From contig NZ_CP126247.1 in assembly GCF_030142155.1 (NCBI RefSeq), forward strand, positions 1,922,001-1,986,000: 64,000 nucleotides of DNA, written 5' to 3'. Numbering within the stretch: position 1 is the stretch's first letter; every line of letters begins with the position of its first letter. The translations under genes and the position numbers were made by a program. Below are positions 1 through 64,000 of this stretch, one piece after another. The notes below the pieces were generated by a model, which ran no database searches, was not told the DNA's origin, and saw only the letters and a list, made by a program, of their open reading frames with translations. Origin of the DNA: Arthrobacter sp. zg-Y820. Its GTDB lineage: Bacteria; Actinomycetota; Actinomycetes; Actinomycetales; Micrococcaceae.

Positions 1-103
1 CGCGGTGCCGCCGATGCTGCACGTCGGGGCGGCACACGAGGCCAAGCATGCAGCGAAATGCGCGCGGGTCTCTGAGCTCACACTCGCGGGGGTCATCTCG
101 TGA
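1..103 (+). CDS. 3' end of a peptide/nickel-type ABC transporter ATPase (partial)
   Basis: Frame 2 is open from the window edge to a TGA at 101-103. The last residues read about HEAKHAAKCARVSELTLAGV, which looks like the Cys-containing C-terminal tail of DppD/OppD ATPases that follows the nucleotide-binding domain. The stop overlaps the GTG start of the next ATPase (GTGA), the usual coupling of DppD to DppF. Only about 33 codons are visible, so the assignment rests mainly on position. Confidence 0.55.
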   Translation, partial: AVPPMLHVGAAHEAKHAAKCARVSELTLAGVIS

Positions 104-906
104 ACCTGCTTGAGGTTCAGCATCTTTCGAAAACCTTCGCCAGACGCGGCGCACTGATGAGGCAACAGGTCCCACCCGCCCCTGCTGTCGACGACGTTAG
201 CTTTACGATCCGCGAAGGCGAGTGCCTCGGGGTGGTTGGAGAGTCCGGAGCCGGCAAGTCTACGCTCGGACGTTTGGTGCTTCGCCTTATCGAACCGGAC
301 AAGGGCGCGGTTCTCCTTGCGGGCACGGACGTGCGATCCCTGAAGCGGCGTGAGCTGCGCGCCTCGCGCGAGCATATGCAGATGGTCTTCCAGGATCCGT
401 ACAGCTCGCTTGACCCTCGAATGACGATTCGTGCATGTGTCGCCGAGCCGCTCAGAGCGCACACTCAAATGCCGCGGATGGAACGCGACCGGCGAGCAGC
501 CGAGCTCATTGAAACGGTGGGTCTGAGTTCCCGTTATCTCGAGCGCTACCCTGCCGAATTATCCGGAGGGCAGCTCCAACGCGTCTCCATCGCCCGAGCC
601 ATCGCTTTGAAGCCCAAGCTCATCGTCTGCGACGAGCCGGTGACCGCACTCGATGTGTCAGTTCGAGCCCAGATCATAAACCTGTTGCAGGATCTCCGTG
701 CCGAGTTCAACCTGACCTACCTCTTTGTGAGCCATGATCTGGCACTCGTGGAGATTATCGCTGATCGGGTGCTGGTCATGCGCCATGGCCGCGTGGTCGA
801 GACGGCGACTGCAGCTTCACTCTTCGCAGATCCCCAGGATCCATATACCCGTGAGCTCTTAAATGCCACGCCCAATCCCGTCCCGCCTCGTCGAGGACGG
901 AAATAA
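100..906 (+). CDS. peptide ABC transporter ATP-binding protein (DppF/OppF-like)
   Basis: This is the nucleotide-binding subunit of an oligopeptide-type importer, which hydrolyses ATP on the cytoplasmic face to drive uptake. The 268-residue protein has a Walker A motif GESGAGKS, a Q-loop in MVFQDPYSSLDPRM, the signature LSGGQLQRV, Walker B LIVCDEP and the switch histidine in FVSHD. QDPYSSLDPRM is typical of the DppF/OppF branch. The GTG start overlaps the stop of the preceding ATPase. The end DPYTRELLNATPNP is the usual C-terminus of the family, so the gene is complete. A binding-protein gene follows after about 77 bp. The transported substrate cannot be read from the sequence. Confidence 0.93.
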   Translation: MNLLEVQHLSKTFARRGALMRQQVPPAPAVDDVSFTIREGECLGVVGESGAGKSTLGRLVLRLIEPDKGAVLLAGTDVRSLKRRELRASREHMQMVFQDPYSSLDPRMTIRACVAEPLRAHTQMPRMERDRRAAELIETVGLSSRYLERYPAELSGGQLQRVSIARAIALKPKLIVCDEPVTALDVSVRAQIINLLQDLRAEFNLTYLFVSHDLALVEIIADRVLVMRHGRVVETATAASLFADPQDPYTRELLNATPNPVPPRRGRK

Positions 907-983
907 GCCCACTCAGTGCGGGGAGGTGCTCACCTCCCCGCAATGCCAGCCGCAGTCGGGGCTGGACCGACGAAAGGACAGAG

Positions 984-2567
984 ATGTCACCTCAACGCAG
1001 ACGCGGCATTCACGCTCTCGCCCCAACCATGGTTATAACCCTGGCACTCGCCGGCTGTGCCGGCGACGCCGCAGATCCAGCAGAGACGAATGTCGGAGCT
1101 GAGGCTGATTCCTCAGCTGTCCTCCGGGTCGTCACGCCGATGCCCTCACGGTCGCTGGACCCCATCATGCAGACAAGCGCGGGGGAACAGTCGTTCACGA
1201 GTCTTCTCTATGACCGCCTCATCGTTGTCGACACCAACGATATGCTCCTGCCTGGGCTGGCAACTGAGTGGACTTTCGCCGAAGACGGCAGCTATCTTGA
1301 GCTCAAGTTGCGAGAGGATGTAACTTTCCACGACGGCACCCCCATGAATTCTGATGCTGTCAAGATCAACTTAGATCGGGGGAGGGAAACACCGGAGAGC
1401 GCTGTTCGGCAGTATCTGACGGACATTACGTCCGTCGATGTAGTGGATAACTACACCGTGCGTCTTAATCTCGCCCAGGGCCGCGGAGCGGGCCTTCCCG
1501 GTGTCCTAACCACCAACGTCGGCATGATGGTCAGCCCGAAGGCGCTAGCCGAATCGCCTGAAAAAATCGCGACGGGCGGCGTGGATGCAGGCTCGGGACC
1601 CTACACCGTCGACAGCTTTGTGGCGAATGAGAAATCTGTGTTTACAGCTGCCGAGAACTATTGGGATGACTCCATCGGACAACTTTCCGGCATCCAGATC
1701 GAGAACGTGCCCGACGCAATCACCCGGTTGAACGCGGTGCGAACAGGCGCAGCAGACTTCGCCTCCGTCAGCTCCCCGACCGACATCCTCCAAGCGGAGC
1801 AACTCGCCAAGACCAACGCCATCCAGACGACTGACGTTCAGTTCCGTGCCTCGCTGGGCCTGATGATCAACTCATCAAAGGGCGACATGTCTCAGCTGGA
1901 AGCACGTCAAGCCGTTGCTTACGCCATCGATCCGGCAAGCATCAATGGACTCTTCAGTGACCGTTGCACGCCGCGGGAACAGATATACCCGGAGTCGGAG
2001 TGGCCGGCTATCCAAGACTGGAGCGGCGGCTACACGTACGACCTCGAGAAATCGAAGCAGCTCGTCTCGAAGCTGGGTTCGGTGTCGATCGAGATCACGA
2101 CACCGGCCGGATCGAATGCAGATCAGGCCGGCAACGCGATCCAAGCACAGCTGACTGAAGCTGGCATTGACGCCGAGCTTGCTCCCGTCCCGGTAAGCGA
2201 GGGTACATCGCGTTACATTGCAGGCGACTTGCAGTCGTTTGTGCACGCGGCTGTCGCGCCCCACGCGGACCCTGCGGGGACAGTCGATTCCTACATCACC
2301 GCCGGTTACAAGCTCGCCGCAACGCCGGAGCAGCTCGCGGAGGTCGAACCCCTCGCGGTTAAGGCAGCAAACCCACTGCTTAGCCAGGACGAGCGGGCCG
2401 AGCTTTACCAGCAGATATGGAAGGTCACGCTCGACGGGGCCTGGTACCTGCCCATCTGCTCGATCGAGGCCATGTACGTTCACTCGGACAAGTTGATGAA
2501 CACCGAAAACATTCCTTGGGGTAACGCGGGTATTCAGGACCTGCGCTTCCTTGAGTTGGCCAAGTAA
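984..2567 (+). CDS. ABC transporter substrate-binding lipoprotein, family 5 (peptide type)
   Basis: This is an extracytoplasmic solute receptor of the DppA/OppA/NikA family (SBP_bac_5), 527 residues. The N-terminus is a lipoprotein signal: basic MSPQRRR, a hydrophobic stretch and the lipobox LAGC, so it should be tethered to the membrane by a lipidated Cys. Family hallmarks include the SLDPIMQ start of the mature domain, LATEWTFAEDGSYLELKLREDV followed by FHDGTPMNSDAV, and ARQAVAYAIDP. A GAAAGGA ribosome site lies about 8 bp before the ATG. It belongs with the ATPases upstream; the permeases must lie left of the window. The ligand may be a peptide or another small amphipathic molecule. It is not obviously part of the steroid island, and no KstR2-like site precedes it. 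Confidence 0.92.
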   Translation: MSPQRRRGIHALAPTMVITLALAGCAGDAADPAETNVGAEADSSAVLRVVTPMPSRSLDPIMQTSAGEQSFTSLLYDRLIVVDTNDMLLPGLATEWTFAEDGSYLELKLREDVTFHDGTPMNSDAVKINLDRGRETPESAVRQYLTDITSVDVVDNYTVRLNLAQGRGAGLPGVLTTNVGMMVSPKALAESPEKIATGGVDAGSGPYTVDSFVANEKSVFTAAENYWDDSIGQLSGIQIENVPDAITRLNAVRTGAADFASVSSPTDILQAEQLAKTNAIQTTDVQFRASLGLMINSSKGDMSQLEARQAVAYAIDPASINGLFSDRCTPREQIYPESEWPAIQDWSGGYTYDLEKSKQLVSKLGSVSIEITTPAGSNADQAGNAIQAQLTEAGIDAELAPVPVSEGTSRYIAGDLQSFVHAAVAPHADPAGTVDSYITAGYKLAATPEQLAEVEPLAVKAANPLLSQDERAELYQQIWKVTLDGAWYLPICSIEAMYVHSDKLMNTENIPWGNAGIQDLRFLELAK

Positions 2568-2689
2568 TCACTTCAGGCCTGCTGCCGCTTAGAGGCTGCC
2601 GAGCAAGTGCGGGCAGTCAAGGCGCCGTTGTCTCCACCGTCCACGCATGACAGTTCACCGGAACAAGATCACCATCATCAAAGCGACAA

Positions 2690-2707
2690 CCTAGCGTTTG
2701 CTTGGTA
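2690..2707. promoter_or_regulatory. KstR2-like operator A
   Basis: The sequence cctagcgtttgcttggta lies 45 bp before the SDR start at 2753. On the reverse strand it fits AnCAAGnnCTTGnT with mismatches in each half. The same CTAGC..TTTGCTTGGTA core recurs at 20684, and related copies occur at 6570, 8908, 13158 and 20665, in each case before steroid genes. Confidence 0.75.
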
Positions 2708-2752
2708 CAGTGTGAACCATTCGCGCCGTCGCGAAGAAAGGGCAGGGAACCG

Positions 2753-3565
2753 ATGTCGATAACAATCGATCTCACAGGATGGGTCGTACTCGTCACAGGA
2801 GGTGCCCGGGGCGTGGGCGCGGGCATCGTCGACGCGTTCGTCGGCGCCGGCGCTGTTGTGGAGATTTGCGGCAGGACAGAACCTGAGCCGTCGGCCTCGA
2901 CGCGGCCGGCAGTGCATTTCAGCTGCGTCGATGTTCGCGACGACGAGCAGGTGCGCGGCTGGGTGGCCGACATCGTCGAGCGCCGCGGGCGCATCGACGT
3001 CGCCGTCAATAACGCAGGAGGGTCGCCGTTCGGGCGTTTTGAAAGCGGCTCCGCCCGCTACCAGCGCGCCATCACCGAACTGAACTTCCTGTCAGCGGCG
3101 CACGTGGTCAGCGCGGTGCATCCCATCATGATGGCGCAGGAACAGGGCGGATCGATCGTCAACATCACCTCCATCAGCGCCCGCCGCCCCAGCCCCGGCA
3201 CCGCCGTCTACGGTGCCGCGAAAGCCGCGCTGGAAAGCCTGACCAGCAGCCTGGCCGTGGAGTGGGCACCGCAGATCAGGGTGAACGCCGTCAGCTGCGG
3301 GCTCGTCGCCACCGAGGGCGCCGCGGACCACTACGGCGACGCCGACAGCTACGCCCGCGTGGCAGCAACGATTCCGCGCGGACAGCTGGCCGATCCCGGC
3401 GAGGTGGGCGCCGCCTGCGTCATGCTGGCCTCACCGCTGGCCAGCCACATCACCGGCGCAGTGCTCGACGTCGACGGCGGCGGCGAATGGCCCGCTTTCC
3501 TGGCGCACACTCCGAACGCCGACATTCTCAAACCTCATGAAGCAGAAGTAGAAGGAGCACACTGA
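2753..3565 (+). CDS. SDR oxidoreductase of the steroid island (Rv3549c-like)
   Basis: This classical short-chain dehydrogenase/reductase has 270 residues. The NAD(P)-binding motif is TGGARGVGAG near residues 14-23, NNAGG follows, the catalytic Ser lies in NITSISARR and the active-site YxxxK is YGAAK. The ATG at 2753 was preferred to the upstream in-frame start at 2702 because AAAGGGCAGGG sits just before it, the SDR fold starts at once, and the 2702 start would lie within the operator. From memory, the N-terminal IDLTGxVxLVTGGxRGVGAG and the GDA.SxARVAAT region resemble mycobacterial Rv3549c, a neighbour of echA20 in the HIP locus. Its substrate is probably a hydroxyacyl-CoA intermediate, which is inference. 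It shares one base with the following thiolase (TGATG), so the two are one operon. Confidence 0.85.
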   Translation: MSITIDLTGWVVLVTGGARGVGAGIVDAFVGAGAVVEICGRTEPEPSASTRPAVHFSCVDVRDDEQVRGWVADIVERRGRIDVAVNNAGGSPFGRFESGSARYQRAITELNFLSAAHVVSAVHPIMMAQEQGGSIVNITSISARRPSPGTAVYGAAKAALESLTSSLAVEWAPQIRVNAVSCGLVATEGAADHYGDADSYARVAATIPRGQLADPGEVGAACVMLASPLASHITGAVLDVDGGGEWPAFLAHTPNADILKPHEAEVEGAH

Positions 3566-4785
3566 TGACCGAAGCAGTAATTGTCTCTGCAGCACGTTCA
3601 CCCATTGGCCGCGCCAACAAGGGATCACTGCGCGGGATGCGCGGCGATGACCTGGCCGCCCAGATGATCCGTGCCGCACTGGACGCCGTTCCCGGGCTCG
3701 ATCCGGCCACCATTGATGACCTGATGATGGGCTGCGCCCAGCCGGCGGGGGAGCAGGGCTACAACATTGCCCGCATGGTCGCCATGCAGCTCGGCCTGGA
3801 CAGCGTTCCGGGAACCACTGTGCACCGGTACTGCTCATCCTCCCTGCAGACCACCCGGATGGCGCTCCACGCGATCAAGGCCGGCGAGGGCGACGTCTTC
3901 ATTTCCGCAGGCGTGGAGACCGTCTCGCGCTTTGGCTTCGGCAAGTCCGACGGCATGCCCGACACCAAGAACCCCGCGTACTTCGACGCCATGGAGCGCA
4001 CCAAGGCCCTGGCCAAAGACGCCGACGCGCGCTGGAGCGATCCGCGCGACCGCGGCGAGCTGCCGGACATCTACATCGCCATGGGTGACACCGCCGAGAA
4101 CGTGGCCCAGTTGCGCGGAGTTTCCCGGGAGGCACAGGACGAGTGGGCAGTGCGCAGCCAGAACCGCGCCGAAGCCGCCGCGGCCCGCGGTTTCTGGAAC
4201 ACGGACATTACGCCCGTCACCCTGACCGACGGCACCGTTGTCTCAACCGACGACGGTCCCCGCGCCGGCGTGACGATCGAAAAGCTCTCGACCCTGCAGC
4301 CGGTGTTCCGCGAACACGGCACCGTTACGGCGGCCAACTGCTGCCCGCTCAACGACGGCGCCGCTGCGCTCGTCATCATGAGCGACCGCCGCGCCGCCGA
4401 ACTGGGACTGACTCCGCTGGCGCGCATCGTCTCGACCGGCGTCGCGGCGATGTCGCCGGAGCTGATGGGGCTGGGCCCCGTTGACGCAGTGCGCCGTGCC
4501 CTGGCCAACGCCAAGATGTCGATTGGCGACATGGACATCATGGAGCTCAACGAAGCCTTTGCTGCCCAGGTCCTGCCCTCGATCGACGACATCGGCATCG
4601 ACCCCGACAAGGTGAACGTCAACGGCGGCGCCATTGCCCTGGGCCACCCCTTCGGCATGACCGGTGCGCGCATGACGACAACGGCAATCCACGCCCTGCA
4701 GGAGCGCGACGAGCAGTTCGCGGTTGAGACCATGTGCGTGGCCGGCGGCCAGGGCATGGCCATGATCCTGGAGCGGCTGAGCTAG
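3565..4785 (+). CDS. acetyl-CoA C-acyltransferase (thiolase, FadA3-like)
   Basis: This thiolase has 406 residues and would cleave a 3-oxoacyl-CoA with CoA. The nucleophilic Cys lies in HRYCSSSLQ, the catalytic His in NGGAIALGHPFGMTG and the second Cys in ETMCVAGGQG. The N-terminus TEAVIVSAARSPIGRA and the region STDDGPRAGVT closely resemble mycobacterial FadA3 (Rv1074c) as remembered. It differs clearly from the FadA6-type thiolase at 15219, which uses DRQCGSSQQ. It is translationally coupled to the SDR upstream and should share operator A. A strong bidirectional hairpin ends the unit. It may act late in ring degradation or on propionyl/acetyl-releasing steps; the sequence alone does not decide. 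Confidence 0.93.
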   Translation: MTEAVIVSAARSPIGRANKGSLRGMRGDDLAAQMIRAALDAVPGLDPATIDDLMMGCAQPAGEQGYNIARMVAMQLGLDSVPGTTVHRYCSSSLQTTRMALHAIKAGEGDVFISAGVETVSRFGFGKSDGMPDTKNPAYFDAMERTKALAKDADARWSDPRDRGELPDIYIAMGDTAENVAQLRGVSREAQDEWAVRSQNRAEAAAARGFWNTDITPVTLTDGTVVSTDDGPRAGVTIEKLSTLQPVFREHGTVTAANCCPLNDGAAALVIMSDRRAAELGLTPLARIVSTGVAAMSPELMGLGPVDAVRRALANAKMSIGDMDIMELNEAFAAQVLPSIDDIGIDPDKVNVNGGAIALGHPFGMTGARMTTTAIHALQERDEQFAVETMCVAGGQGMAMILERLS

Positions 4786-4814
4786 CTTCCGCACAAGCGT
4801 CACCGAAGTATCCG

Positions 4815-4853
4815 AAAAGGGCGGTTGCAGGAAAATCCTGCAACCGCCCTTTT
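4815..4853. terminator. bidirectional rho-independent terminator
   Basis: This is a perfect 18-bp inverted repeat with arms at 4815-4832 and 4836-4853 and a 3-base loop. It has a GC-rich core (GGGCGGTTGCAGGA), A residues at the 5' base and T residues at the 3' base. It separates the convergent thiolase and fadD3 genes and can serve both strands. Confidence 0.92.
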
Positions 4854-4883
4854 TGGTGCCGCGGGAAGTTCCCGACAGCTGGC

Positions 4884-6488
4884 TTACAGCTTGGATTTGA
4901 GGACCTTGCCGGTGCCGTTGCGGGGAAAGTCGTTGACGATCACGAACTCGCGCGGCACTTTGTAGTTCGCCAGGCGGGTTTTGCAGAAGCCGGCAAGGTC
5001 ATCCGACGTGGGCTTCGGATCGGCGTCGTGCAGCAGTGCAACAAAAGCCCTGCCCACCGACCCCATCCGTTCGTCGTCGATGCCGATGACGGCTGACTCG
5101 TTGACCGCGGGGTGCTGCCGCAGCACGTTCTCGATCTCTGCGGGATAGACGTTGAACCCGCCCACGATGAACATGTCCTTCAGCCGGTCCGTGATCTTCA
5201 GGCAACCGTGCTCGTCCAGCCGGCCGATGTCGCCCGTGTGGAACCAGCCGTCCTTGTCCACGGCGTTGCTGGTGGCCTCGGGATCATCGAAGTATCCCAG
5301 CATCACGTTCTCGCCGCGGAGCAGGATCTCGCCGTCCTCGCCGATCGGCAGATCCTTGCCGGCTGCGTCCACCACCCTGATTTCGACGCCGGCAACCGCC
5401 GGGCCCGTGGTCTGCTTGGCATGTTCCAGGGATTCGCCGGGCCGGGACAAGGTTGCGACCACGCACTCGGTCATTCCGTACGCCTGCGCAACGGTTTGGA
5501 ACCCGAGCACCGTGGACATGTCACTGAACAGCGTTTCCGGGGCTGTCGCAGCGCCGGCGATGGCAAAGCGCAGCGACGAAGTGTCGTAGCTTTTCAGCTC
5601 GGGATGGTTGAGCAACGAGGTGAAGATGGTGGGCACCCCGGGCAGGACGCTGATGCGTTCCTTCTGGATCAGCTCCAGCAGCTCCGAGGGATTGAACGTC
5701 TCCACCGGGTAGATCGTGGCACCGGCCAGCAGCGCTGCGACGACTCCCGCCTTGTAGCCGAAACCGTGAAAGAACGGGTTGACCACTGCATAGCGGTCCT
5801 CCGGGGAGAGCTCTGCCCCGGCGGCCCAGGCCCGTGCGACGCCCAGTGTCTGCCGGTGCGCGCTCATGACGCCCTTGGGCAGGCCGGTGGTGCCCGAGGT
5901 GTAGAGGATGTCGACGACGTCGTCCGGGCGGACGGCGGCCGCCGCCGCACTCACGGCGTCGTCGGCGACGGTGACGCCGGCGGCCAGGAACGACTTCCAC
6001 GCGAGTTCGCCCGCGTCGTCGGCCGTCCCGTCGAGGCGGATGACGAGCCGCACCGCCGGCAGCCCGGGAATCGGAAAACCAGAGGTCTCGCCCTCAGCAG
6101 CCGCTTCCGCTGCTGCCTCCCGGAGGTGATCCAGCGGCCGGCGGCCAAGGAAATCATCGGCGACAACCAGAATCGACGCGCCCGAGCGGCGCAGGATCAG
6201 AGCCGCCTCATGACCGGTGTAGCGCGTGTTCAGGGGCACCACCGCCGCACCGACCGCCTGCGCGCCGAGCATCGCGAGGATGAAGTCCAGGCGGTTCGGA
6301 GCCCACAGGGCAATCCGGTCACCCGGCTGCACCCCCTGGGTGAGGTAACCGCGCGACGCCTCGGAAATGCGGTCGGCGAGCTCGCGGTAGGAGACGGCGG
6401 TGTCGCCGACGACGACGGCATGGTGGTCACCGAGCCGCGCCATGTCGGTAAGCAACTGGGGAATGGTCCGTGCGTCGGAGAGATGCAT
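4884..6488 (-). CDS. fadD3: HIP-CoA synthetase (acyl-CoA ligase FadD3)
   Basis: This 534-residue ANL-superfamily ligase should activate HIP, the propionate side chain attached to steroid rings C and D, to its CoA thioester via an acyl-adenylate. Visible motifs are the P-loop ILYTSGTTGLPKGV, the substrate-side motif NPFFHGFGYKAG, AYGMTE, HTGDIGRLDEHG, ITDRLKDMFIVGGFNVYPAEIE and the C-terminal Lys in RNGTGKVLK. The FFHxFGYKAG and NRLDF..LGAQAVGAAVVPLNTRYT segments match mycobacterial FadD3 (Rv3561) as remembered. It is transcribed divergently from kstR2, with a KstR2-like site between them, as expected for the entry enzyme of the regulon. The ATG at 6488 has an AAGGAT ribosome site. The protein is full length. 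Confidence 0.92.
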   Translation of the reverse strand: MHLSDARTIPQLLTDMARLGDHHAVVVGDTAVSYRELADRISEASRGYLTQGVQPGDRIALWAPNRLDFILAMLGAQAVGAAVVPLNTRYTGHEAALILRRSGASILVVADDFLGRRPLDHLREAAAEAAAEGETSGFPIPGLPAVRLVIRLDGTADDAGELAWKSFLAAGVTVADDAVSAAAAAVRPDDVVDILYTSGTTGLPKGVMSAHRQTLGVARAWAAGAELSPEDRYAVVNPFFHGFGYKAGVVAALLAGATIYPVETFNPSELLELIQKERISVLPGVPTIFTSLLNHPELKSYDTSSLRFAIAGAATAPETLFSDMSTVLGFQTVAQAYGMTECVVATLSRPGESLEHAKQTTGPAVAGVEIRVVDAAGKDLPIGEDGEILLRGENVMLGYFDDPEATSNAVDKDGWFHTGDIGRLDEHGCLKITDRLKDMFIVGGFNVYPAEIENVLRQHPAVNESAVIGIDDERMGSVGRAFVALLHDADPKPTSDDLAGFCKTRLANYKVPREFVIVNDFPRNGTGKVLKSKL

Positions 6489-6569
6489 CAGGGAATCCTT
6501 TCATTCCGTGTGACAAAAAACGCAATGGCGCGGCTAATACAGTAACGTGCCTAAAATGCGAGATAATTG

Positions 6570-6583
6570 AGCAAATGCTTGGG
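6570..6583. promoter_or_regulatory. KstR2-like operator E (fadD3/kstR2 divergent promoter)
   Basis: AGCAAATGCTTGGG lies in the 131-bp divergent region between fadD3 and kstR2. It matches AnCAAGnnCTTGnT at most positions; deviations are the fourth core base of the left half and the last base. Its placement predicts autoregulation of the TetR gene together with repression of fadD3. Confidence 0.68.
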
Positions 6584-6619
6584 CATAAAACCTTGGTAAT
6601 TCCGAATAGAGGAGATTTG

Positions 6620-7237
6620 ATGGCAACGCGCAAAAAAACGGAATCTGCAGCCAGCGAGCAGGGCTCCGACCGGCGGGAACAGCTGCTGGCCATTGCCGCC
6701 CACCTGATAGCCACCCGCGGATACTCCGCGACGACGGTGCGCGACATTGCCGACGATGCCGGAATCCTTTCGGGCAGCCTCTATCACCACTTCTCGTCCA
6801 AGGAAGCGATCCTGGAGGAAATCCTGCGGTCCTTCCAGGGCGGACTGCGGCAGCGGTCGGAGGAGATTGCCGCCGCCGGCGGCGGGCCGCGGCATGTCTT
6901 TGACGAACTCGTCAGGACTGCCTTTGTCACCATCGAGAAACAACCGGACGCCGTTGGCATTTACCAGAATGAGGCGGCGTTTCTGGCCAACCTTCCCGGC
7001 TTCGAGTTTGTGGCCGAGGAAGGTGCCCGGATTGAAGGCATCTGGCAGGAAGTGATCCAGGAAGGCCAGCGGGAGGGTGTCTTCCGCGCAGATCTGGACT
7101 CGGCGATGACCTACCGGTTCATTCGCGACGCCGTCTGGTCGACGGTGCGCTGGTTCCGCCCCGGCGGCCGGCACTCGGCTGAGAGTGCCGGCCGCCATTT
7201 CCTCGAACTGATCCACTCCGGTCTCCTGCAGGACTGA
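6620..7237 (+). CDS. kstR2: TetR-family repressor of C/D-ring catabolism (KstR2)
   Basis: This 205-residue TetR regulator has its N-terminal helix-turn-helix in ATTVRDIADDAGILSGSLYHHFSSKEA (residues about 36-62). ATTVRDIAD.AGILSGSLYHHF and the C-terminal YRFIRD..W..VRW.RPGG match mycobacterial KstR2 (Rv3557c) closely as remembered. KstR2 binds HIP-CoA and then releases its operators. The ATG at 6620 was chosen over 6470: GAGGAG lies 6 bp upstream, and the longer reading frame would start inside fadD3. It is divergent from fadD3 and sits in the middle of blocks carrying matching operators, so it very probably controls the island. It converges with ipdB, which ends 15 bp away. Confidence 0.93.
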   Translation: MATRKKTESAASEQGSDRREQLLAIAAHLIATRGYSATTVRDIADDAGILSGSLYHHFSSKEAILEEILRSFQGGLRQRSEEIAAAGGGPRHVFDELVRTAFVTIEKQPDAVGIYQNEAAFLANLPGFEFVAEEGARIEGIWQEVIQEGQREGVFRADLDSAMTYRFIRDAVWSTVRWFRPGGRHSAESAGRHFLELIHSGLLQD

Positions 7238-7252
7238 TCCGCCAGGGGCCGG

Positions 7253-8011
7253 TTAGTTCTGGACTTCCCGGGTCCGGCCCCCGCGCGGATCCAGCACCTC
7301 GCGGATGAGGCGCAGCTCCTCCGCGGTGGGAACGCGGGTGAGGGGAGCGCCCTCGACGTCGAGCGCAAAACCCGTGTTGTCCACGACCTCCTGCGGATCC
7401 ACGCCGGGGTGGATCGAAAGTACGGTGACGCGGCCGTCGTCGTCGTAGCCCAGGACGGCAAGGTTGGTGACAATCACGCCCAAGTGGTGGAACCGCATCG
7501 ATGGTCCCGCGGCCCGCGCCCTGTCGTTTCCGACGCCGGAGACCATGTCGACCGACTCGACAAACAGGCGCGCACTGTGGCGCGAGACCCAGTAATCCAC
7601 GCGGTGGTTGGCCGTGTTGCCGGGAGCGCCGCGCACGCCGATGAGCTGGCGCTTGGGCTTGTTCCAATCGCCGATCAGTGAAATGTTCTGGTTGCCGTAG
7701 CGGTCAATCTGACTGGCGCCCATCATGCTCTGGCGCCGGCCGGTGGCGACGATGTCAAAGACGCGGCGGAACGGAGCCCAGCCCTCGATGATTCCGCCGC
7801 CGGCAGCTGATTTGCCGAGGGGCGGCGGCTCGCTCATCATGAAGGCCTCGCCGTCGCTCAGGACCAGGTCGGGGTTGTGCGTGAGCTTGGCCAGGCGGGC
7901 GCCGATGGTCGGGATGGTGCCGACGGCGTGCGCCATCAGCTCTCCGGACTCGCGGTAGGTGTCTGAGCACGCCGCAATGCAGATTTCGGCGATGGTGGCG
8001 TCTGCGGTCAT
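7253..8011 (-). CDS. ipdB: COCHEA-CoA hydrolase beta subunit, first copy (IpdB)
   Basis: This 252-residue class I CoA-transferase-fold protein is the beta subunit of the ring-opening hydrolase IpdAB, which cleaves the last steroid ring of a cyclohexene carboxyl-CoA intermediate. Diagnostic segments shared with Mycobacterium IpdB as remembered are IEGWAPFRRVF, MGASQIDRYGNQNIS, GVRGAPGNTANH and LSIHPGVDPQEV. It starts one base inside the ipdA stop (TAATG), so the subunits are coupled. A second, more divergent ipdB lies at 18286. This copy keeps the GVRG.PGNT and EGW.PF motifs that the second copy has lost, so it is the better candidate for the classical activity, although its gene neighbourhood is not the mycobacterial one. 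Confidence 0.9.
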   Translation of the reverse strand: MTADATIAEICIAACSDTYRESGELMAHAVGTIPTIGARLAKLTHNPDLVLSDGEAFMMSEPPPLGKSAAGGGIIEGWAPFRRVFDIVATGRRQSMMGASQIDRYGNQNISLIGDWNKPKRQLIGVRGAPGNTANHRVDYWVSRHSARLFVESVDMVSGVGNDRARAAGPSMRFHHLGVIVTNLAVLGYDDDGRVTVLSIHPGVDPQEVVDNTGFALDVEGAPLTRVPTAEELRLIREVLDPRGGRTREVQN

Positions 8012-8877
8012 TACTTTTTCTCCTGTACTGCATGGAAGCGGGCAACGGCCTCGTGGTAGCCGGCCTCGTCGCCGGAGAGGAATTCGTGAACAAATGCGCG
8101 CCAGCTTTCGGGATCCTTCGCGGAGGCGGCATAGTGCTTCTGGAAAGCCTCGTCGCGGCCGTAGTCCGGCTCGCAGGTGGTGAAATGGGCGCCGTTGGGG
8201 GTCTCAATGACACCCGTGACGTACATGCGGCTCAACATGAGGGTGTGGAATGAGCCCTCGTCCAGGAGGTCTTCCGTTTCCACGATCCGCTCGGTGGTTA
8301 CAAAGGTGCGGGTGGCAGCCATGGCGAAGAGGTCGTCAAAGTACGGGTCCGGGCCGAGGAACTGCGCGTTGCCGCCGCTGTCGGACCGGTTGACGTGGAT
8401 CAGGGCAACATCCAGCGGTGTTGCCGGGACCGCGACGTACTCGTCATCGGAGTACGGCGAGGCGATGGTTTTCAGGTGCGGGTTCGCCGCCATCACGTCC
8501 GAGCCGAGTCCGGCCAGCGTGGGCAGGAACGAGAGCCGGGAGGCCGCGGCGCGCAGCCCGGTGACAAACATGCCCTCGTCGTATTCGCTGATTTCCAGCT
8601 CGCCGCGTTCGCGGGCAGCGGTGAACAGCGGGTCCAGCGCGATGCTGTCCAGCGACACAAAGCCGTAAATCAGCTTGCGCACCTTGCCGGCCGCAACGAG
8701 CAGGCCGACGTCGGGGCCGCCGAAGGCGACAACGGTCAGGTCGGTCACGTCGCTGCGCAGCAGCTCACGGACCGCGGCCATGGGCTTGCGCCGCGACCCC
8801 CATCCACCGATACCAATGGTCATTCCGGACTCAATGGACGAGATCGCCTCAGTGAGTCCAATCCTCTTGTCGGGCAT
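8011..8877 (-). CDS. ipdA: COCHEA-CoA hydrolase alpha subunit, first copy (IpdA)
   Basis: This 288-residue alpha subunit of IpdAB opens with MPDKRIGLTEAISSIESGMT, followed by IGIGGWGSRRKPM, almost the mycobacterial IpdA N-terminus as remembered. YGFVSLDS and ISEYDEGMFVTGLRAAA follow; the Glu of DEGM is the likely catalytic residue by position in the known family, where a Glu near residue 105 acts as a base in C-C bond hydrolysis. PDYGRDEAFQKHYA near the C-terminus is also family-specific. Overlap with ipdB (TAATG) indicates coupled translation. KstR2-like operator B lies 30 bp upstream of the start. Conventional CoA transferases use a Glu in the beta subunit; this family is a hydrolase instead. 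Confidence 0.92.
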   Translation of the reverse strand: MPDKRIGLTEAISSIESGMTIGIGGWGSRRKPMAAVRELLRSDVTDLTVVAFGGPDVGLLVAAGKVRKLIYGFVSLDSIALDPLFTAARERGELEISEYDEGMFVTGLRAAASRLSFLPTLAGLGSDVMAANPHLKTIASPYSDDEYVAVPATPLDVALIHVNRSDSGGNAQFLGPDPYFDDLFAMAATRTFVTTERIVETEDLLDEGSFHTLMLSRMYVTGVIETPNGAHFTTCEPDYGRDEAFQKHYAASAKDPESWRAFVHEFLSGDEAGYHEAVARFHAVQEKK

Positions 8878-8907
8878 CCGCTCCTCTTTTCCCGCATCAT
8901 TGCGAAA

Positions 8908-8926
8908 CCTAGCGCTTGTTTGGTAG
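8908..8926. promoter_or_regulatory. KstR2-like operator B (ipdAB first copy)
   Basis: cctagcgcttgtttggtag sits 31 bp upstream of the ipdA start at 8877. Read on the reverse strand it contains ACAAGCGCTAGGT, which matches AnCAAGnnCTTGnT except for one base in the second half. It lies in the 85-bp gap between the acyl-CoA dehydrogenase genes and ipdA, which suggests ipdAB has its own promoter. Confidence 0.72.
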
Positions 8927-8962
8927 TCAGACTAGCATGAGCCGTCCCCGGCCTGGCGGCAG

Positions 8963-10075
8963 TTAGCCCACTGTGACGCCCAGGAGCACACCCAGACGGC
9001 GGCGGTGCGCGCGTGACTGTCCGAAGAGCTGGCCGGTGGCGTGGGCCCGCTTGAAGACGAGCTGGGCATCGTGTTCCCAGGTGATGGCGATGCCGCCGTG
9101 CATCTGCACGGTCTCGGACGCCACATGGTCGAGCGCGTCTGCGCACCAGGCAGCGGCGGAGGCGGCCCGCTCGGGCAGGTCGGCAGCATCCGTTCCGGCG
9201 GACCAGGCCGCAGCCCAGGCGGCGGTGCGCGCCGTTTCCACCTGGACGAGCATGTCAGCCATCCGGTGCTTGAGCGCCTGGAAGGAGCCGATCGGGCGGC
9301 CGAACTGCACGCGCTGCTTGGAATACTCGACCGTCATGTCGAGTCCTCGCTGCGCGGTGCCCACCTGCAGGCAGCTCACCGCGACGATGGCGATGTCACG
9401 GATTTTCTCCAGGGCTGCTTCGGCGTCCAGCCGGAGCGGCCGGGCGGGAACCCGGCTAAACGTCATCGTCGAGAAGCGCAGCGTGGTGTCCACTGCGGGG
9501 ACGTTCACCCGCTGGATGGCGTCGACGTCGAGCACTTCGAACAGTCCGACGCCGTCCGGCGTGGCGGCCACCGCAATGACCGTGTCGGCACTGCCGCCGT
9601 CGAGCACCAGTGTCGCCGTGCCGTCAAGCGTCCACGACTCGCCGGGTGTGGCAACGATGCCCGACCCGCGGGTGCTCCAGCGGCCCTGCCCGTCGGCCCA
9701 GGCCAGCGTTGCCAGGGAGGTGCCCTCGGCGATGCCGGGGAGCAGCCGCTCCCTGGCCGCTTCGTCGTCGGCCTGCAGGATCGCGGCTGCACCAAGGACT
9801 GCGGAGGCGAGCAGCGGGCTGGGAGCCAGGGAGTAACCGAGCGCCTCCAGCACGAGGCCGGTCTCAAACCAGGTGAAGCCGACTCCGCCGTACTCCTCCG
9901 GAATGGCGAGCGAGGCGACGCCGACCTCTTCCACCAGGACACGCCACAGCTCGACGTCGTACCCGGCCTCGGATTCGGCGGCTTTGCGCACTGCTGCGGA
10001 GGTCGCGTGGCGGTTGAGCACCGCACGGATCGTCTTCACGAGCTCGTTCTGCTCGTCGGTCAGTGAGAAGTCCAT
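8963..10075 (-). CDS. acyl-CoA dehydrogenase, FadE33-like
   Basis: This FAD-dependent acyl-CoA dehydrogenase-family protein has 370 residues. It has the N-terminal helical domain (MDFSLTDEQNELVKTIRAVL), a middle beta domain, and the C-terminal bundle with YSKQRVQFGRPIGSFQALKHRMADM and QMHGGIAITWEHD. The ATG at 10075 was preferred to an upstream start at 10159, because the upstream segment is a Pro-rich readthrough overlapping the previous gene. It is last in a tight run of three dehydrogenase genes after an enoyl-CoA hydratase gene; the gap to the preceding gene is 7 bp. In mycobacteria fadE31-32-33 occupy the same order and act on intermediates left after ring opening. Assignment as FadE33 is by order, not a residue-level test. 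It may pair with a neighbour as a heterotetramer. Confidence 0.82.
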   Translation of the reverse strand: MDFSLTDEQNELVKTIRAVLNRHATSAAVRKAAESEAGYDVELWRVLVEEVGVASLAIPEEYGGVGFTWFETGLVLEALGYSLAPSPLLASAVLGAAAILQADDEAARERLLPGIAEGTSLATLAWADGQGRWSTRGSGIVATPGESWTLDGTATLVLDGGSADTVIAVAATPDGVGLFEVLDVDAIQRVNVPAVDTTLRFSTMTFSRVPARPLRLDAEAALEKIRDIAIVAVSCLQVGTAQRGLDMTVEYSKQRVQFGRPIGSFQALKHRMADMLVQVETARTAAWAAAWSAGTDAADLPERAASAAAWCADALDHVASETVQMHGGIAITWEHDAQLVFKRAHATGQLFGQSRAHRRRLGVLLGVTVG

Positions 10076-10082
10076 GATGTCC

Positions 10083-11087
10083 TCAGCGGGTGGGGGAGAC
10101 GACGGGGGAAGGCGCGGGGGAGGTTCCGGGGGACAGCAGGAGCGAAGCGATGCGGTCATAGTGATGGCGGGGAGTGCCCCACACGCCCATTAGGGCGCGC
10201 ACCCGCGTGATCCACAGGCCCAGGTCGTGCTCCTCGGTGTAGCCGATCGCACCGTGAACCTGCAGCGCAACGCGCGCGGCCAGGTTGGCCGCTTCCCCGG
10301 CGGCGATCTTGGCCGCAGAGATGCTGCGGGCACTGTCGGGGTCCCCGAGATTCAGCGCGGCGCCGGTGACCAGCGGGCGGGCGAAGGTGAGGGCAATGCG
10401 CACGTCGGCGAGCTGGTGCTTGAGCCCCTGGTACTCGCCGATCGCGCGTCCGAACTGCTCGCGGATCTTGGCGTAGGAGACGGCCTCGGCCAGCAGGCGT
10501 TCACCCGCACCCAGCAGTACTGCCGAACACGCCAGCGTCGCCCGGTCGAGGGCCAGGGCCACCACGGCGGGATCAAGTGCGGCGGACTCCCCGGCGGCGG
10601 TGAGCTCATGAAGCGTGCGCGTCCTGTCGATTGAGGCGATCCCCGGTCCGGACGTGGCTGACGAAATGGACTCGGCGTCGACTAGGAAATGATGGCTGCT
10701 CGCAGCGGCGTCCAGGGCGTAGGGAACCAGCCCGGGCACTGCTGCAGTGGCAATGATCGAACCGTCAACGATGCCGCGGCGCACATCGGCACCGACCAGG
10801 TCGGGCAGCAGTGCTCCCGACTCGATGTAGGGCCCCGGCACGGCATGGTAGCCCAGCCGTTCGAAGGCGACCACGAGGTCGACGGCGGTGCCGCCCATGC
10901 CGCCGTCGGCCTCCGGAACGCACAGGCCAAGCAGGCCGAGATCGGCGAGTTGGGCCCACAGTGCCTGGCCCGACGCCGGGTCGCCGGCCGCCCAGGTCCG
11001 AGCGGCTTTCGTTCCGCCGGCACTTTCGATGATCTCGTCGACGGCTTCCGCCAGGGCCTGCTGTTCTTCGGTCAACACAAATTTCAT
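10083..11087 (-). CDS. acyl-CoA dehydrogenase, FadE32-like
   Basis: This acyl-CoA dehydrogenase-family protein has 334 residues, shorter than typical (380-400). Segments include MKFVLTEEQQALAEAVDEII at the N-terminus, YAKIREQFGRAIGEYQGLKHQLADVRI, and VHGAIGYTEEHDLGLWITR near the C-terminus. The central beta domain looks reduced, as in the short subunits of actinobacterial alpha2beta2 steroid dehydrogenases. It starts inside the last codon of the preceding fadE31 (ATGA), so equimolar synthesis is likely. By gene order and length it corresponds to mycobacterial FadE32. The Ser/Pro/Thr-rich C-terminal end (SPGTSPAPSPVVSPTR) is unusual and may be disordered. Confidence 0.82.
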   Translation of the reverse strand: MKFVLTEEQQALAEAVDEIIESAGGTKAARTWAAGDPASGQALWAQLADLGLLGLCVPEADGGMGGTAVDLVVAFERLGYHAVPGPYIESGALLPDLVGADVRRGIVDGSIIATAAVPGLVPYALDAAASSHHFLVDAESISSATSGPGIASIDRTRTLHELTAAGESAALDPAVVALALDRATLACSAVLLGAGERLLAEAVSYAKIREQFGRAIGEYQGLKHQLADVRIALTFARPLVTGAALNLGDPDSARSISAAKIAAGEAANLAARVALQVHGAIGYTEEHDLGLWITRVRALMGVWGTPRHHYDRIASLLLSPGTSPAPSPVVSPTR

Positions 11088-12262
11088 GACACTCTCCTGC
11101 CGTCGCCGCCGCGGGGGAGGCCGAGTAGACGTTCTGCAATGATGTTGCGCTGGATCTCGTTCGTCCCGGCGTAGATCGGGCCGGCGATCGAGAAGAGGTA
11201 GTCGTCAACCCAGCGGCCGTCGGCCACGCCGGGGGTGCCGCGCAGCTCAGCCGCGGGGCCGAGCAGGGTCAACGCTGTTTCGTGCAGTGCTATGTCGAGT
11301 TCGGACCAGAACACCTTGTTCACGCTGCCCTCGGCGCCGATGTCGCCGCCGTTCTGCAGCGTGCTGACCGTGCCCCAGGTGTAGAGGCGGTAGGCCTCGG
11401 CCTTGATCCAGGCATCCACGACGGCGTCCCGCGCGAACGGATCCTCGTGCTGCTGGTCGTTCCACAGATCGATGAGCCGGTCGGCGGCTGCACAGAAGCG
11501 GCCGGGGGCGCGCAGGGAGAGCCCGCGCTCATTGCCGGCGGTGCTCATGGCGACGCGCCAGCCGTCGCCGGGGGCCCCGAGCACGTCCGCGTCGGGAACA
11601 AAAACATCCTCGAAGAACAGTTCGGCGAAACCCGTTGATCCGTCGAGCTGTGCAATCGGGCGCACGGTGAGGCCCGGGGCGTCCATCGGGAACAGGAAGT
11701 AGGTCAGGCCCCGGTGGCGGTCGGCGGCCGGGTCGCTGCGGAAAAGTCCGAAGCCGCGGTCGGCCCACACCGCACGCGAGCTCCAGGTTTTCTGGCCGCT
11801 CAGCAGCCAGCCGCCGCGCTCGTCGTCGCGGCGGGCGGTGCTGCGGATCGCTGCCAGGTCGCTGCCGGCGCCCGGTTCCGACCAGGCCTGCGCCCAAATC
11901 AGCGAACCGTCGGTCATCGGCTTCAGGTAGCGGGCGCGCTGCTCGTCGGTGCCGTGCTCGAACAGGATGGGCGCCAGCAGGGAGATGCCGTTCTGCGCCA
12001 CCCGGGTCGGGGCGCCGGAGCGGTAATACTCCTCTTCAAAGAGCACCCACTCAACGAGCCCGGCGCTGCGGCCGCCGAATTCCTCCGGCCAGGCAACGGC
12101 CGACCAGCGGCCTTCGGCCAGGGTGGCCTCCCACTTCCGGTGGGCGATAAAACCCTCGGCCGTGTCCATCGACGGCAGCGGGGCCGGCGGCACGTGTTCG
12201 GCCAGCCAGGCCCGTGCCTCCGCCGCGAAAGCGTGCTGTTCGTCTGTCAGATCGAGGTTCAT
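11084..12262 (-). CDS. fadE31: acyl-CoA dehydrogenase FadE31
   Basis: This full-length acyl-CoA dehydrogenase has 392 residues. The segments SMDTAEGFIAHRKWE, WAQAWSEPGAGSDLAAIRSTA, SSRAVWADRGFGLFRSDP, FVPDADVLGAPGDGW and KVFWSELDIALHETAL resemble mycobacterial FadE31 (Rv3562) very closely as remembered. The C-terminus carries IYAGTNEIQRNIIAERLLGL; the residue before GT, where medium-chain enzymes carry their catalytic Glu, is Ala, so the base must come from elsewhere as in related steroid dehydrogenases. The start overlaps the enoyl-CoA hydratase stop (ATGA) and the end overlaps the next dehydrogenase. It should act with the two following dehydrogenases on CoA thioesters derived from the opened C/D rings. 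Confidence 0.9.
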   Translation of the reverse strand: MNLDLTDEQHAFAAEARAWLAEHVPPAPLPSMDTAEGFIAHRKWEATLAEGRWSAVAWPEEFGGRSAGLVEWVLFEEEYYRSGAPTRVAQNGISLLAPILFEHGTDEQRARYLKPMTDGSLIWAQAWSEPGAGSDLAAIRSTARRDDERGGWLLSGQKTWSSRAVWADRGFGLFRSDPAADRHRGLTYFLFPMDAPGLTVRPIAQLDGSTGFAELFFEDVFVPDADVLGAPGDGWRVAMSTAGNERGLSLRAPGRFCAAADRLIDLWNDQQHEDPFARDAVVDAWIKAEAYRLYTWGTVSTLQNGGDIGAEGSVNKVFWSELDIALHETALTLLGPAAELRGTPGVADGRWVDDYLFSIAGPIYAGTNEIQRNIIAERLLGLPRGGDGRRVS

Positions 12263-13116
12263 TTGGTAACCGCCGCGTCGCGCATGCCCTTGACTCCCAT
12301 TCCGGCCAGCGAATCCGCGCCGACCTCTGCGTTGTGTGCGTGCGCCGCGTGGTGCAGCCCGAAGACCGAATCCATGCCGGCGCGGAGACCCTGCAGGTCT
12401 TCCGACTGATTGACTGCCTTCTTGGCGAGGGCCAGCCCGAGGCGGGGCATGGCGCTGATCCGTTCGGCCATGGCCATCACCGTGTCCTCCAGCTCCAAGG
12501 CCGGGACAACGTGGTTGACCATTCCCAGGTCGTGGGCGCGCTGGGCCGTAAAGCGGTCGCCGGTGAAGAGGAACTCCTTGGCGGCACGCGGGTTCATCAC
12601 CCAGGGGTGGGCGAAGTACTCCACGCCGGGAATTCCCATCCGGACCACGGGATCCGAGAAGAAGGCATCCTCGCTGGCGACGATGAAGTCACAGGACCAG
12701 GCCAGCATCAGGCCGCCGGCGATGCAGGCGCCCTGGACCATGGCGATCATCGGTTTCGGGATCTCGCGCCAGCGCCGGCACATGCCGAGGTACACCTCGG
12801 ATTCCCGGGCGAAACGGGAATCAACGCCCGTGGCGCCAACGTGGTCCCACCACATCACTGCCTTGCGCTCGAAGCTCTGGTCGATGTCACGGTCGGGGGT
12901 GCCGATGTCGTGTCCGGCCGAGAAGTGCTTGCCGTTCCCGGCCAGGACGATGACCTTGACCGCGTCGTCCTGCACGGCCTCCGTGAACGCGGCATCCAGT
13001 GCGTAGGTGACCTTCGAGTTCTGCGCATTGCGGTACTCGGGCCGGTTCAGCCGCACGATGGCCACGGACCCGCGGACCTCGTATGTAACAACCTCGTTGG
13101 AATCGTCGTTCTTCAT
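12259..13116 (-). CDS. enoyl-CoA hydratase/isomerase family protein
   Basis: This crotonase-fold protein has 285 residues. RLNRPEYRNAQNSKVTYALD, the oxyanion-hole segments KHFSAGHDIG and GACIAGGLMLAWSCDFIVAS, and FSDPVVRMGIPG are typical. Glu residues normally present after the second oxyanion loop are not obvious, so it may be an isomerase or a hydrolase rather than a plain hydratase. The ATG at 13116 was chosen because GAGAGGAG lies 6 bp upstream; the longer form would add seven residues. It is first in the operon with fadE31 and the two short dehydrogenases, and divergent from fadE30 across operator C. It is not EchA20, which lies at 19894. Confidence 0.88.
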   Translation of the reverse strand: MKNDDSNEVVTYEVRGSVAIVRLNRPEYRNAQNSKVTYALDAAFTEAVQDDAVKVIVLAGNGKHFSAGHDIGTPDRDIDQSFERKAVMWWDHVGATGVDSRFARESEVYLGMCRRWREIPKPMIAMVQGACIAGGLMLAWSCDFIVASEDAFFSDPVVRMGIPGVEYFAHPWVMNPRAAKEFLFTGDRFTAQRAHDLGMVNHVVPALELEDTVMAMAERISAMPRLGLALAKKAVNQSEDLQGLRAGMDSVFGLHHAAHAHNAEVGADSLAGMGVKGMRDAAVTK

Positions 13117-13157
13117 CGTGGCTCCTCTCTGAGACACTTCCCCCTGTGATGTGGTTC

Positions 13158-13177
13158 ACCAAACAAGTGCTTGGTTT
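13158..13177. promoter_or_regulatory. KstR2-like operator C (best match)
   Basis: accaaacaagtgcttggttt contains AACAAGTGCTTGGT, an exact match to the mycobacterial KstR2 consensus AnCAAGnnCTTGnT. It lies in the 120-bp divergent promoter between the enoyl-CoA hydratase operon and fadE30-ipdF-fadA6, about 60 bp from fadE30 and 40 bp from the hydratase start. Confidence 0.85.
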
Positions 13178-13236
13178 GCTAGCATAGGCGAAGCTCGACT
13201 TTATGACCAATGGCGGTGGGCGATGAAAGGTGTTTC

Positions 13237-14406
13237 GTGGATCTGATCTATTCAGTGGAAGACGACGAGTTTCGTCAGGAGATCCGAGCGTGGCTGGAAT
13301 CCAATCTCGTCGGCAAGTTTGCGCAGCTGCGCGGCCTCGGCGGATCCGGCCGTGAACATGAGGCCTTCGAGGAACGCCTCGAGTGGAACCGCCACCTTGC
13401 CGCGCACGGCTGGAGCTGTGTCAGCTGGCCGAAGGAGCACGGCGGGCGCGGGCTGAGCCTGCTCCAGCAGGTGATCTTCCATGAGGAGTACGCCAAGGCG
13501 GATGCTCCGGCACGGGTTAACCACTTCGGTGAGGAACTGCTCGGCCCGACGCTGATCGCGTTCGGCACTCCGGAGCAGCAGGCCCGCTTCCTTCCCCGCA
13601 TCGTGGCGGTGGAGGAACTCTGGTGCCAGGGCTACTCAGAGCCGGGAGCCGGCTCGGACCTGGCCGCCGTCTCCACCAAGGCCCGGCTTCAGGACGGGCA
13701 GTGGGTGATTGACGGGCAGAAGGTCTGGACGTCCCTGGCGCACCACGCCGATTGGTGCTTCGTCATCGCCCGCACCGACTCCGGTCCGCGCAAGCACGAC
13801 GGGCTCTCGTACCTGCTCGTGCCGATGGACCAGCCCGGCGTCGAGATCCGGCCGATCCTGCAGCTGACGGGTACCTCGGAATTCAACGAGGTGTTCTTCG
13901 ACGGCGCCGTGACGGCTGCCGACCTCGTTGTCGGCGCGCCGGGTTCCGGCTGGTCGGTCGCCATGGGCACCCTCGGCTTCGAACGCGGTGTCTCCACGCT
14001 GGCGCAGCAGATCGCGTTCCAGCGTGAACTGGAGGCCGTCGTCGACCTGGCCCGCAGCAACGGTGCGATCGAGGACCCGATCATCCAGGACCAGATTGTC
14101 TCGGCGCACATGGGGCTGGAAATGCTCCGGCTGCACGGGCTGCGAACGCTGAGCGGCGAGCAGGGCATCGAGGCTTCCATCACCAAGCTGCTGTGGGCAC
14201 CCTGGCACCGGGCGCTCGGCGAACTCGCCATGGCCGTCGCCGGTCCGGGCGGCCTCACCGTCGCTGCGGAGCCCTACGAGCTCGACGCACTGCAGACTCT
14301 TTTCCTGTTCAGCCGCGCCGACACCCTGTATGGCGGCTCGGATGAAATTCAACGCAATGTTATCGCCGAGCGTGTGCTCGGACTGCCAAAGGAGGCACGC
14401 GCATGA
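13237..14406 (+). CDS. fadE30: acyl-CoA dehydrogenase FadE30
   Basis: This acyl-CoA dehydrogenase has 389 residues and is assigned to oxidation of a hydroxylated HIP-CoA. GLGGSGREHEAFEERLEWNRHLAA, followed by VNHFGEELLGPTLIAFGTP and LWCQGYSEPGAGSDLAAVST, is nearly the mycobacterial FadE30 (Rv3560c) sequence as remembered. The tail has TLYGGSDEIQRNVIAERVLGLP, with Gly rather than Glu before GS. A GTG at 13237 with AAAGG 6 bp upstream is preferred to the ATG at 13210, which would add nine non-conserved residues. The stop overlaps the ipdF start by four bases (ATGA). fadE30-ipdF is also the mycobacterial order. Confidence 0.92.
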   Translation: MDLIYSVEDDEFRQEIRAWLESNLVGKFAQLRGLGGSGREHEAFEERLEWNRHLAAHGWSCVSWPKEHGGRGLSLLQQVIFHEEYAKADAPARVNHFGEELLGPTLIAFGTPEQQARFLPRIVAVEELWCQGYSEPGAGSDLAAVSTKARLQDGQWVIDGQKVWTSLAHHADWCFVIARTDSGPRKHDGLSYLLVPMDQPGVEIRPILQLTGTSEFNEVFFDGAVTAADLVVGAPGSGWSVAMGTLGFERGVSTLAQQIAFQRELEAVVDLARSNGAIEDPIIQDQIVSAHMGLEMLRLHGLRTLSGEQGIEASITKLLWAPWHRALGELAMAVAGPGGLTVAAEPYELDALQTLFLFSRADTLYGGSDEIQRNVIAERVLGLPKEARA

Positions 14407-15206
14407 GTTCCTCGCGCATCGCACAACCCGTTCCCGCCTATGTTCCCGCCCACGGGCTGCTCACGGGCCGGCGCGTCGTCGTCACCGCCGCGGCGGGTGC
14501 CGGCATCGGCGCCGCGGCAGCACGCCGCTGCCTCGAAGAAGGCGCCGCCCTGGTGGTGCTCGGAGACACGCACGCCGGAAGGCTGGAGTCATCCGCCGCC
14601 GAGCTCGGCGCGGAGTTCGGGACCGAGCGGGTTCGCTGGGCCGTCTGCGACGTCACTGTGGAGGAGCAGGTCGAGGCGCTGCTCGACGCCGCCGAGGAGG
14701 CCGGCGGCGTCGACGTCATGATCAACAATGCGGGCCTGGGCGGCAGCGTTTCCATCCTGGAAATGACCGACGAGCAGTGGTCCAAGGTCCTGGACGTGAC
14801 CCTCACCGGCACCTTCCGCAGTGTGCGTGCCGCGGCGCGCCGCATGGTTCGCAACGGAACCAAGGGCGTCATCATCAACAACGCCTCGGTCATTGGCTGG
14901 CGCGCCCAGGAGGAGCAGGCCCACTACGCCGCCGCCAAGGCAGGCGTCATGGCCCTCACCCGCTCGGCCGCGCTCGACGTCGCGCCGCACGGAATCCGCA
15001 TCAACGCCGTGTCACCGAGCCTGGCCATGCACCCGTTCCTGGCCAAGGTCACGTCGGACGAACTGCTGGAGCAGCTCACCGCGCGTGAGGCGTTCGGCCG
15101 GGCTGCCGAACCGTGGGAAATCGCCAACGTCATGGTGTTCCTCGCCAGCGACTACTCGTCCTACATGACTGGTGAAGTCGTGTCCGTAAGCAGCCAGCAG
15201 GCCTGA
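14403..15206 (+). CDS. ipdF: SDR oxidoreductase IpdF (hydroxy-HIP-CoA oxidation)
   Basis: This 267-residue short-chain dehydrogenase should oxidise or reduce the ring-C hydroxyl/keto group of the indane-CoA intermediate in HIP breakdown. The cofactor motif is TAAAGAGIGAAAA, an unusual form (GxGIG preceded by AAA) that it shares with mycobacterial IpdF (Rv3559c). NNAGLGG, NNASVIGWRAQ and the active-site YAAAK follow, and AFGRAAEPWEI plus FLASDYSSYMTGEVVSVS at the C-terminus match IpdF almost residue for residue as remembered. It overlaps fadE30 by four bases and fadA6 starts 12 bp downstream, so the three genes are one operon under operator C. Confidence 0.94.
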   Translation: MSSSRIAQPVPAYVPAHGLLTGRRVVVTAAAGAGIGAAAARRCLEEGAALVVLGDTHAGRLESSAAELGAEFGTERVRWAVCDVTVEEQVEALLDAAEEAGGVDVMINNAGLGGSVSILEMTDEQWSKVLDVTLTGTFRSVRAAARRMVRNGTKGVIINNASVIGWRAQEEQAHYAAAKAGVMALTRSAALDVAPHGIRINAVSPSLAMHPFLAKVTSDELLEQLTAREAFGRAAEPWEIANVMVFLASDYSSYMTGEVVSVSSQQA

Positions 15207-15218
15207 GAGGACTTTGCC

Positions 15219-16370
15219 ATGACCACCGCATACATCATCGACGCCGTCCGCACCCCGGGGGGACGCCGCGGCGGCTCCCTCGCCGGCATCCACTCCGCAG
15301 ACCTCGGCGCCCACGTCATCTCCTCACTCGTTGAGCGCACCGGCATCGATCCCGGCGCCGTTGACGACGTCATCTTCGGCTGCACCGACACGCTCGGCTC
15401 CCAGGCCGGCGACATCGCCCGCACCGCCTGGCTGGTCGCCGGAATGCCCGATCACGTCCCGGGCGTGACCATTGACCGGCAGTGCGGATCAAGCCAGCAG
15501 GCCGTGCACTTCGCCGCTCAGGGAGTGATGTCCGGAACCGCCGACCTGATTGTGGCCGGCGGCGTGCAGAACATGTCGGCCATTCCGATTTCAGCGGCGA
15601 TGACCGCCGGCCAACAGTACGGCTTCACCACTCCGTTTGCCGAGTCGCCCGGCTGGGTGGCGCGCTACGGAAACCAGGAGGTGTCGCAGTTCCGCTCGGC
15701 GGAGATGATCGCCGAAAAGTGGAACATCTCCCGCGAGAGCATGGAGGCCTTCGCGCTGGAAAGCCACCGCCGCGCGGTCGCCGCTGCGGACGGCGGACGG
15801 TTCGCGAAGGAGATCGTTCCGATCGCCGGGCTGGCCCATGACGAGGGCCCCCGCCGGGAGACGTCACTGGAGAAAATGGCGGCGCTTCAGCCGCTCACCG
15901 AGGGCGGCCGGATCACTGCGGCCGTGGCCTCACAGATCAGCGACGCAGCCAGCGCCCTGCTGATTGCCTCGGAAGGCGCCGTGGCCGCGCACTCCCTGAC
16001 GCCGCGCGCCCGCATCCATCACATCTCGGTGCGCGCCGATGATCCGGTCTGGATGCTGACCGGACCGATCCGCGCCACCCGCTACGCGCTGGAGCGCGCC
16101 GGCATGAAGGTCGACGACATCGATCTGTTCGAATGCAACGAGGCGTTCGCGTCCGTCGTGCTCGCCTGGGCGCAGGAACTGAACATCGACAGGGACAAGA
16201 TCAACGTCAACGGCGGCGGCATTGCGCTCGGCCACCCCATCGGTGCGACGGGCACCCGCATCATGGCCACGCTGCTGAACGAGCTGGAGCGCAGCGGCGG
16301 ACGGTTCGGCCTGCAGGTGATGTGCGAGGGCGGCGGCCAGGCCAACGTCACCATCATCGAGCGCCTCTGA
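15219..16370 (+). CDS. fadA6: thiolase FadA6
   Basis: This 383-residue thiolase is assigned to thiolytic cleavage of the linear 3-oxoacyl-CoA produced by IpdAB ring opening. The nucleophile lies in TIDRQCGSSQQAVHFAAQG, the His in NGGGIALGHPIGATG and the second Cys in VMCEGGGQANVTIIERL. GGVQNMSAIPIS, WLAR-like WVARYGNQEVSQFRSAEMIAEKWN and RARIHHISVRADDPV match mycobacterial FadA6 (Rv3556c) closely as remembered. It is third in the fadE30-ipdF-fadA6 operon. A 15-bp hairpin with T-rich base follows 16 bp after the stop. Confidence 0.93.
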   Translation: MTTAYIIDAVRTPGGRRGGSLAGIHSADLGAHVISSLVERTGIDPGAVDDVIFGCTDTLGSQAGDIARTAWLVAGMPDHVPGVTIDRQCGSSQQAVHFAAQGVMSGTADLIVAGGVQNMSAIPISAAMTAGQQYGFTTPFAESPGWVARYGNQEVSQFRSAEMIAEKWNISRESMEAFALESHRRAVAAADGGRFAKEIVPIAGLAHDEGPRRETSLEKMAALQPLTEGGRITAAVASQISDAASALLIASEGAVAAHSLTPRARIHHISVRADDPVWMLTGPIRATRYALERAGMKVDDIDLFECNEAFASVVLAWAQELNIDRDKINVNGGGIALGHPIGATGTRIMATLLNELERSGGRFGLQVMCEGGGQANVTIIERL

Positions 16371-16385
16371 CGCACGTCACCCGGG

Positions 16386-16434
16386 CACGGAAAAGGCGGC
16401 ACGCATCTTCCGGATGCGGGCCGCCTTTTCCGTG
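16386..16434. terminator. bidirectional rho-independent terminator
   Basis: Arms cacggaaaaggcggc (16386-16400) and gccgccttttccgtg (16420-16434) form a perfect 15-bp stem with a 19-base loop containing a smaller hairpin (cgcatcttccggatgcg). It separates convergent fadA6 and the lipoprotein gene. Confidence 0.88.
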
Positions 16435-16449
16435 CTGCAGAGGGGAAGG

Positions 16450-17124
16450 CTACGGCTTGACGGCTTCGCCGTGGAACAGCTTCTCCTCATGGTCCCAACT
16501 CGGGCTTGTGGTCACCAGCAGGTCCAGCGGGGCATCGTTCGGAACCGCGTACCCCATTTTCACCGTCTGGGTGCCGCCGGGGAGGATCTTGCCCTGGAAC
16601 TGACCCTCAAGGCCGCTGCCCGTGTCGAAGACGCGCTTGCCGGCGGTGCCTTCGGCACCGTAATTGACGGAGGCGTTGAACATGGCGGGATCAAAGATCT
16701 CTTCGCTGTTGTTGGTGATGCTCACCTCGAACAGGCGCAGCTGGCCTCCGGTGGCTTCTGCACCCGAAGCATACTGGCTCGCTGTCGCGCCTCCGAGGTA
16801 GGAGACTTTCACGGTCAGTCCATCCTCATACGTCCACTCTTCACCGAACGCTGCAAGCTCGTCCTGGAGGTCCTTGGACTTGGTCTCGGACGCAGTCGGA
16901 GAGGCGGAGGAAGATTCTTTGGGCTTGCTCGAGGCGGAGGCGGATTCTTTGGGCTTGCTCGAGGCGGAGGCGGAGGAGCTTTCCGTGGGCTCGCTTGAGG
17001 CGGAGGCCGTCTCGGTTGCCGAGGTGCTTGCAGCCTCACCCTTGGCAGCGTCGGTGGAGCAGGCTGTCATGCCCAGCAACCCGGCGAGGGCCAATGCGGT
17101 GAGGGAGTTCTTCATGACGTTCAT
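16450..17124 (-). CDS. putative secreted lipoprotein with Ser/Ala/Lys/Glu-rich linker
   Basis: This 224-residue exported protein starts MNVMKNSLTALALAGLLGMTAC: a signal peptide with a lipobox ending MTAC. Residues about 25-80 are a low-complexity linker of Ala, Ser, Lys, Glu and Thr, including two near-identical ten-residue units (ASSKPKESAS) encoded by a 30-bp tandem repeat near 16913-16972. The C-terminal 130 residues (VSYLGG..., LFEVSITNNSEEIFDPAMF, ILPGGTQTVKMGYAVP) look like an immunoglobulin-like DUF4352-type domain. The ATG at 17124 has AAGGAA upstream; the longer ORF would put charged residues before the signal peptide. It sits alone inside the steroid island with no visible functional link. 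Confidence 0.8.
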   Translation of the reverse strand: MNVMKNSLTALALAGLLGMTACSTDAAKGEAASTSATETASASSEPTESSSASASSKPKESASASSKPKESSSASPTASETKSKDLQDELAAFGEEWTYEDGLTVKVSYLGGATASQYASGAEATGGQLRLFEVSITNNSEEIFDPAMFNASVNYGAEGTAGKRVFDTGSGLEGQFQGKILPGGTQTVKMGYAVPNDAPLDLLVTTSPSWDHEEKLFHGEAVKP

Positions 17125-17209
17125 TGAGTGTGTTCCTTGATGTTGAGACTGACACAAACGGCAGTGTGTATCCTGAGTCACACATTGCCTTATGGAGTGT
17201 AACGGGCGG

Positions 17210-18289
17210 TTAGCCCTGGACGAGAACGGCTCCGCTGGCCGCCTTCAGCCGCAGGACCGCCTCGTCGACGATGCGATCGACCAGCTCCTGGCACGACGGC
17301 AATTCGTCGATGACCCCGACCACCTGCCCGGCAGCCAGCATGCCGGCGGAGGTGTCGCCGTCAACGAGCCCGGCCTTCAGGAGCATGGGCGTATTGGCGG
17401 CCAGCATCATCTGATTCCAGCTCCGGCCCGTGCCTCGCTTCATCGACAAACCGTCCCGTGCCATCTCCAGCCAGGACTGCCCGGAGAGCTCCTTGAACTG
17501 CAGGGAGCGGCGCAGGGTGGGCAGCAGCTGCCGCAGCCTTCCGGTGTCCTCCAGCCCGTTAACGAACTCGGTGCGCAGCAGCCGGTGCGGCATGCCGTCG
17601 GCCTTGGTGGTGACCACCGTTCCGTCGAGGCCGAAGGTGAGGTAGCGCTGTTTGATTTCCTCGGGCACCGAACTGTCGCTGGTGAGCAGGAACCGGGTTC
17701 CCATGCCGATGCCGACGGCGCCGTAGGCAAGGGCTGCAGCGAGACCGCGGCCGTCAAAGAAGCCTCCCGCCGCTATGACGGGGATGTCGACGGCATCGAC
17801 GACAGTGGGCAGCAGCAGCGTCGTGGGGATGGCGCCGGTGTGCCCGCCGCCTTCCCCACCCTGGATCATGACGGCATCTGCACCCCAGGCGGCCACCTTT
17901 TCGGCATGCCGCGCTGCGCCAACCGAAGGAATCACGACAATTGCGTTCTCCTTGAGCCTGTCGATGAGCTCGCGCTTCGGTGCCAGCGCAAAGGAGGCAA
18001 CCTTGACGCCGTACTTGATCAGCAGCTCGGCCCGCGCAGGGGCATCGGCCGCATCGGCGCGCAGGTTGACCCCGAAAGGCTTATCCGTGCGGCTCTTGAC
18101 CGCAACGATGGCCTGCTCCAGCTGGGCGAGCGTCATCGTGGCGGAGGCAAGAATGCCCAAGGCCCCCGCCTCCGCCGTGGCGGAAACCAGCCGGGGCCCG
18201 GCCACCCAGCCCATCCCCGTCTGCACGATGGGATGGTCGACGCCGGTGAGTTCGGTGAGGGGGGTGGAGATGCGGTTTGCGGTGCTCAT
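17210..18289 (-). CDS. ipdC: FMN-dependent oxidoreductase IpdC
   Basis: This 359-residue TIM-barrel flavoprotein is of the nitronate monooxygenase/2-nitropropane dioxygenase family. HPIVQTGMGWVAGPRLVSATAEAG at the N-terminus, VMIQGGEGGGHTGAIPT (phosphate-binding loop), PVIAAGGFFDGRGLAAALAYGAVGIGMGTRFL and SDSSVPEEIKQRYL are typical of the family. In mycobacteria the family member next to ipdAB (Rv3553, IpdC) introduces a ring double bond during HIP breakdown. Its position at the end of echA20-ipdA-ipdB-ipdC reproduces the Rv3550-Rv3553 order. The start overlaps the ipdB second-copy stop by four bases. Confidence 0.9.
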   Translation of the reverse strand: MSTANRISTPLTELTGVDHPIVQTGMGWVAGPRLVSATAEAGALGILASATMTLAQLEQAIVAVKSRTDKPFGVNLRADAADAPARAELLIKYGVKVASFALAPKRELIDRLKENAIVVIPSVGAARHAEKVAAWGADAVMIQGGEGGGHTGAIPTTLLLPTVVDAVDIPVIAAGGFFDGRGLAAALAYGAVGIGMGTRFLLTSDSSVPEEIKQRYLTFGLDGTVVTTKADGMPHRLLRTEFVNGLEDTGRLRQLLPTLRRSLQFKELSGQSWLEMARDGLSMKRGTGRSWNQMMLAANTPMLLKAGLVDGDTSAGMLAAGQVVGVIDELPSCQELVDRIVDEAVLRLKAASGAVLVQG

Positions 18290-19038
18290 GAAGGGACCTC
18301 TTGTTCTCTGCGGTTCCGGGGATCGAGAACCTCCCGGATGAGATGCAGTTCGCGCTCATCGGGAAGGCGGGTGGTGCTGACGGGGCCCGCACTGTGCAGC
18401 GGGAATCCGGTCGCGGCCTGGATCTCCTCGAGGGTTACCCCGGGGTGCAGCGACACCAGCGCCATGCTGGAATCAGGTCCGCTGAAATCCAGGACGCCGA
18501 GGTTCGTGACAACTTGGTGCAGCCGGTGGAACCGGGCGGCGGTGCCGGCGGCACGGGCGCGGTCGGTGCCGATGCCGGTCACATAGTCCACGTTCTCGAC
18601 GAAGTTGCGGCGGCTGTGGCGGGGGATCCAGTAGCTCGTGGCGTGGTTCACGGTGTTGGTGGCTGCGGCCCGGGTGCCCAGAAGCTGCCGGGTCGGCCGG
18701 GCATGCTCGCCGATGGCGGACAGATTCTGGTTTCCAAAGCGGTCGATCTGCGCCCCGCCCATCACCACGTGGCGGCGACCCGTGGTGATCAATTCGAACA
18801 GCTCACGGTACGGCAGGTAACCCGCCGGCGTTGTGCTTGGCCGGTCGACGGCCGGCACATCGCCGAGGATTGTCGACTCGCCGTCGCTGATCATGAGGTC
18901 GGGAGCGTGGGTCAACAGGGCGAGGCGCACACCGATGGTGGGCACCACGCCTGCCGGGCTGGCCAGAATGTCGGCCTGGCCGCGGAACAGATCGCTGCAG
19001 GCGGTGACGGCAACTTCGGCCCGCGTAACCGCGTTCAC
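18286..19038 (-). CDS. ipdB: IpdB paralogue, second copy (CoA-transferase-fold beta subunit)
   Basis: This 250-residue protein is homologous to the IpdB at 7253 (shared MGGAQIDRFGNQNLSAIG, GTRAAATNTVNHATSYW, VTNLGVLDF, LHPGVTLEEIQAATGF). It sits in the canonical echA20-ipdA-ipdB-ipdC order. Compared with the first copy it lacks the IEGW.PF motif (it has GYLPYRELFELITTGRR) and has RAAATNT in place of RGAPGNT. ELHLIREVLDPRNRREQE at the C-terminus is shared with mycobacterial IpdB as remembered. It overlaps both neighbours by four bases. It is either a functional duplicate or a subunit with a shifted substrate, for instance a ring carrying different substituents. Confidence 0.87.
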   Translation of the reverse strand: MNAVTRAEVAVTACSDLFRGQADILASPAGVVPTIGVRLALLTHAPDLMISDGESTILGDVPAVDRPSTTPAGYLPYRELFELITTGRRHVVMGGAQIDRFGNQNLSAIGEHARPTRQLLGTRAAATNTVNHATSYWIPRHSRRNFVENVDYVTGIGTDRARAAGTAARFHRLHQVVTNLGVLDFSGPDSSMALVSLHPGVTLEEIQAATGFPLHSAGPVSTTRLPDERELHLIREVLDPRNRREQEVPS

Positions 19039-19886
19039 CGCACACCGGCCAGGTTCGCCCGGTAGGCGGCGTCGTCCAGATCCAGGTAGCGGGCGCGGAA
19101 CGTTTGCCAGGCGTCGGGGGAGGACGCCGACTGCGCGTACTCCCGCTGAAAAGCCTCGTCACGGCCGTAGTCGGGCAGGCAGGACGTGAAGTGCGCGCCC
19201 AGCGGCGACTCAACCACGTGATCCACCATGGTGCGGTTCAGCAGCAGAGTGGAGGGGTGCGCGTTTCGGGTGAGTTCGGCAGTGGTCACCACCGCCTCCG
19301 CGCTGACGATCGTGCGCGCGGCGGCGCGGGCGAACAGGTCGTCGAAGTACGGATCGGGCCCGAGGCACTGGGCGTTGCCGAGTTCATCGGCGCGGTTGAG
19401 GTGCACCAGGGCCAGATCGAGGGGAATGGCCGGCATGGCCACCAGCACTTCGCCGTCGTCATAGGGCGAGGTGACCGTGCGGATGTGCGGGTTTCCCGCC
19501 AGGGCGTCCGCGCCGAGGCCGGAACGGGTCGCCTCGAAGGGGAGCCGCCGCCCGGCGGCGCGGAGCCCCGACACGAGCAGGGATTCGTCGAGCTCAACGG
19601 CTTCGACGGCGCCGGCCTGCCGAGCCGCGGCAAAGTGCGGTTCGATGGCAATCGAGTCAAGCGTGACGAAACCGTAAACCACGCGCTTGGCCTGTCCGGT
19701 GGCGCACAGGATTCCGACGTCGGGCCCGCCGAAACTGACGATTGTCAGGTCGCGGACTCCCGAGCGGACGAGGGCGCGCACCAGGGACATGGGCTTGCGC
19801 CGCGAGCCCCAGCCGCCGATGCCAATGGTCATCCCGTCGGTGAACTGCTCGATGACCGCCTCGGCATCGAGGACCTTGCTGGTCAT
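19035..19886 (-). CDS. ipdA: IpdA paralogue, second copy (CoA-transferase-fold alpha subunit)
   Basis: This 283-residue alpha subunit shares IGIGGWGSRRKPMSLVRALVRS, followed by FGGPDVGIL, YGFVTLDS, GPDPYFDDLFARAA and PDYGRDEAFQREYAQS, with the first IpdA. The probable catalytic Glu is retained, but its motif reads ELDESLLVSGLRAAG rather than YDEGMFVTGLRAAA. It therefore should still be able to act, though the pocket around the Glu differs. The gene lies 7 bp after echA20 and overlaps the second ipdB by four bases. Together with the pair at 7253-8877 this gives the window two complete IpdAB pairs. Confidence 0.88.
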   Translation of the reverse strand: MTSKVLDAEAVIEQFTDGMTIGIGGWGSRRKPMSLVRALVRSGVRDLTIVSFGGPDVGILCATGQAKRVVYGFVTLDSIAIEPHFAAARQAGAVEAVELDESLLVSGLRAAGRRLPFEATRSGLGADALAGNPHIRTVTSPYDDGEVLVAMPAIPLDLALVHLNRADELGNAQCLGPDPYFDDLFARAAARTIVSAEAVVTTAELTRNAHPSTLLLNRTMVDHVVESPLGAHFTSCLPDYGRDEAFQREYAQSASSPDAWQTFRARYLDLDDAAYRANLAGVR

Positions 19887-19893
19887 TTTCCGG

Positions 19894-20652
19894 TCATTTC
19901 GCGGGGGAGTGGCCGGTGGCGACGAAGTCGTCGCGCAGGTCGTCGGCGACGCCGCCCAGATTGAGCTCGAAGGTGAAACCCTGTTCCCAGCGGTAGTTCT
20001 TCACGACATCGACGGGATCAATGCCGTTCAGCGCTTCCTTCGCCGCCCGCACCACGCGGGTGTCCTTGGCGGCGATTTCGTCAGCAAGGGCAAACGCTGC
20101 GGCGTCGAGCCGGTCGGCCGGGACCACCTCGGCCACGCTGCCCAGTTCGGCCAGCCGCTGCGCAGTGATGGTCCGGCTGGTGTAGTACAGGGTGCGCAGC
20201 AGATGCGCCGGCACGAGGCGGGAGAGGTGGGTTGCGGCCCCGAGGGCGCCGCGGTCCACCTCGGGGACACCGAAGTACGCGTCCTCTCCGGCAACGATGA
20301 TGTCGGCACTCCCGGCGAGCCCCACTCCGCCGCCGAGGCAGAAACCGTTCACGGCCGCGATGACCGGCACCGGGCACTCGTAGATCGACTTGAAGGCGAG
20401 GTAGCAGCCGCGGTTCGCGCCCAGAATGGCGCTGAAGCCATCGGTGGCCTGCATTTGCTTGATGTCGACGCCGGCGTTGAAGCCCCGGCCTTCTGCCCGC
20501 AGGACCACAACGCGGGTGTCCGGGTCCTTGCCTGCTTCGTCGAGGGCCTCGCTGATCGCGAACCAGCCTTCCACGGGCAGGGCATTGACCGGGGGATAGT
20601 CCATGGTTACCGCACGCACGCCGTCGTGGTGCATCTTCGATGTAATTGCCAT
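19894..20652 (-). CDS. echA20: ring-opening hydrolase EchA20 (crotonase fold)
   Basis: This 252-residue crotonase-family enzyme is the counterpart of mycobacterial EchA20 (Rv3550), which hydrolytically opens ring D of the bicyclic CoA intermediate. VTMDYPPVNALPVEGWF, VVLRAEGRGFNAGVDIKQMQATDGF, ANRGCYLAF, AAVNGFCLGGGVGLAGSADIIVA, VPEVDRGALGAATHLSRLVP and DTRVVRAAKEALNGID match it closely as remembered. It is the first gene of the operon echA20-ipdA-ipdB-ipdC and is divergent from an SDR gene, with two KstR2-like operators between them. Confidence 0.93.
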   Translation of the reverse strand: MAITSKMHHDGVRAVTMDYPPVNALPVEGWFAISEALDEAGKDPDTRVVVLRAEGRGFNAGVDIKQMQATDGFSAILGANRGCYLAFKSIYECPVPVIAAVNGFCLGGGVGLAGSADIIVAGEDAYFGVPEVDRGALGAATHLSRLVPAHLLRTLYYTSRTITAQRLAELGSVAEVVPADRLDAAAFALADEIAAKDTRVVRAAKEALNGIDPVDVVKNYRWEQGFTFELNLGGVADDLRDDFVATGHSPAK

Positions 20653-20664
20653 AATGTGACCCTA

Positions 20665-20682
20665 CCTAACGTTTGCTTGATA
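20665..20682. promoter_or_regulatory. KstR2-like operator D1
   Basis: cctaacgtttgcttgata lies 13 bp from the echA20 start in the divergent echA20/SDR promoter. It shares the TTTGCTTG core with operators A and D2. D1 and D2 begin 19 bp apart, about two helical turns, on the same strand. Confidence 0.7.
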
Positions 20683-20683
20683 G

Positions 20684-20702
20684 CCTAGCATTTGCTTGGT
20701 AG
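20684..20702. promoter_or_regulatory. KstR2-like operator D2
   Basis: cctagcatttgcttggtag directly follows D1 and is 46 bp before the SDR start at 20749. It is almost identical to operator A (2690). Two tandem sites in one divergent promoter suggest cooperative binding or separate control of the two directions. Confidence 0.75.
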
Positions 20703-20748
20703 ACGGTACACTGCAGAACATTGCAGTCAACTCAAAGGAGAGCACGAC

Positions 20749-21654
20749 ATGACCGGCATCTGTGAAGGACGAGTCGCCATCGTGACCGGGGCGGGCCGCG
20801 GCCTAGGGCGCGAACACGCCCTTGAGCTGGCACGGCAGGGCGCGAAGGTCGTGGTCAACGACCTGGGAACCACCCTCAACGGCGTGGCGGAGGCCTCGGG
20901 CCCAGCGCACGAGGTCGTGGCGCTGATTCGCGCCGAGGGCGGCGAGGCGGTGGCGAACGGAGCTGACGTCGCCGACTTCGAGCAGGCGGCCGCGCTGGTC
21001 CGGCAGGCCATCGACACCTTCGGACGCCTGGACGTACTCGTGAACAATGCGGGCTTTGTCCGCGACCGCATGCTGGTGAACACCTCGGAAGAGGAGTGGG
21101 ACGCCGTCATCCGGGTGCACCTCAAGGGACACTTTGCACCGTTGCGCCACGCCAGCGAATACTGGCGCAACGAGGCCAAAGCCGGCAGGACGCACGACGC
21201 CCGGGTCATCAACACCTCGTCCGGCGCCGGCCTGCAGGGCAGCGTTGGCCAGGCAAGCTACTCGGCCGCCAAGGCCGGAATCGCCGGGCTCACCCTCGTC
21301 GCAGCGCAGGAGCTGGGCCGCTACGGAGTAACGGTGAATGCCATAGCCCCCTCCGCCCGCACCCGGATGACCGAAGGCGCTTTTGCTGAGGCGATGGCCA
21401 TTCCGGAAAGCGGCTTCGACGCCATGAACCCGGCAAATGTTTCTCCGATCGTCGCCTGGCTTGCCAGCGGATCCTCCGCCGCCGTCACCGGCCGCGTGAT
21501 TGAAATCGAAGGCGGCCGCATCTGCATCGAGGAGGGCTGGAACCATGGTCCCGCCGAGGACGCGGGACAGCGCTGGGACGCTGCGGCCGCCGGAGAGGCG
21601 ATCGAGCAGCTGCTCGTCAAAGCCGCCACTCCCGAGCCGGTCTACGGCGTATGA
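20749..21654 (+). CDS. SDR oxidoreductase of the steroid island (Rv3548c-like)
   Basis: This 301-residue short-chain dehydrogenase has the motif TGAGRGLGREHAL, an acidic NDLG at the end of beta-2, NNAGFVRDRM, a Ser in NTSSGAGLQGSVGQ and the active-site YSAAK. The GRGLGREHALELA..GAKVVVNDLG pattern is typical of 3-hydroxyacyl-CoA dehydrogenases of the multifunctional-enzyme-2 type and of mycobacterial Rv3548c. ATG 20749 has AAAGGAGAG upstream and is preferred to 20692, which lies inside operator D2. It is coupled (ATGA) to a MaoC-like hydratase gene, so hydration followed by dehydrogenation of one enoyl-CoA substrate is the likely joint role. Confidence 0.88.
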   Translation: MTGICEGRVAIVTGAGRGLGREHALELARQGAKVVVNDLGTTLNGVAEASGPAHEVVALIRAEGGEAVANGADVADFEQAAALVRQAIDTFGRLDVLVNNAGFVRDRMLVNTSEEEWDAVIRVHLKGHFAPLRHASEYWRNEAKAGRTHDARVINTSSGAGLQGSVGQASYSAAKAGIAGLTLVAAQELGRYGVTVNAIAPSARTRMTEGAFAEAMAIPESGFDAMNPANVSPIVAWLASGSSAAVTGRVIEIEGGRICIEEGWNHGPAEDAGQRWDAAAAGEAIEQLLVKAATPEPVYGV

Positions 21655-22478
21655 GCACGGACCTGACCGGGGCAGGATCCACCGGCACTGAGCTCACCGG
21701 GGCCGGCGCCTGGGCCGGGCGTGCGCTCGGCGAACGCACCGTCGGCTATACCGAAACCGACGCCATCCTCTATGCGCTGGCCGTCGGCGCCCCGGCCGGC
21801 GACCTTGATCTGGTCTTCGAGGACCGGCTGCGTGTTCTCCCCTCGTTCGGGCTGACCCTGGCGCAGTGGGCACCGGATGTGCTGGCCGAGCAGGGAGCCT
21901 TCGACAACCGAGCCGTGCACGGATCGCAGGAGCTGGCCGTCCTCAAGCCGCTGCCGCGGTCAGGGGAGATCCTGCTCAACGCACGGGTGGGTGAGGTGTG
22001 GGACAAGGGCGCCGCGGCAGTGTTCAACGTGATCGTTGAATGTGAGTACTTCGTGGCGACGTGGAGCCTGTTCGCCCCCGGTTTCGGCGGTTTTGGCGGG
22101 GACCGCGGTCCGTCCAAGTCCGCAGCCCTGACCGAGGAACCCCTCGGCGGCGCAAGCGTGCAGACGGTAGCCAATCAGGCGGCGCTGTACCGCTTGCTGG
22201 GCGACCGGCACCACATCCACATCGATCCGCAGGCTGCGGAGCGCATCGGCCAGAAGCGCCCGATCCTGCACGGCCTCGCCTCGCTGGCATCCGCCACACT
22301 GCCGCTGGCCGAGCTTGCCGGAGCCCATCCCGCAGACCTCGTCCAGCTTGCCGGCCGCTTTGCCGGCGTCGTGTTCCCCGGGGATGAGATCACCGTGCGC
22401 ACCTGGGAGGGCGGCCGCTTCGACGCCCGGGTGGGGGATCAGCCGGTGATCACCGAGGGCCTGGCGGTCTTCGGATGA
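21651..22478 (+). CDS. MaoC-like enoyl-CoA hydratase (double hot-dog)
   Basis: This 275-residue protein consists of two hot-dog halves. The second half carries the hydratase-2 signature around residues 180-210: YRLLGDRHHIHIDPQAAERIG, then RPILHGL, with the Asp and His expected for catalysis. The first half has no such motif and should be structural, forming the substrate tunnel for bulky acyl groups. The segments LPSFG, VWDKG.AAV and FGGFGGDRGPS resemble mycobacterial Rv3538. It overlaps the SDR stop by four bases. Bulky-substrate hydratases of this kind act in steroid beta-oxidation; the exact substrate here is unknown. The first 25 residues (repeated TGAG/LTGAG) appear poorly ordered. Confidence 0.88.
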   Translation: MSTDLTGAGSTGTELTGAGAWAGRALGERTVGYTETDAILYALAVGAPAGDLDLVFEDRLRVLPSFGLTLAQWAPDVLAEQGAFDNRAVHGSQELAVLKPLPRSGEILLNARVGEVWDKGAAAVFNVIVECEYFVATWSLFAPGFGGFGGDRGPSKSAALTEEPLGGASVQTVANQAALYRLLGDRHHIHIDPQAAERIGQKRPILHGLASLASATLPLAELAGAHPADLVQLAGRFAGVVFPGDEITVRTWEGGRFDARVGDQPVITEGLAVFG

Positions 22479-22628
22479 GCACCCAGGGTCGAAGCAAGAC
22501 CCCCGACTATGACACGAATCACAAGAACCGGCAGGTCTGGGATACGATCGCGGCGGGGTCCGCCGAGCCGAGACCGCGGTTGTGAAGACCATCAACAAAG
22601 AGTCTTTGACGACGATGACGAAGGGCAC

Positions 22629-23417
22629 ATGATGAAAATTGTTGTACTAATGAAAGAGGTTCCGGATACTTGGGGCGATCGTACCCTGGATCTGGAAACC
22701 GGCCTGCTGAATCGGGCCGGCAGTGATCTCGTGCTCGACGAGATCACCGAGCGGGCCCTCGAGGTTGCGCTGACGCACCGCGACAGCAACCCGGGAACCG
22801 AGGTTGTCCTGCTTGCAGTGGGCCCCGCGACGGTGCCCAACAGCTTGCGCAAGGGCCTGGCCATGGGCGCGGACCGCGCCGTGCATGTTCACGACGACGC
22901 CCTGCTGGGCGCAGACCTGACATTGACCGCCGAAACGCTCGCCGCCGCCATCCGGCACATCGGGTTTGACCTCGTCGTCGCGGGCAACCTCTCCACCGAC
23001 GGGGGAGGCGGCGTCCTTCCCTCGATGCTCGCCGAACTGCTGGGCGTTGCCGGCATCAGCTCGCTGAGCACTGTCGAGATCACCGACTCGACCGTCGCCG
23101 GGCGCCGGAACATCGAGTCGGGCGCCTTCGAGGTCAGCGCTGCCCTTCCGGCAGTCATCTCGATCACCGAGGCCCTTCCCGATGCGCGCTTCTCAAACTT
23201 CAAGGGCATCATGGCCGCCAAGAAGAAGCCGTTCGAGACGCTTTCCCTGGCCGATTTGGGCATAACGGTCGACGAGAACGCCGGCCGGTCCATCATTATC
23301 GCGGTGGCGCAGCGCCCCGCGCGCACCGCCGGAATCCGCATTGAGGACGACGGCGACGCCGGTCAGCAGATCGCCGATTTCCTCATCCAGAACCAACTCA
23401 TCAAAGGACGCTCATAA
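22629..23417 (+). CDS. etfB: electron transfer flavoprotein beta subunit
   Basis: This 262-residue ETF beta subunit, with EtfA, accepts electrons from acyl-CoA dehydrogenases. [17 protein letters not shown] is the family start, [15 protein letters not shown] and [21 protein letters not shown] follow, and [14 protein letters not shown] is the conserved anchor segment near residue 200. ATG 22629 (or 22632) with GAAGGG upstream is preferred to the ATG at 22509. The 150-bp gap after the MaoC gene could hold its own promoter; no KstR2-like site was seen in it. TAATG overlap couples it to etfA. At least four acyl-CoA dehydrogenases in the island would be its natural partners. Confidence 0.93.
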
Positions 23418-24403
23418 TGACCGCCTACCCTGCGAACTCAGTTCTCGTGCTCGTCGATGTCTCACCGGCCGGCCAGCTCCGCTCCAGCGCAGCAGAGGTC
23501 ATTGGCGCGGCCTCAACCGTGGGCACGCCCGTAGCACTCGCCGTCGCGGCGCCAGGCAACGCGGACCGGCTCAGCGCTGAGCTGGCGGCACTCGGCGCGG
23601 GTTACGTGATGATCAGTGAATCAGCCGAGCTCGACACGGCCGTGGTCTCGCCGCTGGTCGATGCACTCAGCGCGGCCGCTGCGGCCGTCTCGCCCGAGGC
23701 CGTGCTGGTCTCGAACTCCATCCAGGGCCGGGATGCCGCTGCACGCTTTGCGGCACGCTCCGGCTCGTCCCTGGCCGCGGATGCCGTCGGTGTTTCCCGT
23801 GATGAGGAGGGAGTAGTCGCCCACCACAGCGTTTACGGCGGCGCCTATTCCGTCGACTCCGCCGCTGCTGCCGGAACTCTCGTGATCACGCTCCGCCAGG
23901 GGTCGTCGAGCGTGCGGGCCGCCGCGCAGGACGCCGAAACAGAGCTGCTGGCTGTGGCTGCGTCCGGAGCACCCGACGCCCTCATCAACAGTTACGAAGA
24001 GACAATCGTTGCCTCCTCGCGCCCCGAACTGCGCGGCGCCGAGGTGGTCGTCTCCGGCGGCCGCGGCGTGGGATCCGGTGAGAACTTCGCCCTCGTTGAG
24101 AGTCTTGCCGATGCGCTTGGCGGAGCCGTCGGAGCATCGCGGGCAGCGGTGGACGCCGGGTACGTGGCGCAAACCCTCCAGGTCGGCCAGACCGGAGTGA
24201 CGGTTGCCCCGCAGCTCTACATCGCGCTCGGCATCTCCGGTGCCATCCAGCACCGCGCGGGAATGCAGACCGCCAAGACGATCATCGCCATCAACAAGGA
24301 CGCCGATGCTCCGATTTTCGAAATCGCCGACTTCGGCGTGGTGGGCGACCTGTTCACGGTAGTACCCCAGCTGGTCAAAGCAATCGAATCGAAGCGGGGA
24401 TAG
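23417..24403 (+). CDS. etfA: electron transfer flavoprotein alpha subunit
   Basis: This 328-residue ETF alpha subunit binds FAD in its C-terminal domain. The signature is visible from [39 protein letters not shown] to [59 protein letters not shown] in broken form: [33 protein letters not shown] and NKDADAPIF. It shares one base with etfB and is followed after 4 bp by a membrane cytochrome b-like gene, an unusual arrangement, since the usual electron acceptor ETF:quinone oxidoreductase is not encoded here. Confidence 0.94.
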
Positions 24404-24407
24404 TTCC

Positions 24408-25838
24408 ATGGTGAGGAAGGGCCTTCCCCGAGTTCCCGGCGCTCCCGCCGGCGAGGCGGGGGACAAGCAGGAGAATATTGCAACAGCAACACCAGTAACA
24501 CCAGAAACCGCAACACCAGTGACGCCCGCATCCGATAACACCGCAGCAGCCGGTGCCGTGCCTGCCGGCGCAGCACCGGCTGCTGCGCCGGCTGGCAGGC
24601 GTCAGGGCCTGCCCCGCGCTGCCACCGGGACCAGCACCGCCCCCGCGCCGGCAGTCTCTTCGGCCGCCAATGGAAGCGGAGTAGGGGCGGCGGCCACACC
24701 AGCGGCAACCGCCACACCGGCTCCGGCAGTGCCGGGGCGACGTCAGGGTATGCCGCGCCCGGCCGCCGGAGGCAGCGGGACGCCGTCGGCTTCTCCTGCC
24801 GGTGCCCCGTCAGGTTCAGCTTCGGGTTCTGCTTCAGCGTCCGGTGCTCGGACCCAGGCTCCGGCTGCAGGCGCTGCCTCCGCCGCCGCGGCAGCCAATC
24901 CGGCAGGGAAAACGACGGCAAAACCTGCAGCAAAGGCCGGCGCTCCCTCGTCCGGGCGCAGCAGGCTCGCGCGGGGCGGTCTCGCGACTGCTGCGCTGCT
25001 CGCCCTTTTCGCCATCGCCGTTTTGGTGGCCAGATGGCTCGTCACCCAGGACTCCGTGCAGGGCTTCATCGCCCAGTACCCGGGTGAAAGCCACCTCCCG
25101 CATGACGCCCCCGTCGGGCTGCCGGGCTGGCTTGGCTGGCAGCACTTCTTTAATGCCTTCTTCATGGTCCTGATTATTCGCTCGGGCTGGCAGGTCCGGA
25201 CGCAGCGGAAGCCGCCGGCATCCTGGACGCCGCGCTGGGGCAAGAATCCGAAGAAGATCAGCATCACCCTGTGGCTGCACCAGTCTCTGGACCTTCTCTG
25301 GCTGGTCAACGGGGGAATCTTCGTGGTTCTGCTCGCTGTTACCGGGCAGTGGATGCGGGTGGTTCCCACGAGCTGGGACGTTTTCCCCAACGCCCTTTCG
25401 GCCGCCCTGCAGTACCTTTCGCTGGACTGGCCCACGGAGAATGGCTGGGTGAACTACAACAGCCTGCAGGTGCTTGCCTACTTCGTGACCATCTTCATCG
25501 CGGCGCCGCTCGCTGCCGCCAGCGGGTTCCGGATGTCGGACCTGTGGCCTTCGAAGGCCAAGCGGCTGAGCACCCTTTATCCGATCGAAGTGGCGCGGGC
25601 CATCCACCTCCCCGTGATGTTCTACTTTGTCGGATTCATCATTGTGCACGTCGCCCTGGTGCTATCAACCGGTGCGCTGCGCAATCTCAACCACATGTAC
25701 GGCGGCCAGGATGCGGTGAATTGGTTCGGGTTCTGGGTCTTCTTCGCCTCGCTGCTCGTGATGGTTGGAGCGTGGTTTGCGGCCCGCCCGCTGATTCTGG
25801 CTCCCATCGCCTCGCTATTTGGCAAGGTCGGGCGCTAA
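24408..25838 (+). CDS. cytochrome b-like membrane protein with Pro/Ala-rich N-terminus, downstream of ETF
   Basis: This 476-residue protein has two parts. Residues 1-185 are low-complexity Ala/Pro/Gly/Thr with a short motif occurring three times: RKGLPR at the start, RRQGLPR near residue 64 and RRQGMPR near residue 110. The remainder has about six membrane segments (for example LATAALLALFAIAVLVARWL, FFNAFFMVLIIRSG, IFVVLLAVTGQWM, VLAYFVTIFIAAPLAAASG, VMFYFVGFIIVHVALVL and FWVFFASLLVMVGAWFAARP). His residues occur in HFFNAFF, HLPVMFY and HVALVLS, consistent with haem b ligation as in cytochrome b561/NarI/FdhI-type proteins. It follows etfA by 4 bp, so a role in passing electrons between ETF and the quinone pool is a reasonable inference. 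A strong terminator follows. The family assignment is by topology and His placement, not by a signature. Confidence 0.78.
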   Translation: MVRKGLPRVPGAPAGEAGDKQENIATATPVTPETATPVTPASDNTAAAGAVPAGAAPAAAPAGRRQGLPRAATGTSTAPAPAVSSAANGSGVGAAATPAATATPAPAVPGRRQGMPRPAAGGSGTPSASPAGAPSGSASGSASASGARTQAPAAGAASAAAAANPAGKTTAKPAAKAGAPSSGRSRLARGGLATAALLALFAIAVLVARWLVTQDSVQGFIAQYPGESHLPHDAPVGLPGWLGWQHFFNAFFMVLIIRSGWQVRTQRKPPASWTPRWGKNPKKISITLWLHQSLDLLWLVNGGIFVVLLAVTGQWMRVVPTSWDVFPNALSAALQYLSLDWPTENGWVNYNSLQVLAYFVTIFIAAPLAAASGFRMSDLWPSKAKRLSTLYPIEVARAIHLPVMFYFVGFIIVHVALVLSTGALRNLNHMYGGQDAVNWFGFWVFFASLLVMVGAWFAARPLILAPIASLFGKVGR

Positions 25839-25888
25839 CTTTCTCTCCAGGTCAGCGACGGAGAACACGAACAAAAACGCGATGAAGA

Positions 25889-25926
25889 CAAGGACTCCGG
25901 ACGGCGATCGCCGTCCGGAGTCCTTG
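25889..25926. terminator. bidirectional rho-independent terminator
   Basis: This is a perfect palindrome centred at 25907/25908: the 19-bp arm caaggactccggacggcga is followed directly by its complement, with TTG/TTTC on the 3' side. It ends the etf operon and the convergent monooxygenase gene. Confidence 0.9.
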
Positions 25927-25958
25927 TTTCGTTGTCGGCTCCTTACATTCTTTGTTTC

Positions 25959-27806
25959 CTAAGCGCGCTGGCTCTCCTTGACGGCCAGGACGTCAAGGAT
26001 TTCCTCTTCACGCCACTTCTTGAGCAGGCGGTGGAAGACAACCGGCCCCGGCCCGAAGGAGAAGCTCACGGGCGGCGGATTGCCTTCACGGTTGTAGTAG
26101 CCCGGTGTGCATTCGGCCTGGAACTGCTTGTTGTCGTTCGATGTTTCCTGGATGGTCCGGCACCACGCATCTTCGGCTTCCGCCGTCGGCTCAATGTAGT
26201 CGGCTCCGGTCTCGCGTCCCTTGGCGATGACGGCGGCAATGTGGTTGGCCTGTTCGAGCAGGATATGCACAAAGTTGACGGAGTTGGCGTTCTGCATCGG
26301 GCCCAGGTGGAAGAGGTTGGGGAAGCCATTGGTATAGAAGCCGTGAAGCGTCCTCGGCCCCCGACTCCAGGCCTCGAGCAGCGTGCGCCCGCCGCGGCCG
26401 GTGACGGGCATGGCACCGGAGGTCACGCCCGAGACGCCGACCTCAAACCCGGTGGCGAAAATGACGCAGTCCACTTCGTATTCGACGTCGCCCACCACGA
26501 TGGAGGTCTCCGTCATGCGCGTAATGCCGCCAAAGTCCGCTGTGTCGACCAGCGTAACGTCGGGGCGGTTGAACGCCTCCAGGTAGAAGTCGCTGAAGGT
26601 GGGCCGCTTGCACATGTAGCGGTACCAGGGCTGAAGCACTTCGGCGGTGGCGGGATCGGACACCACAGCGCCGATCCGCGCACGGATCTCGTTCATCTTG
26701 GCGAAGTCGACCAGTTCGTCGATCCGTTCCCGTTCCTCTGCCGAAACGGTCGTGTCAACGGAACCGCTGATCATCTTGCGCTGGAGCTGCGCCGTGGAAG
26801 TCCAGCCGTCGCCGACAAGATCTTCTTCCACCGGCTCGCCCGAGATAACGGAGAGGAAGTTGTCCATCCGCTCCTGCTGCCAGCCGGGCTTCAGGGACGC
26901 TGCCCACTCCGGATCGGTGGGGCGGTTGTCCCGGACATCCACCGAGGAGGGGGTGCGCTGGAAAACGAAGAGCTGCTCGGCGTCGCGCGCCACCATGGGA
27001 ATCACCTGAATGCCCGTGGCTCCGGTGCCAATCACGGCAACCTTCTTGTCGGCCAGCTTTGACAGCCCGCCGAACTGGTTCCCGCCGGTGTAGCCGTAGT
27101 CCCATCGGCTGGTGTGGAAGGTGTGGCCCTTGAAGGAATCAATGCCGGGGATGCCCGGAAGCTTGGGCTGCGTCAGGGTTCCGGAGGAGGTAATGACCTG
27201 GCGGGCGCGCATCGTGTCGCCGCGGTCGGTCTGCACGATCCACTCCAGGGCCTCTTCGTCCCAGGTCAGGCTGCTGACCCGGGTGTGGAAGACGGCGTCG
27301 CGGTACAAATCGAATTTCTTGGCGATGGCCACGGCATGCCGGCGGATCTCCTCGCCCGGGGCGTACCGCTCGCTGGGCATCGTGCCTACTTCTTCAAGCA
27401 GCGGCAGGTACAGATAGGACTCAATGTCGCAGCGGATGCCGGGGTAGCGGTTCCAGTACCAGGTGCCGCCGAAGTCGCCGGCCTCATCCATCATGCGGAT
27501 GTCCTCGACGCCGGCCTGGCGCAGGCGGGCACCGGTGAGCAAGCCGCCGAATCCGCCCCCGACCACCAGGACCTCGACGGAGTCGGTGAGCGGCTCGCGC
27601 TCAGTTCGCTCGGTGTACGGATCAGTGGCGTAGTAGCCGAAGGTTCCCGTGGCCGGCTGGTACTGCGTGGCGCCGTCGGGCCGGATCCGCCGGTCCCGTT
27701 CCTGCTTGTACTTTGCCCTCAGCGAATCAACATCGAGCGCATCAAGGATTTGACCGTCGTGGCGGGCGTGTCCGCCGGAGGTGGCGGTTGCACTGCGGTT
27801 GCTCAT
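25959..27806 (-). CDS. flavin-containing monooxygenase, Baeyer-Villiger type
   Basis: This 615-residue FAD/NADPH monooxygenase has an FAD Rossmann motif VVGGGFGGLLTG near residue 80, a GTWYWNRYPGIRCDIES segment, the Baeyer-Villiger fingerprint FKGHTFHTSRWD (FxGxxxHxxxW[P/D]) near residue 226, and an NADPH motif GTGATGIQ. An N-terminal extension of about 75 residues is typical of the larger cyclopentadecanone- and steroid-type enzymes. The reaction inserts oxygen next to a ketone. Steroid D-ring ketones or a macrocyclic or alicyclic ketone are possible substrates; the position beside the steroid island makes the first attractive but unproven. A MarR gene is divergent, with an inverted repeat between them. 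Confidence 0.88.
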   Translation of the reverse strand: MSNRSATATSGGHARHDGQILDALDVDSLRAKYKQERDRRIRPDGATQYQPATGTFGYYATDPYTERTEREPLTDSVEVLVVGGGFGGLLTGARLRQAGVEDIRMMDEAGDFGGTWYWNRYPGIRCDIESYLYLPLLEEVGTMPSERYAPGEEIRRHAVAIAKKFDLYRDAVFHTRVSSLTWDEEALEWIVQTDRGDTMRARQVITSSGTLTQPKLPGIPGIDSFKGHTFHTSRWDYGYTGGNQFGGLSKLADKKVAVIGTGATGIQVIPMVARDAEQLFVFQRTPSSVDVRDNRPTDPEWAASLKPGWQQERMDNFLSVISGEPVEEDLVGDGWTSTAQLQRKMISGSVDTTVSAEERERIDELVDFAKMNEIRARIGAVVSDPATAEVLQPWYRYMCKRPTFSDFYLEAFNRPDVTLVDTADFGGITRMTETSIVVGDVEYEVDCVIFATGFEVGVSGVTSGAMPVTGRGGRTLLEAWSRGPRTLHGFYTNGFPNLFHLGPMQNANSVNFVHILLEQANHIAAVIAKGRETGADYIEPTAEAEDAWCRTIQETSNDNKQFQAECTPGYYNREGNPPPVSFSFGPGPVVFHRLLKKWREEEILDVLAVKESQRA

Positions 27807-27897
27807 TTATCGTCCTTACTTCGTGGAAAAAGCAGCCCCGGCGGTTCCCCCCATTTACAGCTCGCCGGGATGCCCGTGGATCTCAACCATTCGAAAA

Positions 27898-27918
27898 TAG
27901 TTAACTTCAGGCTAACTA
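27898..27918. promoter_or_regulatory. inverted repeat in the monooxygenase/MarR divergent promoter
   Basis: TAGTTA (27898-27903) and TAACTA (27913-27918) form a perfect 6-bp inverted repeat with 9 bp between, inside an AT-rich stretch in an otherwise GC-rich region. Size and position fit a MarR-family operator that could control both genes. Confidence 0.6.
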
Positions 27919-27966
27919 ATTGCACTGGATGTTTCCTGATCGGCTGCCGGCTACTACGGTGAGGAC

Positions 27967-28449
27967 ATGACCGATGGAGCCGAAGAGCGGCAGGAACGCG
28001 ACCAAGTATTACGAAACCTCGAGTCGCTGGCCGATTCGTATCAGGCGACCACGCTGCCGGTTCTCCTCGATTCACTCCTGACAACTGATCTCACCATCCA
28101 GCAGCTGAAGGTGCTGGCCGTCCTGGCCACCACGGAGAACGGAACGACAGGCCGCGGACTGGCGGACTCATTCGGTGTTTCACTGGCCTCGATGTCGGGC
28201 CTTGTGGACCGGCTCGTCACGCAGGGTGCGGCTGCACGGTCCCAGGATGAACAGGACGGCCGAGTGCGCCGGGTCCATGCCACACCGCTGGGCAGGGCCC
28301 TCGTCAGGCGCCTCGTGGCGAACCGGCCCGAACTCAGTTCCGAGATCCTCAGACGGCTGTCGCTGGAAGACCTGCGGGCCTTGGAACAGGGGCTGCAGGC
28401 TGTCCATGCCGAGACCGTGCGGAGGCCTCCCGCAGGGCGAATGCGGTAA
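27967..28449 (+). CDS. MarR-family transcriptional regulator
   Basis: This 160-residue winged-helix regulator has the HTH core LTIQQLKVLAVLATTE, then GRGLADSFGVSLASMSGLVDRLVTQG, and a wing with RSQDEQDGRVRRVHATPLGRALVRRL, the standard MarR pattern of DxRxRxxxLTxxG. It is divergent from the Baeyer-Villiger monooxygenase gene with a 160-bp shared promoter, so it most likely controls that gene. The ATG at 27967 follows GTGAGGAC. The effector is unknown, perhaps a ketone or phenolic substrate. Confidence 0.9.
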   Translation: MTDGAEERQERDQVLRNLESLADSYQATTLPVLLDSLLTTDLTIQQLKVLAVLATTENGTTGRGLADSFGVSLASMSGLVDRLVTQGAAARSQDEQDGRVRRVHATPLGRALVRRLVANRPELSSEILRRLSLEDLRALEQGLQAVHAETVRRPPAGRMR

Positions 28450-28696
28450 TAGCAGAAGAAAATGAGAAGATAAGAGATGTCCATCGGTTTTGGACGACTC
28501 TGCCCGTGTGGGCTCATCACCGCTGACCATCCAAAGGGCGATCAAAGCGGTGACAGTCCGGTGGCCCAAGATGCGCATAGCTGCGCGCGGGCCCGGGGGA
28601 GTCGGCTCCGGAACGGACCACTGACCTCCTGGTGCAGCGGCGAACAGCTGCAGCACCCCCGTAGTAAACCCGTACTCGACGAAAGAACTTTCATCC
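28450..28696. other. intergenic region before RNase J
   Basis: There are 247 bp between marR and rnj. A 75-codon frame at 28477-28704 is open, but it has no good ribosome site, overlaps the rnj start and is rich in Arg, Ser and Cys, so I do not call it. I saw no clear promoter or riboswitch. An imperfect hairpin around GGTGCAGC...GCTGCAGCACC near 28631-28658 could be part of the rnj leader. Confidence 0.4.
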
Positions 28697-30388
28697 GTGA
28701 ATAGAACAGCTGCCGCACTAAAAGCCCCCCGGGAACTCGCCAAAGGAACCATGCGCATTGTCGCGCTGGGCGGCATCGGCGAAATCGGCAGAAACATGAC
28801 TGTCTTTGAATTCGACGGCAAACTGCTGATCGTTGACTGCGGCGTCCTTTTCCCCGAGGAGATCCACCCCGGCGTTAACCTGATCCTGCCTGACTTCTCG
28901 TACATCCGTGACCGCCTGAACGATGTCGTTGGCGTCGTCCTGACCCACGGCCACGAAGACCACATTGGCGGCATTCCCTACCTGCTGCGCGAACGTGCGG
29001 ACATCCCCCTGATCGGTTCCAAGCTGACTCTGGCGTTCGTCGAGGCGAAGCTCAAGGAACACCGCATCACCCCGAAGCTGATCCAGGTCAAGGAAGGCGA
29101 CCGCCGCACCATGGGCGGCTTCGACCTCGAGTTCGTGGCCGTCAACCACTCAATCCCGGACAGCCTTGCCGTTGCCATTCGCACCGAGGCCGGAATGATC
29201 CTGCACACCGGTGACTTCAAGATGGACCAGTTCCCGCTGGACCGCCGGATCACCGACCTGGCCGGTTTTGCCCGTCTTGGCGCCGAAGGCGTGGACCTGT
29301 TCCTCACGGACTCCACCAACGCCGACGTGCCGGGCTTCATGGCCTCGGAGAAGGAACTGGCTCCCGCCATCGACACGGTGTTCCGCACCGCGCCGCGCCG
29401 GATCATCGTTTCCAGCTTCGCCAGCCACATCCACCGCATCCAGCAGGTCATTGACGCTGCCGACCGTTACAAGCGCAAGGTTGCCTTTGTGGGCCGGTCG
29501 ATGATCCGGAACATGACCATCGCCGAGGAACTGGGCTACCTGAACATCCCCAAGGGCATCCTGGTGGACTTCAAGGCCCTTCAGCGCTCCGATGACCCCA
29601 AGGTTGTCCTGATCTGCACCGGTTCACAGGGCGAGCCGCTGGCAGCCCTGTCCCGCATGGCCAACAAGGACCACCCGATCCGGATCCAGGAGAATGACAC
29701 CGTGCTGCTGGCCAGCTCGCTGATCCCGGGTAACGAGAACGCCATCTACAGCGTCATCAACTCCCTGACCCAGTTGGGCGCCAACGTGGTCCACAAGGGC
29801 AACGCCAAGGTCCACGTCTCCGGCCACGCCAGTGCCGGGGAACTGGCCTACTGCTACAACATCGTCAAGCCGCGCAACGTCATGCCGGTCCACGGCGAAT
29901 GGCGCCACCTGAAGGCCAACGCGGCCATCGCCGTCGCCACCGGCATGGACCCGCGCGACGTCGTCATCGCAGAAGACGGCGTGACCGTTGACCTGCGCCG
30001 CGGCCGCGCGTCGATTTCCGGCAAGATCCCCGTCGGCCTGGTCTTCGTGGACGGCGACAGCGTCGGCCACACCACCGAGGATGACCTCAAGGAGCGCCTG
30101 CAGCTCTCCGAGCAGGGTTCCGTCACGGTCCTGGCCCTCATCGATCCGGACACCGGCACGGTTGCCGAGCCGCCGGAGTTCTTCATCAAGGGCTTCGCCT
30201 GCAGCCCGGGCGACGTCAAGAAGGCCGAAGCCGTTGTGGAAAAGGCCATCAATGACGCAGCCAACGGCCGCGGCCGCGGTGCCCGCAATGAAGACCCCGA
30301 GGTCATCATTGAGCGTTCCGTTGCCAACTGGATGCGCCGCTTCTACAACCGCACGCCTGCCGTCACGGCGATTGTCGTGGATGCCTAA
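28697..30388 (+). CDS. rnj: ribonuclease J
   Basis: This 563-residue metallo-beta-lactamase/beta-CASP ribonuclease combines endonuclease and 5'-3' exonuclease activity in RNA maturation and decay. IVALGGIGEIGRNMTVFEF is followed by VDCGVLFP, the zinc motif LTHGHEDHIGGIPYLL, VNHSIPDS, LHTGDFKMD, SSFASHIHRIQQ, VHVSGHASAGE and NVMPVHGEWRHL, the full RNase J signature set. The GTG start gives MNRTAAALKAPRELAKGT, matching the usual actinobacterial N-terminus. The length is normal. A strong terminator lies 33 bp after the stop. No dapA gene precedes it here. Confidence 0.95.
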   Translation: MNRTAAALKAPRELAKGTMRIVALGGIGEIGRNMTVFEFDGKLLIVDCGVLFPEEIHPGVNLILPDFSYIRDRLNDVVGVVLTHGHEDHIGGIPYLLRERADIPLIGSKLTLAFVEAKLKEHRITPKLIQVKEGDRRTMGGFDLEFVAVNHSIPDSLAVAIRTEAGMILHTGDFKMDQFPLDRRITDLAGFARLGAEGVDLFLTDSTNADVPGFMASEKELAPAIDTVFRTAPRRIIVSSFASHIHRIQQVIDAADRYKRKVAFVGRSMIRNMTIAEELGYLNIPKGILVDFKALQRSDDPKVVLICTGSQGEPLAALSRMANKDHPIRIQENDTVLLASSLIPGNENAIYSVINSLTQLGANVVHKGNAKVHVSGHASAGELAYCYNIVKPRNVMPVHGEWRHLKANAAIAVATGMDPRDVVIAEDGVTVDLRRGRASISGKIPVGLVFVDGDSVGHTTEDDLKERLQLSEQGSVTVLALIDPDTGTVAEPPEFFIKGFACSPGDVKKAEAVVEKAINDAANGRGRGARNEDPEVIIERSVANWMRRFYNRTPAVTAIVVDA

Positions 30389-30420
30389 ACCCGTCTCGGG
30401 GCGGTAGCCCCCTGCAGCGG

Positions 30421-30469
30421 CAAAAAGAAGGTCCGGCGTCGTAATTCCGACGCCGGACCTTCTTTTTGC
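30421..30469 (+). terminator. rho-independent terminator after rnj
   Basis: Arms caaaaagaaggtccggcgtcg (about 30421-30441) and its complement (30449-30469) form a perfect stem of about 21 bp with a TTTTTG tail. The A-rich 5' side means it could also act on the minus strand. Confidence 0.9.
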
Positions 30470-30552
30470 TTCTGGCCCTGTCGGTGCTGCGGGCCGGGTC
30501 CTATCGTTCCATCAGACCCCGTTCCATCAGACCCGCCTGCAAAGGAGCTGAA

Positions 30553-31005
30553 ATGGACGACGACGGACTTCCGGAGAGCGTACGGGTCCTGCGGCGCATT
30601 CTCTTTGAAGGCTTCGCCACGGGCGATACCGCCCTTGTGAACGAGCTCGTCTCTCCGGATCTCATCGAGCACCAGTTCGGGCTCGAGGGCCGCGGACCCG
30701 ATGCCGTTGCCCACGTTAAAGAGGCCATCCGGCAGGTCCACGAGGCCATGCCGGACATCAGCTATGAACTCGAAGACTGGGCAACGCGCGGCAACACCGC
30801 CTGGGTGCGCTTTCGCGGACGCGGCACGAATACGGGGCCGTTTTTCGGACCGCCGAGCGGAAAGACGGTTGAAGTGACGGTAATTGACATCGCCGTTGTC
30901 GCTGACGGGCGCATCACTGAACACTGGGGAGTGCCGGACCGCTTTTCGCTGCTCCAGCAGACCGGCGTGCTCAAGCGCTTGAGGCCGGGCGCGGCTGAGG
31001 GCTAA
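30553..31005 (+). CDS. SnoaL-like (ester cyclase / NTF2-fold) protein
   Basis: This 150-residue protein has the SnoaL/NTF2-like fold: an N-terminal helix (VRVLRRILFEGFATGDTALVNELVSPDLIEHQFG), then GRGPDAVAHVKEAI, MPDISYELEDW, VRFRGRGTNTGPFFGPPSGKTVEV and ITEHWGVPDRFSLLQQTG. The His/Asp positions typical of polyketide cyclases are partly present (EHQ, EHW). The ATG at 30553 with AAAGGAG upstream is preferred to 30466, which adds an Arg-rich segment across a tandem repeat. The substrate is unknown; many relatives are small-molecule hydrolases or isomerases of unassigned role. Its stop overlaps the convergent DinB-like gene by four bases. Confidence 0.8.
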   Translation: MDDDGLPESVRVLRRILFEGFATGDTALVNELVSPDLIEHQFGLEGRGPDAVAHVKEAIRQVHEAMPDISYELEDWATRGNTAWVRFRGRGTNTGPFFGPPSGKTVEVTVIDIAVVADGRITEHWGVPDRFSLLQQTGVLKRLRPGAAEG

Positions 31006-31514
31006 GCCCGTGCCACACCTCGTGCGGCAATGATCTGCTCGCGCAGGACGTCCGCATGGCCGCAGTGCTGGGCGAGTTCGCGGAGCACATGAAGATAGAT
31101 CCACCGCATCGGCAGCGGCCCCCTGCGATTCCCGTGCACAACGTCATGGATTCCGCGGCCCGCTGCCGCGGCCCGCGACGCCGAACAGGCCAGGCTGTAC
31201 GCGGCGCGGACGGAGGCGATGGTGTCCTCCGGAGTGAGGTCGAACGACTCGTCAGGTCCCGCCGGGCAGCCTATTTCGGCTCGGGAAAGGCACGTGATCG
31301 CCTCGTTGAACCACACCTGCTCCACAAAGGTGGCGTGCTTGACCAGTCCCAGGAGAGTCGTTTTTGACGGCACGAGCCTGCTGCGGACCTCCGTTTCGGT
31401 CATGCCGTCGAGGCAGTCATAGAGGGCACCGCGGTGGTCGTCGAGAAATACTTGGAACTGCAGTTCCAACGGAGATGCGAAGGCAGCGGAATCATGGCTT
31501 GACGGTGTACTCAC
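31002..31514 (-). CDS. DinB-family protein (DUF664-like, possible mycothiol-dependent enzyme)
   Basis: This protein of about 170 residues has a DinB four-helix fold. The three metal-ligand His positions are suggested by LVKHATFVEQVWF (first) and YLHVLRELAQHCGHADVLREQI (second and third). This TTLLGLVKHxxxVE...HC.HAD pattern is the actinobacterial DUF664 group, related to mycothiol-dependent maleylpyruvate isomerase and thiol transferases. The start is uncertain: a GTG at 31514 gives MSTPSSHDSAAF, while ATG 31550 adds 12 residues and would share its bases with the start of the divergent RidA gene. Substrate unknown. Confidence 0.78.
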   Translation of the reverse strand: MSTPSSHDSAAFASPLELQFQVFLDDHRGALYDCLDGMTETEVRSRLVPSKTTLLGLVKHATFVEQVWFNEAITCLSRAEIGCPAGPDESFDLTPEDTIASVRAAYSLACSASRAAAAGRGIHDVVHGNRRGPLPMRWIYLHVLRELAQHCGHADVLREQIIAARGVARA

Positions 31515-31548
31515 GAATGCGACCCTACCGCTCCTATACGCTTCCTCC

Positions 31549-31938
31549 ATGCCGCGATTTCACTTCAGTCCCCAGCTCCACCAATCCACAGCTCCGTTCT
31601 CCCATTTCGTGCAGCACGGCGACACGGGATACACGGCCGGCATCATTGGACAGCGTCCCGACGACGGCGAGCTGGTTTCGGCCGATGTCGCCGAGCAGTG
31701 TGATGCAATGCTGACGAACCTCGAGGCTCTCCTGACGGAGCAGGGCCTGACCTTCAAAAGCCTGGTGCGCGTCACCATCCATTTGACGGACTATTCCGAT
31801 TTCGCTGCCATCAATGCCGTGTACGCCAGGCGCATCCCGGCACCGCACCCGGCCCGCACCACGCTCCAGGCAGCTGGACTGCCGCTGGGTGCAAAGGTGC
31901 AGCTGGATGCGGTCGCCACCGTCGGGTCCCCAGGCTAA
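31549..31938 (+). CDS. RidA-family protein (YjgF/YER057c/UK114)
   Basis: This 129-residue protein has the RidA fold. YTAGIIGQRPDDGELVSADVAEQCDAMLTNLEALLTEQGLTFKSLVRVTIHLTDYSDFAAINAVYARR, in shorter pieces, shows the family pattern (QCDAMLTNLEALL, TIHLTDYSDFAAIN), followed by PAPHPARTTLQAAGLPLGAKVQLDAVA. The Arg of PARTTL is the conserved residue that binds substrate carboxylates in imine deaminases. Canonical RidA removes 2-aminoacrylate, but several subfamilies lack that activity, and this sequence may be one of them. The preceding gene is divergent and almost abuts. Confidence 0.88.
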   Translation: MPRFHFSPQLHQSTAPFSHFVQHGDTGYTAGIIGQRPDDGELVSADVAEQCDAMLTNLEALLTEQGLTFKSLVRVTIHLTDYSDFAAINAVYARRIPAPHPARTTLQAAGLPLGAKVQLDAVATVGSPG

Positions 31939-31955
31939 GCGGGCCGGGCATCTTC

Positions 31956-32921
31956 CTAAGGGCGCAGGCCGCGCAGGGTGGCTTCACGGTCCTTGCTCCA
32001 CGAGCGGGCATACAGCCCCAGCGCGGCTTCCTCCAGCACGTCAAAACCGAGACGGTTGAGCAGTTGACTGCCCTGGTACACAGTGAGGTGCTGGGCGCTT
32101 CGACTGACCCGCTCCTTGTCCGCTCGGTACAGGTACCCGTCGATGGCCCGGGACCAACGCCGACGCCAGTTTTCCACCGCGGGTTCCGAAGCCGTAACTG
32201 CCATCAGGCGGTGGGCGGGCATGATCCGCGGCGCCAGCCGCGCTGTGAGGTCCTCGCGCAGCTTCGCGGCCTGCGGGCCAACGGATCCGGTGCAGCCGCG
32301 CAAATGGCTGTCCCAGTAGTAGTCCCAGGAAACGCTCCTGCGGTCAGCCCAGATGGACGAGCGCGGTCCGCGCATCATTGCGTGTGCGGTATCGAAGAGC
32401 AGCAGTGCCGCCAACGGGGAGCGGCTCTGTGCATTGGGAAAGCAGGACAGAGCCCAAGCAGCGAGGTCGGAGGACAGCTCGCCAACTTCAGCCGCCAAGT
32501 TCAGGCCCTCCAAGCCGCCGAACTTGGCCAGGGCAGACTCGAAGTTGGGCATCACGGACTCTCCTCCCCAGCAGGACGGGCCAGGGCAGAACCGTTGCTC
32601 GGAGATGTCCAGGCTGCCCAGCTGGGCAACAGCGTGATTTACCAGCGCCCGGGTGAAAGACAGCAGACGTTCCAGGACAGCAGGGGGAGCAAGGACACGG
32701 ACCTGCACGGATGATGTTTCGGGTCCCTGAGACAGCTTGTAAGACCACCGCTCGGCGCCCAGCACCCGGGCCTGTGCAGCCAGCGGCGTCACAATTTGAC
32801 CAACCACCGGGTCACGGACTTCCTTCCTTGCAGGCTGAATGGTCAGGATCCACCATGTGTTTTTGTGATTCAGTAGACTGGCGCCATTGTCAGGAGTCAA
32901 TCGACACATTTTCCCCCCCAT
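31956..32921 (-). CDS. putative lantibiotic-dehydratase C-terminal-like protein
   Basis: This 321-residue protein has no clear signature. Its layout resembles the stand-alone C-terminal (glutamate-elimination, SpaB_C-like) domain of lantibiotic dehydratases and thiopeptide enzymes: an opening NTWWILTIQ strand, an RVLGAERWSYKLS segment in the place of the usual W-F-x-R stretch, FESALAKFGGLEGLNLAAEVGELSSDLAAWAL (compare the family's E..RYGG....AE..F..DS), and RSPLAALLLFDTAHAMM. This is a judgement from pattern, not a proven homology. No other bacteriocin gene is nearby. The start may be ATG 32921 or ATG 32909; the codons between are a run of seven G on the coding strand. Confidence 0.5.
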   Translation of the reverse strand: MGGKMCRLTPDNGASLLNHKNTWWILTIQPARKEVRDPVVGQIVTPLAAQARVLGAERWSYKLSQGPETSSVQVRVLAPPAVLERLLSFTRALVNHAVAQLGSLDISEQRFCPGPSCWGGESVMPNFESALAKFGGLEGLNLAAEVGELSSDLAAWALSCFPNAQSRSPLAALLLFDTAHAMMRGPRSSIWADRRSVSWDYYWDSHLRGCTGSVGPQAAKLREDLTARLAPRIMPAHRLMAVTASEPAVENWRRRWSRAIDGYLYRADKERVSRSAQHLTVYQGSQLLNRLGFDVLEEAALGLYARSWSKDREATLRGLRP

Positions 32922-33010
32922 ATTTGCTTATTGCCGGTGATATTCCCTTGCCGGCAGGGAAATCCCCACTCCACAAAGAGTCACACGTAAGAAGCGGGTG
33001 GAGATGGTGC

Positions 33011-33121
33011 ATGGGCTTTAATCCTTTGAGGATCGAGAATCCATTGCCAAGTCAAAGTAACTGTGCTCTGCTGAAACAACAGACCACCCAGGGTCACGGG
33101 GATCCGGTAAGGACCGCATGA
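33011..33121 (+). CDS. possible 36-residue peptide coupled to the next gene
   Basis: An ATG at 33011 is preceded by GGAG with 7-bp spacing. The frame runs 36 codons (MGFNPLRIENPLPSQSNCALL and a polar tail) and its TGA overlaps the ATG of the gene at 33118 (ATGA). The coupling and ribosome site support translation. The peptide has no recognised family and could simply be a leader. Confidence 0.35.
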   Translation: MGFNPLRIENPLPSQSNCALLKQQTTQGHGDPVRTA

Positions 33122-33618
33122 CAGACGGTTCATGGGCTCCAGCCCTTGCTGCGTTGCTGGACAACGAACTGACCGGATCCTTCGGCGGGGTTTTGTTCCA
33201 GGTGACGGCGCTGACGTCCTTCGACGCGTCCAGCGTGGAGGTGGTGTGGACCGACGGCCCGCCAATGTATGCGGTCGACGTCATTATTCGCCGGTCGGCC
33301 GCATACTTTGAGGTAAGTTTCCTCGGGCCCAGACCGCGCCTTGCCCGCGGGTGCATCTCCAAGAGACGAACCATGAGCCCGGAGGCCGAGGAGCAGCTGC
33401 TCAGCCTGCTCGGCTCCGCCCTGGGGATTGAGGAGTTCGACTTGGAACATGTCCATCCAACACCGCCGCTGCTCACAGCGCCCGGAGGACGCACCACCGC
33501 GGGCACCGTTCCCGAATTCCTGGATGTCCTTTTTGAACGGACCAGCTTTTGCATGCAGTGCCCGGCTCCCAGCTCGGGCGGATCCGTAGCCTGCCCGTGC
33601 ATTATTCCCAGGGATTAA
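33118..33618 (+). CDS. hypothetical protein with LPD29-like segment and Cys-rich tail
   Basis: This 166-residue protein belongs to no family I can name with certainty. Residues about 20-55 (FGGVLFQVTALTSFDASS, then VEVVWTDGPP) recall the LPD29 pattern, in which a GVxFSV segment precedes VxWTDGP. The C-terminus has four Cys in the last 22 residues (FCMQC and ACPC) with Ser, Gly and Pro between, which could bind a metal or be modified. It is divergent from the dehydratase-C-like gene and lies just upstream of the kdp promoter, with no clear connection to kdp. Confidence 0.6.
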   Translation: MTDGSWAPALAALLDNELTGSFGGVLFQVTALTSFDASSVEVVWTDGPPMYAVDVIIRRSAAYFEVSFLGPRPRLARGCISKRRTMSPEAEEQLLSLLGSALGIEEFDLEHVHPTPPLLTAPGGRTTAGTVPEFLDVLFERTSFCMQCPAPSSGGSVACPCIIPRD

Positions 33619-33785
33619 CGGACCGGTACCGCTGAATTTCCGTTAAGGTCCGTCCCGGATCCGTTAGGAATCCGTGAGGAAACGTTAATTGCCCCTTTCC
33701 AGGGGATCTACTCGTAAAGGCGCATCCGCGCCCTGCCGGCTGCCGCAGCCGGCAGAGGACAACGATTTGATCCCTGGGGGTCCCC
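33615..33785 (+). promoter_or_regulatory. kdp promoter/leader with repeats and hairpins
   Basis: This 165-bp region precedes the kdp genes. TTAACGG (33615) and CCGTTAA (33640) form an inverted repeat. TCCGTTA followed by A/G and G recurs in direct orientation at 33639 and 33659, with a partial copy at 33671, so copies are about 20 bp apart; these are candidates for KdpE binding. Two hairpins follow: CCCC..GGGG near 33692-33705 and a perfect 9-bp stem ctgccggct/agccggcag at 33733-33755. No match to a known riboswitch was recognised. Confidence 0.5.
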
Positions 33786-33869
33786 TTGCTTGACGTTCTC
33801 ATTGTGCTGGGCATCGCGGCATTCTTTGCCGCTCTGTTCCTGAGCATCCGGGCGGTGGAGAAGCTGTGA
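33786..33869 (+). CDS. 27-residue membrane peptide upstream of kdpF
   Basis: A TTG start with GGGGG 5 bp upstream opens a frame of 27 codons with a single hydrophobic helix ([20 protein letters not shown]) and a charged end RAVEKL. Its TGA overlaps the GTG start of kdpF (GTGA), just as kdpF overlaps kdpA. The double coupling and clean single-helix composition argue it is translated. It resembles KdpF in size and topology but lacks the LIRPE end, so it is a second small membrane peptide of the complex or an accessory. It is likely to be missed by automatic annotation. Confidence 0.6.
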
Positions 33870-33955
33870 TCTTCTTCGACGTCCTCGCGCTGGCCCTGGC
33901 GGCAGCCGCAGCAGTTTATCTGCTCGCGGCACTGATCCGACCGGAGCGTTTCTGA
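33866..33955 (+). CDS. kdpF: K+-transporting ATPase subunit KdpF
   Basis: A 29-residue single-helix peptide, [20 protein letters not shown] followed by AALIRPERF. The YLLxALIRPExF end is the KdpF signature. The GTG start overlaps the stop of the 27-residue peptide and the TGA overlaps the kdpA ATG. KdpF stabilises the KdpABC complex. Confidence 0.9.
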
Positions 33956-35616
33956 TGGGCCTCTGGCCGGCCGTGGCCTCCTTCCTCCTCGTCGCCGTGG
34001 TGCTCGCAGCGCTCCACCGCCCATTGGGCGACTACATGGCACGGTTTTATACGTCCACCAAGGACCTCGCCGTTGAACGCGGCTTTTACCGCCTCATTGG
34101 GGTCGACTCCGGATCGCGGCAGTCCTGGCAGTCCTACCTGCGGAGCATTCTGGCGTTCTCGGCTGTTGGCTTGCTGCTGGTCTATGCACTGCAGCGCACC
34201 CAGCATCTGCTTCCGGGGTCGCTGGGCCTGCCGGCCGTTCCGGAAGGGCTCGCGTTCAACACGGCCGCATCCTTTGTCGCCAACACCAACTGGCAGTCGT
34301 ACTCGCCGGAAGTCACCATGGGCTACGCGGTCCAGCTCACCGGGCTCGCAGTGCAGAACTTCCTCTCGGCAGCCGTCGGCTTGGCCGTGGCCGTGGCCCT
34401 CGTCCGCGCCTTCGCGGCCCGGAAGGAAACGACCATCGGTAACTTCTGGACCGACATGACCCGTTCCGTGCTGCGCCTGCTGCTGCCCGGGGCTTTCCTG
34501 GGTGCGCTGTTCCTGCTCATCGGCGGTGTCATCCAGAACTTCAACGGCTTCACCGAAGTTGCCACCCTCAGCGGCGGCACCCAGACCCTTCCGGGCGGGC
34601 CGGTCGCCTCTCAGGAGTCCATTAAGCTGCTGGGCACCAACGGCGGCGGTTTCTTCAACGCCAATTCGTCCCACCCGTTCGAGAACCCCTCGGCGTGGAC
34701 CAACCTGGTTCAGATTGTGCTGATGCTCGCCATTCCGTTCAGCCTGCCGCGCACCTTCGGCACCATGATGGGTGACCGCAAGCAGGGCTACGCCATCCTG
34801 GCCGCCATGGCCGGCATCTTCACGGTCTCGCTGGTGGCCATGACGGCACTGGAATTCTCCGCCGCCTCCGGCCAAGCCGGCTCGATGGAGGGCAAGGAAC
34901 AGCGTTTCGGCATCGCCGCCTCCGCCCTCTTCGGCACCACCAGCACGGCAACCTCCACCGGAGCCGTGAACGCCATGCATGACAGCTTCAGCCCGCTGGG
35001 CGGCATGATGGCCATGCTCAACATGATGCTCGGCGAAGTGGCACCCGGCGGCGTCGGGTCCGGGCTCTACGGCATGCTGATCCTGGCCCTGGTTACCTCC
35101 TTCATCGCCGGGCTGCTCGTCGGCCGGACCCCCGAGTATCTGGGCAAGAAGATCGGCCCGCGCGAGATCAAGCTGGCCAGCCTCTACCTGCTGACCATGC
35201 CCACCCTCGTGCTCGCCGGCACGGCGCTGAGCTTCGCCGTTCCGGGCATCCGCGAAGACGTGCAGGACACCTCCATTCTGAACCCGGGGCTGCACGGCTT
35301 CAGCGAGGTGCTGTACGCCTTCACCTCGGCGGCAAACAACAACGGTTCCGCCTTTGCCGGGCTGACCGCCAACACGCCGTGGCTGAACACCGCGCTGGGC
35401 CTGGCCATGCTTCTGGGCCGGTTCCTGCCGATGATCTTCGTGTTGGCCCTGGCCGGCTCCCTCGCGTCACAGGACCGGGTTCCGGTCTCCGCCGGCACCC
35501 TGCCCACGCACCGGCCCCAGGCCGTCGTAATGCTGGCGGGCGTCACCGTGATCGTGACTGCCCTGACCTTCTTTCCCGTACTCGCGCTGGGTCCCCTGGC
35601 GGAAGGGTTGCTCTGA
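33955..35616 (+). CDS. kdpA: K+-transporting ATPase channel subunit KdpA
   Basis: This 553-residue polytopic protein is the potassium-selective pore of the Kdp P-type ATPase. Selectivity-loop segments are visible: [56 protein letters not shown] and [15 protein letters not shown]. About ten membrane helices lie between. The length is standard. It is the first large gene of a kdpFABCDE operon and coupled to kdpF. High-affinity K+ uptake under potassium limitation is its role. Confidence 0.96.
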
Positions 35617-35618
35617 CC

Positions 35619-37862
<2,244 letters not shown>

Positions 37863-37950
37863 TGCGGCACCCCGGAGCAGGAACTGACCATCAAGCAGAT
37901 CAACCAAGCAACCCGCGCGTCAACAACCAGGTCAACAACCAGGGAGCATC

Positions 37951-38559
37951 ATGAGTACCGCACGCACGTCCGCCCGTCAGCTGGGAGTGGCGGTGAGGGC
38001 CGCAGTGGTCCTGACGCTGGCCCTGGGCATCGTCTATCCGCTGGCTGTCACCGGGATCGGGCAGGCCGTGGCCAACAACCAGGCCAACGGATCTCCGGTC
38101 GCCGTGGACGGCGCCACAGTGGGCTCCGAGCTGATCGGCCAGTCCTTCACCGACGAGGAGGGTGCCGCCCTGCCGCAGTGGTTCCAGTCCCGGCCGTCAG
38201 CGGCCGGTGACGGATACGACGGCGGTGCCTCCAGCGGCTCCAACCTGGGTCCCACGAACCCGGACCTGGCAGCGGCAATCGATGAGCGCCGCGAGGCCGT
38301 CGCCGCCCTCGAGGGAGTGAATCCGAAGGAGGTGCCGGCAGACGCCCTGACGGCGTCGTCGTCGGGCCTCGATCCGCACATCAGTCCCGAGTACGCGCTG
38401 CTTCAGGCAAACCGGGTGGCTGCCGAGCGCGGCCTGGACACCGACGAGGTGCGGGCGCTGGTCGAGGATGCGGTGGAAGGGAGGCAGGCAGGAGCGCTGG
38501 GGGAGTCCAGGGTGAACGTGTTGCAACTGAACATTGCGCTCGCGCAGTTGGACACTTAG
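37951..38559 (+). CDS. kdpC: K+-transporting ATPase subunit KdpC
   Basis: This 202-residue KdpC subunit has one N-terminal membrane helix (AAVVLTLALGIVYPLAVTGI) and the conserved TGIGQ, GSELIGQSF, FQSRPSAAGDGYDG, SGSNLGPTNP, ASSSGLDPHISPEYALLQ and NVLQLNIAL segments. It assists ATP binding by KdpB. The 88-bp gap after kdpB contains tandem AACCAGG-type repeats (gtcaacaaccaggtcaacaaccaggg at 37919-37944) immediately before the start. Confidence 0.95.
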   Translation: MSTARTSARQLGVAVRAAVVLTLALGIVYPLAVTGIGQAVANNQANGSPVAVDGATVGSELIGQSFTDEEGAALPQWFQSRPSAAGDGYDGGASSGSNLGPTNPDLAAAIDERREAVAALEGVNPKEVPADALTASSSGLDPHISPEYALLQANRVAAERGLDTDEVRALVEDAVEGRQAGALGESRVNVLQLNIALAQLDT

Positions 38560-38563
38560 AAGC

Positions 38564-41110
38564 ATGACACGAGGACAACTCCGGGTATTCCTGGGTGCTG
38601 CGCCCGGAGTCGGCAAGACGTACACCATGCTCGAAGAGGGCAAGCGGCTGGCCGGCGAGGGCAGGGACGTGGCGGTGGCGGTGGTGGAAACCCACGGCCG
38701 CGCCGCCACGGCAGCCATGGCCGAGGGCCTGGAAACGGTGCCTACCATTGCGGTGGACCATCGCGGCCTGCTGCTGTCCGAACTAAATCTGGATGCGGTG
38801 CTGGCCCGGCGGCCGGACTACGCCCTGGTGGACGAGCTGGCCCACACCAATGCCCCCGGCCTGGCCCATGCCAAGCGGTGGCAGGACGTCCAGGCCCTGC
38901 TCGCTGCCGGAATCAATGTCCTGTCCACCGTGAACATCCAGCACATCGAGTCGCTGAACGACGTCATCGAGCAGATCACCGGCACCGTGCAACGCGAAAC
39001 GGTGCCGGACTCGGTGCTTCGGGCCGCGGATCAGGTGGAGCTGGTGGACATTGCTCCGCAGCTGCTGCGCGGCCGGCTTTCTCAGGGCATCATCTATCCG
39101 TCCGGCCGGGTGGATGCGGCGCTGTCCAATTACTTCCGGCTCGGCAACCTCACGGCGCTGCGGGAGCTGGCGCTGCTCTGGCTGGCGGACGAGGTGGACA
39201 GCGCCCTGAACCGGTACCGGGCCGAGAACGGCATTTCGAACAAGTGGGAGGCACGCGAACGGGTGGTGGTAGCCCTGACCGGCGGGCCGGAGGGACAGAC
39301 CCTGCTGCGCCGGGGCGCGCGCATTGCCGCGCGCTCCGCCGGCGGGGAGCTGCTGGCCGTCCATGTCACCAGCCCCGATGGGCTGAGGGAAACCCATCCG
39401 GGTGAACTTGAAGCCCAGCGGGCGCTGGTGGAAAAGCTCGGCGGAACCTTTCACCAAGTGGTGGGCGGGGAGGTCCCGCACGCCCTGGTGGAGTTCGCCC
39501 GCGGCGTGAACGCCACCCAGCTGGTCATCGGTGTCAGCCGCCGGCCGCGGATCTGGGCACTGCTGACCGGGCCGGGGATCGGCGCCACGGTGGTGCGCGA
39601 GTCCGGAGACATCGACGTGCACATCGTCAACCACCCCGCGGCCGGCGGACGTCCCGTCCTGCCGCGGCTCGGCGGCGCACTGACGATGCGCCGGCGGCTG
39701 TACGGCGGAGCGCTTGCCCTGGCCGGCGGGCCCCTGCTGACCTGGTTCCTGGTGACCATGAGCACTCCGGCTTCGATCACCGGCGACGTGCTCAGCTACC
39801 AGCTGCTGGTTATTCTGGTGGCCCTCACGGGCGGCATCTGGCCGGCACTGTTTGCTGCGCTGCTCTCCGGCATCACCCTTGACTACTTCTTCATTCAGCC
39901 CCTGTACACGGTTACGGTTGCGACTCCGGAGCATGTGCTCGCGCTGATCCTGTATATCGTGAACGCCGTGCTGGTCAGTTTCGTTGTCGACCGTGCCGCC
40001 CGCCGTTCCCGCACGGCCGACCGCGCCGCCGCCGAGTCCGACCTGCTGGCCTCGGTGGCCGGAAACGTCCTGCGCGGAGAAGACGCCCTGGCGGCACTGG
40101 TGGGACGCACCCGGGAAGCCTTCAACCTCACCACCGTGCGTCTGCTGGCCGACGACGCCGTGCTCGCCGCTGCGGGCACGGTTCCGGGAACTGCGGCCCC
40201 CACCCGGCTGCCGGTCGGGGACCGTGCGGTGCTGGAACTGTACGGCCGCGATCTGGAGGCCTCGGACCGCCGGCTGCTGGCGGTGATCACTGCCCAGCTG
40301 GAGGCTGCCCTGGATTTCGGCGACCTTACGCAAACTGCCGAGGGTCTCGGGTCCCTCGCGGCCGCCGACAAGGTCCGCACCGCGCTGCTGGCCGCCGTCG
40401 GGCACGACCTGCGCCGCCCGCTCACGGCGGCAACTGCCGCAGTCACCGGGCTGCGGGCCCCGGATGTGCAGTGGAGCGAGCAGGACCGCGCCGAGCTGCT
40501 GGCCACTGCTGAGGAATCCCTGGCCACGCTGTCGGGGCTGGTCACGAGCCTGCTCGATGTCAGCCGGCTGCAGGCCGGGGTGCTTGGCGTGAGCCTCGCC
40601 CCGCTGGAGACGGCCGAGGTGGTGCTTCCGGCCCTGGAAGAACTGAACCTGGGCCCGGCCGAAGTGGAGCTGGAGATTCCTCCGGACCTTCCGCCGGTGC
40701 TGGCCGATTCCGTGCTGCTGCAGCGCGTCCTGGTGAATCTGCTGGCGAACGCGGTGCGGTTCTCCCCGTCCGGATCCAAGGTGGTGCTGGCGGCGAGCGC
40801 GTTTGCCGGCCGTGTGGAAGTACGCGTCATAGACTGTGGGCCGGGAATCTCTTCCGACCGCCTGGAAGACGTGTTCGTGCCGTTTCAGCGGCTGGGGGAC
40901 ACCGACAACCTGACCGGACTGGGTCTGGGACTGGCGCTGGCCAAGGGCTTCATGGAAGGAATGATGGGAACGCTGGAGACCGAGGATACGCCCGGCGGCG
41001 GACTGACCATGGTGCTGTCCCTTCCCGCGGCCGACATTTCGGGTGCGGCTTCGGGTGCGGATGCGGTTGCGATTGACTCAGCCCCGTCCCGCGAATCGGG
41101 TGCCCTGTGA
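38564..41110 (+). CDS. kdpD: sensor histidine kinase KdpD
   Basis: This 848-residue sensor contains the KdpD N-terminal ATP-binding domain (GAAPGVGKTYTMLEEG), DELAHTNAPG, a universal-stress-like segment (VIGVSRRPR), the four-helix DUF4118 membrane block (PLLTWFLVTMS ... GGIWPALFAALLSGITLDYFFIQP), a GAF-like region, the phospho-acceptor VGHDLRRPLTAA (H box, with RRP in place of the more common RTPL), and N, G1 and G2 boxes (NLLANAVRFSP, DCGPGIS, GLGLGLALAKGF). It starts 5 bp after kdpC and ends overlapping kdpE. The start ATG 38564 is preferred to 38534, which lies inside kdpC. Confidence 0.94.
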   Translation: MTRGQLRVFLGAAPGVGKTYTMLEEGKRLAGEGRDVAVAVVETHGRAATAAMAEGLETVPTIAVDHRGLLLSELNLDAVLARRPDYALVDELAHTNAPGLAHAKRWQDVQALLAAGINVLSTVNIQHIESLNDVIEQITGTVQRETVPDSVLRAADQVELVDIAPQLLRGRLSQGIIYPSGRVDAALSNYFRLGNLTALRELALLWLADEVDSALNRYRAENGISNKWEARERVVVALTGGPEGQTLLRRGARIAARSAGGELLAVHVTSPDGLRETHPGELEAQRALVEKLGGTFHQVVGGEVPHALVEFARGVNATQLVIGVSRRPRIWALLTGPGIGATVVRESGDIDVHIVNHPAAGGRPVLPRLGGALTMRRRLYGGALALAGGPLLTWFLVTMSTPASITGDVLSYQLLVILVALTGGIWPALFAALLSGITLDYFFIQPLYTVTVATPEHVLALILYIVNAVLVSFVVDRAARRSRTADRAAAESDLLASVAGNVLRGEDALAALVGRTREAFNLTTVRLLADDAVLAAAGTVPGTAAPTRLPVGDRAVLELYGRDLEASDRRLLAVITAQLEAALDFGDLTQTAEGLGSLAAADKVRTALLAAVGHDLRRPLTAATAAVTGLRAPDVQWSEQDRAELLATAEESLATLSGLVTSLLDVSRLQAGVLGVSLAPLETAEVVLPALEELNLGPAEVELEIPPDLPPVLADSVLLQRVLVNLLANAVRFSPSGSKVVLAASAFAGRVEVRVIDCGPGISSDRLEDVFVPFQRLGDTDNLTGLGLGLALAKGFMEGMMGTLETEDTPGGGLTMVLSLPAADISGAASGADAVAIDSAPSRESGAL

Positions 41111-41790
41111 AAATCCTGGTCGCCGACGACGACGTGCAGATCCTCCGGGCCCTGCGCATCACCCTCGCCGCCTACGGCTACGAGGTGGCAACGGCTGCCG
41201 ACGGTGCCGCGGCGGTGCGCAAGGCCGTGGAAGAGCATCCGGACCTGATCGTCCTGGATTTGGGCATGCCCAGGCTCAGCGGCATGGAGGTCATCGAGGC
41301 GGTGCGCGGCTGGAGCCGGGCACCGATCCTGGTCATCTCCGGCCGCACCGACTCTGCCGATAAGGTCCGTGCCCTGGACCTGGGAGCCGACGACTACGTG
41401 ACCAAACCTTTCTCCACTGAGGAACTGATGGCACGCATCCGTGCCCTGACCCGCCGCACTCCGGCGGCTCCGGAGCAGTCCGAAGTGGTCTTCGGCGACG
41501 TCCGGGTGGATTTGGCGGCGAAGTCAGTGGTGCGGATTTCCGACGGTTCCGCCATCCGGCTAACCCCCACCGAGTGGCGGCTGCTGGAAGCACTGGTGCA
41601 GTACCCGGGCCGGCTCATCAGCCAGCCTTCCCTGCTCACCGAGGTATGGGGTCCGGGCACCACTGACACCGGCTATCTCCGCCTCTACATGGGACAGCTG
41701 CGCCGCAAGCTGGAAGCCGACCCCGCCGTTCCGGTGCACTTCGTCACCGAGCACGGCATGGGGTACCGCTTTGTTCCGGCCCGGGCTTAG
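41107..41790 (+). CDS. kdpE: response regulator KdpE (OmpR family)
   Basis: This 227-residue response regulator receives phosphate from KdpD and activates kdp. The receiver domain has the acidic cluster VADDD, the phosphorylated Asp in LIVLDLGMPRLSG, the Thr/Ser in VISGRTDS and the Lys in DDYVTKPF. The winged-helix DNA-binding domain has LTPTEWRLLEALVQYPGRLIS and TDTGYLRLYMGQLRRKLE. A GTG start overlaps the kdpD stop by four bases. Targets are probably the repeats at 33639-33680. Confidence 0.95.
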   Translation: MKILVADDDVQILRALRITLAAYGYEVATAADGAAAVRKAVEEHPDLIVLDLGMPRLSGMEVIEAVRGWSRAPILVISGRTDSADKVRALDLGADDYVTKPFSTEELMARIRALTRRTPAAPEQSEVVFGDVRVDLAAKSVVRISDGSAIRLTPTEWRLLEALVQYPGRLISQPSLLTEVWGPGTTDTGYLRLYMGQLRRKLEADPAVPVHFVTEHGMGYRFVPARA

Positions 41791-41837
41791 CCGGCTTTTC
41801 CCAGGTTCCATTCCTCCGGGCGCTTGTCTCTGATGCC

Positions 41838-44192
41838 TCAGGAGCGGCTGTAAGCCCGCGGCAGCTTCAGGCCGCGTTCCTCCATGACCGAGCGCAGCAG
41901 TGTCGGGTAGTCGGTGATGAGTCCATCCACCCCCAGATCCATCAGGGCGTTCATGGCATCCGTTGTGTTGACGGTCCAGGGAATGACCGGAAGACCGGCC
42001 TCGTGCGCCTCTTGGATCAGCTGCGCGGTGACAGAAGTGGCGATGGGGGAGAGGACGTCATACCCGGCCGCTGCGGCGGCCAGGGCGGGCGATCCGTTGT
42101 AATCGTCGATGTCCATGCCGCCCAGCTGGGGCGCGGCGCCGGGCTGGCCCACCTGCAGGGCAACGGCGTTGTGGGCCAACGCCACCAGCTTCAGGTCCGG
42201 CGCGATGTCGGCCACCACGTTCAGGGCGGCCCAGTCAAAGGATTGGATGGTGGTGCGGCGTTCCCGGCCCGAGGCTTCAACCTCCGCGACGACGGCACGC
42301 GCCAGGGCTTCCATTTCCGGACCGCCCTCCAGACCATCTTCAACCTTGGTTTCGACGTTGAAGCGGATCTTTCGGGCATCGTAGGCATCGGCGAGCGCAT
42401 ACAAGTCCCGGAGTTCTGCAATTCGGTTACCCTCCACCACCTCCTGGTCGGGATAGCCCGGCAGCTGCTGGAAGCCGCAGTCGAGGGTCTTGATCTGCGC
42501 CAGGTCCAGAAGTGCCACACGGTCACCCACATAGGGGAACTCGGGGTCCGCAGGCCGGGCAGGGGCGGTGTCCCGGCACTTCTCCGGCATGATCAAGTCG
42601 TCATGCCACACGATCACCTTGCCGTCTTCGGTCAAATGCGTGTCCAGTTCCAAGGTGCTGACCCCAAGCTCCAGTGATCGGGCAAAGGCTGTCAGGGATT
42701 CCTCCGTGTATTCGCCGCGTCCGCCGCGGTGTGACTGCAGGTCGAAGCGGGTCTTGGGCTTATTCCAGTCCGGAGGATTACCGCCGCCGCCGCCCTCGCC
42801 GTCGCCGTCCGCGCCCGCACGCATCACCTGGACCATGACGTCGAAGATACGAGTGTTTTCGTAGACTCCGTTCAGCAGTTCTGATCCCGGCCCCATGGCC
42901 GTGAGGGGAACGTCCAGCGCTGTATGTCCGCCGGTGGTCCAGTCCACCATGAACTGCTGGTTCGAGTTCGCCACCGGCAGCGGGCCGTCCTCGGCGGAGG
43001 GGCCGTCTCCGGACTCGTCCGGTTCCTCTCCGGGCTCGGGAACATCGACGGCTTCAATGGTCATGCCGCCGGTCTGGTGATCACCCACGACAATGAGCAG
43101 GGTGTCGCCGTCCTGTTCCGCAAAATCCTTGGCGAGGGCCACTGACCGGTCGAACTCGATGCCCGATTCAATCGTGAGCTCGGCGTTGTTCACGTGGCTG
43201 AAGGAATCGATGCCTTCCTCCTCGACCATGAGGAAGAATCCGTCATTGCCGCGGCTCCCGTTGTCTCCTTGGGCTCGGTCACCGTTATCGGCGTCGTTGC
43301 CGTTGCCGCCATCGCCCGCGCCCCCGGAGCCAAGGATTTCGAGTGCCTTGGACGTCATCTCCGTCAGGGGAACTGTGGGCTGGTACAGGGGTTCGACGTC
43401 GTCGCCGTACTGGAACATCTCTTCGTTGGAGAAGAGGCCCAGCAGCATGGGCGAGTCGGCTGCCTGCAGGCCCTCGCGATCCCAAACATATTCGTACCCG
43501 AGGGACTGGGCCTCCTCGACGAGATTCCCCTCGGTTCCGGCACTCTGCTCGGACGGATCTTCCGGCGGATTGTCCGGATGGCGCCCCGGGTTTCCGGCCG
43601 GATACCAGTGATCCTCGCCGCCACCCAGGATGACCTCGGGCCGGCTGCTCTCCAGGAACTGACGCGCAATGGCACTCTGTTCGTCCCGGTCCGCAACATG
43701 GGATCCGAAGGCCGCCGGCGTGGCATCGGTGACGGTGCTGGTGGTCACCAGTCCCGTCGATTTGCCCAGCTCCTCGGCCACTTCCAGAGCCGTCGTGACC
43801 GGCTGCTGCTCGAGGTCAACGCCAATGGCGCGGTTGTACGTCTTGACTCCGGTGGCCATGGCCGTGGCGGCCGCCGCTGAGTCCGTAACGAAGCTTTCCG
43901 GATCCGCGGAGTTGGTGTGCACCCTGCCGGCGGAGGGCAGGGAATCCATCTCCAACTCTCCGGTTAGTCCCACCAAGGCCAGTCGGATGGCTTCGCGCTG
44001 ACCCGGTCCCATGCCGTCCCCGACCATCAGGATCACGTTCCGTGCTGCGGGGGACCCGCCGTCGTCGCCTCCTCCCTGACCTTCTCCCGTCCCATGCAGC
44101 CCGATGAATGGTGCAGTTCCCAAAACGACGGCGGTTGCCGCCGCCGTCGTCACTGCCCGCAGCGTGTGTTTTCCCGCGATTGCCTGTTTCAC
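41838..44192 (-). CDS. secreted alkaline phosphatase / glycerophosphodiesterase fusion
   Basis: This 784-residue exported protein joins two phosphate-scavenging enzymes. Residues about 45-500 are a PhoA-type alkaline phosphatase: NVILMVGDGMG (metal Asp), FVTDSAAAATAMATGVKTYN (nucleophile Ser in DSA), FLMVEEEGIDSFSHVN, VVGDHQTGG and TTGGHTALDVP. Residues about 515-775 are a glycerophosphodiester phosphodiesterase: LQSHRGGRGEYTEESLTAF, LELDTHLTEDGKVIVWHDD, RFNVETKVE and PVIPWTVNTTDAMNALMDLGVDGLITDYP. Gly/Asp/Asn-rich linkers separate them. A GTG start at 44192 with GGGAGGAA upstream gives a Sec-type signal (LRAVTTAAATAVVLGTA). Diesters could be cut to glycerol phosphate and then dephosphorylated on one chain. 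Confidence 0.9.
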   Translation of the reverse strand: MKQAIAGKHTLRAVTTAAATAVVLGTAPFIGLHGTGEGQGGGDDGGSPAARNVILMVGDGMGPGQREAIRLALVGLTGELEMDSLPSAGRVHTNSADPESFVTDSAAAATAMATGVKTYNRAIGVDLEQQPVTTALEVAEELGKSTGLVTTSTVTDATPAAFGSHVADRDEQSAIARQFLESSRPEVILGGGEDHWYPAGNPGRHPDNPPEDPSEQSAGTEGNLVEEAQSLGYEYVWDREGLQAADSPMLLGLFSNEEMFQYGDDVEPLYQPTVPLTEMTSKALEILGSGGAGDGGNGNDADNGDRAQGDNGSRGNDGFFLMVEEEGIDSFSHVNNAELTIESGIEFDRSVALAKDFAEQDGDTLLIVVGDHQTGGMTIEAVDVPEPGEEPDESGDGPSAEDGPLPVANSNQQFMVDWTTGGHTALDVPLTAMGPGSELLNGVYENTRIFDVMVQVMRAGADGDGEGGGGGNPPDWNKPKTRFDLQSHRGGRGEYTEESLTAFARSLELGVSTLELDTHLTEDGKVIVWHDDLIMPEKCRDTAPARPADPEFPYVGDRVALLDLAQIKTLDCGFQQLPGYPDQEVVEGNRIAELRDLYALADAYDARKIRFNVETKVEDGLEGGPEMEALARAVVAEVEASGRERRTTIQSFDWAALNVVADIAPDLKLVALAHNAVALQVGQPGAAPQLGGMDIDDYNGSPALAAAAAGYDVLSPIATSVTAQLIQEAHEAGLPVIPWTVNTTDAMNALMDLGVDGLITDYPTLLRSVMEERGLKLPRAYSRS

Positions 44193-44563
44193 AGCGAATT
44201 CCTCCCAGAGTGCGATGACCAGCCTGCGATGAATGGACCAGCAGTGTTCTGGTCCAAGTCGGCGTCCCCTGTGCCTCCGTGGCGTCAACAGTTCTCATCT
44301 GTGAACTGTCCGTCAAGCGAAGTCGTGGACAGCCGGGCGGGATGCGGCCGAATGGAGGTGTTTCCTGCAGTCCTTCTTGTTTTTCCGGGTCTGACTCCCA
44401 CCCATCCGGTGGAGCCGCAGCGTTCTGCCGGGCGTCAGGTCGGGGAGAACTCAGTGATTGGCGCAGGAGCCGTGGTTACCCGGGCTGTGCCGGAGAATGT
44501 GGTGGTCGTGGGCAATCCGGCGCGGGTGATCAGGACCTCTAGGTGGTTTCCGCTGGGGTCTCT
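44193..44563. other. intergenic region with acetyltransferase remnant
   Basis: This is a 371-bp stretch between the phosphatase start and the XRE gene. The left part should hold the phosphatase promoter; I saw no obvious operator. The right part contains the acetyltransferase pseudogene listed separately. Confidence 0.5.
44388..44541 (+). pseudogene. remnant of a hexapeptide-repeat (maltose/galactoside-type) O-acetyltransferase
   Basis: The frame reads LTPTHPVEPQRSAGRQ, then VGENSVIGAGAVVTRAVPEN, then VVVVGNPARVIRTSR. These are two separate C-terminal pieces of Maa/LacA-type acetyltransferases, namely the TPTHP loop and the last left-handed-helix coils, with the stretch between them missing. 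No start codon or N-terminal half exists, and upstream translation is unrelated. It is a decayed 3' end with an internal deletion. Confidence 0.75.
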
Positions 44564-44794
44564 TTACGTTTGGGGTCTCAGGACCAGCAGATCTCCGATG
44601 GAGCAGTCCAGGGCTCGGCAGATTGCTGTCAGGGTGGAGAAGCGGATCGCCTTGGCCCGGTCGTTCTTAAGGACTGAGAGATTCACGATGCTGACATCCA
44701 CTCGCTTGCTGAGTTCAGTCAGCGTCAGCTTCCGCTCAGCCAGCAGTTCATCGAGCCTGCAGTGCACTGATGAGTCCAAGTCAACAGGCGGCAC
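44564..44794 (-). CDS. XRE-family transcriptional regulator (YozG-like)
   Basis: This is a 76-residue single-domain helix-turn-helix protein: LDELLAERKLTLTELSKRVDVSIVNLSVLKNDRAKAIRFSTL in short pieces (LTELSKRVDVSIVNLSVLKN is the HTH), ending AICRALDCSIGDLLVLRP. This compact Cro/YozG type is commonly encoded directly after a DUF2975 membrane protein, as here. The two genes overlap by one base. It probably binds the perfect palindrome at 45459-45493 in front of the pair. Confidence 0.9.
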   Translation of the reverse strand: MPPVDLDSSVHCRLDELLAERKLTLTELSKRVDVSIVNLSVLKNDRAKAIRFSTLTAICRALDCSIGDLLVLRPQT

Positions 44795-45435
44795 TAGACC
44801 AGCCCTTCGCCGTCGCGCTGAAATCTGCTGCCGAGGTGGAAGGCTGCTGCCAGCAGGGCCAGGAATATGCCGAACATCAGGATCACCGCATCCAACGCGC
44901 CAAAGACGTAACCGTCGGTGAATGGCGCGTTTCTCAGATCGATGCCCGCGTCGGAGAGGATGCGCTCGTTAATGCTGGCGAACACCGAGGGCAGAACTGC
45001 GGATCCGGCAACGATCACAGCGGAAGAGACGCAGAAGCCGAGAGTCATAAGCCGCCCAAACGGCTGGCCCCTGTAGACGCGGAGACAGAGGTAGCCAAGA
45101 AACGCGGTAATCAGGGCTGGGACGGTGCACCCAATCCCCATCGTGGCCGACCACATCGACAATCCTTCGGACTCAACGTTTTGCAGTGACAGTTGGTAGC
45201 TCTCCGAGGATCCGCTGACGATTTGGGGACTCAGGTGCGTCCAAGCGGAGTCCTGTATTGGAGCTGCGGGCAGGGTTAGCTCCACCCGTCCGGACATTGG
45301 CATGATGACCGCGGCGACCGCCGCTCCCAGGCACACGAGAGTAGTAAACCCGGAGATCGACATTCCAATCACCAGCCCAACTTTTTGGGCAGTGCGTGCG
45401 CTCTTGCGGGTCAGCGGTATGGATGTTGTTGCCAT
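44794..45435 (-). CDS. DUF2975 membrane protein
   Basis: This 213-residue protein has four membrane helices: LVIGMSISGFTTLVCLGAAV, SATMGIGCTVPALITAFLGY, GFCVSSAVIVAGSAVLPSVF and GALDAVILMFGIFLALLAAAF. A large extracytoplasmic loop lies between the first two. A four-helix layout next to a YozG-type XRE regulator is the DUF2975 signature arrangement. The function is unknown; the pair may act as a membrane sensor with its regulator, or as a regulated membrane factor. The start is at 45435, 24 bp from the palindrome. Confidence 0.82.
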   Translation of the reverse strand: MATTSIPLTRKSARTAQKVGLVIGMSISGFTTLVCLGAAVAAVIMPMSGRVELTLPAAPIQDSAWTHLSPQIVSGSSESYQLSLQNVESEGLSMWSATMGIGCTVPALITAFLGYLCLRVYRGQPFGRLMTLGFCVSSAVIVAGSAVLPSVFASINERILSDAGIDLRNAPFTDGYVFGALDAVILMFGIFLALLAAAFHLGSRFQRDGEGLV

Positions 45436-45458
45436 GGGGTCTCCCTGCGCGGAATGGG

Positions 45459-45493
45459 TTATCGAATACCGTTAACATAACGGTATTCGATAA
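45459..45493. promoter_or_regulatory. perfect 35-bp palindrome upstream of the DUF2975/XRE pair
   Basis: Left arm ttatcgaataccgtta (45459-45474), spacer aca, right arm taacggtattcgataa (45478-45493): every base of the 16-bp arms pairs. It is AT-rich against a GC-rich background and lies 24 bp before the DUF2975 start. This is a likely operator for the XRE protein. A transcriptional hairpin is less likely, since it lacks a GC-rich stem and T-tract. Confidence 0.8.
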
Positions 45494-45512
45494 CTGCGGC
45501 AAGGGTTGGTCG

Positions 45513-46247
45513 CTAGATTCTTTCCTTCAGCAGCGTGCGCAGGGTCCGGGCGTTGCGGACCGCGTGGCCTTCGCCGTCGTTGTTGAAATACACATAGACG
45601 TCCTTGCCCAGGGCTTCCCACTCGCGGATCCGGTCACCCCACCAGTGCAGGTCCTCGTCGCTGTAGGAACCGGCGTAGAGGTGCTCCGGGTCGGGGCCAT
45701 GCATGCGCAGATACACGAACGACGCCGTGGCGCGCAGGTTGCACGGAAGGTGAGCTCCGCTCATGACGGTATACGCGGCGTCGTGCCGTGACAGGAGATC
45801 GTAGACGTCTTCGGTTTCCCAACTGGGATGCCGGAACTCCACAGCCACCCTGATCTCCCGGGGGAGTGTAGTCAGGAAATACGCCAGCCGCTCGTCGTCG
45901 CGCTCCATATCCGGCGGCAGCTGCACGATCAGGACACCGGCTTTATCGCCGAGTTCCCTCCAGCAGCGGCTGATGCGTCCGATCCATTCCTCGGGGTCGC
46001 GAAGCTTGCGGCCGTGGGTCAGTCCCCGCGGCGCCTTGACCGAAAACTGATAGCTGGCCGGCAGCCGCTCACGGTAGGCGGCAAAGGCCGGCTCGCGCGG
46101 CCAACGGTAGAAACTTCCGTTGAACTCGACCGTGTCGAATTCCGCGGCGTAAGTTTCCAGCCACAGCCGGTTGGGCAGCCCGGGCGGATACAGCACGTGT
46201 CGCCAGTCGTTGTAGCTCCAGCCCGAGGTGCCGATGTGCAATGCCAT
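45513..46247 (-). CDS. DUF72 (YecE-family) protein
   Basis: This 244-residue TIM-barrel protein of the DUF72 family begins HIGTSGWSYNDWRHVLYPPG and contains FDTVEFNGSFYRWP, FSVKAPRGLTH, LIVQLPPDM, VAVEFRHPSW, YLRMHGPD and VYVYFNNDGEGHAVRNARTL, all family hallmarks. Members occur in many bacteria but their biochemical role is not established. It stands alone on this strand and converges with nothing; its start is 57 bp from the end of the YciO-type gene. Confidence 0.92.
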   Translation of the reverse strand: MALHIGTSGWSYNDWRHVLYPPGLPNRLWLETYAAEFDTVEFNGSFYRWPREPAFAAYRERLPASYQFSVKAPRGLTHGRKLRDPEEWIGRISRCWRELGDKAGVLIVQLPPDMERDDERLAYFLTTLPREIRVAVEFRHPSWETEDVYDLLSRHDAAYTVMSGAHLPCNLRATASFVYLRMHGPDPEHLYAGSYSDEDLHWWGDRIREWEALGKDVYVYFNNDGEGHAVRNARTLRTLLKERI

Positions 46248-46304
46248 GGCTCCAGCCTGCCACGGGTTCGGCGGCGAGGCGGTTAGCTTCGCCGCCGGAG
46301 TGGT

Positions 46305-46925
46305 TTACTCGAAGCGCGAGGGATCACCGGTGCCACGGCGGACAATTTCCGGCTCACCGCTGGAGAAGTCGATGACGGTGGTCAGATCCGGACCGCAGAA
46401 CCCGGAATCGAGAACTGCGTCGACCTGGTGGTCTAGCTGTTCCTTGATTTCCCATCCCTGAGTCAGGGGATCTTCTTCGCCGGGCAGCAGCAGGGTGCTG
46501 GAGATCATCGGTTCACCCAATTCTTCCAGCAGCGCCTGGACCAGTTTGTTGTCCGGGATGCGGACGCCCACCGTCTTCTTCTTGGGCTGTGAGAGCCAGC
46601 GCGGCACGTCCTTCACCGCCGGCAGGATGAAGGTGTAGCTGCCCGGAGTGACGGCCTTGATGCTGCGGAAGATGTTGTTGTCCATCTGCACGAACTGGCC
46701 GAGCTGGGCGAAATCCTTGCACATCAGCGTGAAGTGGTGTTTGTCGTCCAGCTGCCGGATGGCCCGGATCCGGTCCAATGCGTCCTTGTTACTCAGCTGG
46801 GCTCCGAGGGCATAACAGGAATCTGTGGGATAGGCGATCAATCCGCCGGAGCGCAGAATCGCAACTACCTGTCCGATGGTGCGTTGCTGCGGATTCTCGG
46901 GGTGGATGTCAAAGTATCGTGCCAT
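46305..46925 (-). CDS. YciO/Sua5/YrdC-family protein
   Basis: This 206-residue protein has the YrdC fold, which in TsaC/Sua5 makes threonylcarbamoyl-AMP for tRNA t6A. The nucleotide-binding segments are AYPTDSCYALGAQLSN, the basic KHHFTLMCKDFAQL, and PGSYTFILPAVKDVPRW followed by KKTVGVRIPDN. The motif after the Lys (KHHF) and the overall size place it in the YciO branch, whose in vivo role is less certain than that of TsaC. A true tsaC may lie elsewhere in the genome. Confidence 0.85.
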   Translation of the reverse strand: MARYFDIHPENPQQRTIGQVVAILRSGGLIAYPTDSCYALGAQLSNKDALDRIRAIRQLDDKHHFTLMCKDFAQLGQFVQMDNNIFRSIKAVTPGSYTFILPAVKDVPRWLSQPKKKTVGVRIPDNKLVQALLEELGEPMISSTLLLPGEEDPLTQGWEIKEQLDHQVDAVLDSGFCGPDLTTVIDFSSGEPEIVRRGTGDPSRFE

Positions 46926-47172
46926 GTCATGAGCTTACCGCTGCGGGCTGGCACTCCTTGTTGGCCAACGAGGCTGGGCGGCACGGAAGGGGTGGAATCG
47001 TGACTCACCTCAGGAGCTTTGGCGGCGGTCATAACTGTGGACGAGGTCTGGCCCACGGAAAGTTTGGGTAGTGGCAACGGCTGCGGTCAGTGGGCTGGTG
47101 CCGGCGAGTTGGGTCCCCGGGCTGGTGTCGGGCGAGCTGGGTATCTGAGAGGGCCGGACGGAAGAGCGGCCG
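46926..47172. other. intergenic region
   Basis: There are 247 bp between the divergent-to-convergent YciO start and the DUF222 3' end. I see GC-rich sequence with several GGGCTGGTG and GTCGGGCGAG-like direct repeats near 47090-47140, but no gene, promoter or terminator that I can support. Confidence 0.35.
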
Positions 47173-48876
47173 TCAGAAGGGTGGCGGGTCGTCGCCGTAG
47201 TCGTCCGGGTTCACCGTGTTACGGGCAGACGACGGATCTGGTCCCGCCGTATTTCCTTGAACGGTGTCGTTGTTCGCTGTGATCCCTGGCTGCAGATAAC
47301 CACCGTTATCGCTACAGGTTTCCCGGGACAGGCTCAGCTGCGGTTCCGTCCGGTAACACCTGCCGCCCGGCGAGGTCCACTCAATCACCCCGGGACGAGG
47401 CTGCCTGGCCTTCCAGAACCCTTCGGTTTTGAACATGTGATGCCGCCGGCACAAATGCTCCAAATTGTCATGATCCGTGAGCCCGCCCTGAGCCCAGGGC
47501 TTGGTGTGGTCAATCTCGGAAATCACCGCATTGGTCCGGCACCCCGGGAACCGGCACGTCCCGTCCCGCACCCGCAGAACCCGCTTCAATCCGTCGGGAA
47601 CCTTCCGCCGTTTCCCCACCCGCAGGATCTCCTCGGTGTCCGGATCGCGTTCCACCGGCGTCCATTTCATGGCCTCGCGTGCCATCCGCCGAGCCGTTAC
47701 GGGACTGATCGGCCCGTACCCGTTCAGCTCGGCCGGCTGATCATCGGCACCGAAGAGGGTTTCGGCGTTGATCAGCACCAGAATCTCCGTCCGAGCCCGG
47801 GGACCATGGCCAATCCGGCAGGACCCGGACCCCTTCCCGGAGCGGGAACCGGTATCGGAGTCGGAGCCGGCAGCAGAACCGGAACCCTCACCTTGGCTGC
47901 TGGCCTTGTTGCCGGAGCCGGAACCCTTGCTACGGCCCTTGCCCCTCTTTGCTCCCGCGCCTGCGCCACCTGCGTTGCGTCCACCACGGCTACCTTTGCT
48001 GCCTTTGCCACGGCCGCCACCACCGTGGCCGCAGTCGTCCCCGCATTCATGGTCGTGGCCCCCGAGCAAGTCCGTGAGGATATCCGTGCGCAACTGATCC
48101 ACCGTGCGCGTGTCTCCGGCGGCCCGCTCACCCCGGGCCGCAACACTGAGCTGAGTAAAAATGGCTTGGGCTTTCTCGGCCGGCAGTAACGCCGAGAGCC
48201 AGGACATCCCGTCCGGCTCCGGACGCACCCACACCGTCCGCTGCTCAAACGCCGTCAACTGCCGCTGCACGATGGTTTCCGGATAGTACTTCTCCCGCAG
48301 CCGGTGAGCCTTCGCCCGGAACTGGGTTTTGGTCTGGCCCGCAGCCATCCCCAGCAGCTCCGCCTCAAACCCGGGCAGCTCCGCCGGCACCACTCCCACA
48401 CACTGCTCCACCAGGATCTCCGCGTGCCCGTAACTGATCTGTCCGGCCTCCAACGCCTTCAGCGTGGCCGTGTTCCTGGTGCAGAGATCACCGGCCTGAC
48501 TCATCAACGCCTTTCCGGTACCGGTGGGAACTCCCAGAATGGTTGCGGCTTCCTCCGCAGCGAGACTGAACGCCATCTCCGCGTCCCGCAACCCGGTAAC
48601 GGATAGCGTCTCGTCCTCGTAGACGGTCTGCAGCCGGGACAGGACCCGAGCCTGCTGCGCCTGCACCCACCGCGACAAATGATTGAGCCGGGCCAACACC
48701 GTCCCGGTTTGCTCCTCGGTCAACGACTCCACATTCTGCAGGACCAGAGACCCGTTCAACCCATTATCAGGCTCACCTCCGGCAACGCCCGGCTCGGCGA
48801 CAAAGACGAACCGACTGCAACCTGCAGTCTCACCGCCAGTGCCGGGAGTCCCGGCCGAAGATCCGTTCTGATCCAT
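47173..48876 (-). CDS. DUF222 / HNH endonuclease-domain protein
   Basis: This 567-residue actinobacterial DUF222 protein (13E12-like family) has an HNH nuclease domain near residues 440-495: CRFPGCRTNAVISEIDHTKPW, then HDNLEHLCRRHHMFKTEGFW. The middle (residues about 285-350) is a Gly/Ser/Lys/Arg-rich stretch (GGGRGKGSKGSRGG and similar) typical of size variation in the family. Members often occur in many copies per genome and the physiological role is not settled. The start is preceded by short tandem repeats of CCAAAACAGC on the plus strand at 48934-48966. Confidence 0.88.
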   Translation of the reverse strand: MDQNGSSAGTPGTGGETAGCSRFVFVAEPGVAGGEPDNGLNGSLVLQNVESLTEEQTGTVLARLNHLSRWVQAQQARVLSRLQTVYEDETLSVTGLRDAEMAFSLAAEEAATILGVPTGTGKALMSQAGDLCTRNTATLKALEAGQISYGHAEILVEQCVGVVPAELPGFEAELLGMAAGQTKTQFRAKAHRLREKYYPETIVQRQLTAFEQRTVWVRPEPDGMSWLSALLPAEKAQAIFTQLSVAARGERAAGDTRTVDQLRTDILTDLLGGHDHECGDDCGHGGGGRGKGSKGSRGGRNAGGAGAGAKRGKGRSKGSGSGNKASSQGEGSGSAAGSDSDTGSRSGKGSGSCRIGHGPRARTEILVLINAETLFGADDQPAELNGYGPISPVTARRMAREAMKWTPVERDPDTEEILRVGKRRKVPDGLKRVLRVRDGTCRFPGCRTNAVISEIDHTKPWAQGGLTDHDNLEHLCRRHHMFKTEGFWKARQPRPGVIEWTSPGGRCYRTEPQLSLSRETCSDNGGYLQPGITANNDTVQGNTAGPDPSSARNTVNPDDYGDDPPPF

Positions 48877-49142
48877 GACTAAAGACTTTCACCCGGCACT
48901 GACATTCCCGGTTCGAGAAGCCACAAAACCACTCCAAAACAGCCCCAAAACAGCCCAAAACAGGCCCTTTCAGGACTCACAAATACCCGACTTTTTCGCC
49001 GGACTACCTACGCCCCTTAGCCGATACCTGTGCATGCAATAAGACAGCATCTCTGGTCACAGGTCCGGCCCCCTGCGTAGCGACCGCACCACTCACCACC
49101 CTTCGCCCTCCAACCACCACCCACCGACCACCGCGCAGCGGC
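48877..49142. other. intergenic region with short A-rich direct repeats
   Basis: 266 bp. Near the DUF222 start the plus strand has three or four consecutive copies of a decamer like CCAAAACAGC (48934-48966). These could be an operator array or slippage product. The rest shows no gene or hairpin I can support. Confidence 0.4.
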
Positions 49143-49739
49143 TTACGACCGTGACACGGCGGCATGGGCTTCCACAGAGAGGAAGCGTCCGTACAACGTG
49201 GCCGCCGTCTCGACCGCACGCCTCATCTCCGTACCACTCAGCATTTTTACCCCAGGCAATATCGGGCCCACTCGGTCTGGAAACAATGACACGTCCACGT
49301 CGATATTTCCCTTTCGCTCCGAGGCCGACCAGATACCAGCCACAACACCGTCGACAACGACGGGCGACCGGAACAGCCCGTTCTTTCCCGGGCCCACAAA
49401 TGCTTGGTGCTCGGACGCCAGAATCGGCCCGCGGTCGGCATAACCAATGTGGAACTCATCGAAACCCGGCAGGAGATGGACACGCGGAAAGACCGTCACA
49501 TCGGCGGGAGGGGGCGTAAGTGTGAGCACGACGACGCCGGCAGCCAGTGCCGCCTCGACGTCGCCGCGAGTGCTTCCCGGCGCCCGTTGGCCGACGCTCC
49601 ACAAGGCGCCGCCAAGGTTTTGGGCCTGCACGGCCAAAAGGCGGCGAACAGTCTCGGCCGCTCCGACGGGTTCGGATGCCACCAGGAGCTGAGACCGCAG
49701 CCGAAGCTGCCGCAGGTCGTTCGCCCTAAATGTTCCCGC
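49143..49739 (-). pseudogene. degraded winged-helix DNA glycosylase (AlkZ-like) with large internal deletion
   Basis: The N-terminal part reads LRQLRLRSQLLVASEPVGAA and ETVRRLLAVQAQNLGGALWS, with RAPGSTRGDVEAALAAG: the start of winged-helix AlkZ-type proteins. The text then jumps directly to VHLLPGFDEFHIGYADRG, GLFRSPVVVDGVVAGIWS and LSVEAHA, which belong to the C-terminal third. About 200 residues normally between these are missing, including the catalytic core. The reading frame itself remains open (179 codons from a GTG at 49682), and no ATG precedes it before an in-frame stop. I take it as a deletion remnant; a short functional variant is less likely. Confidence 0.7.
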
Positions 49740-49840
49740 GTGACGGCCGGTGCTCCGCGTTCATGCCGCAACCCTACAACTGCGGATCCTGGGGGGACTG
49801 ACAGGGCGGCCCCGTGGCCGGCAGACGCCCACACGAACAG

Positions 49841-49940
49841 GCACACAGGCCGGCAGGCGCACACAGGCCGGCAGGCGCACAGGCCGCCAGGCGCACCCAG
49901 GTCGGCAGGCGCACAGGCCGCCAGGCGCACAGCCCACCAG
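49841..49940. repeat. tandem repeat array, six units of 16-18 bp
   Basis: Consecutive units gcacacaggccggcag, gcgcacacaggccggcag, gcgcacaggccgccag, gcgcacccaggtcggcag, gcgcacaggccgccag and gcgcacagcccaccag run without spacers. Units alternate in length by 2 bp (CA insertion). There is no coding frame on either strand that I believe. It lies between the AlkZ remnant and the SDR 3' end. Confidence 0.85.
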
Positions 49941-49950
49941 ACGCACAGAC

Positions 49951-50034
49951 GCACTGGTTCCCACTCTTCGTTCAGCCCTGGGGCTGATGTGACCCCAACA
50001 GGTAACAGGGACAACAGAGAGTGGGAACCAGTGC
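49951..50034. repeat. 17-bp perfect inverted repeat with 50-bp loop
   Basis: gcactggttcccactct (49951-49967) and its exact complement (50018-50034) flank a 50-bp loop that contains a smaller hairpin (cagccc/gggctg at 49972-49985). It lies directly after the SDR stop at 50045 and next to the tandem repeat. It could end transcription of the SDR/TetR operon, although there is no T-tract. Confidence 0.7.
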
Positions 50035-50044
50035 GCGGGTTCTC

Positions 50045-50794
50045 CTAGTAGAGCTTGATGCTTCCGCCGTCGGCCATCAGCGTCTGGCCGGTCAGGTATC
50101 GGGACTCTTCGCTGGCCAGGAAGGCAACGATCGGTGCGATGTCCGTCTCGGGATCGCCAAGGCGGCCCAGCGGAACGCCGTTCACTACTTCCTGGTACTG
50201 CTCCGGGTAGGCCTTGCTCCACTGGACGATGCCCGGAGTCAGCGCAACAGGGCTGACAACGTTGACGCGGATGCCGTCGGCTGCCCACTCGTTCGCCGCC
50301 GTGCGGGTGATGGCCCGAATGGCTTCCTTCGCTGCAGCGTAGGCCACCTGGTTGGGCAGGCCCTTGATCCCGGCACCGGAACCGAAGTTGATGATGCTGC
50401 CCCGGGTCTTCTTCAGTTCCGGATGGGCTGCCTGCATCAGGTACAGGGTGGCCAGGGTTCCGGTGCCGAAGGACAGGTTCCAGATCTCCGGAGTGGTTTC
50501 CAGGATCGGCGCCTGCTTGGAGGCATGGGCGTTGTTGACCAGGATGTCCAGGCCGCCAAAGCGGGCAACCGTTTCGGCAACGATCTCGGCAGCACTCTCG
50601 GGAAGGGAAATGTCCTTGCGGATAAAGATGATTTCACCGATGTTGCCGAGGTCGGCAACAAGCTTGTCGCCCTGCTCCTGGTCGATGTCAACGACAGCCA
50701 CCTTGGCGCCCTCGGAAAGGAAGTGGCGCACGATGCCCTGCCCGATGCCGCCGGCGCCGCCGGTGACAATGGCGGTCTTGTTGCTGAGTTTCAC
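50045..50794 (-). CDS. SDR oxidoreductase
   Basis: This 249-residue classical short-chain dehydrogenase has the motif TGGAGGIGQG, VDIDQEQG (acidic residue at the end of beta-2, suggesting NAD preference), NNAHAS in place of NNAG, a Ser in INFGSGAGIKG, the active-site YAAAK and a C-terminal YLTGQTLMADGG. The GTG start overlaps the upstream TetR stop (GTGA), so this pair forms an operon with the regulator first. The substrate is unknown; acetoin/diol- or sugar-type dehydrogenases are the nearest by feel. Confidence 0.85.
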   Translation of the reverse strand: MKLSNKTAIVTGGAGGIGQGIVRHFLSEGAKVAVVDIDQEQGDKLVADLGNIGEIIFIRKDISLPESAAEIVAETVARFGGLDILVNNAHASKQAPILETTPEIWNLSFGTGTLATLYLMQAAHPELKKTRGSIINFGSGAGIKGLPNQVAYAAAKEAIRAITRTAANEWAADGIRVNVVSPVALTPGIVQWSKAYPEQYQEVVNGVPLGRLGDPETDIAPIVAFLASEESRYLTGQTLMADGGSIKLY

Positions 50795-51513
50795 TTTTGT
50801 TCCTTCTCTAAGCCGGATTGCTTTTCTTGCCGCATCCGGACGGTTGTTGAAAGTTGGGTCTCCACGCCGTGCAGGAAGCCGCTCACAGCAAAGTCCAGCG
50901 ACCTCCTGGAGGCATCATAGGTAATGCCGCGGCCGCGGAACCGGGCAGTGACGGAATCGGGACTGGCGCCGTCGTCGGCGTTAAGGGGCACGACGGCGTT
51001 GGGCCGGGTGGGGCGGTACCGCCCCGGCCCGGGGTTCGCAGCCAGCGCGAGGACGGCAGTGCCGATCACGATGGCCGAGACGCCTACGACGCAGTCAAAA
51101 CACTCGTCCTCCGACAGGCCGGCCGCTTTGAGTGCCTGCAGCAGCACCTCGAGCTCGGCGGTCGGCGCCATGTCCAGGAGCCGGCTGGGACCCAGGACTA
51201 TCTGCAGCAGCCACGGATGCCGGTGGAAACCCTCCCACTGCGCCACGGCCATGTGCCGCAGCATCTCCTGCCAGGAAGCCGGTTCCGGAGGCAGCAGGAC
51301 AAACTCCCGGGCCGCCTCGGCGGCCATGGCCAGCAGCAGGGATTCCCGGTTCTCGACGTGGCGGTACAAAGCCATGGCGGAGACGCCGAGAATCTCAGCG
51401 ACGTTCCGCATGGACACTGCCTCCAGGCCTTCCCGGTCTGCCAGATCAAGCCCACAGGCCGCGATGGCGGCGGCAGAGAGGGGACCGCGGTGGGCGTCCG
51501 GAAGGGGGTTCAT
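50791..51513 (-). CDS. TetR-family transcriptional regulator
   Basis: This 240-residue TetR protein has an N-terminal HTH in VSMRNVAEILGVSAMALYRHVENRESLLLAMA, visible as MRNVAEILGVSAMALYRHVE. The C-terminal part (LLQIVLGPSRLLDMAPTAELEVLLQAL) is a TetR_C-type ligand domain. The ATG at 51513 is preferred to a much longer frame to 51966 because the long form adds about 150 low-quality residues over the neighbouring promoter. It is translationally coupled to the SDR gene, which it probably regulates. A CGTATAC palindrome lies at about 51521-51527, just upstream. Confidence 0.88.
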   Translation of the reverse strand: MNPLPDAHRGPLSAAAIAACGLDLADREGLEAVSMRNVAEILGVSAMALYRHVENRESLLLAMAAEAAREFVLLPPEPASWQEMLRHMAVAQWEGFHRHPWLLQIVLGPSRLLDMAPTAELEVLLQALKAAGLSEDECFDCVVGVSAIVIGTAVLALAANPGPGRYRPTRPNAVVPLNADDGASPDSVTARFRGRGITYDASRRSLDFAVSGFLHGVETQLSTTVRMRQEKQSGLEKEQK

Positions 51514-51754
51514 GCGTACAGCGTATACCGAATGCCGCCGCAAGATCATGTCTGGGGATCCGCGCCGGACATTGGGCCGATCCTTCGCCGGAAGTGGCGG
51601 CCGGACGTGTGATCTTTTTCTCAAGGGGCGTGTCGGGAAGGGGCGGACAAGCCCCGGGGAAACACCGGGCCGCGGCGGAATGCGGGGAAGGTTGTACTCC
51701 GCACGGCGGGGACCGTCAAGATCGGCCCACAGAAATGGGTTGTATCTTGTTCGA

Positions 51755-53953
51755 ATGCGACAAAACAACTCCTCCATGCTGGCCAGACTCGGCACCTCCG
51801 GCCGGCTGGTGTTGTTTCTGGCCGTCAGCGTCCTCTGCGGTGCCCTCGTCGCCGGGATTTTCGTTCCCGCGACAGCGGTGGCAGCCTCCGGCGCCAACCA
51901 GATTTTCGACAGCCTCGAGGACCTGCCGGACGAGCTCGAAACCGGCCCGCTCGACGAGGGGTCCAAGATCTACTCGGCCGACGGAAAGCTGATCGCCACC
52001 TTCTACGCGGAAAACCGGATCCCGGTGACGCTGGACAAAATCTCCCCGTCGATGCAGGACGCAATCATCGCGATCGAGGATAACCGCTTTTACGAGCACG
52101 GGGGAGTGGACGCCAAAGGCATCGCCCGCGCCTTGGCCTCCAACATGACCAAGGACAGCACCCAGGGTGCCTCCACCTTGACGATGCAGTACGTCAACAA
52201 CGTCCTGATCGACCAGGGCGTCGCCGAAGGCAAGAGCGCCGACGAGCTCACGGTCAGCGGAACCAAGAACATCACCGACAAGGTCCGTGAAGCCAAGCTG
52301 TCCCTCGCCGTCGAAAAGGAATTCTCCAAGGATGAAATCCTCGAGGGGTACCTGAATATTGTGCTGTTCAGCGGCCGTACCTACGGCGTCGAAGCGGCAG
52401 CGCAGACCTTCTTCGGCATTCCCTCCGCAAACCTGAACATCGCCCAGTCGGCAATGCTCGCCGGGATGGTCCAGTCGCCGAACAACTTCAACCCGATGAC
52501 AAATCCCGAGGCAACGCGGGACCGCCGGGACGCTGTTCTGGCTGCCATGCTCCGCTACGACAAAATCACGCAGCAGGAACACGACGACGCCGTCGCCTCC
52601 GACCTGCAGCTCAACCCGCAGCCCGCGGCACGTTCCGGCTGCGTGGGAGCTGAAATGGCCGAATACTTCTGCAGCTATGTGCAACAGGTTGTGTTGGCCT
52701 CCGATGAGTTCGGGGTGGACGAAACGGCCCGCGCCAAGCTTCTGGCCCGCGGTGGCCTGACCATCACCACCACTCTGGATTCCCGGCTTCAGGAACAGGC
52801 CCAGGCGCAGATCGAGGCGCAGGTTCCGACCGGCGACCCCTCGGGTGCGGGTTCCGCGATGGTGTCCGTGGAGCCCGGAACGGGCAAGATCCTGGCCATG
52901 GCCCAGAACACGAACTACACGCCTGAAGAAGGCAGCGGAAACACGCAGCTGAACTTCAACGTTGACTCCGACATGGGCGGCACCGCGTACGGCTTCCAAC
53001 CGGGATCCACGATGAAGCCCTTCACCACCGTTGCTTGGCTGGAGAACGGCGGCAGCATCGACGACGTCATCGATGCGTCCCGGACCAGCTACCCGGCCGG
53101 ATACGACTGGTCCGCCAGCTGCCTGCCCGAAGACGCCTACTTTGACGAGTGGAAGTTCAAGAACGCCCAAGAGGGCTATGAACGCAGCATGACCGTGGGC
53201 GAGGGGCTGACCTGGTCCACCAACACGGCAACAGTGGCGCAGGCCTCCCAGCTGGACCTGTGCGACATCGGCGACGTCGCCACCCGCATGGGCGTGCACC
53301 GGGCGGTCGACGGCGAACCGCTGGAGGTCAACAATCCCTCCTTCGTCCTGGGCGGCCAGGAAGTGGCTCCCATGACCATGGCGGCTGCCTACGCAACGTT
53401 TGCCAGCGGGGGCGAGTACTGCGAACCCATCGCGCTGACGCAGGTATCCAATTCCCGGGGCAAGTCCTTTGAAGTACCCGAGGAACAGTGCACCCGTGCA
53501 ATGTCCGAGGAGGTCGCCAAGGAGGTCTCGGAGCCGCTCCAGAAACTTGTGGAGAGCGGACCGGGCGCCATTTCACCGCTGGGTGTCCCCGCAGCGGCGA
53601 AAACCGGCACCACGGACATTTCCGAACAGACCTGGACCGTCGGCTACACCCAGGGCATCTCGACTGCTTCCTGGGTAGGCAACTGGACGTCCTACTCTTC
53701 GTTGAACGACCTGCCAATCAACGGCGTGGCGCGCAGCTACGTGGACGGCTCCACCATTGCCGGCGCGCAGTGGACCGAATACATGCGCTCCGTTGCGAGG
53801 CTGTATCCAACGGGCGAACTGACGGATCCCAACCGCAAGTCGGCTCCGGCTCCCGACGCCAAGCCGGAGAACGAATCGGCACCCGAAAAGGAACAGGACA
53901 ACGCCGAGCCCTCACCGGCCGACGACGAACCCGGCGAAGCCGCCGACTCCTAA
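51755..53953 (+). CDS. bifunctional penicillin-binding protein (transglycosylase/transpeptidase)
   Basis: This 732-residue class A PBP polymerises and cross-links peptidoglycan outside the membrane. After one N-terminal helix (LVLFLAVSVLCGALVAGIF) comes the GT51 transglycosylase with EDNRFYEHGGVDAKGIARAL, then QGASTLTMQYVNN and SGRTYGVEAAAQTFFG. The transpeptidase has the SxxK Ser in QPGSTMKPFT, SxN as WSTNTAT and KTGTTD. The C-terminal 50 residues are Pro/Glu/Asp-rich. ATG 51755 (or 51776) is preferred to a 277-codon upstream extension that is antisense to the TetR gene. Confidence 0.93.
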   Translation: MRQNNSSMLARLGTSGRLVLFLAVSVLCGALVAGIFVPATAVAASGANQIFDSLEDLPDELETGPLDEGSKIYSADGKLIATFYAENRIPVTLDKISPSMQDAIIAIEDNRFYEHGGVDAKGIARALASNMTKDSTQGASTLTMQYVNNVLIDQGVAEGKSADELTVSGTKNITDKVREAKLSLAVEKEFSKDEILEGYLNIVLFSGRTYGVEAAAQTFFGIPSANLNIAQSAMLAGMVQSPNNFNPMTNPEATRDRRDAVLAAMLRYDKITQQEHDDAVASDLQLNPQPAARSGCVGAEMAEYFCSYVQQVVLASDEFGVDETARAKLLARGGLTITTTLDSRLQEQAQAQIEAQVPTGDPSGAGSAMVSVEPGTGKILAMAQNTNYTPEEGSGNTQLNFNVDSDMGGTAYGFQPGSTMKPFTTVAWLENGGSIDDVIDASRTSYPAGYDWSASCLPEDAYFDEWKFKNAQEGYERSMTVGEGLTWSTNTATVAQASQLDLCDIGDVATRMGVHRAVDGEPLEVNNPSFVLGGQEVAPMTMAAAYATFASGGEYCEPIALTQVSNSRGKSFEVPEEQCTRAMSEEVAKEVSEPLQKLVESGPGAISPLGVPAAAKTGTTDISEQTWTVGYTQGISTASWVGNWTSYSSLNDLPINGVARSYVDGSTIAGAQWTEYMRSVARLYPTGELTDPNRKSAPAPDAKPENESAPEKEQDNAEPSPADDEPGEAADS

Positions 53954-54018
53954 GCCGCGACTCCGGCCGGCGACCGGGACCAAGGCCGGCGGTCAAGGCC
54001 CGAAACACCGCTAAACCG

Positions 54019-54061
54019 CAGAATGCTCCGCAGTCCGTTTCAAAGGCTGCGGAGCATTCTG
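54019..54061 (+). terminator. rho-independent terminator after the PBP gene
   Basis: cagaatgctccgcag (54019-54033) and ctgcggagcattctg (54047-54061) form a perfect 15-bp stem with a 13-base loop, 65 bp after the PBP stop. There is no long T-tract on the plus strand. Confidence 0.75.
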
Positions 54062-54141
54062 CGTGTGGTGCTTGTGCCTGCGGAAATCTCCCTGCACGCT
54101 GGATAACTCATACCCGCTGCTCGACACCGCCGGAGGATCCC

Positions 54142-54447
54142 ATGCACATGAAAACCAAGCACCGTGGCTCCAAGCACCTGCACGGCCCGCATCATCTGCA
54201 CGCCCAGCATCAGCACCATGGCTCCATGCACCTCCCCGTCCTGGACTTTCCCGGGCTTAGCGCCAGGCGGCTGGCGGTGGGCGCCTTCTCACTGGGCGCC
54301 CTCGCGATGGGAGCGGTGGCCGTGGGGGCGCTGGCGATCGGAAAGCTCAGCATCGGCCGTACCGACATCAAGGAACTTTACGTCGGCCGCCTGCAGGTGG
54401 ACGAGCTGATCGTTACGGAACCTGCCGGCCCCGAGACAACGCTGTAG
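54142..54447 (+). CDS. small His-rich protein with VG/IG repeats
   Basis: This 101-residue protein has GGAG upstream of the ATG. Residues 1-32 are rich in His, Lys and Gly (HRGSKHLHGPHHLHAQHQHH). Residues about 40-90 are a five-residue periodic repeat with small residues: VGAFSLGALAMGAVAVGALA then IGKLSIGRTDIKELYVGRL, like a beta-solenoid (pentapeptide- or bactofilin-like) or a membrane-inserting repeat. It has no signal peptide. The convergent amidase gene overlaps its last 35 bases. Function unknown; metal binding by the His tract is a guess. Confidence 0.65.
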   Translation: MHMKTKHRGSKHLHGPHHLHAQHQHHGSMHLPVLDFPGLSARRLAVGAFSLGALAMGAVAVGALAIGKLSIGRTDIKELYVGRLQVDELIVTEPAGPETTL

Positions 54448-55897
54448 CGCCGACCGGCTCCGGGCGGTGGTTCCGCCAGGGCCGCAGCGCCTCCACCGCC
54501 GCACCGACGGTAAACACGGCGCCGTCATCAAAGGGATGGCCAACAATCTGGACGCCGGTGGGAATGCCGCAGTCGGCCATCCCGCTGGGAACGGCCAACA
54601 CCGGGCACCGGTTCGCGATGTTGAAGACGCCGGTCATGTGGCCCTGCCAATAGTGCTCCAGGTGGAGGCCCTCTGCTGCGATGCCGTCCAGGTACATCCC
54701 GTCGGCGTCGAGCGAGGCCACGGCGGAAGCCGGACAGATCAGGGCGTCAAAGCCGGCCATGGCGGCGGCAAGCTCGCCTTGGATGCGGGTTTCCGCGGTG
54801 ATGCCGTTCAAGAAGCTGCGGTCCGCCGCGGCTTGGCGCGCATCCGCCATGAAGCGCCGCGTGTAGTCGGCCAGCAGGTCAGTGGAGCCGGCGGTCTCCG
54901 CCTCCATGGCCGGCCCCAGCAGATAGCCGAAATGGGTGAACATGGTGCGGCTGATTTCCTCGGAGGTCCACGGCAGGGTTATCTCCTCCACCACGGCACC
55001 CGCGGCCTGCAGGGCGGCCGCAACGGCACGCGTATTGGCTTCCACATCGGCTGCCACCGGGTAGTTGCCCAGCCGGAGGCAGAGGGCGATGCGCATGCCG
55101 GCAACCGACTCCGCAGCCGCGCCTTCCGCCGGCAATTCGATCGGATCGCCGGACGCGAGCGAGGCATGGTCCCCGGCGTGCTGGCCAGCCATCACATTCG
55201 CCAGCAGCGCAGCGTCAGCGACGGTGCGGGCCATGGGGCCGTCGCCCCGGTAGAAGTCGGCGGAGAGCGGAGCGAGCCCGGGAATCCTGCCGTACGGCGC
55301 TTTGTAGCCGACCGTCCCAGTGAACGACGCCGGCAGCCGGGTGGAGCCGGCGATGTCCGAGGCAGTGGCCAACGGCGCAAACCCCGCAGCCAGGGCCGCG
55401 GCCGAGCCGCCCGAGGACCCGCCCGGCGAGAAGCGGGGGTTCCAGGGATTGCGGGTGACGCCCCACAGCGGACTGTGGGTGACGGTGGCGCAACTGTATT
55501 CCGGCGTCGTCGTGCGCAGGTGGATGATGCCCCCGGCGCCGCGGATCCTGCCGATCACCGGGTGGTCGTCCTGCGCCACCTTGTTCCGATGGGCCACCAG
55601 TCCCTGCGAGAGGGTGCGGCCCCGCAGGCCGTGCTTTTCCTTCGCTGCCACCGGCAGCCCCAGCAGCGGAGTCAGGCCGTGCCCCGTTTGATACTTGGCA
55701 GCGGCTTCGCGTGCGGCGGACATCGCTTCATCGAACAGGGTTTCGGTGACGGCATTGATCGACCCGCCGGCACCCGGGGAGCCGTTGATTTCCTCCGTCC
55801 TGGCGATGACCGCCGAAAGCAGCTCGACCGGCGACAGCTCTTTGGCACGAAACAGGCGCAGCGCGGAGGACGCATCCAGGTAGTGCAGATCGGTCAT
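54413..55897 (-). CDS. amidase (amidase signature family)
   Basis: This 494-residue amidase-signature enzyme hydrolyses an amide. The catalytic triad is present as Lys in LPVAAKEKHG, Ser in FSPGGSSGGSAAALAAG and the nucleophilic Ser in ASDIAGSTRLP. It overlaps the start of the M20 hydrolase upstream by four bases, so the two are one operon with the transporter before them. AtzF/allophanate- or indoleacetamide-type activities belong to the same superfamily; the specific substrate is not visible. Its 3' end overlaps the convergent small His-rich gene. Confidence 0.9.
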   Translation of the reverse strand: MTDLHYLDASSALRLFRAKELSPVELLSAVIARTEEINGSPGAGGSINAVTETLFDEAMSAAREAAAKYQTGHGLTPLLGLPVAAKEKHGLRGRTLSQGLVAHRNKVAQDDHPVIGRIRGAGGIIHLRTTTPEYSCATVTHSPLWGVTRNPWNPRFSPGGSSGGSAAALAAGFAPLATASDIAGSTRLPASFTGTVGYKAPYGRIPGLAPLSADFYRGDGPMARTVADAALLANVMAGQHAGDHASLASGDPIELPAEGAAAESVAGMRIALCLRLGNYPVAADVEANTRAVAAALQAAGAVVEEITLPWTSEEISRTMFTHFGYLLGPAMEAETAGSTDLLADYTRRFMADARQAAADRSFLNGITAETRIQGELAAAMAGFDALICPASAVASLDADGMYLDGIAAEGLHLEHYWQGHMTGVFNIANRCPVLAVPSGMADCGIPTGVQIVGHPFDDGAVFTVGAAVEALRPWRNHRPEPVGATALSRGRQVP

Positions 55898-57219
55898 GCC
55901 CGGACGGCTCCCGGCAGCGCGGCGGCATTCTCGGCGTCGGCTCCCGGCAGCGCGGAATTCACCGCGTCGGATGAGCCGGTGGCCGAGTTCGCCAGGGCGC
56001 CGGAGATCAGTTCGCGGGTGACACCGGTCAGCATGTCCAGGCCCAGGACCATGTCCTCGTCTGTGGTGAATTCACGTTCGCAGTGCGAGACGCCGTCCAC
56101 GCTCGGAATGAACAGCATGACCGACGGCGCAACGGTGTTCATGGCGACGGAATCGTGGCCGGCCATGGTCTGGATCCGCCGCGAGGACAGTCCCAGCCCT
56201 GCCGCGACCTGCTCCGCCAGCTCGAGCCCTTCCTGCGGGAACCGGCGGATGGGGCGGATATCGAAGTCCTTGACGTTGACCTTGATGTCGTATTTGCGGG
56301 CCAGTGCATCGATGTCGCCGATCAGCTTGGCACGGGCCGCCTTCACGACCTCCGGGTCGCCGGAGCGCAGGTCGGCGATGAGATGCACCCTGCGGGCCAC
56401 GACGATGGGGGAGTTGGGTTCCAGGGTCAGCTGGCCGACCGAGGAGACGAGGGCCTCGTCGGCGAACTCCTCGGTGACGTCGTGCACCATGAGGATGATT
56501 CGCGAGGCGGCCACCAGGGCGTCGTGCCGGTCCGCCATGGCTGTGGCGCCGGTGTGGGACTGTTCACCGAGCACTTCAATATCGAGTTTCTGCGTGTACC
56601 AGCTGCTGTCCACCACGCCGATGGAGATGCCTTCACGTTCCAGGATCCGGCCCTGTTCGATGTGGATCTCCGCATAACCGGCCGCTGGGGGCGCTTCCGC
56701 CGTGCCCAGGTACCCGATGCCTTCAAGTGCCTCGGAGACCGAGGTGCCCTGCAGGTCGGTCACAGCCAGCATCTGGTCGCGGGACAGCAGGCCGGCGTAA
56801 ACCGAGCTGCCCATGATGCTCGGGGCGAAGCGGCCGCCCTCTTCGTTGAACCAGTTCACCACCGCCAGGTTGAACCGCGGCAGCTCGCCGCCGGCATCGA
56901 CGTCGGCGCTGATTCGCCGGGCCGCGTGGAGCGCAGCAATGACACCGTAGGCTCCGTCGAAGCGGCCGCCCAGGGGCTGGCTGTCCAGATGGGACCCGAT
57001 GATCACAAAGGGTGCGCCCGGGGTCCATTCGAGCAGCGCAAACATATTGCCGATGCTGTCGACCCGGAGTTCCCAGCCGGCCTCCTGCACCCAGGCAGCG
57101 AACCAGTCACGGGTCAGGGCGTCCTCCGCGGTGGCGGCCTGGCGGTCCACCCCGTTGTTGGGCGTGGCGCCGATGGCGGCGACGGCATGGAAGTCGGAGA
57201 GGAATGATGCTGACGTCAT
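55894..57219 (-). CDS. M20 zinc amidohydrolase (N-carbamoyl amino acid / allantoate type)
   Basis: This 441-residue metallo-hydrolase cleaves N-carbamoyl groups to ammonia, CO2 and an amino acid or ureidoglycine. The metal-binding segments are IGSHLDSQPLGGRFDGAYGV, NWFNEEGGRF and AEIHIEQGRILE, and GQLTLEPNSPIVV and MAGHDSVAMN follow, as in AllC, HyuC and beta-ureidopropionases. Coupling to the amidase and neighbours (aminotransferase, mmsA) favours an N-carbamoyl beta-amino acid. Allantoate is the alternative. About 40 extra residues at the C-terminus are Ala-rich. Confidence 0.88.
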   Translation of the reverse strand: MTSASFLSDFHAVAAIGATPNNGVDRQAATAEDALTRDWFAAWVQEAGWELRVDSIGNMFALLEWTPGAPFVIIGSHLDSQPLGGRFDGAYGVIAALHAARRISADVDAGGELPRFNLAVVNWFNEEGGRFAPSIMGSSVYAGLLSRDQMLAVTDLQGTSVSEALEGIGYLGTAEAPPAAGYAEIHIEQGRILEREGISIGVVDSSWYTQKLDIEVLGEQSHTGATAMADRHDALVAASRIILMVHDVTEEFADEALVSSVGQLTLEPNSPIVVARRVHLIADLRSGDPEVVKAARAKLIGDIDALARKYDIKVNVKDFDIRPIRRFPQEGLELAEQVAAGLGLSSRRIQTMAGHDSVAMNTVAPSVMLFIPSVDGVSHCEREFTTDEDMVLGLDMLTGVTRELISGALANSATGSSDAVNSALPGADAENAAALPGAVRA

Positions 57220-57311
57220 GGGAAGTCCTTTGGAAGTTTGGAGATGTGAAGTTGGGAGATGTGAAGTGTGGAGATCTGCGGCGCGCGCGGGGGCGCGCGG
57301 GGACGGCGGGA

Positions 57312-58682
57312 TCAGCCCATCCGGCCGCGGGTTTCGGGAACCTTGGTGAAGACGATCAGGAGGAAGACGACGGCGGACGCGGCAGCCATGTAGAAGCCCG
57401 GTGCATGCGCTACTCCGGTGCCTCCGACGAGCGCCGTGCCGATGAACGGAGCCGTGCCGCCGAAGATCGCGTAGGCGCCGTTGTAACTGATTGCCGCCGA
57501 CGTGAACCGGGTCCGGGTCGTGAAGATCTCCACAAAGAACGTGTAGCAGCCGCCGCCGTAGATGCAGAGGGCCACCACAAAGAGGGACTGCCCGGCAAGG
57601 GCCAGCGGCAGGCTGCCGCTGGTGACCAGCATGAAGCTGGGCACCGAGAGTGCAGCCAGCGCCGCGGAGCCGGCGATGAGCATCGGCTTGCGGCCAACGC
57701 GGTCGCCGATCCGCCCGCCGACCGGCAGCAGGACGGCGTAGAGCGCCAGGGCGGCGGCGTTGACCATCAGGGACTGCTCGCGGCTGAGCTGGCCGGCGGT
57801 TTGAACGTAGGAGACAAAGTAGGCGGACAGGAAGTAGAAACCCATCGCCGTCAGGCCCATCACGAAGATGACCTGGACCATGCGGAGCGTGTTCTCGCGC
57901 AGTGCTTCCTGCACCGGGCTGAATTCCTTGGGCTGAGCCGCTTTAGCGTCCTTGAAGGCTTCGCTTTCCACGGTGCGGCTGCGGATCCAGACGCCGAACA
58001 TGGCGAGCGGAAGCGCGAGCAGGAACGGCAGGCGCCACCCCCAGGATTCGAAGGATTCGTCGGTCATGGACTGGCTGAGGATGAGGATCATTGTTCCGGC
58101 CACCACGGAGGGAAGAGCGGTGGCGGCGATGGTGATGTTGAGCCAGAAGCCGCGTTTGTTGACGGGCGCGTGTTCGAAGACAAACGACGGCGCCCCCACG
58201 GATTCTCCGCCGGCGGAGAAGCCCTGGATCAGCCGGCACAGGACCAGCAGCGCCGGCGCCCAGGCGCCGATCTGCGCGTAGGTGGGAAGCATGCCCATCA
58301 GGGCAGTTGCTCCGCCGATGGCGATCAGCGTGATGCTCAGGACCCTGCGCCGCCCGATGCGGTCTCCCAGGACACCGAAGAAGAGGCCGCCGAGCGGGCG
58401 GACCACAAAGGCGACGCCGAAGGTGGCGAACGTGGCGAGCATCGCGGCGATGGGGTTGCTGCCGGGGAAGAACAGCTGCGACAGGGTGACGGCGGTGAGG
58501 CCGTAGAGGGTGAAGTCGTAGAACTCGATGAACTGTCCGATGCTTCCGCCGAGCAGGACCCGCTTCTGCATCCTGGTGGTTCCCGGCGTTCTGGTGGGTC
58601 CCGGCGCCGGGACCTGTGTGGCCGGAGCTGTACCGACCGTCCCCGATCCCGGCTGTTCCGCTGTGCTGTCGTGGATTGTCAT
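57312..58682 (-). CDS. MFS transporter, metabolite:H+ symporter (MHS) type
   Basis: This 456-residue transporter has twelve predicted helices. The MHS family marker GDRIGRRRVL follows helix 2, with GQFIEFYDFTLYGLTAV at helix 1 and RLIQGFSAGGESVGA at helix 4. The first 40 residues are Thr/Pro-rich. Its job in this gene set is likely uptake of the acidic or ureide substrate. It precedes the M20 and amidase genes with a 92-bp gap containing repeated GGAGATGTGAAGT-type segments (57236-57272). A LysR gene lies beyond the 330-bp promoter region. Confidence 0.88.
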   Translation of the reverse strand: MTIHDSTAEQPGSGTVGTAPATQVPAPGPTRTPGTTRMQKRVLLGGSIGQFIEFYDFTLYGLTAVTLSQLFFPGSNPIAAMLATFATFGVAFVVRPLGGLFFGVLGDRIGRRRVLSITLIAIGGATALMGMLPTYAQIGAWAPALLVLCRLIQGFSAGGESVGAPSFVFEHAPVNKRGFWLNITIAATALPSVVAGTMILILSQSMTDESFESWGWRLPFLLALPLAMFGVWIRSRTVESEAFKDAKAAQPKEFSPVQEALRENTLRMVQVIFVMGLTAMGFYFLSAYFVSYVQTAGQLSREQSLMVNAAALALYAVLLPVGGRIGDRVGRKPMLIAGSAALAALSVPSFMLVTSGSLPLALAGQSLFVVALCIYGGGCYTFFVEIFTTRTRFTSAAISYNGAYAIFGGTAPFIGTALVGGTGVAHAPGFYMAAASAVVFLLIVFTKVPETRGRMG

Positions 58683-59012
58683 GAGAGCAACGCTAGGGGG
58701 ATCGTGTTTCCGTAAACGCGGGCAGTGTTACGGGGCGGAAAAAGAAAATCCGGCCTCATTACAGCTTTATTGCGGGCATCCCGAAGTCCGGAAACTTCCC
58801 GGACTTGCGACTCTGGCGTCGGGACCATCGATTCTCCCTTGATTAAGCGGCCTGGAGCCGGACAAGCCGACAAAAGGCCTGACCAGCGGGCACTGATCTT
58901 CCGGATTCAGCACCACAGCATCAACTGTGGTGATGCCGCTCACAGTTGTCCAATCGGTTGTTTAGGGTAAAGCAATCGATTTAGCCAATGGCTCGGCGCA
59001 GTGCGGGTCGGT
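58683..59012. promoter_or_regulatory. transporter promoter region with two inverted repeats
   Basis: This 330-bp region separates the transporter start from the LysR 3' end. It contains AAGTCCGG..CCGGACTT (58785-58792 / 58800-58807) and CACCACAG..CTGTGGTG (58911-58918 / 58925-58932). Each is an 8-bp perfect inverted repeat with loops of 7 and 6 bases. A CAATCG direct repeat lies at 58951 and 58971. Any of these could be binding sites for the LysR or PucR regulator. No gene was found here. Confidence 0.5.
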
Positions 59013-59927
59013 TTACTGCCCGGATGCGCCGTAAAGCCGGAGGCAGGTTTCTTCAAAGGCCAGGGTGCGGCGGGTTGGCTGCACGCCGTCGGAACGGACC
59101 AGCATTACTTCGATGGGCGGGAAGTCATCGGTCAGGGTGAGCACCGCCACCTGGCCGCCGGAATAGGTCAGGTCACTGTGCAGCCGCTGGTTCAGCACAG
59201 CGTAGCCGTGTCCCTTGGCCACGAATGACCGGACGGTTTCATATCCGGCGAAGCGGTGCCGGACGTTGGGCACCAGTCCGGCAAGGGTGTAGAGCTGCTC
59301 GTAGTATTCCCTGCTGTGGGGGAGGTCAAGCACCACCGACGGCTCACCGGCCAATTCCCGGAGGGCGACGCTCCGCTCCGGCCGGGTGGCGGCGGGATGT
59401 CCCGCGTGGACCAGCACATGCGGCGGCACACGCTCCAGCACCCTGGTGGTGAAGCCGGGACCTAGGCCTAGGCCGTAGGTCAGCGCAACGTCGCACTGTC
59501 CTTCCCGCAGGGCGGTCTGCAGCCCGGCCAGGTCCGTTTCCAGAATCGAGACAGCCACTCCGGGATGCTGGCGCTCAAAGGACTGGAGGATGGCCGGAAG
59601 CCGAAAAGGAGCCAGCGGTGAGAACACCCCAACCTTCAGTTCACCGACAACGCTGGCGGCAAGTCCCCGGGCCGACTCATAGAGCGAGTCGGCGTGTTCC
59701 AGGAAGACCCCGACATCCCCGGCCAGTTGCCGGCCGGCCGGTGTCAGCCGCAGGCCCCGCGCCAGACGCACAAACAGCTGGGTGGCGAGGCTGGCTTCGA
59801 GCTGGGTTATGGCTGTGGACAGGGCGGACTGCGTGATGCGCAGACGCTCGGCGGCCGCCGTCATGTTTTCCACCTCCGCCACCACGGCGAAATACCTCAG
59901 CTGGGTCAGTGTGAAGGGTTTCGGCAC
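59013..59927 (-). CDS. LysR-family transcriptional regulator
   Basis: This 304-residue LysR regulator has the N-terminal winged HTH FTLTQLRYFAVVAEVENMTAAAERLRITQSALSTAITQLEASL, seen as TAAAERLRITQSALSTAITQ, followed by the linker helix and a periplasmic-binding-protein-like effector domain (VGELKVGVFSPLAPF, ILETDLAGLQ, VLDLPHSREYYEQL). It lies between the transporter and PucR genes, transcribed with them on the minus strand. Three tandem 20-bp repeats precede its start. The effector is unknown, likely a substrate of the nearby catabolic enzymes. Confidence 0.92.
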   Translation of the reverse strand: MPKPFTLTQLRYFAVVAEVENMTAAAERLRITQSALSTAITQLEASLATQLFVRLARGLRLTPAGRQLAGDVGVFLEHADSLYESARGLAASVVGELKVGVFSPLAPFRLPAILQSFERQHPGVAVSILETDLAGLQTALREGQCDVALTYGLGLGPGFTTRVLERVPPHVLVHAGHPAATRPERSVALRELAGEPSVVLDLPHSREYYEQLYTLAGLVPNVRHRFAGYETVRSFVAKGHGYAVLNQRLHSDLTYSGGQVAVLTLTDDFPPIEVMLVRSDGVQPTRRTLAFEETCLRLYGASGQ

Positions 59928-59947
59928 GGCTCAGCGCTCGCATTCTG

Positions 59948-60007
59948 TTGGGTGGTTCCAGGCGGTGTTGGGTGGTACCAGACAGTGTTGGGTGGTTCCA
60001 GACAGTC
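59948..60007. repeat. three tandem 20-bp repeats upstream of lysR
   Basis: Units ttgggtggttccaggcggtg (59948-59967), ttgggtggtaccagacagtg (59968-59987) and ttgggtggttccagacagtc (59988-60007) run head to tail. Each contains TGGTWCCA and a T-N11-A (TTGGGTGGTTCCA), the LysR-box form. They fill the 78-bp gap between the pucR stop and the lysR start; the last two bases overlap the pucR stop. Confidence 0.85.
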
Positions 60008-61697
60008 ACAGGGCACGCAGCCGGTAAACGAGCAGGGCGACGTGCAGCGACGTCCGGGACTCGGCGTCGTCCAGGTCCACTGAGAGCAGTTCCTCCAGCC
60101 GGCTGAGCCGGGCGTATAGCGTCGGCCGGCTGAGGTAACTGCTCCGGGCCAGTGCGGTCTTGTTGCCGCCGGACTCCAGAAACTGCCCGAGCATCTCCAG
60201 ATAGCCGTGCTCGCCCCGGGCCTCGGCCTGCAGGACCCCGTGCAGCTCGGACTCGACGAACTGCTGGACACGCGGGTCCTTGCGGAGCAGGGCCAGGAGC
60301 CCCCGCAGCCGGATATCCGTGGCCCGATGGAAAAGCCGGTCCTGTCCGGGCAGCGTCGCAGCGGTTTCAGCGACGTGCGCCGCTTCATCGATGCCTGCCG
60401 CAGCTTCCAGCAGGGAGGCTTGCAGGCGTCCGACGCCAATGGTCCAGTGCCCGACGCCGATGGTCCAGTGTCCGGCGGCCGGAGCCTCCGGCCCGTCCTC
60501 CGCCGCCAGGGCCAGTGCGCCGGCGAGCGCGGTCAGCACCTCGTCCTCCAGCTGCTGCGAGGAAAGGGCCAGCAGCATGCCCACGGAGCCGGACCGGATG
60601 ACGGCACTGATGGCAGTGCAGGGAAGGGTCTTGAGGACGCGGGCGAGCTGCTCGAGCAGGGCACGTTCCTCCTGCTGCCCGGCTAGCGGGTCGCCGGACG
60701 GTTTTCCAGACGTCGGCGCGGCACCCTGAAAACCGGACGGTGAGCCGCTGCGGAAGACAACCGGAAGGTAGAAGGGCGAGCGCCGCAGGCCCAGCGCAGC
60801 AGCCCGGGTCTGGGCCTCGCCCTCACCCAGGCCGCGGGGCTGACGCAGTGCATTCAGGAGCCCGGCCTGTGCCTGCTGGTTCAGGTCATGCCGGTCCCGT
60901 TCCGCGAGCCGGTTGATGGCCAGGGTCTGGGCGGCGCGTTCGAGCACCATGGCGGCCGCGTCGTCGTCGTCCAGCGGCACCGGAACCACCAGCCGCCCCC
61001 ATACCTGGCCCCGCACGCCAACCGGAGTCTGAAGCCAGGCGCCGTCGCCCGTCCGGGACGTTTCGGCCGCGGAATGCGTGGTCCGCGACCGGCGTTCCCA
61101 GTCTTCCAGCAGCACTGCGGTCTCCAGCTGCCGGGCCGCATACGCCAGGACCAGGTGCGAGAGGTCCTCCAGCACCACCGGAGCGCCAATCATGGCCGCG
61201 GCCTGCTCCACCACCTGCTGCGTTCCCGCGCTTTCCAAGCTGAGCAGCGTGAACGCTTCATGCACGGCGCGGGCACGCTCCACCCGGCTCAGCTGCTCGG
61301 CCACGATGAGCCGGTGCACAATTTCGGTGATCTGGACAAAACGCACCCGGTGCCGGACGACGACGACGGGCAGGTCCGCGGTCAGCGCCGCCAGGTGCAG
61401 GGCATCCAGGCTGCGCTGCCGGTCGCCAACGGCCTCCATGATGAGGCCGGATGCCCCGGCGTCCTGCAGCGACCGCAGAAACGAGGCGGTCCGGCCGGGA
61501 TCCTTCTCCAGTTCCAGGCCCGTGGTGAGCACCAGCTCTCCGCCGGACAGCAGCCCGGAGACATCAAGGACCTCGCTGACATGGACCCAGCGCACCGGAT
61601 TGTCCAGGGCGGTGTTTTCCGGGCCCGGTCCGAGGATCCGCGGCGCGGCGTCGCGCAGGACGGGGAGGTCCAGAACGGACCGAACTGTGGGCAGCAT
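60006..61697 (-). CDS. PucR-family transcriptional regulator
   Basis: This 563-residue regulator has an N-terminal PucR domain (RSVLDLPVLRDAAPRIL, GPENTALDNPVRWVHVSEVLD, GELVLTTGLEL), a central GGDEF-related region, and the C-terminal HTH (ESGGNKTALARSSYLSRPTLYARLSRLEELL). Family members control purine, pyrimidine or amino-acid catabolism. A seven-residue direct repeat (GHWTIGV twice, from a 21-bp duplication at about 60429-60470) is present in the middle. It is divergent from mmsA and the aminotransferase across 166 bp, so it is the best candidate for their regulator. Confidence 0.9.
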   Translation of the reverse strand: MLPTVRSVLDLPVLRDAAPRILGPGPENTALDNPVRWVHVSEVLDVSGLLSGGELVLTTGLELEKDPGRTASFLRSLQDAGASGLIMEAVGDRQRSLDALHLAALTADLPVVVVRHRVRFVQITEIVHRLIVAEQLSRVERARAVHEAFTLLSLESAGTQQVVEQAAAMIGAPVVLEDLSHLVLAYAARQLETAVLLEDWERRSRTTHSAAETSRTGDGAWLQTPVGVRGQVWGRLVVPVPLDDDDAAAMVLERAAQTLAINRLAERDRHDLNQQAQAGLLNALRQPRGLGEGEAQTRAAALGLRRSPFYLPVVFRSGSPSGFQGAAPTSGKPSGDPLAGQQEERALLEQLARVLKTLPCTAISAVIRSGSVGMLLALSSQQLEDEVLTALAGALALAAEDGPEAPAAGHWTIGVGHWTIGVGRLQASLLEAAAGIDEAAHVAETAATLPGQDRLFHRATDIRLRGLLALLRKDPRVQQFVESELHGVLQAEARGEHGYLEMLGQFLESGGNKTALARSSYLSRPTLYARLSRLEELLSVDLDDAESRTSLHVALLVYRLRAL

Positions 61698-61863
61698 TTA
61701 CACAGGGTAAAGGAGGAAGAGAGAAGACTTACACATCGTTACTTTTGCCGACCCGCGGGAACCGCCAGACTGGACGAAACGCTCGCACGGCTGATTGACC
61801 GTCATCAGCACCGGCCGTCAGCCACCTCCGGTCACCGGCAACGACCCCTTCTCAAGGAGAACC
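61698..61863. promoter_or_regulatory. pucR/mmsA divergent promoter region
   Basis: This 166-bp gap holds TTTAC..GTAAA (61697-61701 / 61707-61711) next to the pucR start, and a second TTACACA at 61729. The ribosome site AAGGAG (61854-61859) precedes the TTG of mmsA. No stronger operator was identified. Confidence 0.5.
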
Positions 61864-63351
61864 TTGGACAGCATCAAGCACTGGATCAACGGCAGCTACG
61901 TTCCGGCCGGGTCGAACACGGCGCCGGTCACCAATCCGGCCACGGGCAAGGTCACCGGCCAGGTGTCCCTGGCCACCCGCGAAGAGGGCGCTGCCGCTGT
62001 CGCCGCGGCTGCGGCAGCCTTTCCCGGCTGGCGGGACACCTCCCTGGCCCGGCGGACGCAGATCCTCTTCGCCTTCCGCGAGCTCCTCAACGCCCGCAAG
62101 GGCGAGCTGGCCGCCATCCTGACGGCCGAACACGGCAAGGTGCTCAACGACGCCCTGGGTGAAGTGAGCCGCGGCCAGGAAGTGGTGGAATTTGCCTGCG
62201 GCATCCCGCACCTGCTGAAGGGCAGTTTCACCGAAAACGCTTCCACCAGCGTGGACGTGCATTCCGTTCGCCAGGCGCTGGGGCCGGTTGCGATCATCAG
62301 TCCCTTCAACTTCCCGGCCATGGTTCCCATGTGGTTCTTCCCCATTGCCCTGGCCGCCGGCAACACAGTGGTCCTGAAACCGAGCGAAAAGGACCCGAGC
62401 GCAGCCAATTGGCTGGCCGAGCTGTGGAAGGAAGCTGGACTGCCGGACGGCGTCTTCAACGTCCTGCACGGCGACAAGGTGGCGGTGGACACGCTCCTTA
62501 CCCACCCGGGCATCAAGGCCGTTTCCTTCGTCGGGTCGACGCCGATTGCCAAGTACGTGTATGAAACGGCAACAGCCAACGGCAAGCGGGTCCAGGCACT
62601 GGGCGGCGCCAAGAACCACATGATCGTCCTGCCCGACGCCGATCTGGACCTCGCCGCCGACGCGGCCGTCAACGCTGGCTTCGGCTCCGCCGGCGAGCGC
62701 TGCATGGCCATCTCGGCGCTGCTCGCGGTGGGAAACATCGCCGATGAGCTGGTGGCCAAGATCGCCGAGCGCACCAGGGAACTCCGCACCGGGGACGGCA
62801 GCCGCAACTGCGACATGGGGCCCCTGGTGACGGCGGCCCACCGGGACAAGGTGGCGGGTTACGTCGACGCCGGCGAGGCAGCCGGCGCCACCCTCGTAGT
62901 GGACGGCCGCACCGTCACTCCGGACGCCGAGGGCGACGGTTTCTTCGTTGGCCCCACGCTGTTCGACAACGTCGCACCGGAGATGTCGATCTACCGGGAT
63001 GAGATCTTCGGACCGGTCCTGTCGGTGGTCCGCGTGGACAGCTATGAGCAGGCGCTGCACCTGATCAACACCAACCCGTACGGCAACGGCACCGCGATTT
63101 TCACCAACGACGGCGGAGCGGCCCGCCGGTTCGAGAACGAGGTGGAGGTGGGCATGGTCGGCATCAATGTCCCGGTCCCCGTTCCCATGGCCTACTATTC
63201 CTTCGGTGGGTGGAAGAACTCACTTTTCGGCGACACCCATGCCCACGGAACCGAAGGCGTTGGCTTCTTCACCCGGGGCAAGGTGGTCACCACCCGTTGG
63301 CTGGATCCGAGCCACGGCGGAATCAACCTCGGCTTCCCGCAGAACGCCTGA
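61864..63351 (+). CDS. mmsA: CoA-acylating methylmalonate/malonate-semialdehyde dehydrogenase
   Basis: This 495-residue aldehyde dehydrogenase converts malonate or methylmalonate semialdehyde with CoA and NAD to acetyl- or propionyl-CoA. HWINGSYVPAGSNTAPVTNPATGKV starts the fold; SFVGSTPIAKYVYETA, LGGAKNHMIVLPDADLDLAAD and SAGERCMAISALLAVG (catalytic Cys) follow. GGAKNH, lacking the usual general-base Glu, is the MmsA hallmark. A TTG at 61864 with AAGGAG 5 bp upstream is preferred to ATG 61795, whose 23 added residues are unlike the family. The aminotransferase starts 27 bp downstream. Confidence 0.92.
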   Translation: MDSIKHWINGSYVPAGSNTAPVTNPATGKVTGQVSLATREEGAAAVAAAAAAFPGWRDTSLARRTQILFAFRELLNARKGELAAILTAEHGKVLNDALGEVSRGQEVVEFACGIPHLLKGSFTENASTSVDVHSVRQALGPVAIISPFNFPAMVPMWFFPIALAAGNTVVLKPSEKDPSAANWLAELWKEAGLPDGVFNVLHGDKVAVDTLLTHPGIKAVSFVGSTPIAKYVYETATANGKRVQALGGAKNHMIVLPDADLDLAADAAVNAGFGSAGERCMAISALLAVGNIADELVAKIAERTRELRTGDGSRNCDMGPLVTAAHRDKVAGYVDAGEAAGATLVVDGRTVTPDAEGDGFFVGPTLFDNVAPEMSIYRDEIFGPVLSVVRVDSYEQALHLINTNPYGNGTAIFTNDGGAARRFENEVEVGMVGINVPVPVPMAYYSFGGWKNSLFGDTHAHGTEGVGFFTRGKVVTTRWLDPSHGGINLGFPQNA

Positions 63352-63378
63352 CCCGGCCGCACCTGAAAGGTACTGGAT

Positions 63379-64000
63379 ATGACTTCCACGATCGACGGCG
63401 GAGCTCCGCCGCTGCTGGACGCTGAAGGCGCACGCCGCGCCTACGAGCTGGACCGCAAGCATGTCTTCCACTCCTGGTCCGCGCAGGACCTGCTGGATCC
63501 CATGGTCATCAGTGCGGCCTCCGGATCCCACGTGTGGGACGGGGACGGCAAGAAGTACCTGGACTTCTCTTCCCAGCTGGTCAACACCAACATCGGTCAC
63601 CAGCATCCCGCCGTCGTGTCCGCGATCGCCGCCCAGGCGGCGAAGCTGTGCACCATTGCGCCCAGCTACGTCAATGACGCGCGCTCCGAGGCGGCCCGGC
63701 TCATCGCGGAGCGGACGCCGGGGGAGCTGGACCGGATCTTCTTCACCAACGGCGGCGCCGACGCCAATGAGCACGCCGTACGCATGGCGCGCCTGCACAC
63801 CGGACGCCAGAAGGTGCTGTCGGCGTACCGCTCCTACCACGGCGGCACCCAGCTCGCCGTGAACCTCACCGGCGACCCCCGGCGCTGGTCGAACGACTCC
63901 GCCAGCACCGGCACCGTGCACTTCTTTCCGCCGTACCTGTACCGCACGGCGTTCCATTCCAGCACCGAGGCGGAGGAAAGCTCCCGCGCCCTGGAGCACC
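63379..64000 (+). CDS. class III aminotransferase (omega/beta-amino acid type), partial
   Basis: The first 207 codons of a PLP-dependent class III aminotransferase are visible; the gene runs off the window. DGKKYLDFSSQLVNTNIGHQHP, FTNGGADANEHAVRMARLHTG and YRSYHGGTQLAVNLTGDPRRW are typical of the N-terminal half; the PLP Lys lies beyond the edge. Transfer of the amino group from a beta- or omega-amino acid (beta-alanine, 3-aminoisobutyrate) would yield the semialdehyde used by MmsA upstream. ATG 63379 has GAAAGG upstream. Confidence 0.9.
   Translation, partial: MTSTIDGGAPPLLDAEGARRAYELDRKHVFHSWSAQDLLDPMVISAASGSHVWDGDGKKYLDFSSQLVNTNIGHQHPAVVSAIAAQAAKLCTIAPSYVNDARSEAARLIAERTPGELDRIFFTNGGADANEHAVRMARLHTGRQKVLSAYRSYHGGTQLAVNLTGDPRRWSNDSASTGTVHFFPPYLYRTAFHSSTEAEESSRALEH

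Follow-up and report, generated by a model that had tools for sequence, protein, structure and literature searches.

Two distinct IpdAB-like pairs in one predicted KstR2-type HIP island of a Micrococcaceae bacterium

Introduction

The last steroid ring is opened by IpdAB. Most of the steroid degraders sampled here carry one copy of this enzyme; the locus described in this work, from a soil bacterium related to Arthrobacter (Micrococcaceae), holds two unlike pairs within a single island. Why would both be kept, and do they act on the same substrate? The occurrence of two ipdAB sets in a genome is itself not new, having been published for Rhodococcus equi (PMC3161971) and Nocardioides simplex (PMC7807495), but a two-pair arrangement in Micrococcales was not found among the open-licence PMC papers searched. 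Two unlike IpdAB under one type of control amount to a natural experiment on the evolution of substrate range in this fold, and such a lineage probes how far the HIP pathway is really as uniform as it is taken to be. The window analysed here is a stretch of 64,000 nucleotides.

Results

Two intact pairs in a HIP island

The four open reading frames proposed by the initial annotation, at 7253-8877 and 18286-19886 on the minus strand, proved intact (Table 1), each with coding-like third-position GC. The sequence likewise bears out the gene order echA20-ipdA2-ipdB2-ipdC, the conserved Glu and the motifs as quoted, and pair 1 does stand alone, as two genes downstream of a KstR2-like palindrome of their own. 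A search of structure sequences gave, as top matches of all four subunits, PDB entries 6co6/6co9/6coj and 6con, whose chains the search labels as CoA-transferase subunits and which we take to be IpdAB of R. jostii RHA1 and M. tuberculosis. Both pairs scored 273-340 bits against the 6co6/6con chains and at most 87 bits against any other CoA-transferase; by sequence kinship, both subunits of both pairs are closer to characterised IpdAB than to other CoA-transferases. IpdA1 and IpdA2 are 55% identical and IpdB1 and IpdB2 49%. RHA1 IpdA shares 59% of its residues with IpdA1 and 53% with IpdA2, and the mean identity of 92 other aligned IpdB sequences is 52.5% to IpdB1 and 51.9% to IpdB2, which makes the two equally distant.

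Judged by gene content, the island is predicted to serve the breakdown of HIP (steroid C/D rings), with a KstR2-type repressor in control. For two of the three acyl-CoA dehydrogenases at 8963..12262 the best model was IpdE2 (NF050027), below its cut-off. We did not count the ABC transporter at 100-2567 as an island member: its substrate-binding gene was not found upstream of the fadA6 operon in one relative (G024, L198). In several relatives the stretch from fadE33 to ipdA1 includes one or two additional SDR genes, which the window lacks. The gene at 19894..20652 is presumably EchA20, a name taken from its neighbourhood. The name IpdC for 17210..18289 comes from its neighbourhood and from Table 1 of PMC5380842.

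Table 1. Positions of island genes, motifs and predicted operators in the window
Feature	Position	Strand	Basis
SDR adjoining fadA6	2702..3565	+	NF005893, 325 bits, cut-off 255
fadA6-like thiolase	3565..4785	+	NF005890, 729 bits, cut-off 580; FadA6 name by neighbourhood
fadD3-like acyl-CoA ligase	4884..6488	-	NF005801 FadD3 family, 620.7 bits, below 657 cut-off
TetR repressor, KstR2-like	6470..7237	+	PDB 4w1u/4w97 (named KstR2), 166 bits
ipdB1, beta subunit, pair 1 (252 aa), clade P1	7253..8011	-	ORF, PDB match, tree
IpdB1 loop GVRGAPGNT (canonical form)	7613..7639	-	alignment
ipdA1, alpha subunit, pair 1 (288 aa)	8011..8877	-	ORF, PDB match
IpdA1 conserved Glu101 codon	8575-8577	-	translation/alignment
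fadE33/32/31-like acyl-CoA dehydrogenases, three genes	8963-10159, 10083-11087, 11084-12262	-	profile matches
enoyl-CoA hydratase	12259..13137	-	NF006140, 454 bits, cut-off 280
fadE30-like acyl-CoA dehydrogenase	13210..14406	+	profile match; name by neighbourhood
ipdF-like SDR	14403..15206	+	NF005880, 428.7 bits, cut-off 336; name by neighbourhood
second thiolase	15219..16370	+	NF005865, 682 bits, cut-off 591
ipdC-like, nitronate monooxygenase/FabK-like	17210..18289	-	PF03060; FabK model under cut-off
ipdB2, beta subunit, pair 2 (250 aa), clade P2	18286..19038	-	ORF, PDB match, tree
IpdB2 altered loop GTRAAATNT	18652..18678	-	alignment
ipdA2, alpha subunit, pair 2 (283 aa)	19035..19886	-	ORF, PDB match
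IpdA2 conserved Glu101 codon	19584-19586	-	translation/alignment
echA20-like enoyl-CoA hydratase family	19894..20652	-	NF005925, 408.6 bits, cut-off 260
KstR2-like operator upstream of SDR-fadA6 genes	2688..2703	+	pattern scan
KstR2-like operator upstream of ipdA1, AACCTAGCGCTTGTTT	8906..8921	+	pattern scan
KstR2-like operator between divergent hydratase-fadE31-33 and fadE30 operons	13161..13176	+	pattern scan
two KstR2-like sites (20663, 20682) upstream of echA20-ipdA2-ipdB2-ipdC	20663..20697	+	pattern scan

Predicted operators on both pairs

Both pairs carry conserved, predicted KstR2-like operators within the HIP gene set and are apparently under the same control; the two sites before echA20 are common to that operon and a divergent SDR gene. 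An operator lies upstream of ipdA1 in all 14 scanned loci of other two-pair genomes (one of them three-pair) and upstream of echA20 in 12 of 13 multi-pair loci, the 13th (L143) ending there, while four of the eight single-P1 loci were scanned and gave none within 150 bp of ipdA1. The pattern was built from the window's own sites, so that independent support comes from the relatives and from the zero matches at up to one mismatch in 30001-64000 only; at two mismatches the adapted pattern gave 12 matches in 1-28000 versus 1 in 30001-64000. The mycobacterial KstR2 consensus matched the window three times against 1.45 expected by chance, and as many matches arose in 20 of 100 shuffles, so it is not significant alone; the adapted pattern was the more telling of the two.

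Two lineages under purifying selection

A tree of 67 hand-picked rows placed the pairs in separate clades, P1 and P2, each fully supported (100/100). Merging the Micrococcales members of pair 1 and pair 2 was rejected by the AU test (p = 5.6e-5), and with it a recent lineage-specific duplication; a wider single clade of P1 and P2 gave p = 0.377, compatible with an ancient common origin. One of the pairs may have arisen by acquisition or by an ancient duplication. In an earlier tree, collapsing identical pairs took the set from 193 rows to 128, to which RHA1 was added; rows of odd length (L031, L065, L086, L092, L145 at 3511, L152 and L171) and L172, which had no readable partner, were left out, and L145 at 16516 (Microbacterium Se63.02b) was retained despite being out of frame locally.

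The dN/dS ratios, 0.02-0.11 for pair 1 and 0.08-0.27 for pair 2, point to purifying selection on both, and pair 2 was the higher in 11 of 12 comparisons, which are non-independent; three implausible values, taken to be misextracted (fadE33 and SDRb for own/G023, SDRb for G078/G051), were excluded. By this measure pair 2 evolves faster than pair 1, under purifying selection. These data support a deep split of the pairs into distinct lineages, each under purifying selection, and suggest that something besides a fresh copy maintains both.

Catalytic residues and the IpdB loop

Pair 1 had been described as recalling the mycobacterial enzyme and pair 2 as diverged; the motifs behind that contrast are real, but the choice of them is selective, as pair 1 has itself lost residues that pair 2 keeps. 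The near-invariant IpdB loop GVRGAPxNT, which is not itself a published criterion for IpdAB, is present in pair 1 and reads GTRAAATNT in pair 2, and across P2 its G is changed to A in 13 of 14 members and its P to A or S in all 14. Pair 1, for its part, has near-invariant V and S of IpdB replaced by S95 and D139 (23/23 in clade P1), where pair 2 retains the V and S. P2 keeps 57 of 95 conserved IpdA columns and 46 of 61 in IpdB, versus 79 and 50 in P1.

The IpdA Glu that reads Ala in 6coj, and that we take to be catalytic, is found in both pairs and is conserved in P1 (23/23), in the other sequences (92/92) and in 13 of 14 P2 members, the sole exception (L145) being out of frame at that site. 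The catalytic Glu of class I CoA-transferases is absent from both IpdB, its site being occupied by Gly (Gly57 beta of RHA1) in 23/23 P1, 14/14 P2 and 87/92 other sequences. With the IpdA Glu kept and Gly at the IpdB nucleophile position, both pairs look like C-C hydrolases rather than CoA-transferases.

One pair, both pairs or neither

IpdA was found in 11 of 395 Micrococcaceae genomes searched and in 4 of 398 from the Microbacterium family (that of M. paraoxydans), and each of these had exactly two, one per clade; in the phylum sample 39 of 396 genomes matched, own included, and the other 38 each had one, G940 among them, which at 38% identity may not be IpdA. At most six candidates per genome were scored for these copy counts. 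Relatives of the host seem to keep both pairs or neither. Both pair 2 subunits have full-length frames in 14 of 15 genomes; in the remaining one (G022) ipdA2 is broken, but the assembly splits several further genes as well. An HsaC-like dioxygenase (TIGR03213) was tried as a predictor and rejected, with 290-348 bits in 6 of 8 genomes, 65 bits in G398 and no match in G400, nothing exceeding the cut-off in any of the eight.

Eight P1 genomes had a single IpdA at E <= 1e-40 and no second pair. A. dendrobii and two Nocardioides have the 16 island genes sought (2702 to 21654) with pair 1 but not pair 2; a third Nocardioides has 15 of them, its locus ending before the last, and three Streptomyces loci (L011, L012, L014) have a partial set within the DNA read. 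At the four single-P1 sites read, in A. dendrobii and the three Nocardioides, ipdAB is missing from its usual slot and ipdC comes next after echA20 (tblastn gaps of 40, 2, 229 and 2 bp). Pair 1 is therefore probably enough alone for HIP, assuming that single-pair genomes really degrade it. Among the genomes searched, pair 2 never occurred on its own; the named loci were the 80 most similar to IpdA1 out of 562, so a genome with pair 2 alone could have escaped notice if it lay outside the families searched. Since the single-P1 clusters look like this island with one pair taken out, they allow a direct test of what the second pair contributes.

Discussion

The explanation that we prefer, and to which we give about even weight, assigns the role of main COCHEA-CoA hydrolase to pair 1 and makes pair 2 a specialised isozyme in the same HIP pathway. 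Pair 1 would serve the whole pathway alone, while pair 2, in the usual echA20-ipdA-ipdB-ipdC slot and with its thioester-side loop remodelled, would be produced simultaneously, take either the ring-opening intermediate of pair 1 or a close relative of it and add a capacity that Micrococcales islands have not dropped. The higher dN/dS ratios and fewer conserved columns of P2 would fit plain relaxation as well. A bolder reading, which we consider rather unlikely, is that P2 is an undescribed IpdAB-derived enzyme with a rebuilt oxyanion-side loop, carrying out a distinct, dependent HIP reaction (a second hydrolytic cleavage, or the use of an alternative substrate) and inherited only alongside P1 IpdAB as an obligate two-hydrolase module of Micrococcales.

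Simple redundancy or dosage is also conceivable, though we doubt it: both pairs would hydrolyse COCHEA-CoA interchangeably and be kept on account of toxic ring-opening intermediates or of a flux limit at this step. The KstR2-like operators on both pairs agree with this, as does the report that in R. equi only deletion of both sets abolishes growth on AD or 5OH-HIP (PMC3161971), and in Nocardioides simplex VKM Ac-2033D both sets are listed under KstR2 and as '+' in the phytosterol column (PMC7807495, Table 3). However, the R. equi pairs may not be orthologous to these, and in both pairs near-invariant sites carry replacements peculiar to the clade, which, together with co-retention in 15 of 15 sampled genomes, exceed what redundancy requires.

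The initial annotation had proposed that one pair processes a differently substituted ring, for example that of a hydroxylated HIP derivative arising from a bile acid or another steroid. The loop and segment changes that distinguish the pairs and the extra SDR genes of several relatives would suit this proposal, as would the genes found upstream of the window. These encode acyl-CoA dehydrogenases, a lipid-transfer thiolase, a CasI-like ligase that scored 552 bits, short of its 900 cut-off, and a bile-salt hydrolase. The last was detected in 3 of 6 Microbacteriaceae two-pair genomes and in none of 16 genomes of other groups tested. Yet it was present in all 13 same-genus genomes tested, including all 8 without IpdA, and in none of the 6 other Micrococcaceae two-pair genomes, and so does not track the second pair; a bile-acid linkage through this gene was not upheld. 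The CasI-like ligase was inconsistent as a marker: 8 of the 11 two-pair genomes of Micrococcaceae have it, but none of the 6 from Microbacteriaceae. The review PMC8399759 describes a single canonical HIP route and states that the hydroxyls at C12 and C7 are taken off or otherwise dealt with, either ahead of HIP side-chain degradation or in the course of it, and PMC13101464 likewise has hydroxyls dealt with ahead of C-ring opening. This early removal, together with the operator class shared by both pairs, weakens the proposal, which we now regard as unlikely.

That pair 2 is a partner enzyme for a different step, such as C-C or thioester hydrolysis after ring opening, would accord with its altered loop, its place in the echA20-ipdC operon and its absence wherever pair 1 is missing in the genomes searched; the A. 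dendrobii cluster, with the 16 other island genes sought but no pair 2, has no step obviously missing, and we find this quite improbable. A decaying or catalytically poor pair 2, retained by operon hitch-hiking, would explain its faster evolution and lost near-invariant residues but is very unlikely given its low dN/dS ratios, the Glu kept in 13 of 13 P2 members read in frame and the full-length subunits outside the G022 assembly.

Both pairs resemble IpdAB of RHA1 and M. tuberculosis in fold, conserved Glu, Gly for the transferase Glu, HIP neighbourhood and KstR2-like control, and differ in that here there are two per island, with clade-specific changes in the IpdB loop and segments. They share the Pfam CoA_trans family with class I CoA-transferases (glutaconate CoA-transferase, AarC), and the loop aligns with GSGGANG of 1poi_B, but unlike those enzymes both IpdB lack the catalytic Glu. 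ScdL1L2 of Comamonas testosteroni, listed as one pair in Table 1 of PMC8399759, is by description the proteobacterial counterpart. In R. equi the paralogous IpdAB and IpdA2B2 are mutually 55% and 51% identical (PMC3161971), a divergence that resembles the one found here; the second R. equi set lies outside the steroid cluster and lacks echA20, whereas here both pairs share one island. Deletion of ipdA2B2 there had hardly any effect, and that of ipdAB caused a long lag (PMC3161971). The N. simplex locus tags in PMC7807495 place one set at echA20-ipdAB-ipdC and the other beside kstR2 and fadD3, as here. Nocardioides sp. SLBN-35 (L016/L151) has a similar layout with a P1 pair, but its echA20-site pair is of the ordinary type rather than P2, and its two sets are 2.4 Mb apart.

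Results

The genome containing the window measures 3.79 Mb, the window lying at C1:1922001-1986000. As the initial annotation stated, it holds two complete pairs of the ring-opening hydrolase, both intact, and judged from their sequences both are IpdAB. Among solved structures they best match the chains of entries 6co6/6co9/6coj and 6con, which we take to be the IpdAB of RHA1 and M. tuberculosis. The IpdA Glu, likewise said to be retained, is present in IpdA1 and IpdA2, with Ala at that position in entry 6coj. Class I CoA-transferases carry a catalytic Glu, whereas both IpdB proteins have Gly at its position, which a passage of PMC5380842 gives as one line of evidence against IpdAB being a transferase. 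By phmmer, GSGGANG in glutaconate CoA-transferase is the counterpart of the IpdB loop, and we infer that the loop Gly corresponds to a feature described in print. No third IpdA-like protein was found in this genome; the two other matches (E <= 0.001) are CoA-transferases of 30% identity.

A near-full set of genes for HIP, a steroid C/D-ring intermediate, lies within the first 25 kb of the window: an SDR, a fadA6-like thiolase, a fadD3-like ligase, a TetR gene, three acyl-CoA dehydrogenases, an enoyl-CoA hydratase, fadE30-like, ipdF-like, ipdC-like, echA20-like and ETF-like genes and a second thiolase. The names FadE30, IpdF, IpdC and EchA20 are our assumption from neighbourhood, anchored on Table 1 of PMC5380842. 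KstR2, the repressor of HIP genes, is the best named structural match of the TetR protein (166 bits). Among the matches listed, the closest named relatives of pair 1 belong to Arthrobacter sp. APC 3897 (89% identity) and AQ5-05 (85%). The AQ5-05 locus corresponds to one in a genome sampled from the window's own family, so the window belongs to the Micrococcaceae. In many relatives one or two SDR genes, possibly hydroxysteroid dehydrogenases and matching the island SDRs at 31-39%, separate fadE33 from ipdA1; they are absent there in the window and in G022, a two-pair relative.

Features of the window and of related loci
Feature	Location	Remarks
Pair 1 (ipdA1, ipdB1)	window 7253-8877	
Pair 2 (ipdA2, ipdB2)	window 18286-19886	
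Strong hairpin, 21-23 nt arms	window 4812-4856	directly after fadA6; probable terminator
Strong hairpin, 21-23 nt arms	window 16385-16435	directly after thiolase; probable terminator
ETF-like and cytochrome b561-like genes	window 22509-25838	adjoin the monooxygenase gene
Baeyer-Villiger-type monooxygenase	window 25959-27806	PtlE-like, 741 bits (below its 1100 cut-off)
Upstream locus L192	G000:C1:1882000-1901999	about 20-40 kb upstream of window; CasI-like steroid-CoA ligase, acyl-CoA dehydrogenases, lipid-transfer thiolase, luciferase-like monooxygenases, bile-salt hydrolase
SDR genes between fadE33 and ipdA1 (relatives)	L135 14992-16463; L136 3793-5396; also L138, L008, L010	
Third IpdAB-like pair, Microbacterium Se63.02b	L145 at 3511	51% and 40% to pair 1; own ipdC-like and SDR-like neighbours; left out of trees for odd length; many frame breaks in assembly
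IpdAB pair, Rhodococcus sp. IEGM 1379	L153 at 8888 (= L081)	outside P1 and P2; ipdC-like, SDR-like and substrate-binding-protein genes nearby; another pair at L152

In a tree of 129 concatenated IpdAB pairs, pair 1 falls in clade P1 (n=23) and pair 2 in clade P2 (n=14), each with support of 1.0, and trees of the single subunits recover both clades (0.98 to 1.0). They are again separate (100/100 each) in a second tree, built from 67 pairs selected by hand and a proteobacterial outgroup, in which the P2 stem (0.44) is longer than that of P1 (0.26), the Micrococcaceae make up a starred group within each clade, and the Microbacteriaceae group in P2 (99/93) and weakly in P1 (88/64). Joining Micrococcales P1 with P2 was rejected (p = 5.6e-5), which rules out the recent duplication that the initial annotation had named as evidence against its proposal; holding all P1 and P2 as one clade was not rejected (p = 0.377). 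The pairs are, on these trees, two old lineages, which either ancient duplication or transfer may have brought together.

Conservation among 92 further IpdA at a level of 93% or more picked out 95 columns, and 61 columns were counted in IpdB; P1 keeps 79/95 and 50/61, P2 57/95 and 46/61. The divergence ascribed to the motifs of pair 2 is borne out in the P2 loop, where RGAP became RAAA or similar, but P1 is altered too: its IpdB has VDY or TDY for TSY after the loop and QSMMG or similar for the HVVMG strand. One IpdB region is altered differently in the two clades. Both pairs have low dN/dS. Pair 2 has the higher value in 11 of 12 comparisons; only IpdA between this genome and G023, another two-pair relative, departs from this.

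IpdA was counted at E <= 1e-40, with at most six candidates scored per genome in the family, order and phylum searches. It occurs in 5/29 genomes of the genus, 11/395 of the family and 4/398 of the family of Microbacterium paraoxydans, always in two copies (5/5, 11/11 and 4/4), and the two-pair genomes of both family samples hold one P1 and one P2 copy in 15/15 cases. The order sample gave 2/396, with two copies each, both from the window's family; in the phylum sample (39/396) this genome has two and the other 38 one each, including a doubtful IpdA (38% identity) in G940. Among 35 named genomes chosen from the best 80 of 562 loci, with all candidates or up to 25 scored each, 27 have one IpdA, seven two and one three. 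The HIP island is patchily distributed, so both pairs are gained or lost along with it. Microcella pacifica and M. paraoxydans have HIP clusters with two IpdAB pairs and without a strong HsaC-like ring-A dioxygenase, which suggests HIP scavenging or cross-feeding.

Pair 1 can apparently stand alone: P1 is the sole IpdA in eight genomes (two Amycolatopsis, three Nocardioides, three Streptomyces). A. dendrobii and the three Nocardioides lack ipdAB between echA20 and ipdC, whose matches lie 2 to 229 bp apart. All 16 genes sought (window 2702-21654), pair 1 included, occur in window order in A. dendrobii and two of these Nocardioides; in the third, 15 were found up to the end of its locus. In Streptomyces loci L011 and L012 echA20 adjoins ipdC next to a divergently oriented P1 pair, and the DNA in reach shows no more than part of the gene set; L014 shows even fewer island genes. 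Nocardioides sp. SLBN-35 has an ordinary IpdAB at the echA20 site and, 2.4 Mb from it, a P1 pair that neighbours KstR2-like and FadD3-like genes.

A 16-base operator pattern, derived from the window's own sites and hence circular for the window and independent for relatives, occurs without mismatch at five places in window 1-28000; with up to one mismatch there is none in 30001-64000, and with two there are 12 in the former against 1 in the latter. Allowing one mismatch, 14/14 loci from other multi-pair genomes have it no more than 150 bp ahead of ipdA1; of the 13 that include echA20, 12 have it upstream of that gene, and the 13th (L143) ends there. The pattern precedes ipdA1 in SLBN-35 and was absent there in four single-P1 loci scanned of eight (L013, L015, L027, L032); by this distribution, P1 has its own predicted operator where a second pair exists. 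As the pattern stands at both pairs, they are likely to be derepressed by one signal, reported in PMC5380842 to be HIP-CoA.

Discussion

The best reading is that pair 1 would be the main hydrolase and pair 2 a specialised, co-induced isozyme. Alternatively the two may be redundant, for which R. equi offers a precedent in print: a passage of PMC3161971 reports that growth there is lost only on deleting both sets, and that one set dominates. The earlier proposal that the pairs open differently substituted rings is unsupported in its bile-acid version, because the bile-salt hydrolase near the island is genus-wide and a passage of the review PMC8399759 places hydroxyl removal before C-ring opening.

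In the open-licence PMC papers searched we found no description of a conserved Micrococcales two-pair island or of a P2 clade with a changed loop. The IpdAB enzyme and two-copy genomes are already known: part of PMC5380842 terms the two sets of R. equi fairly unique, and N. simplex is a further case in print (PMC7807495), where the locus tags given suggest the same layout as in SLBN-35.
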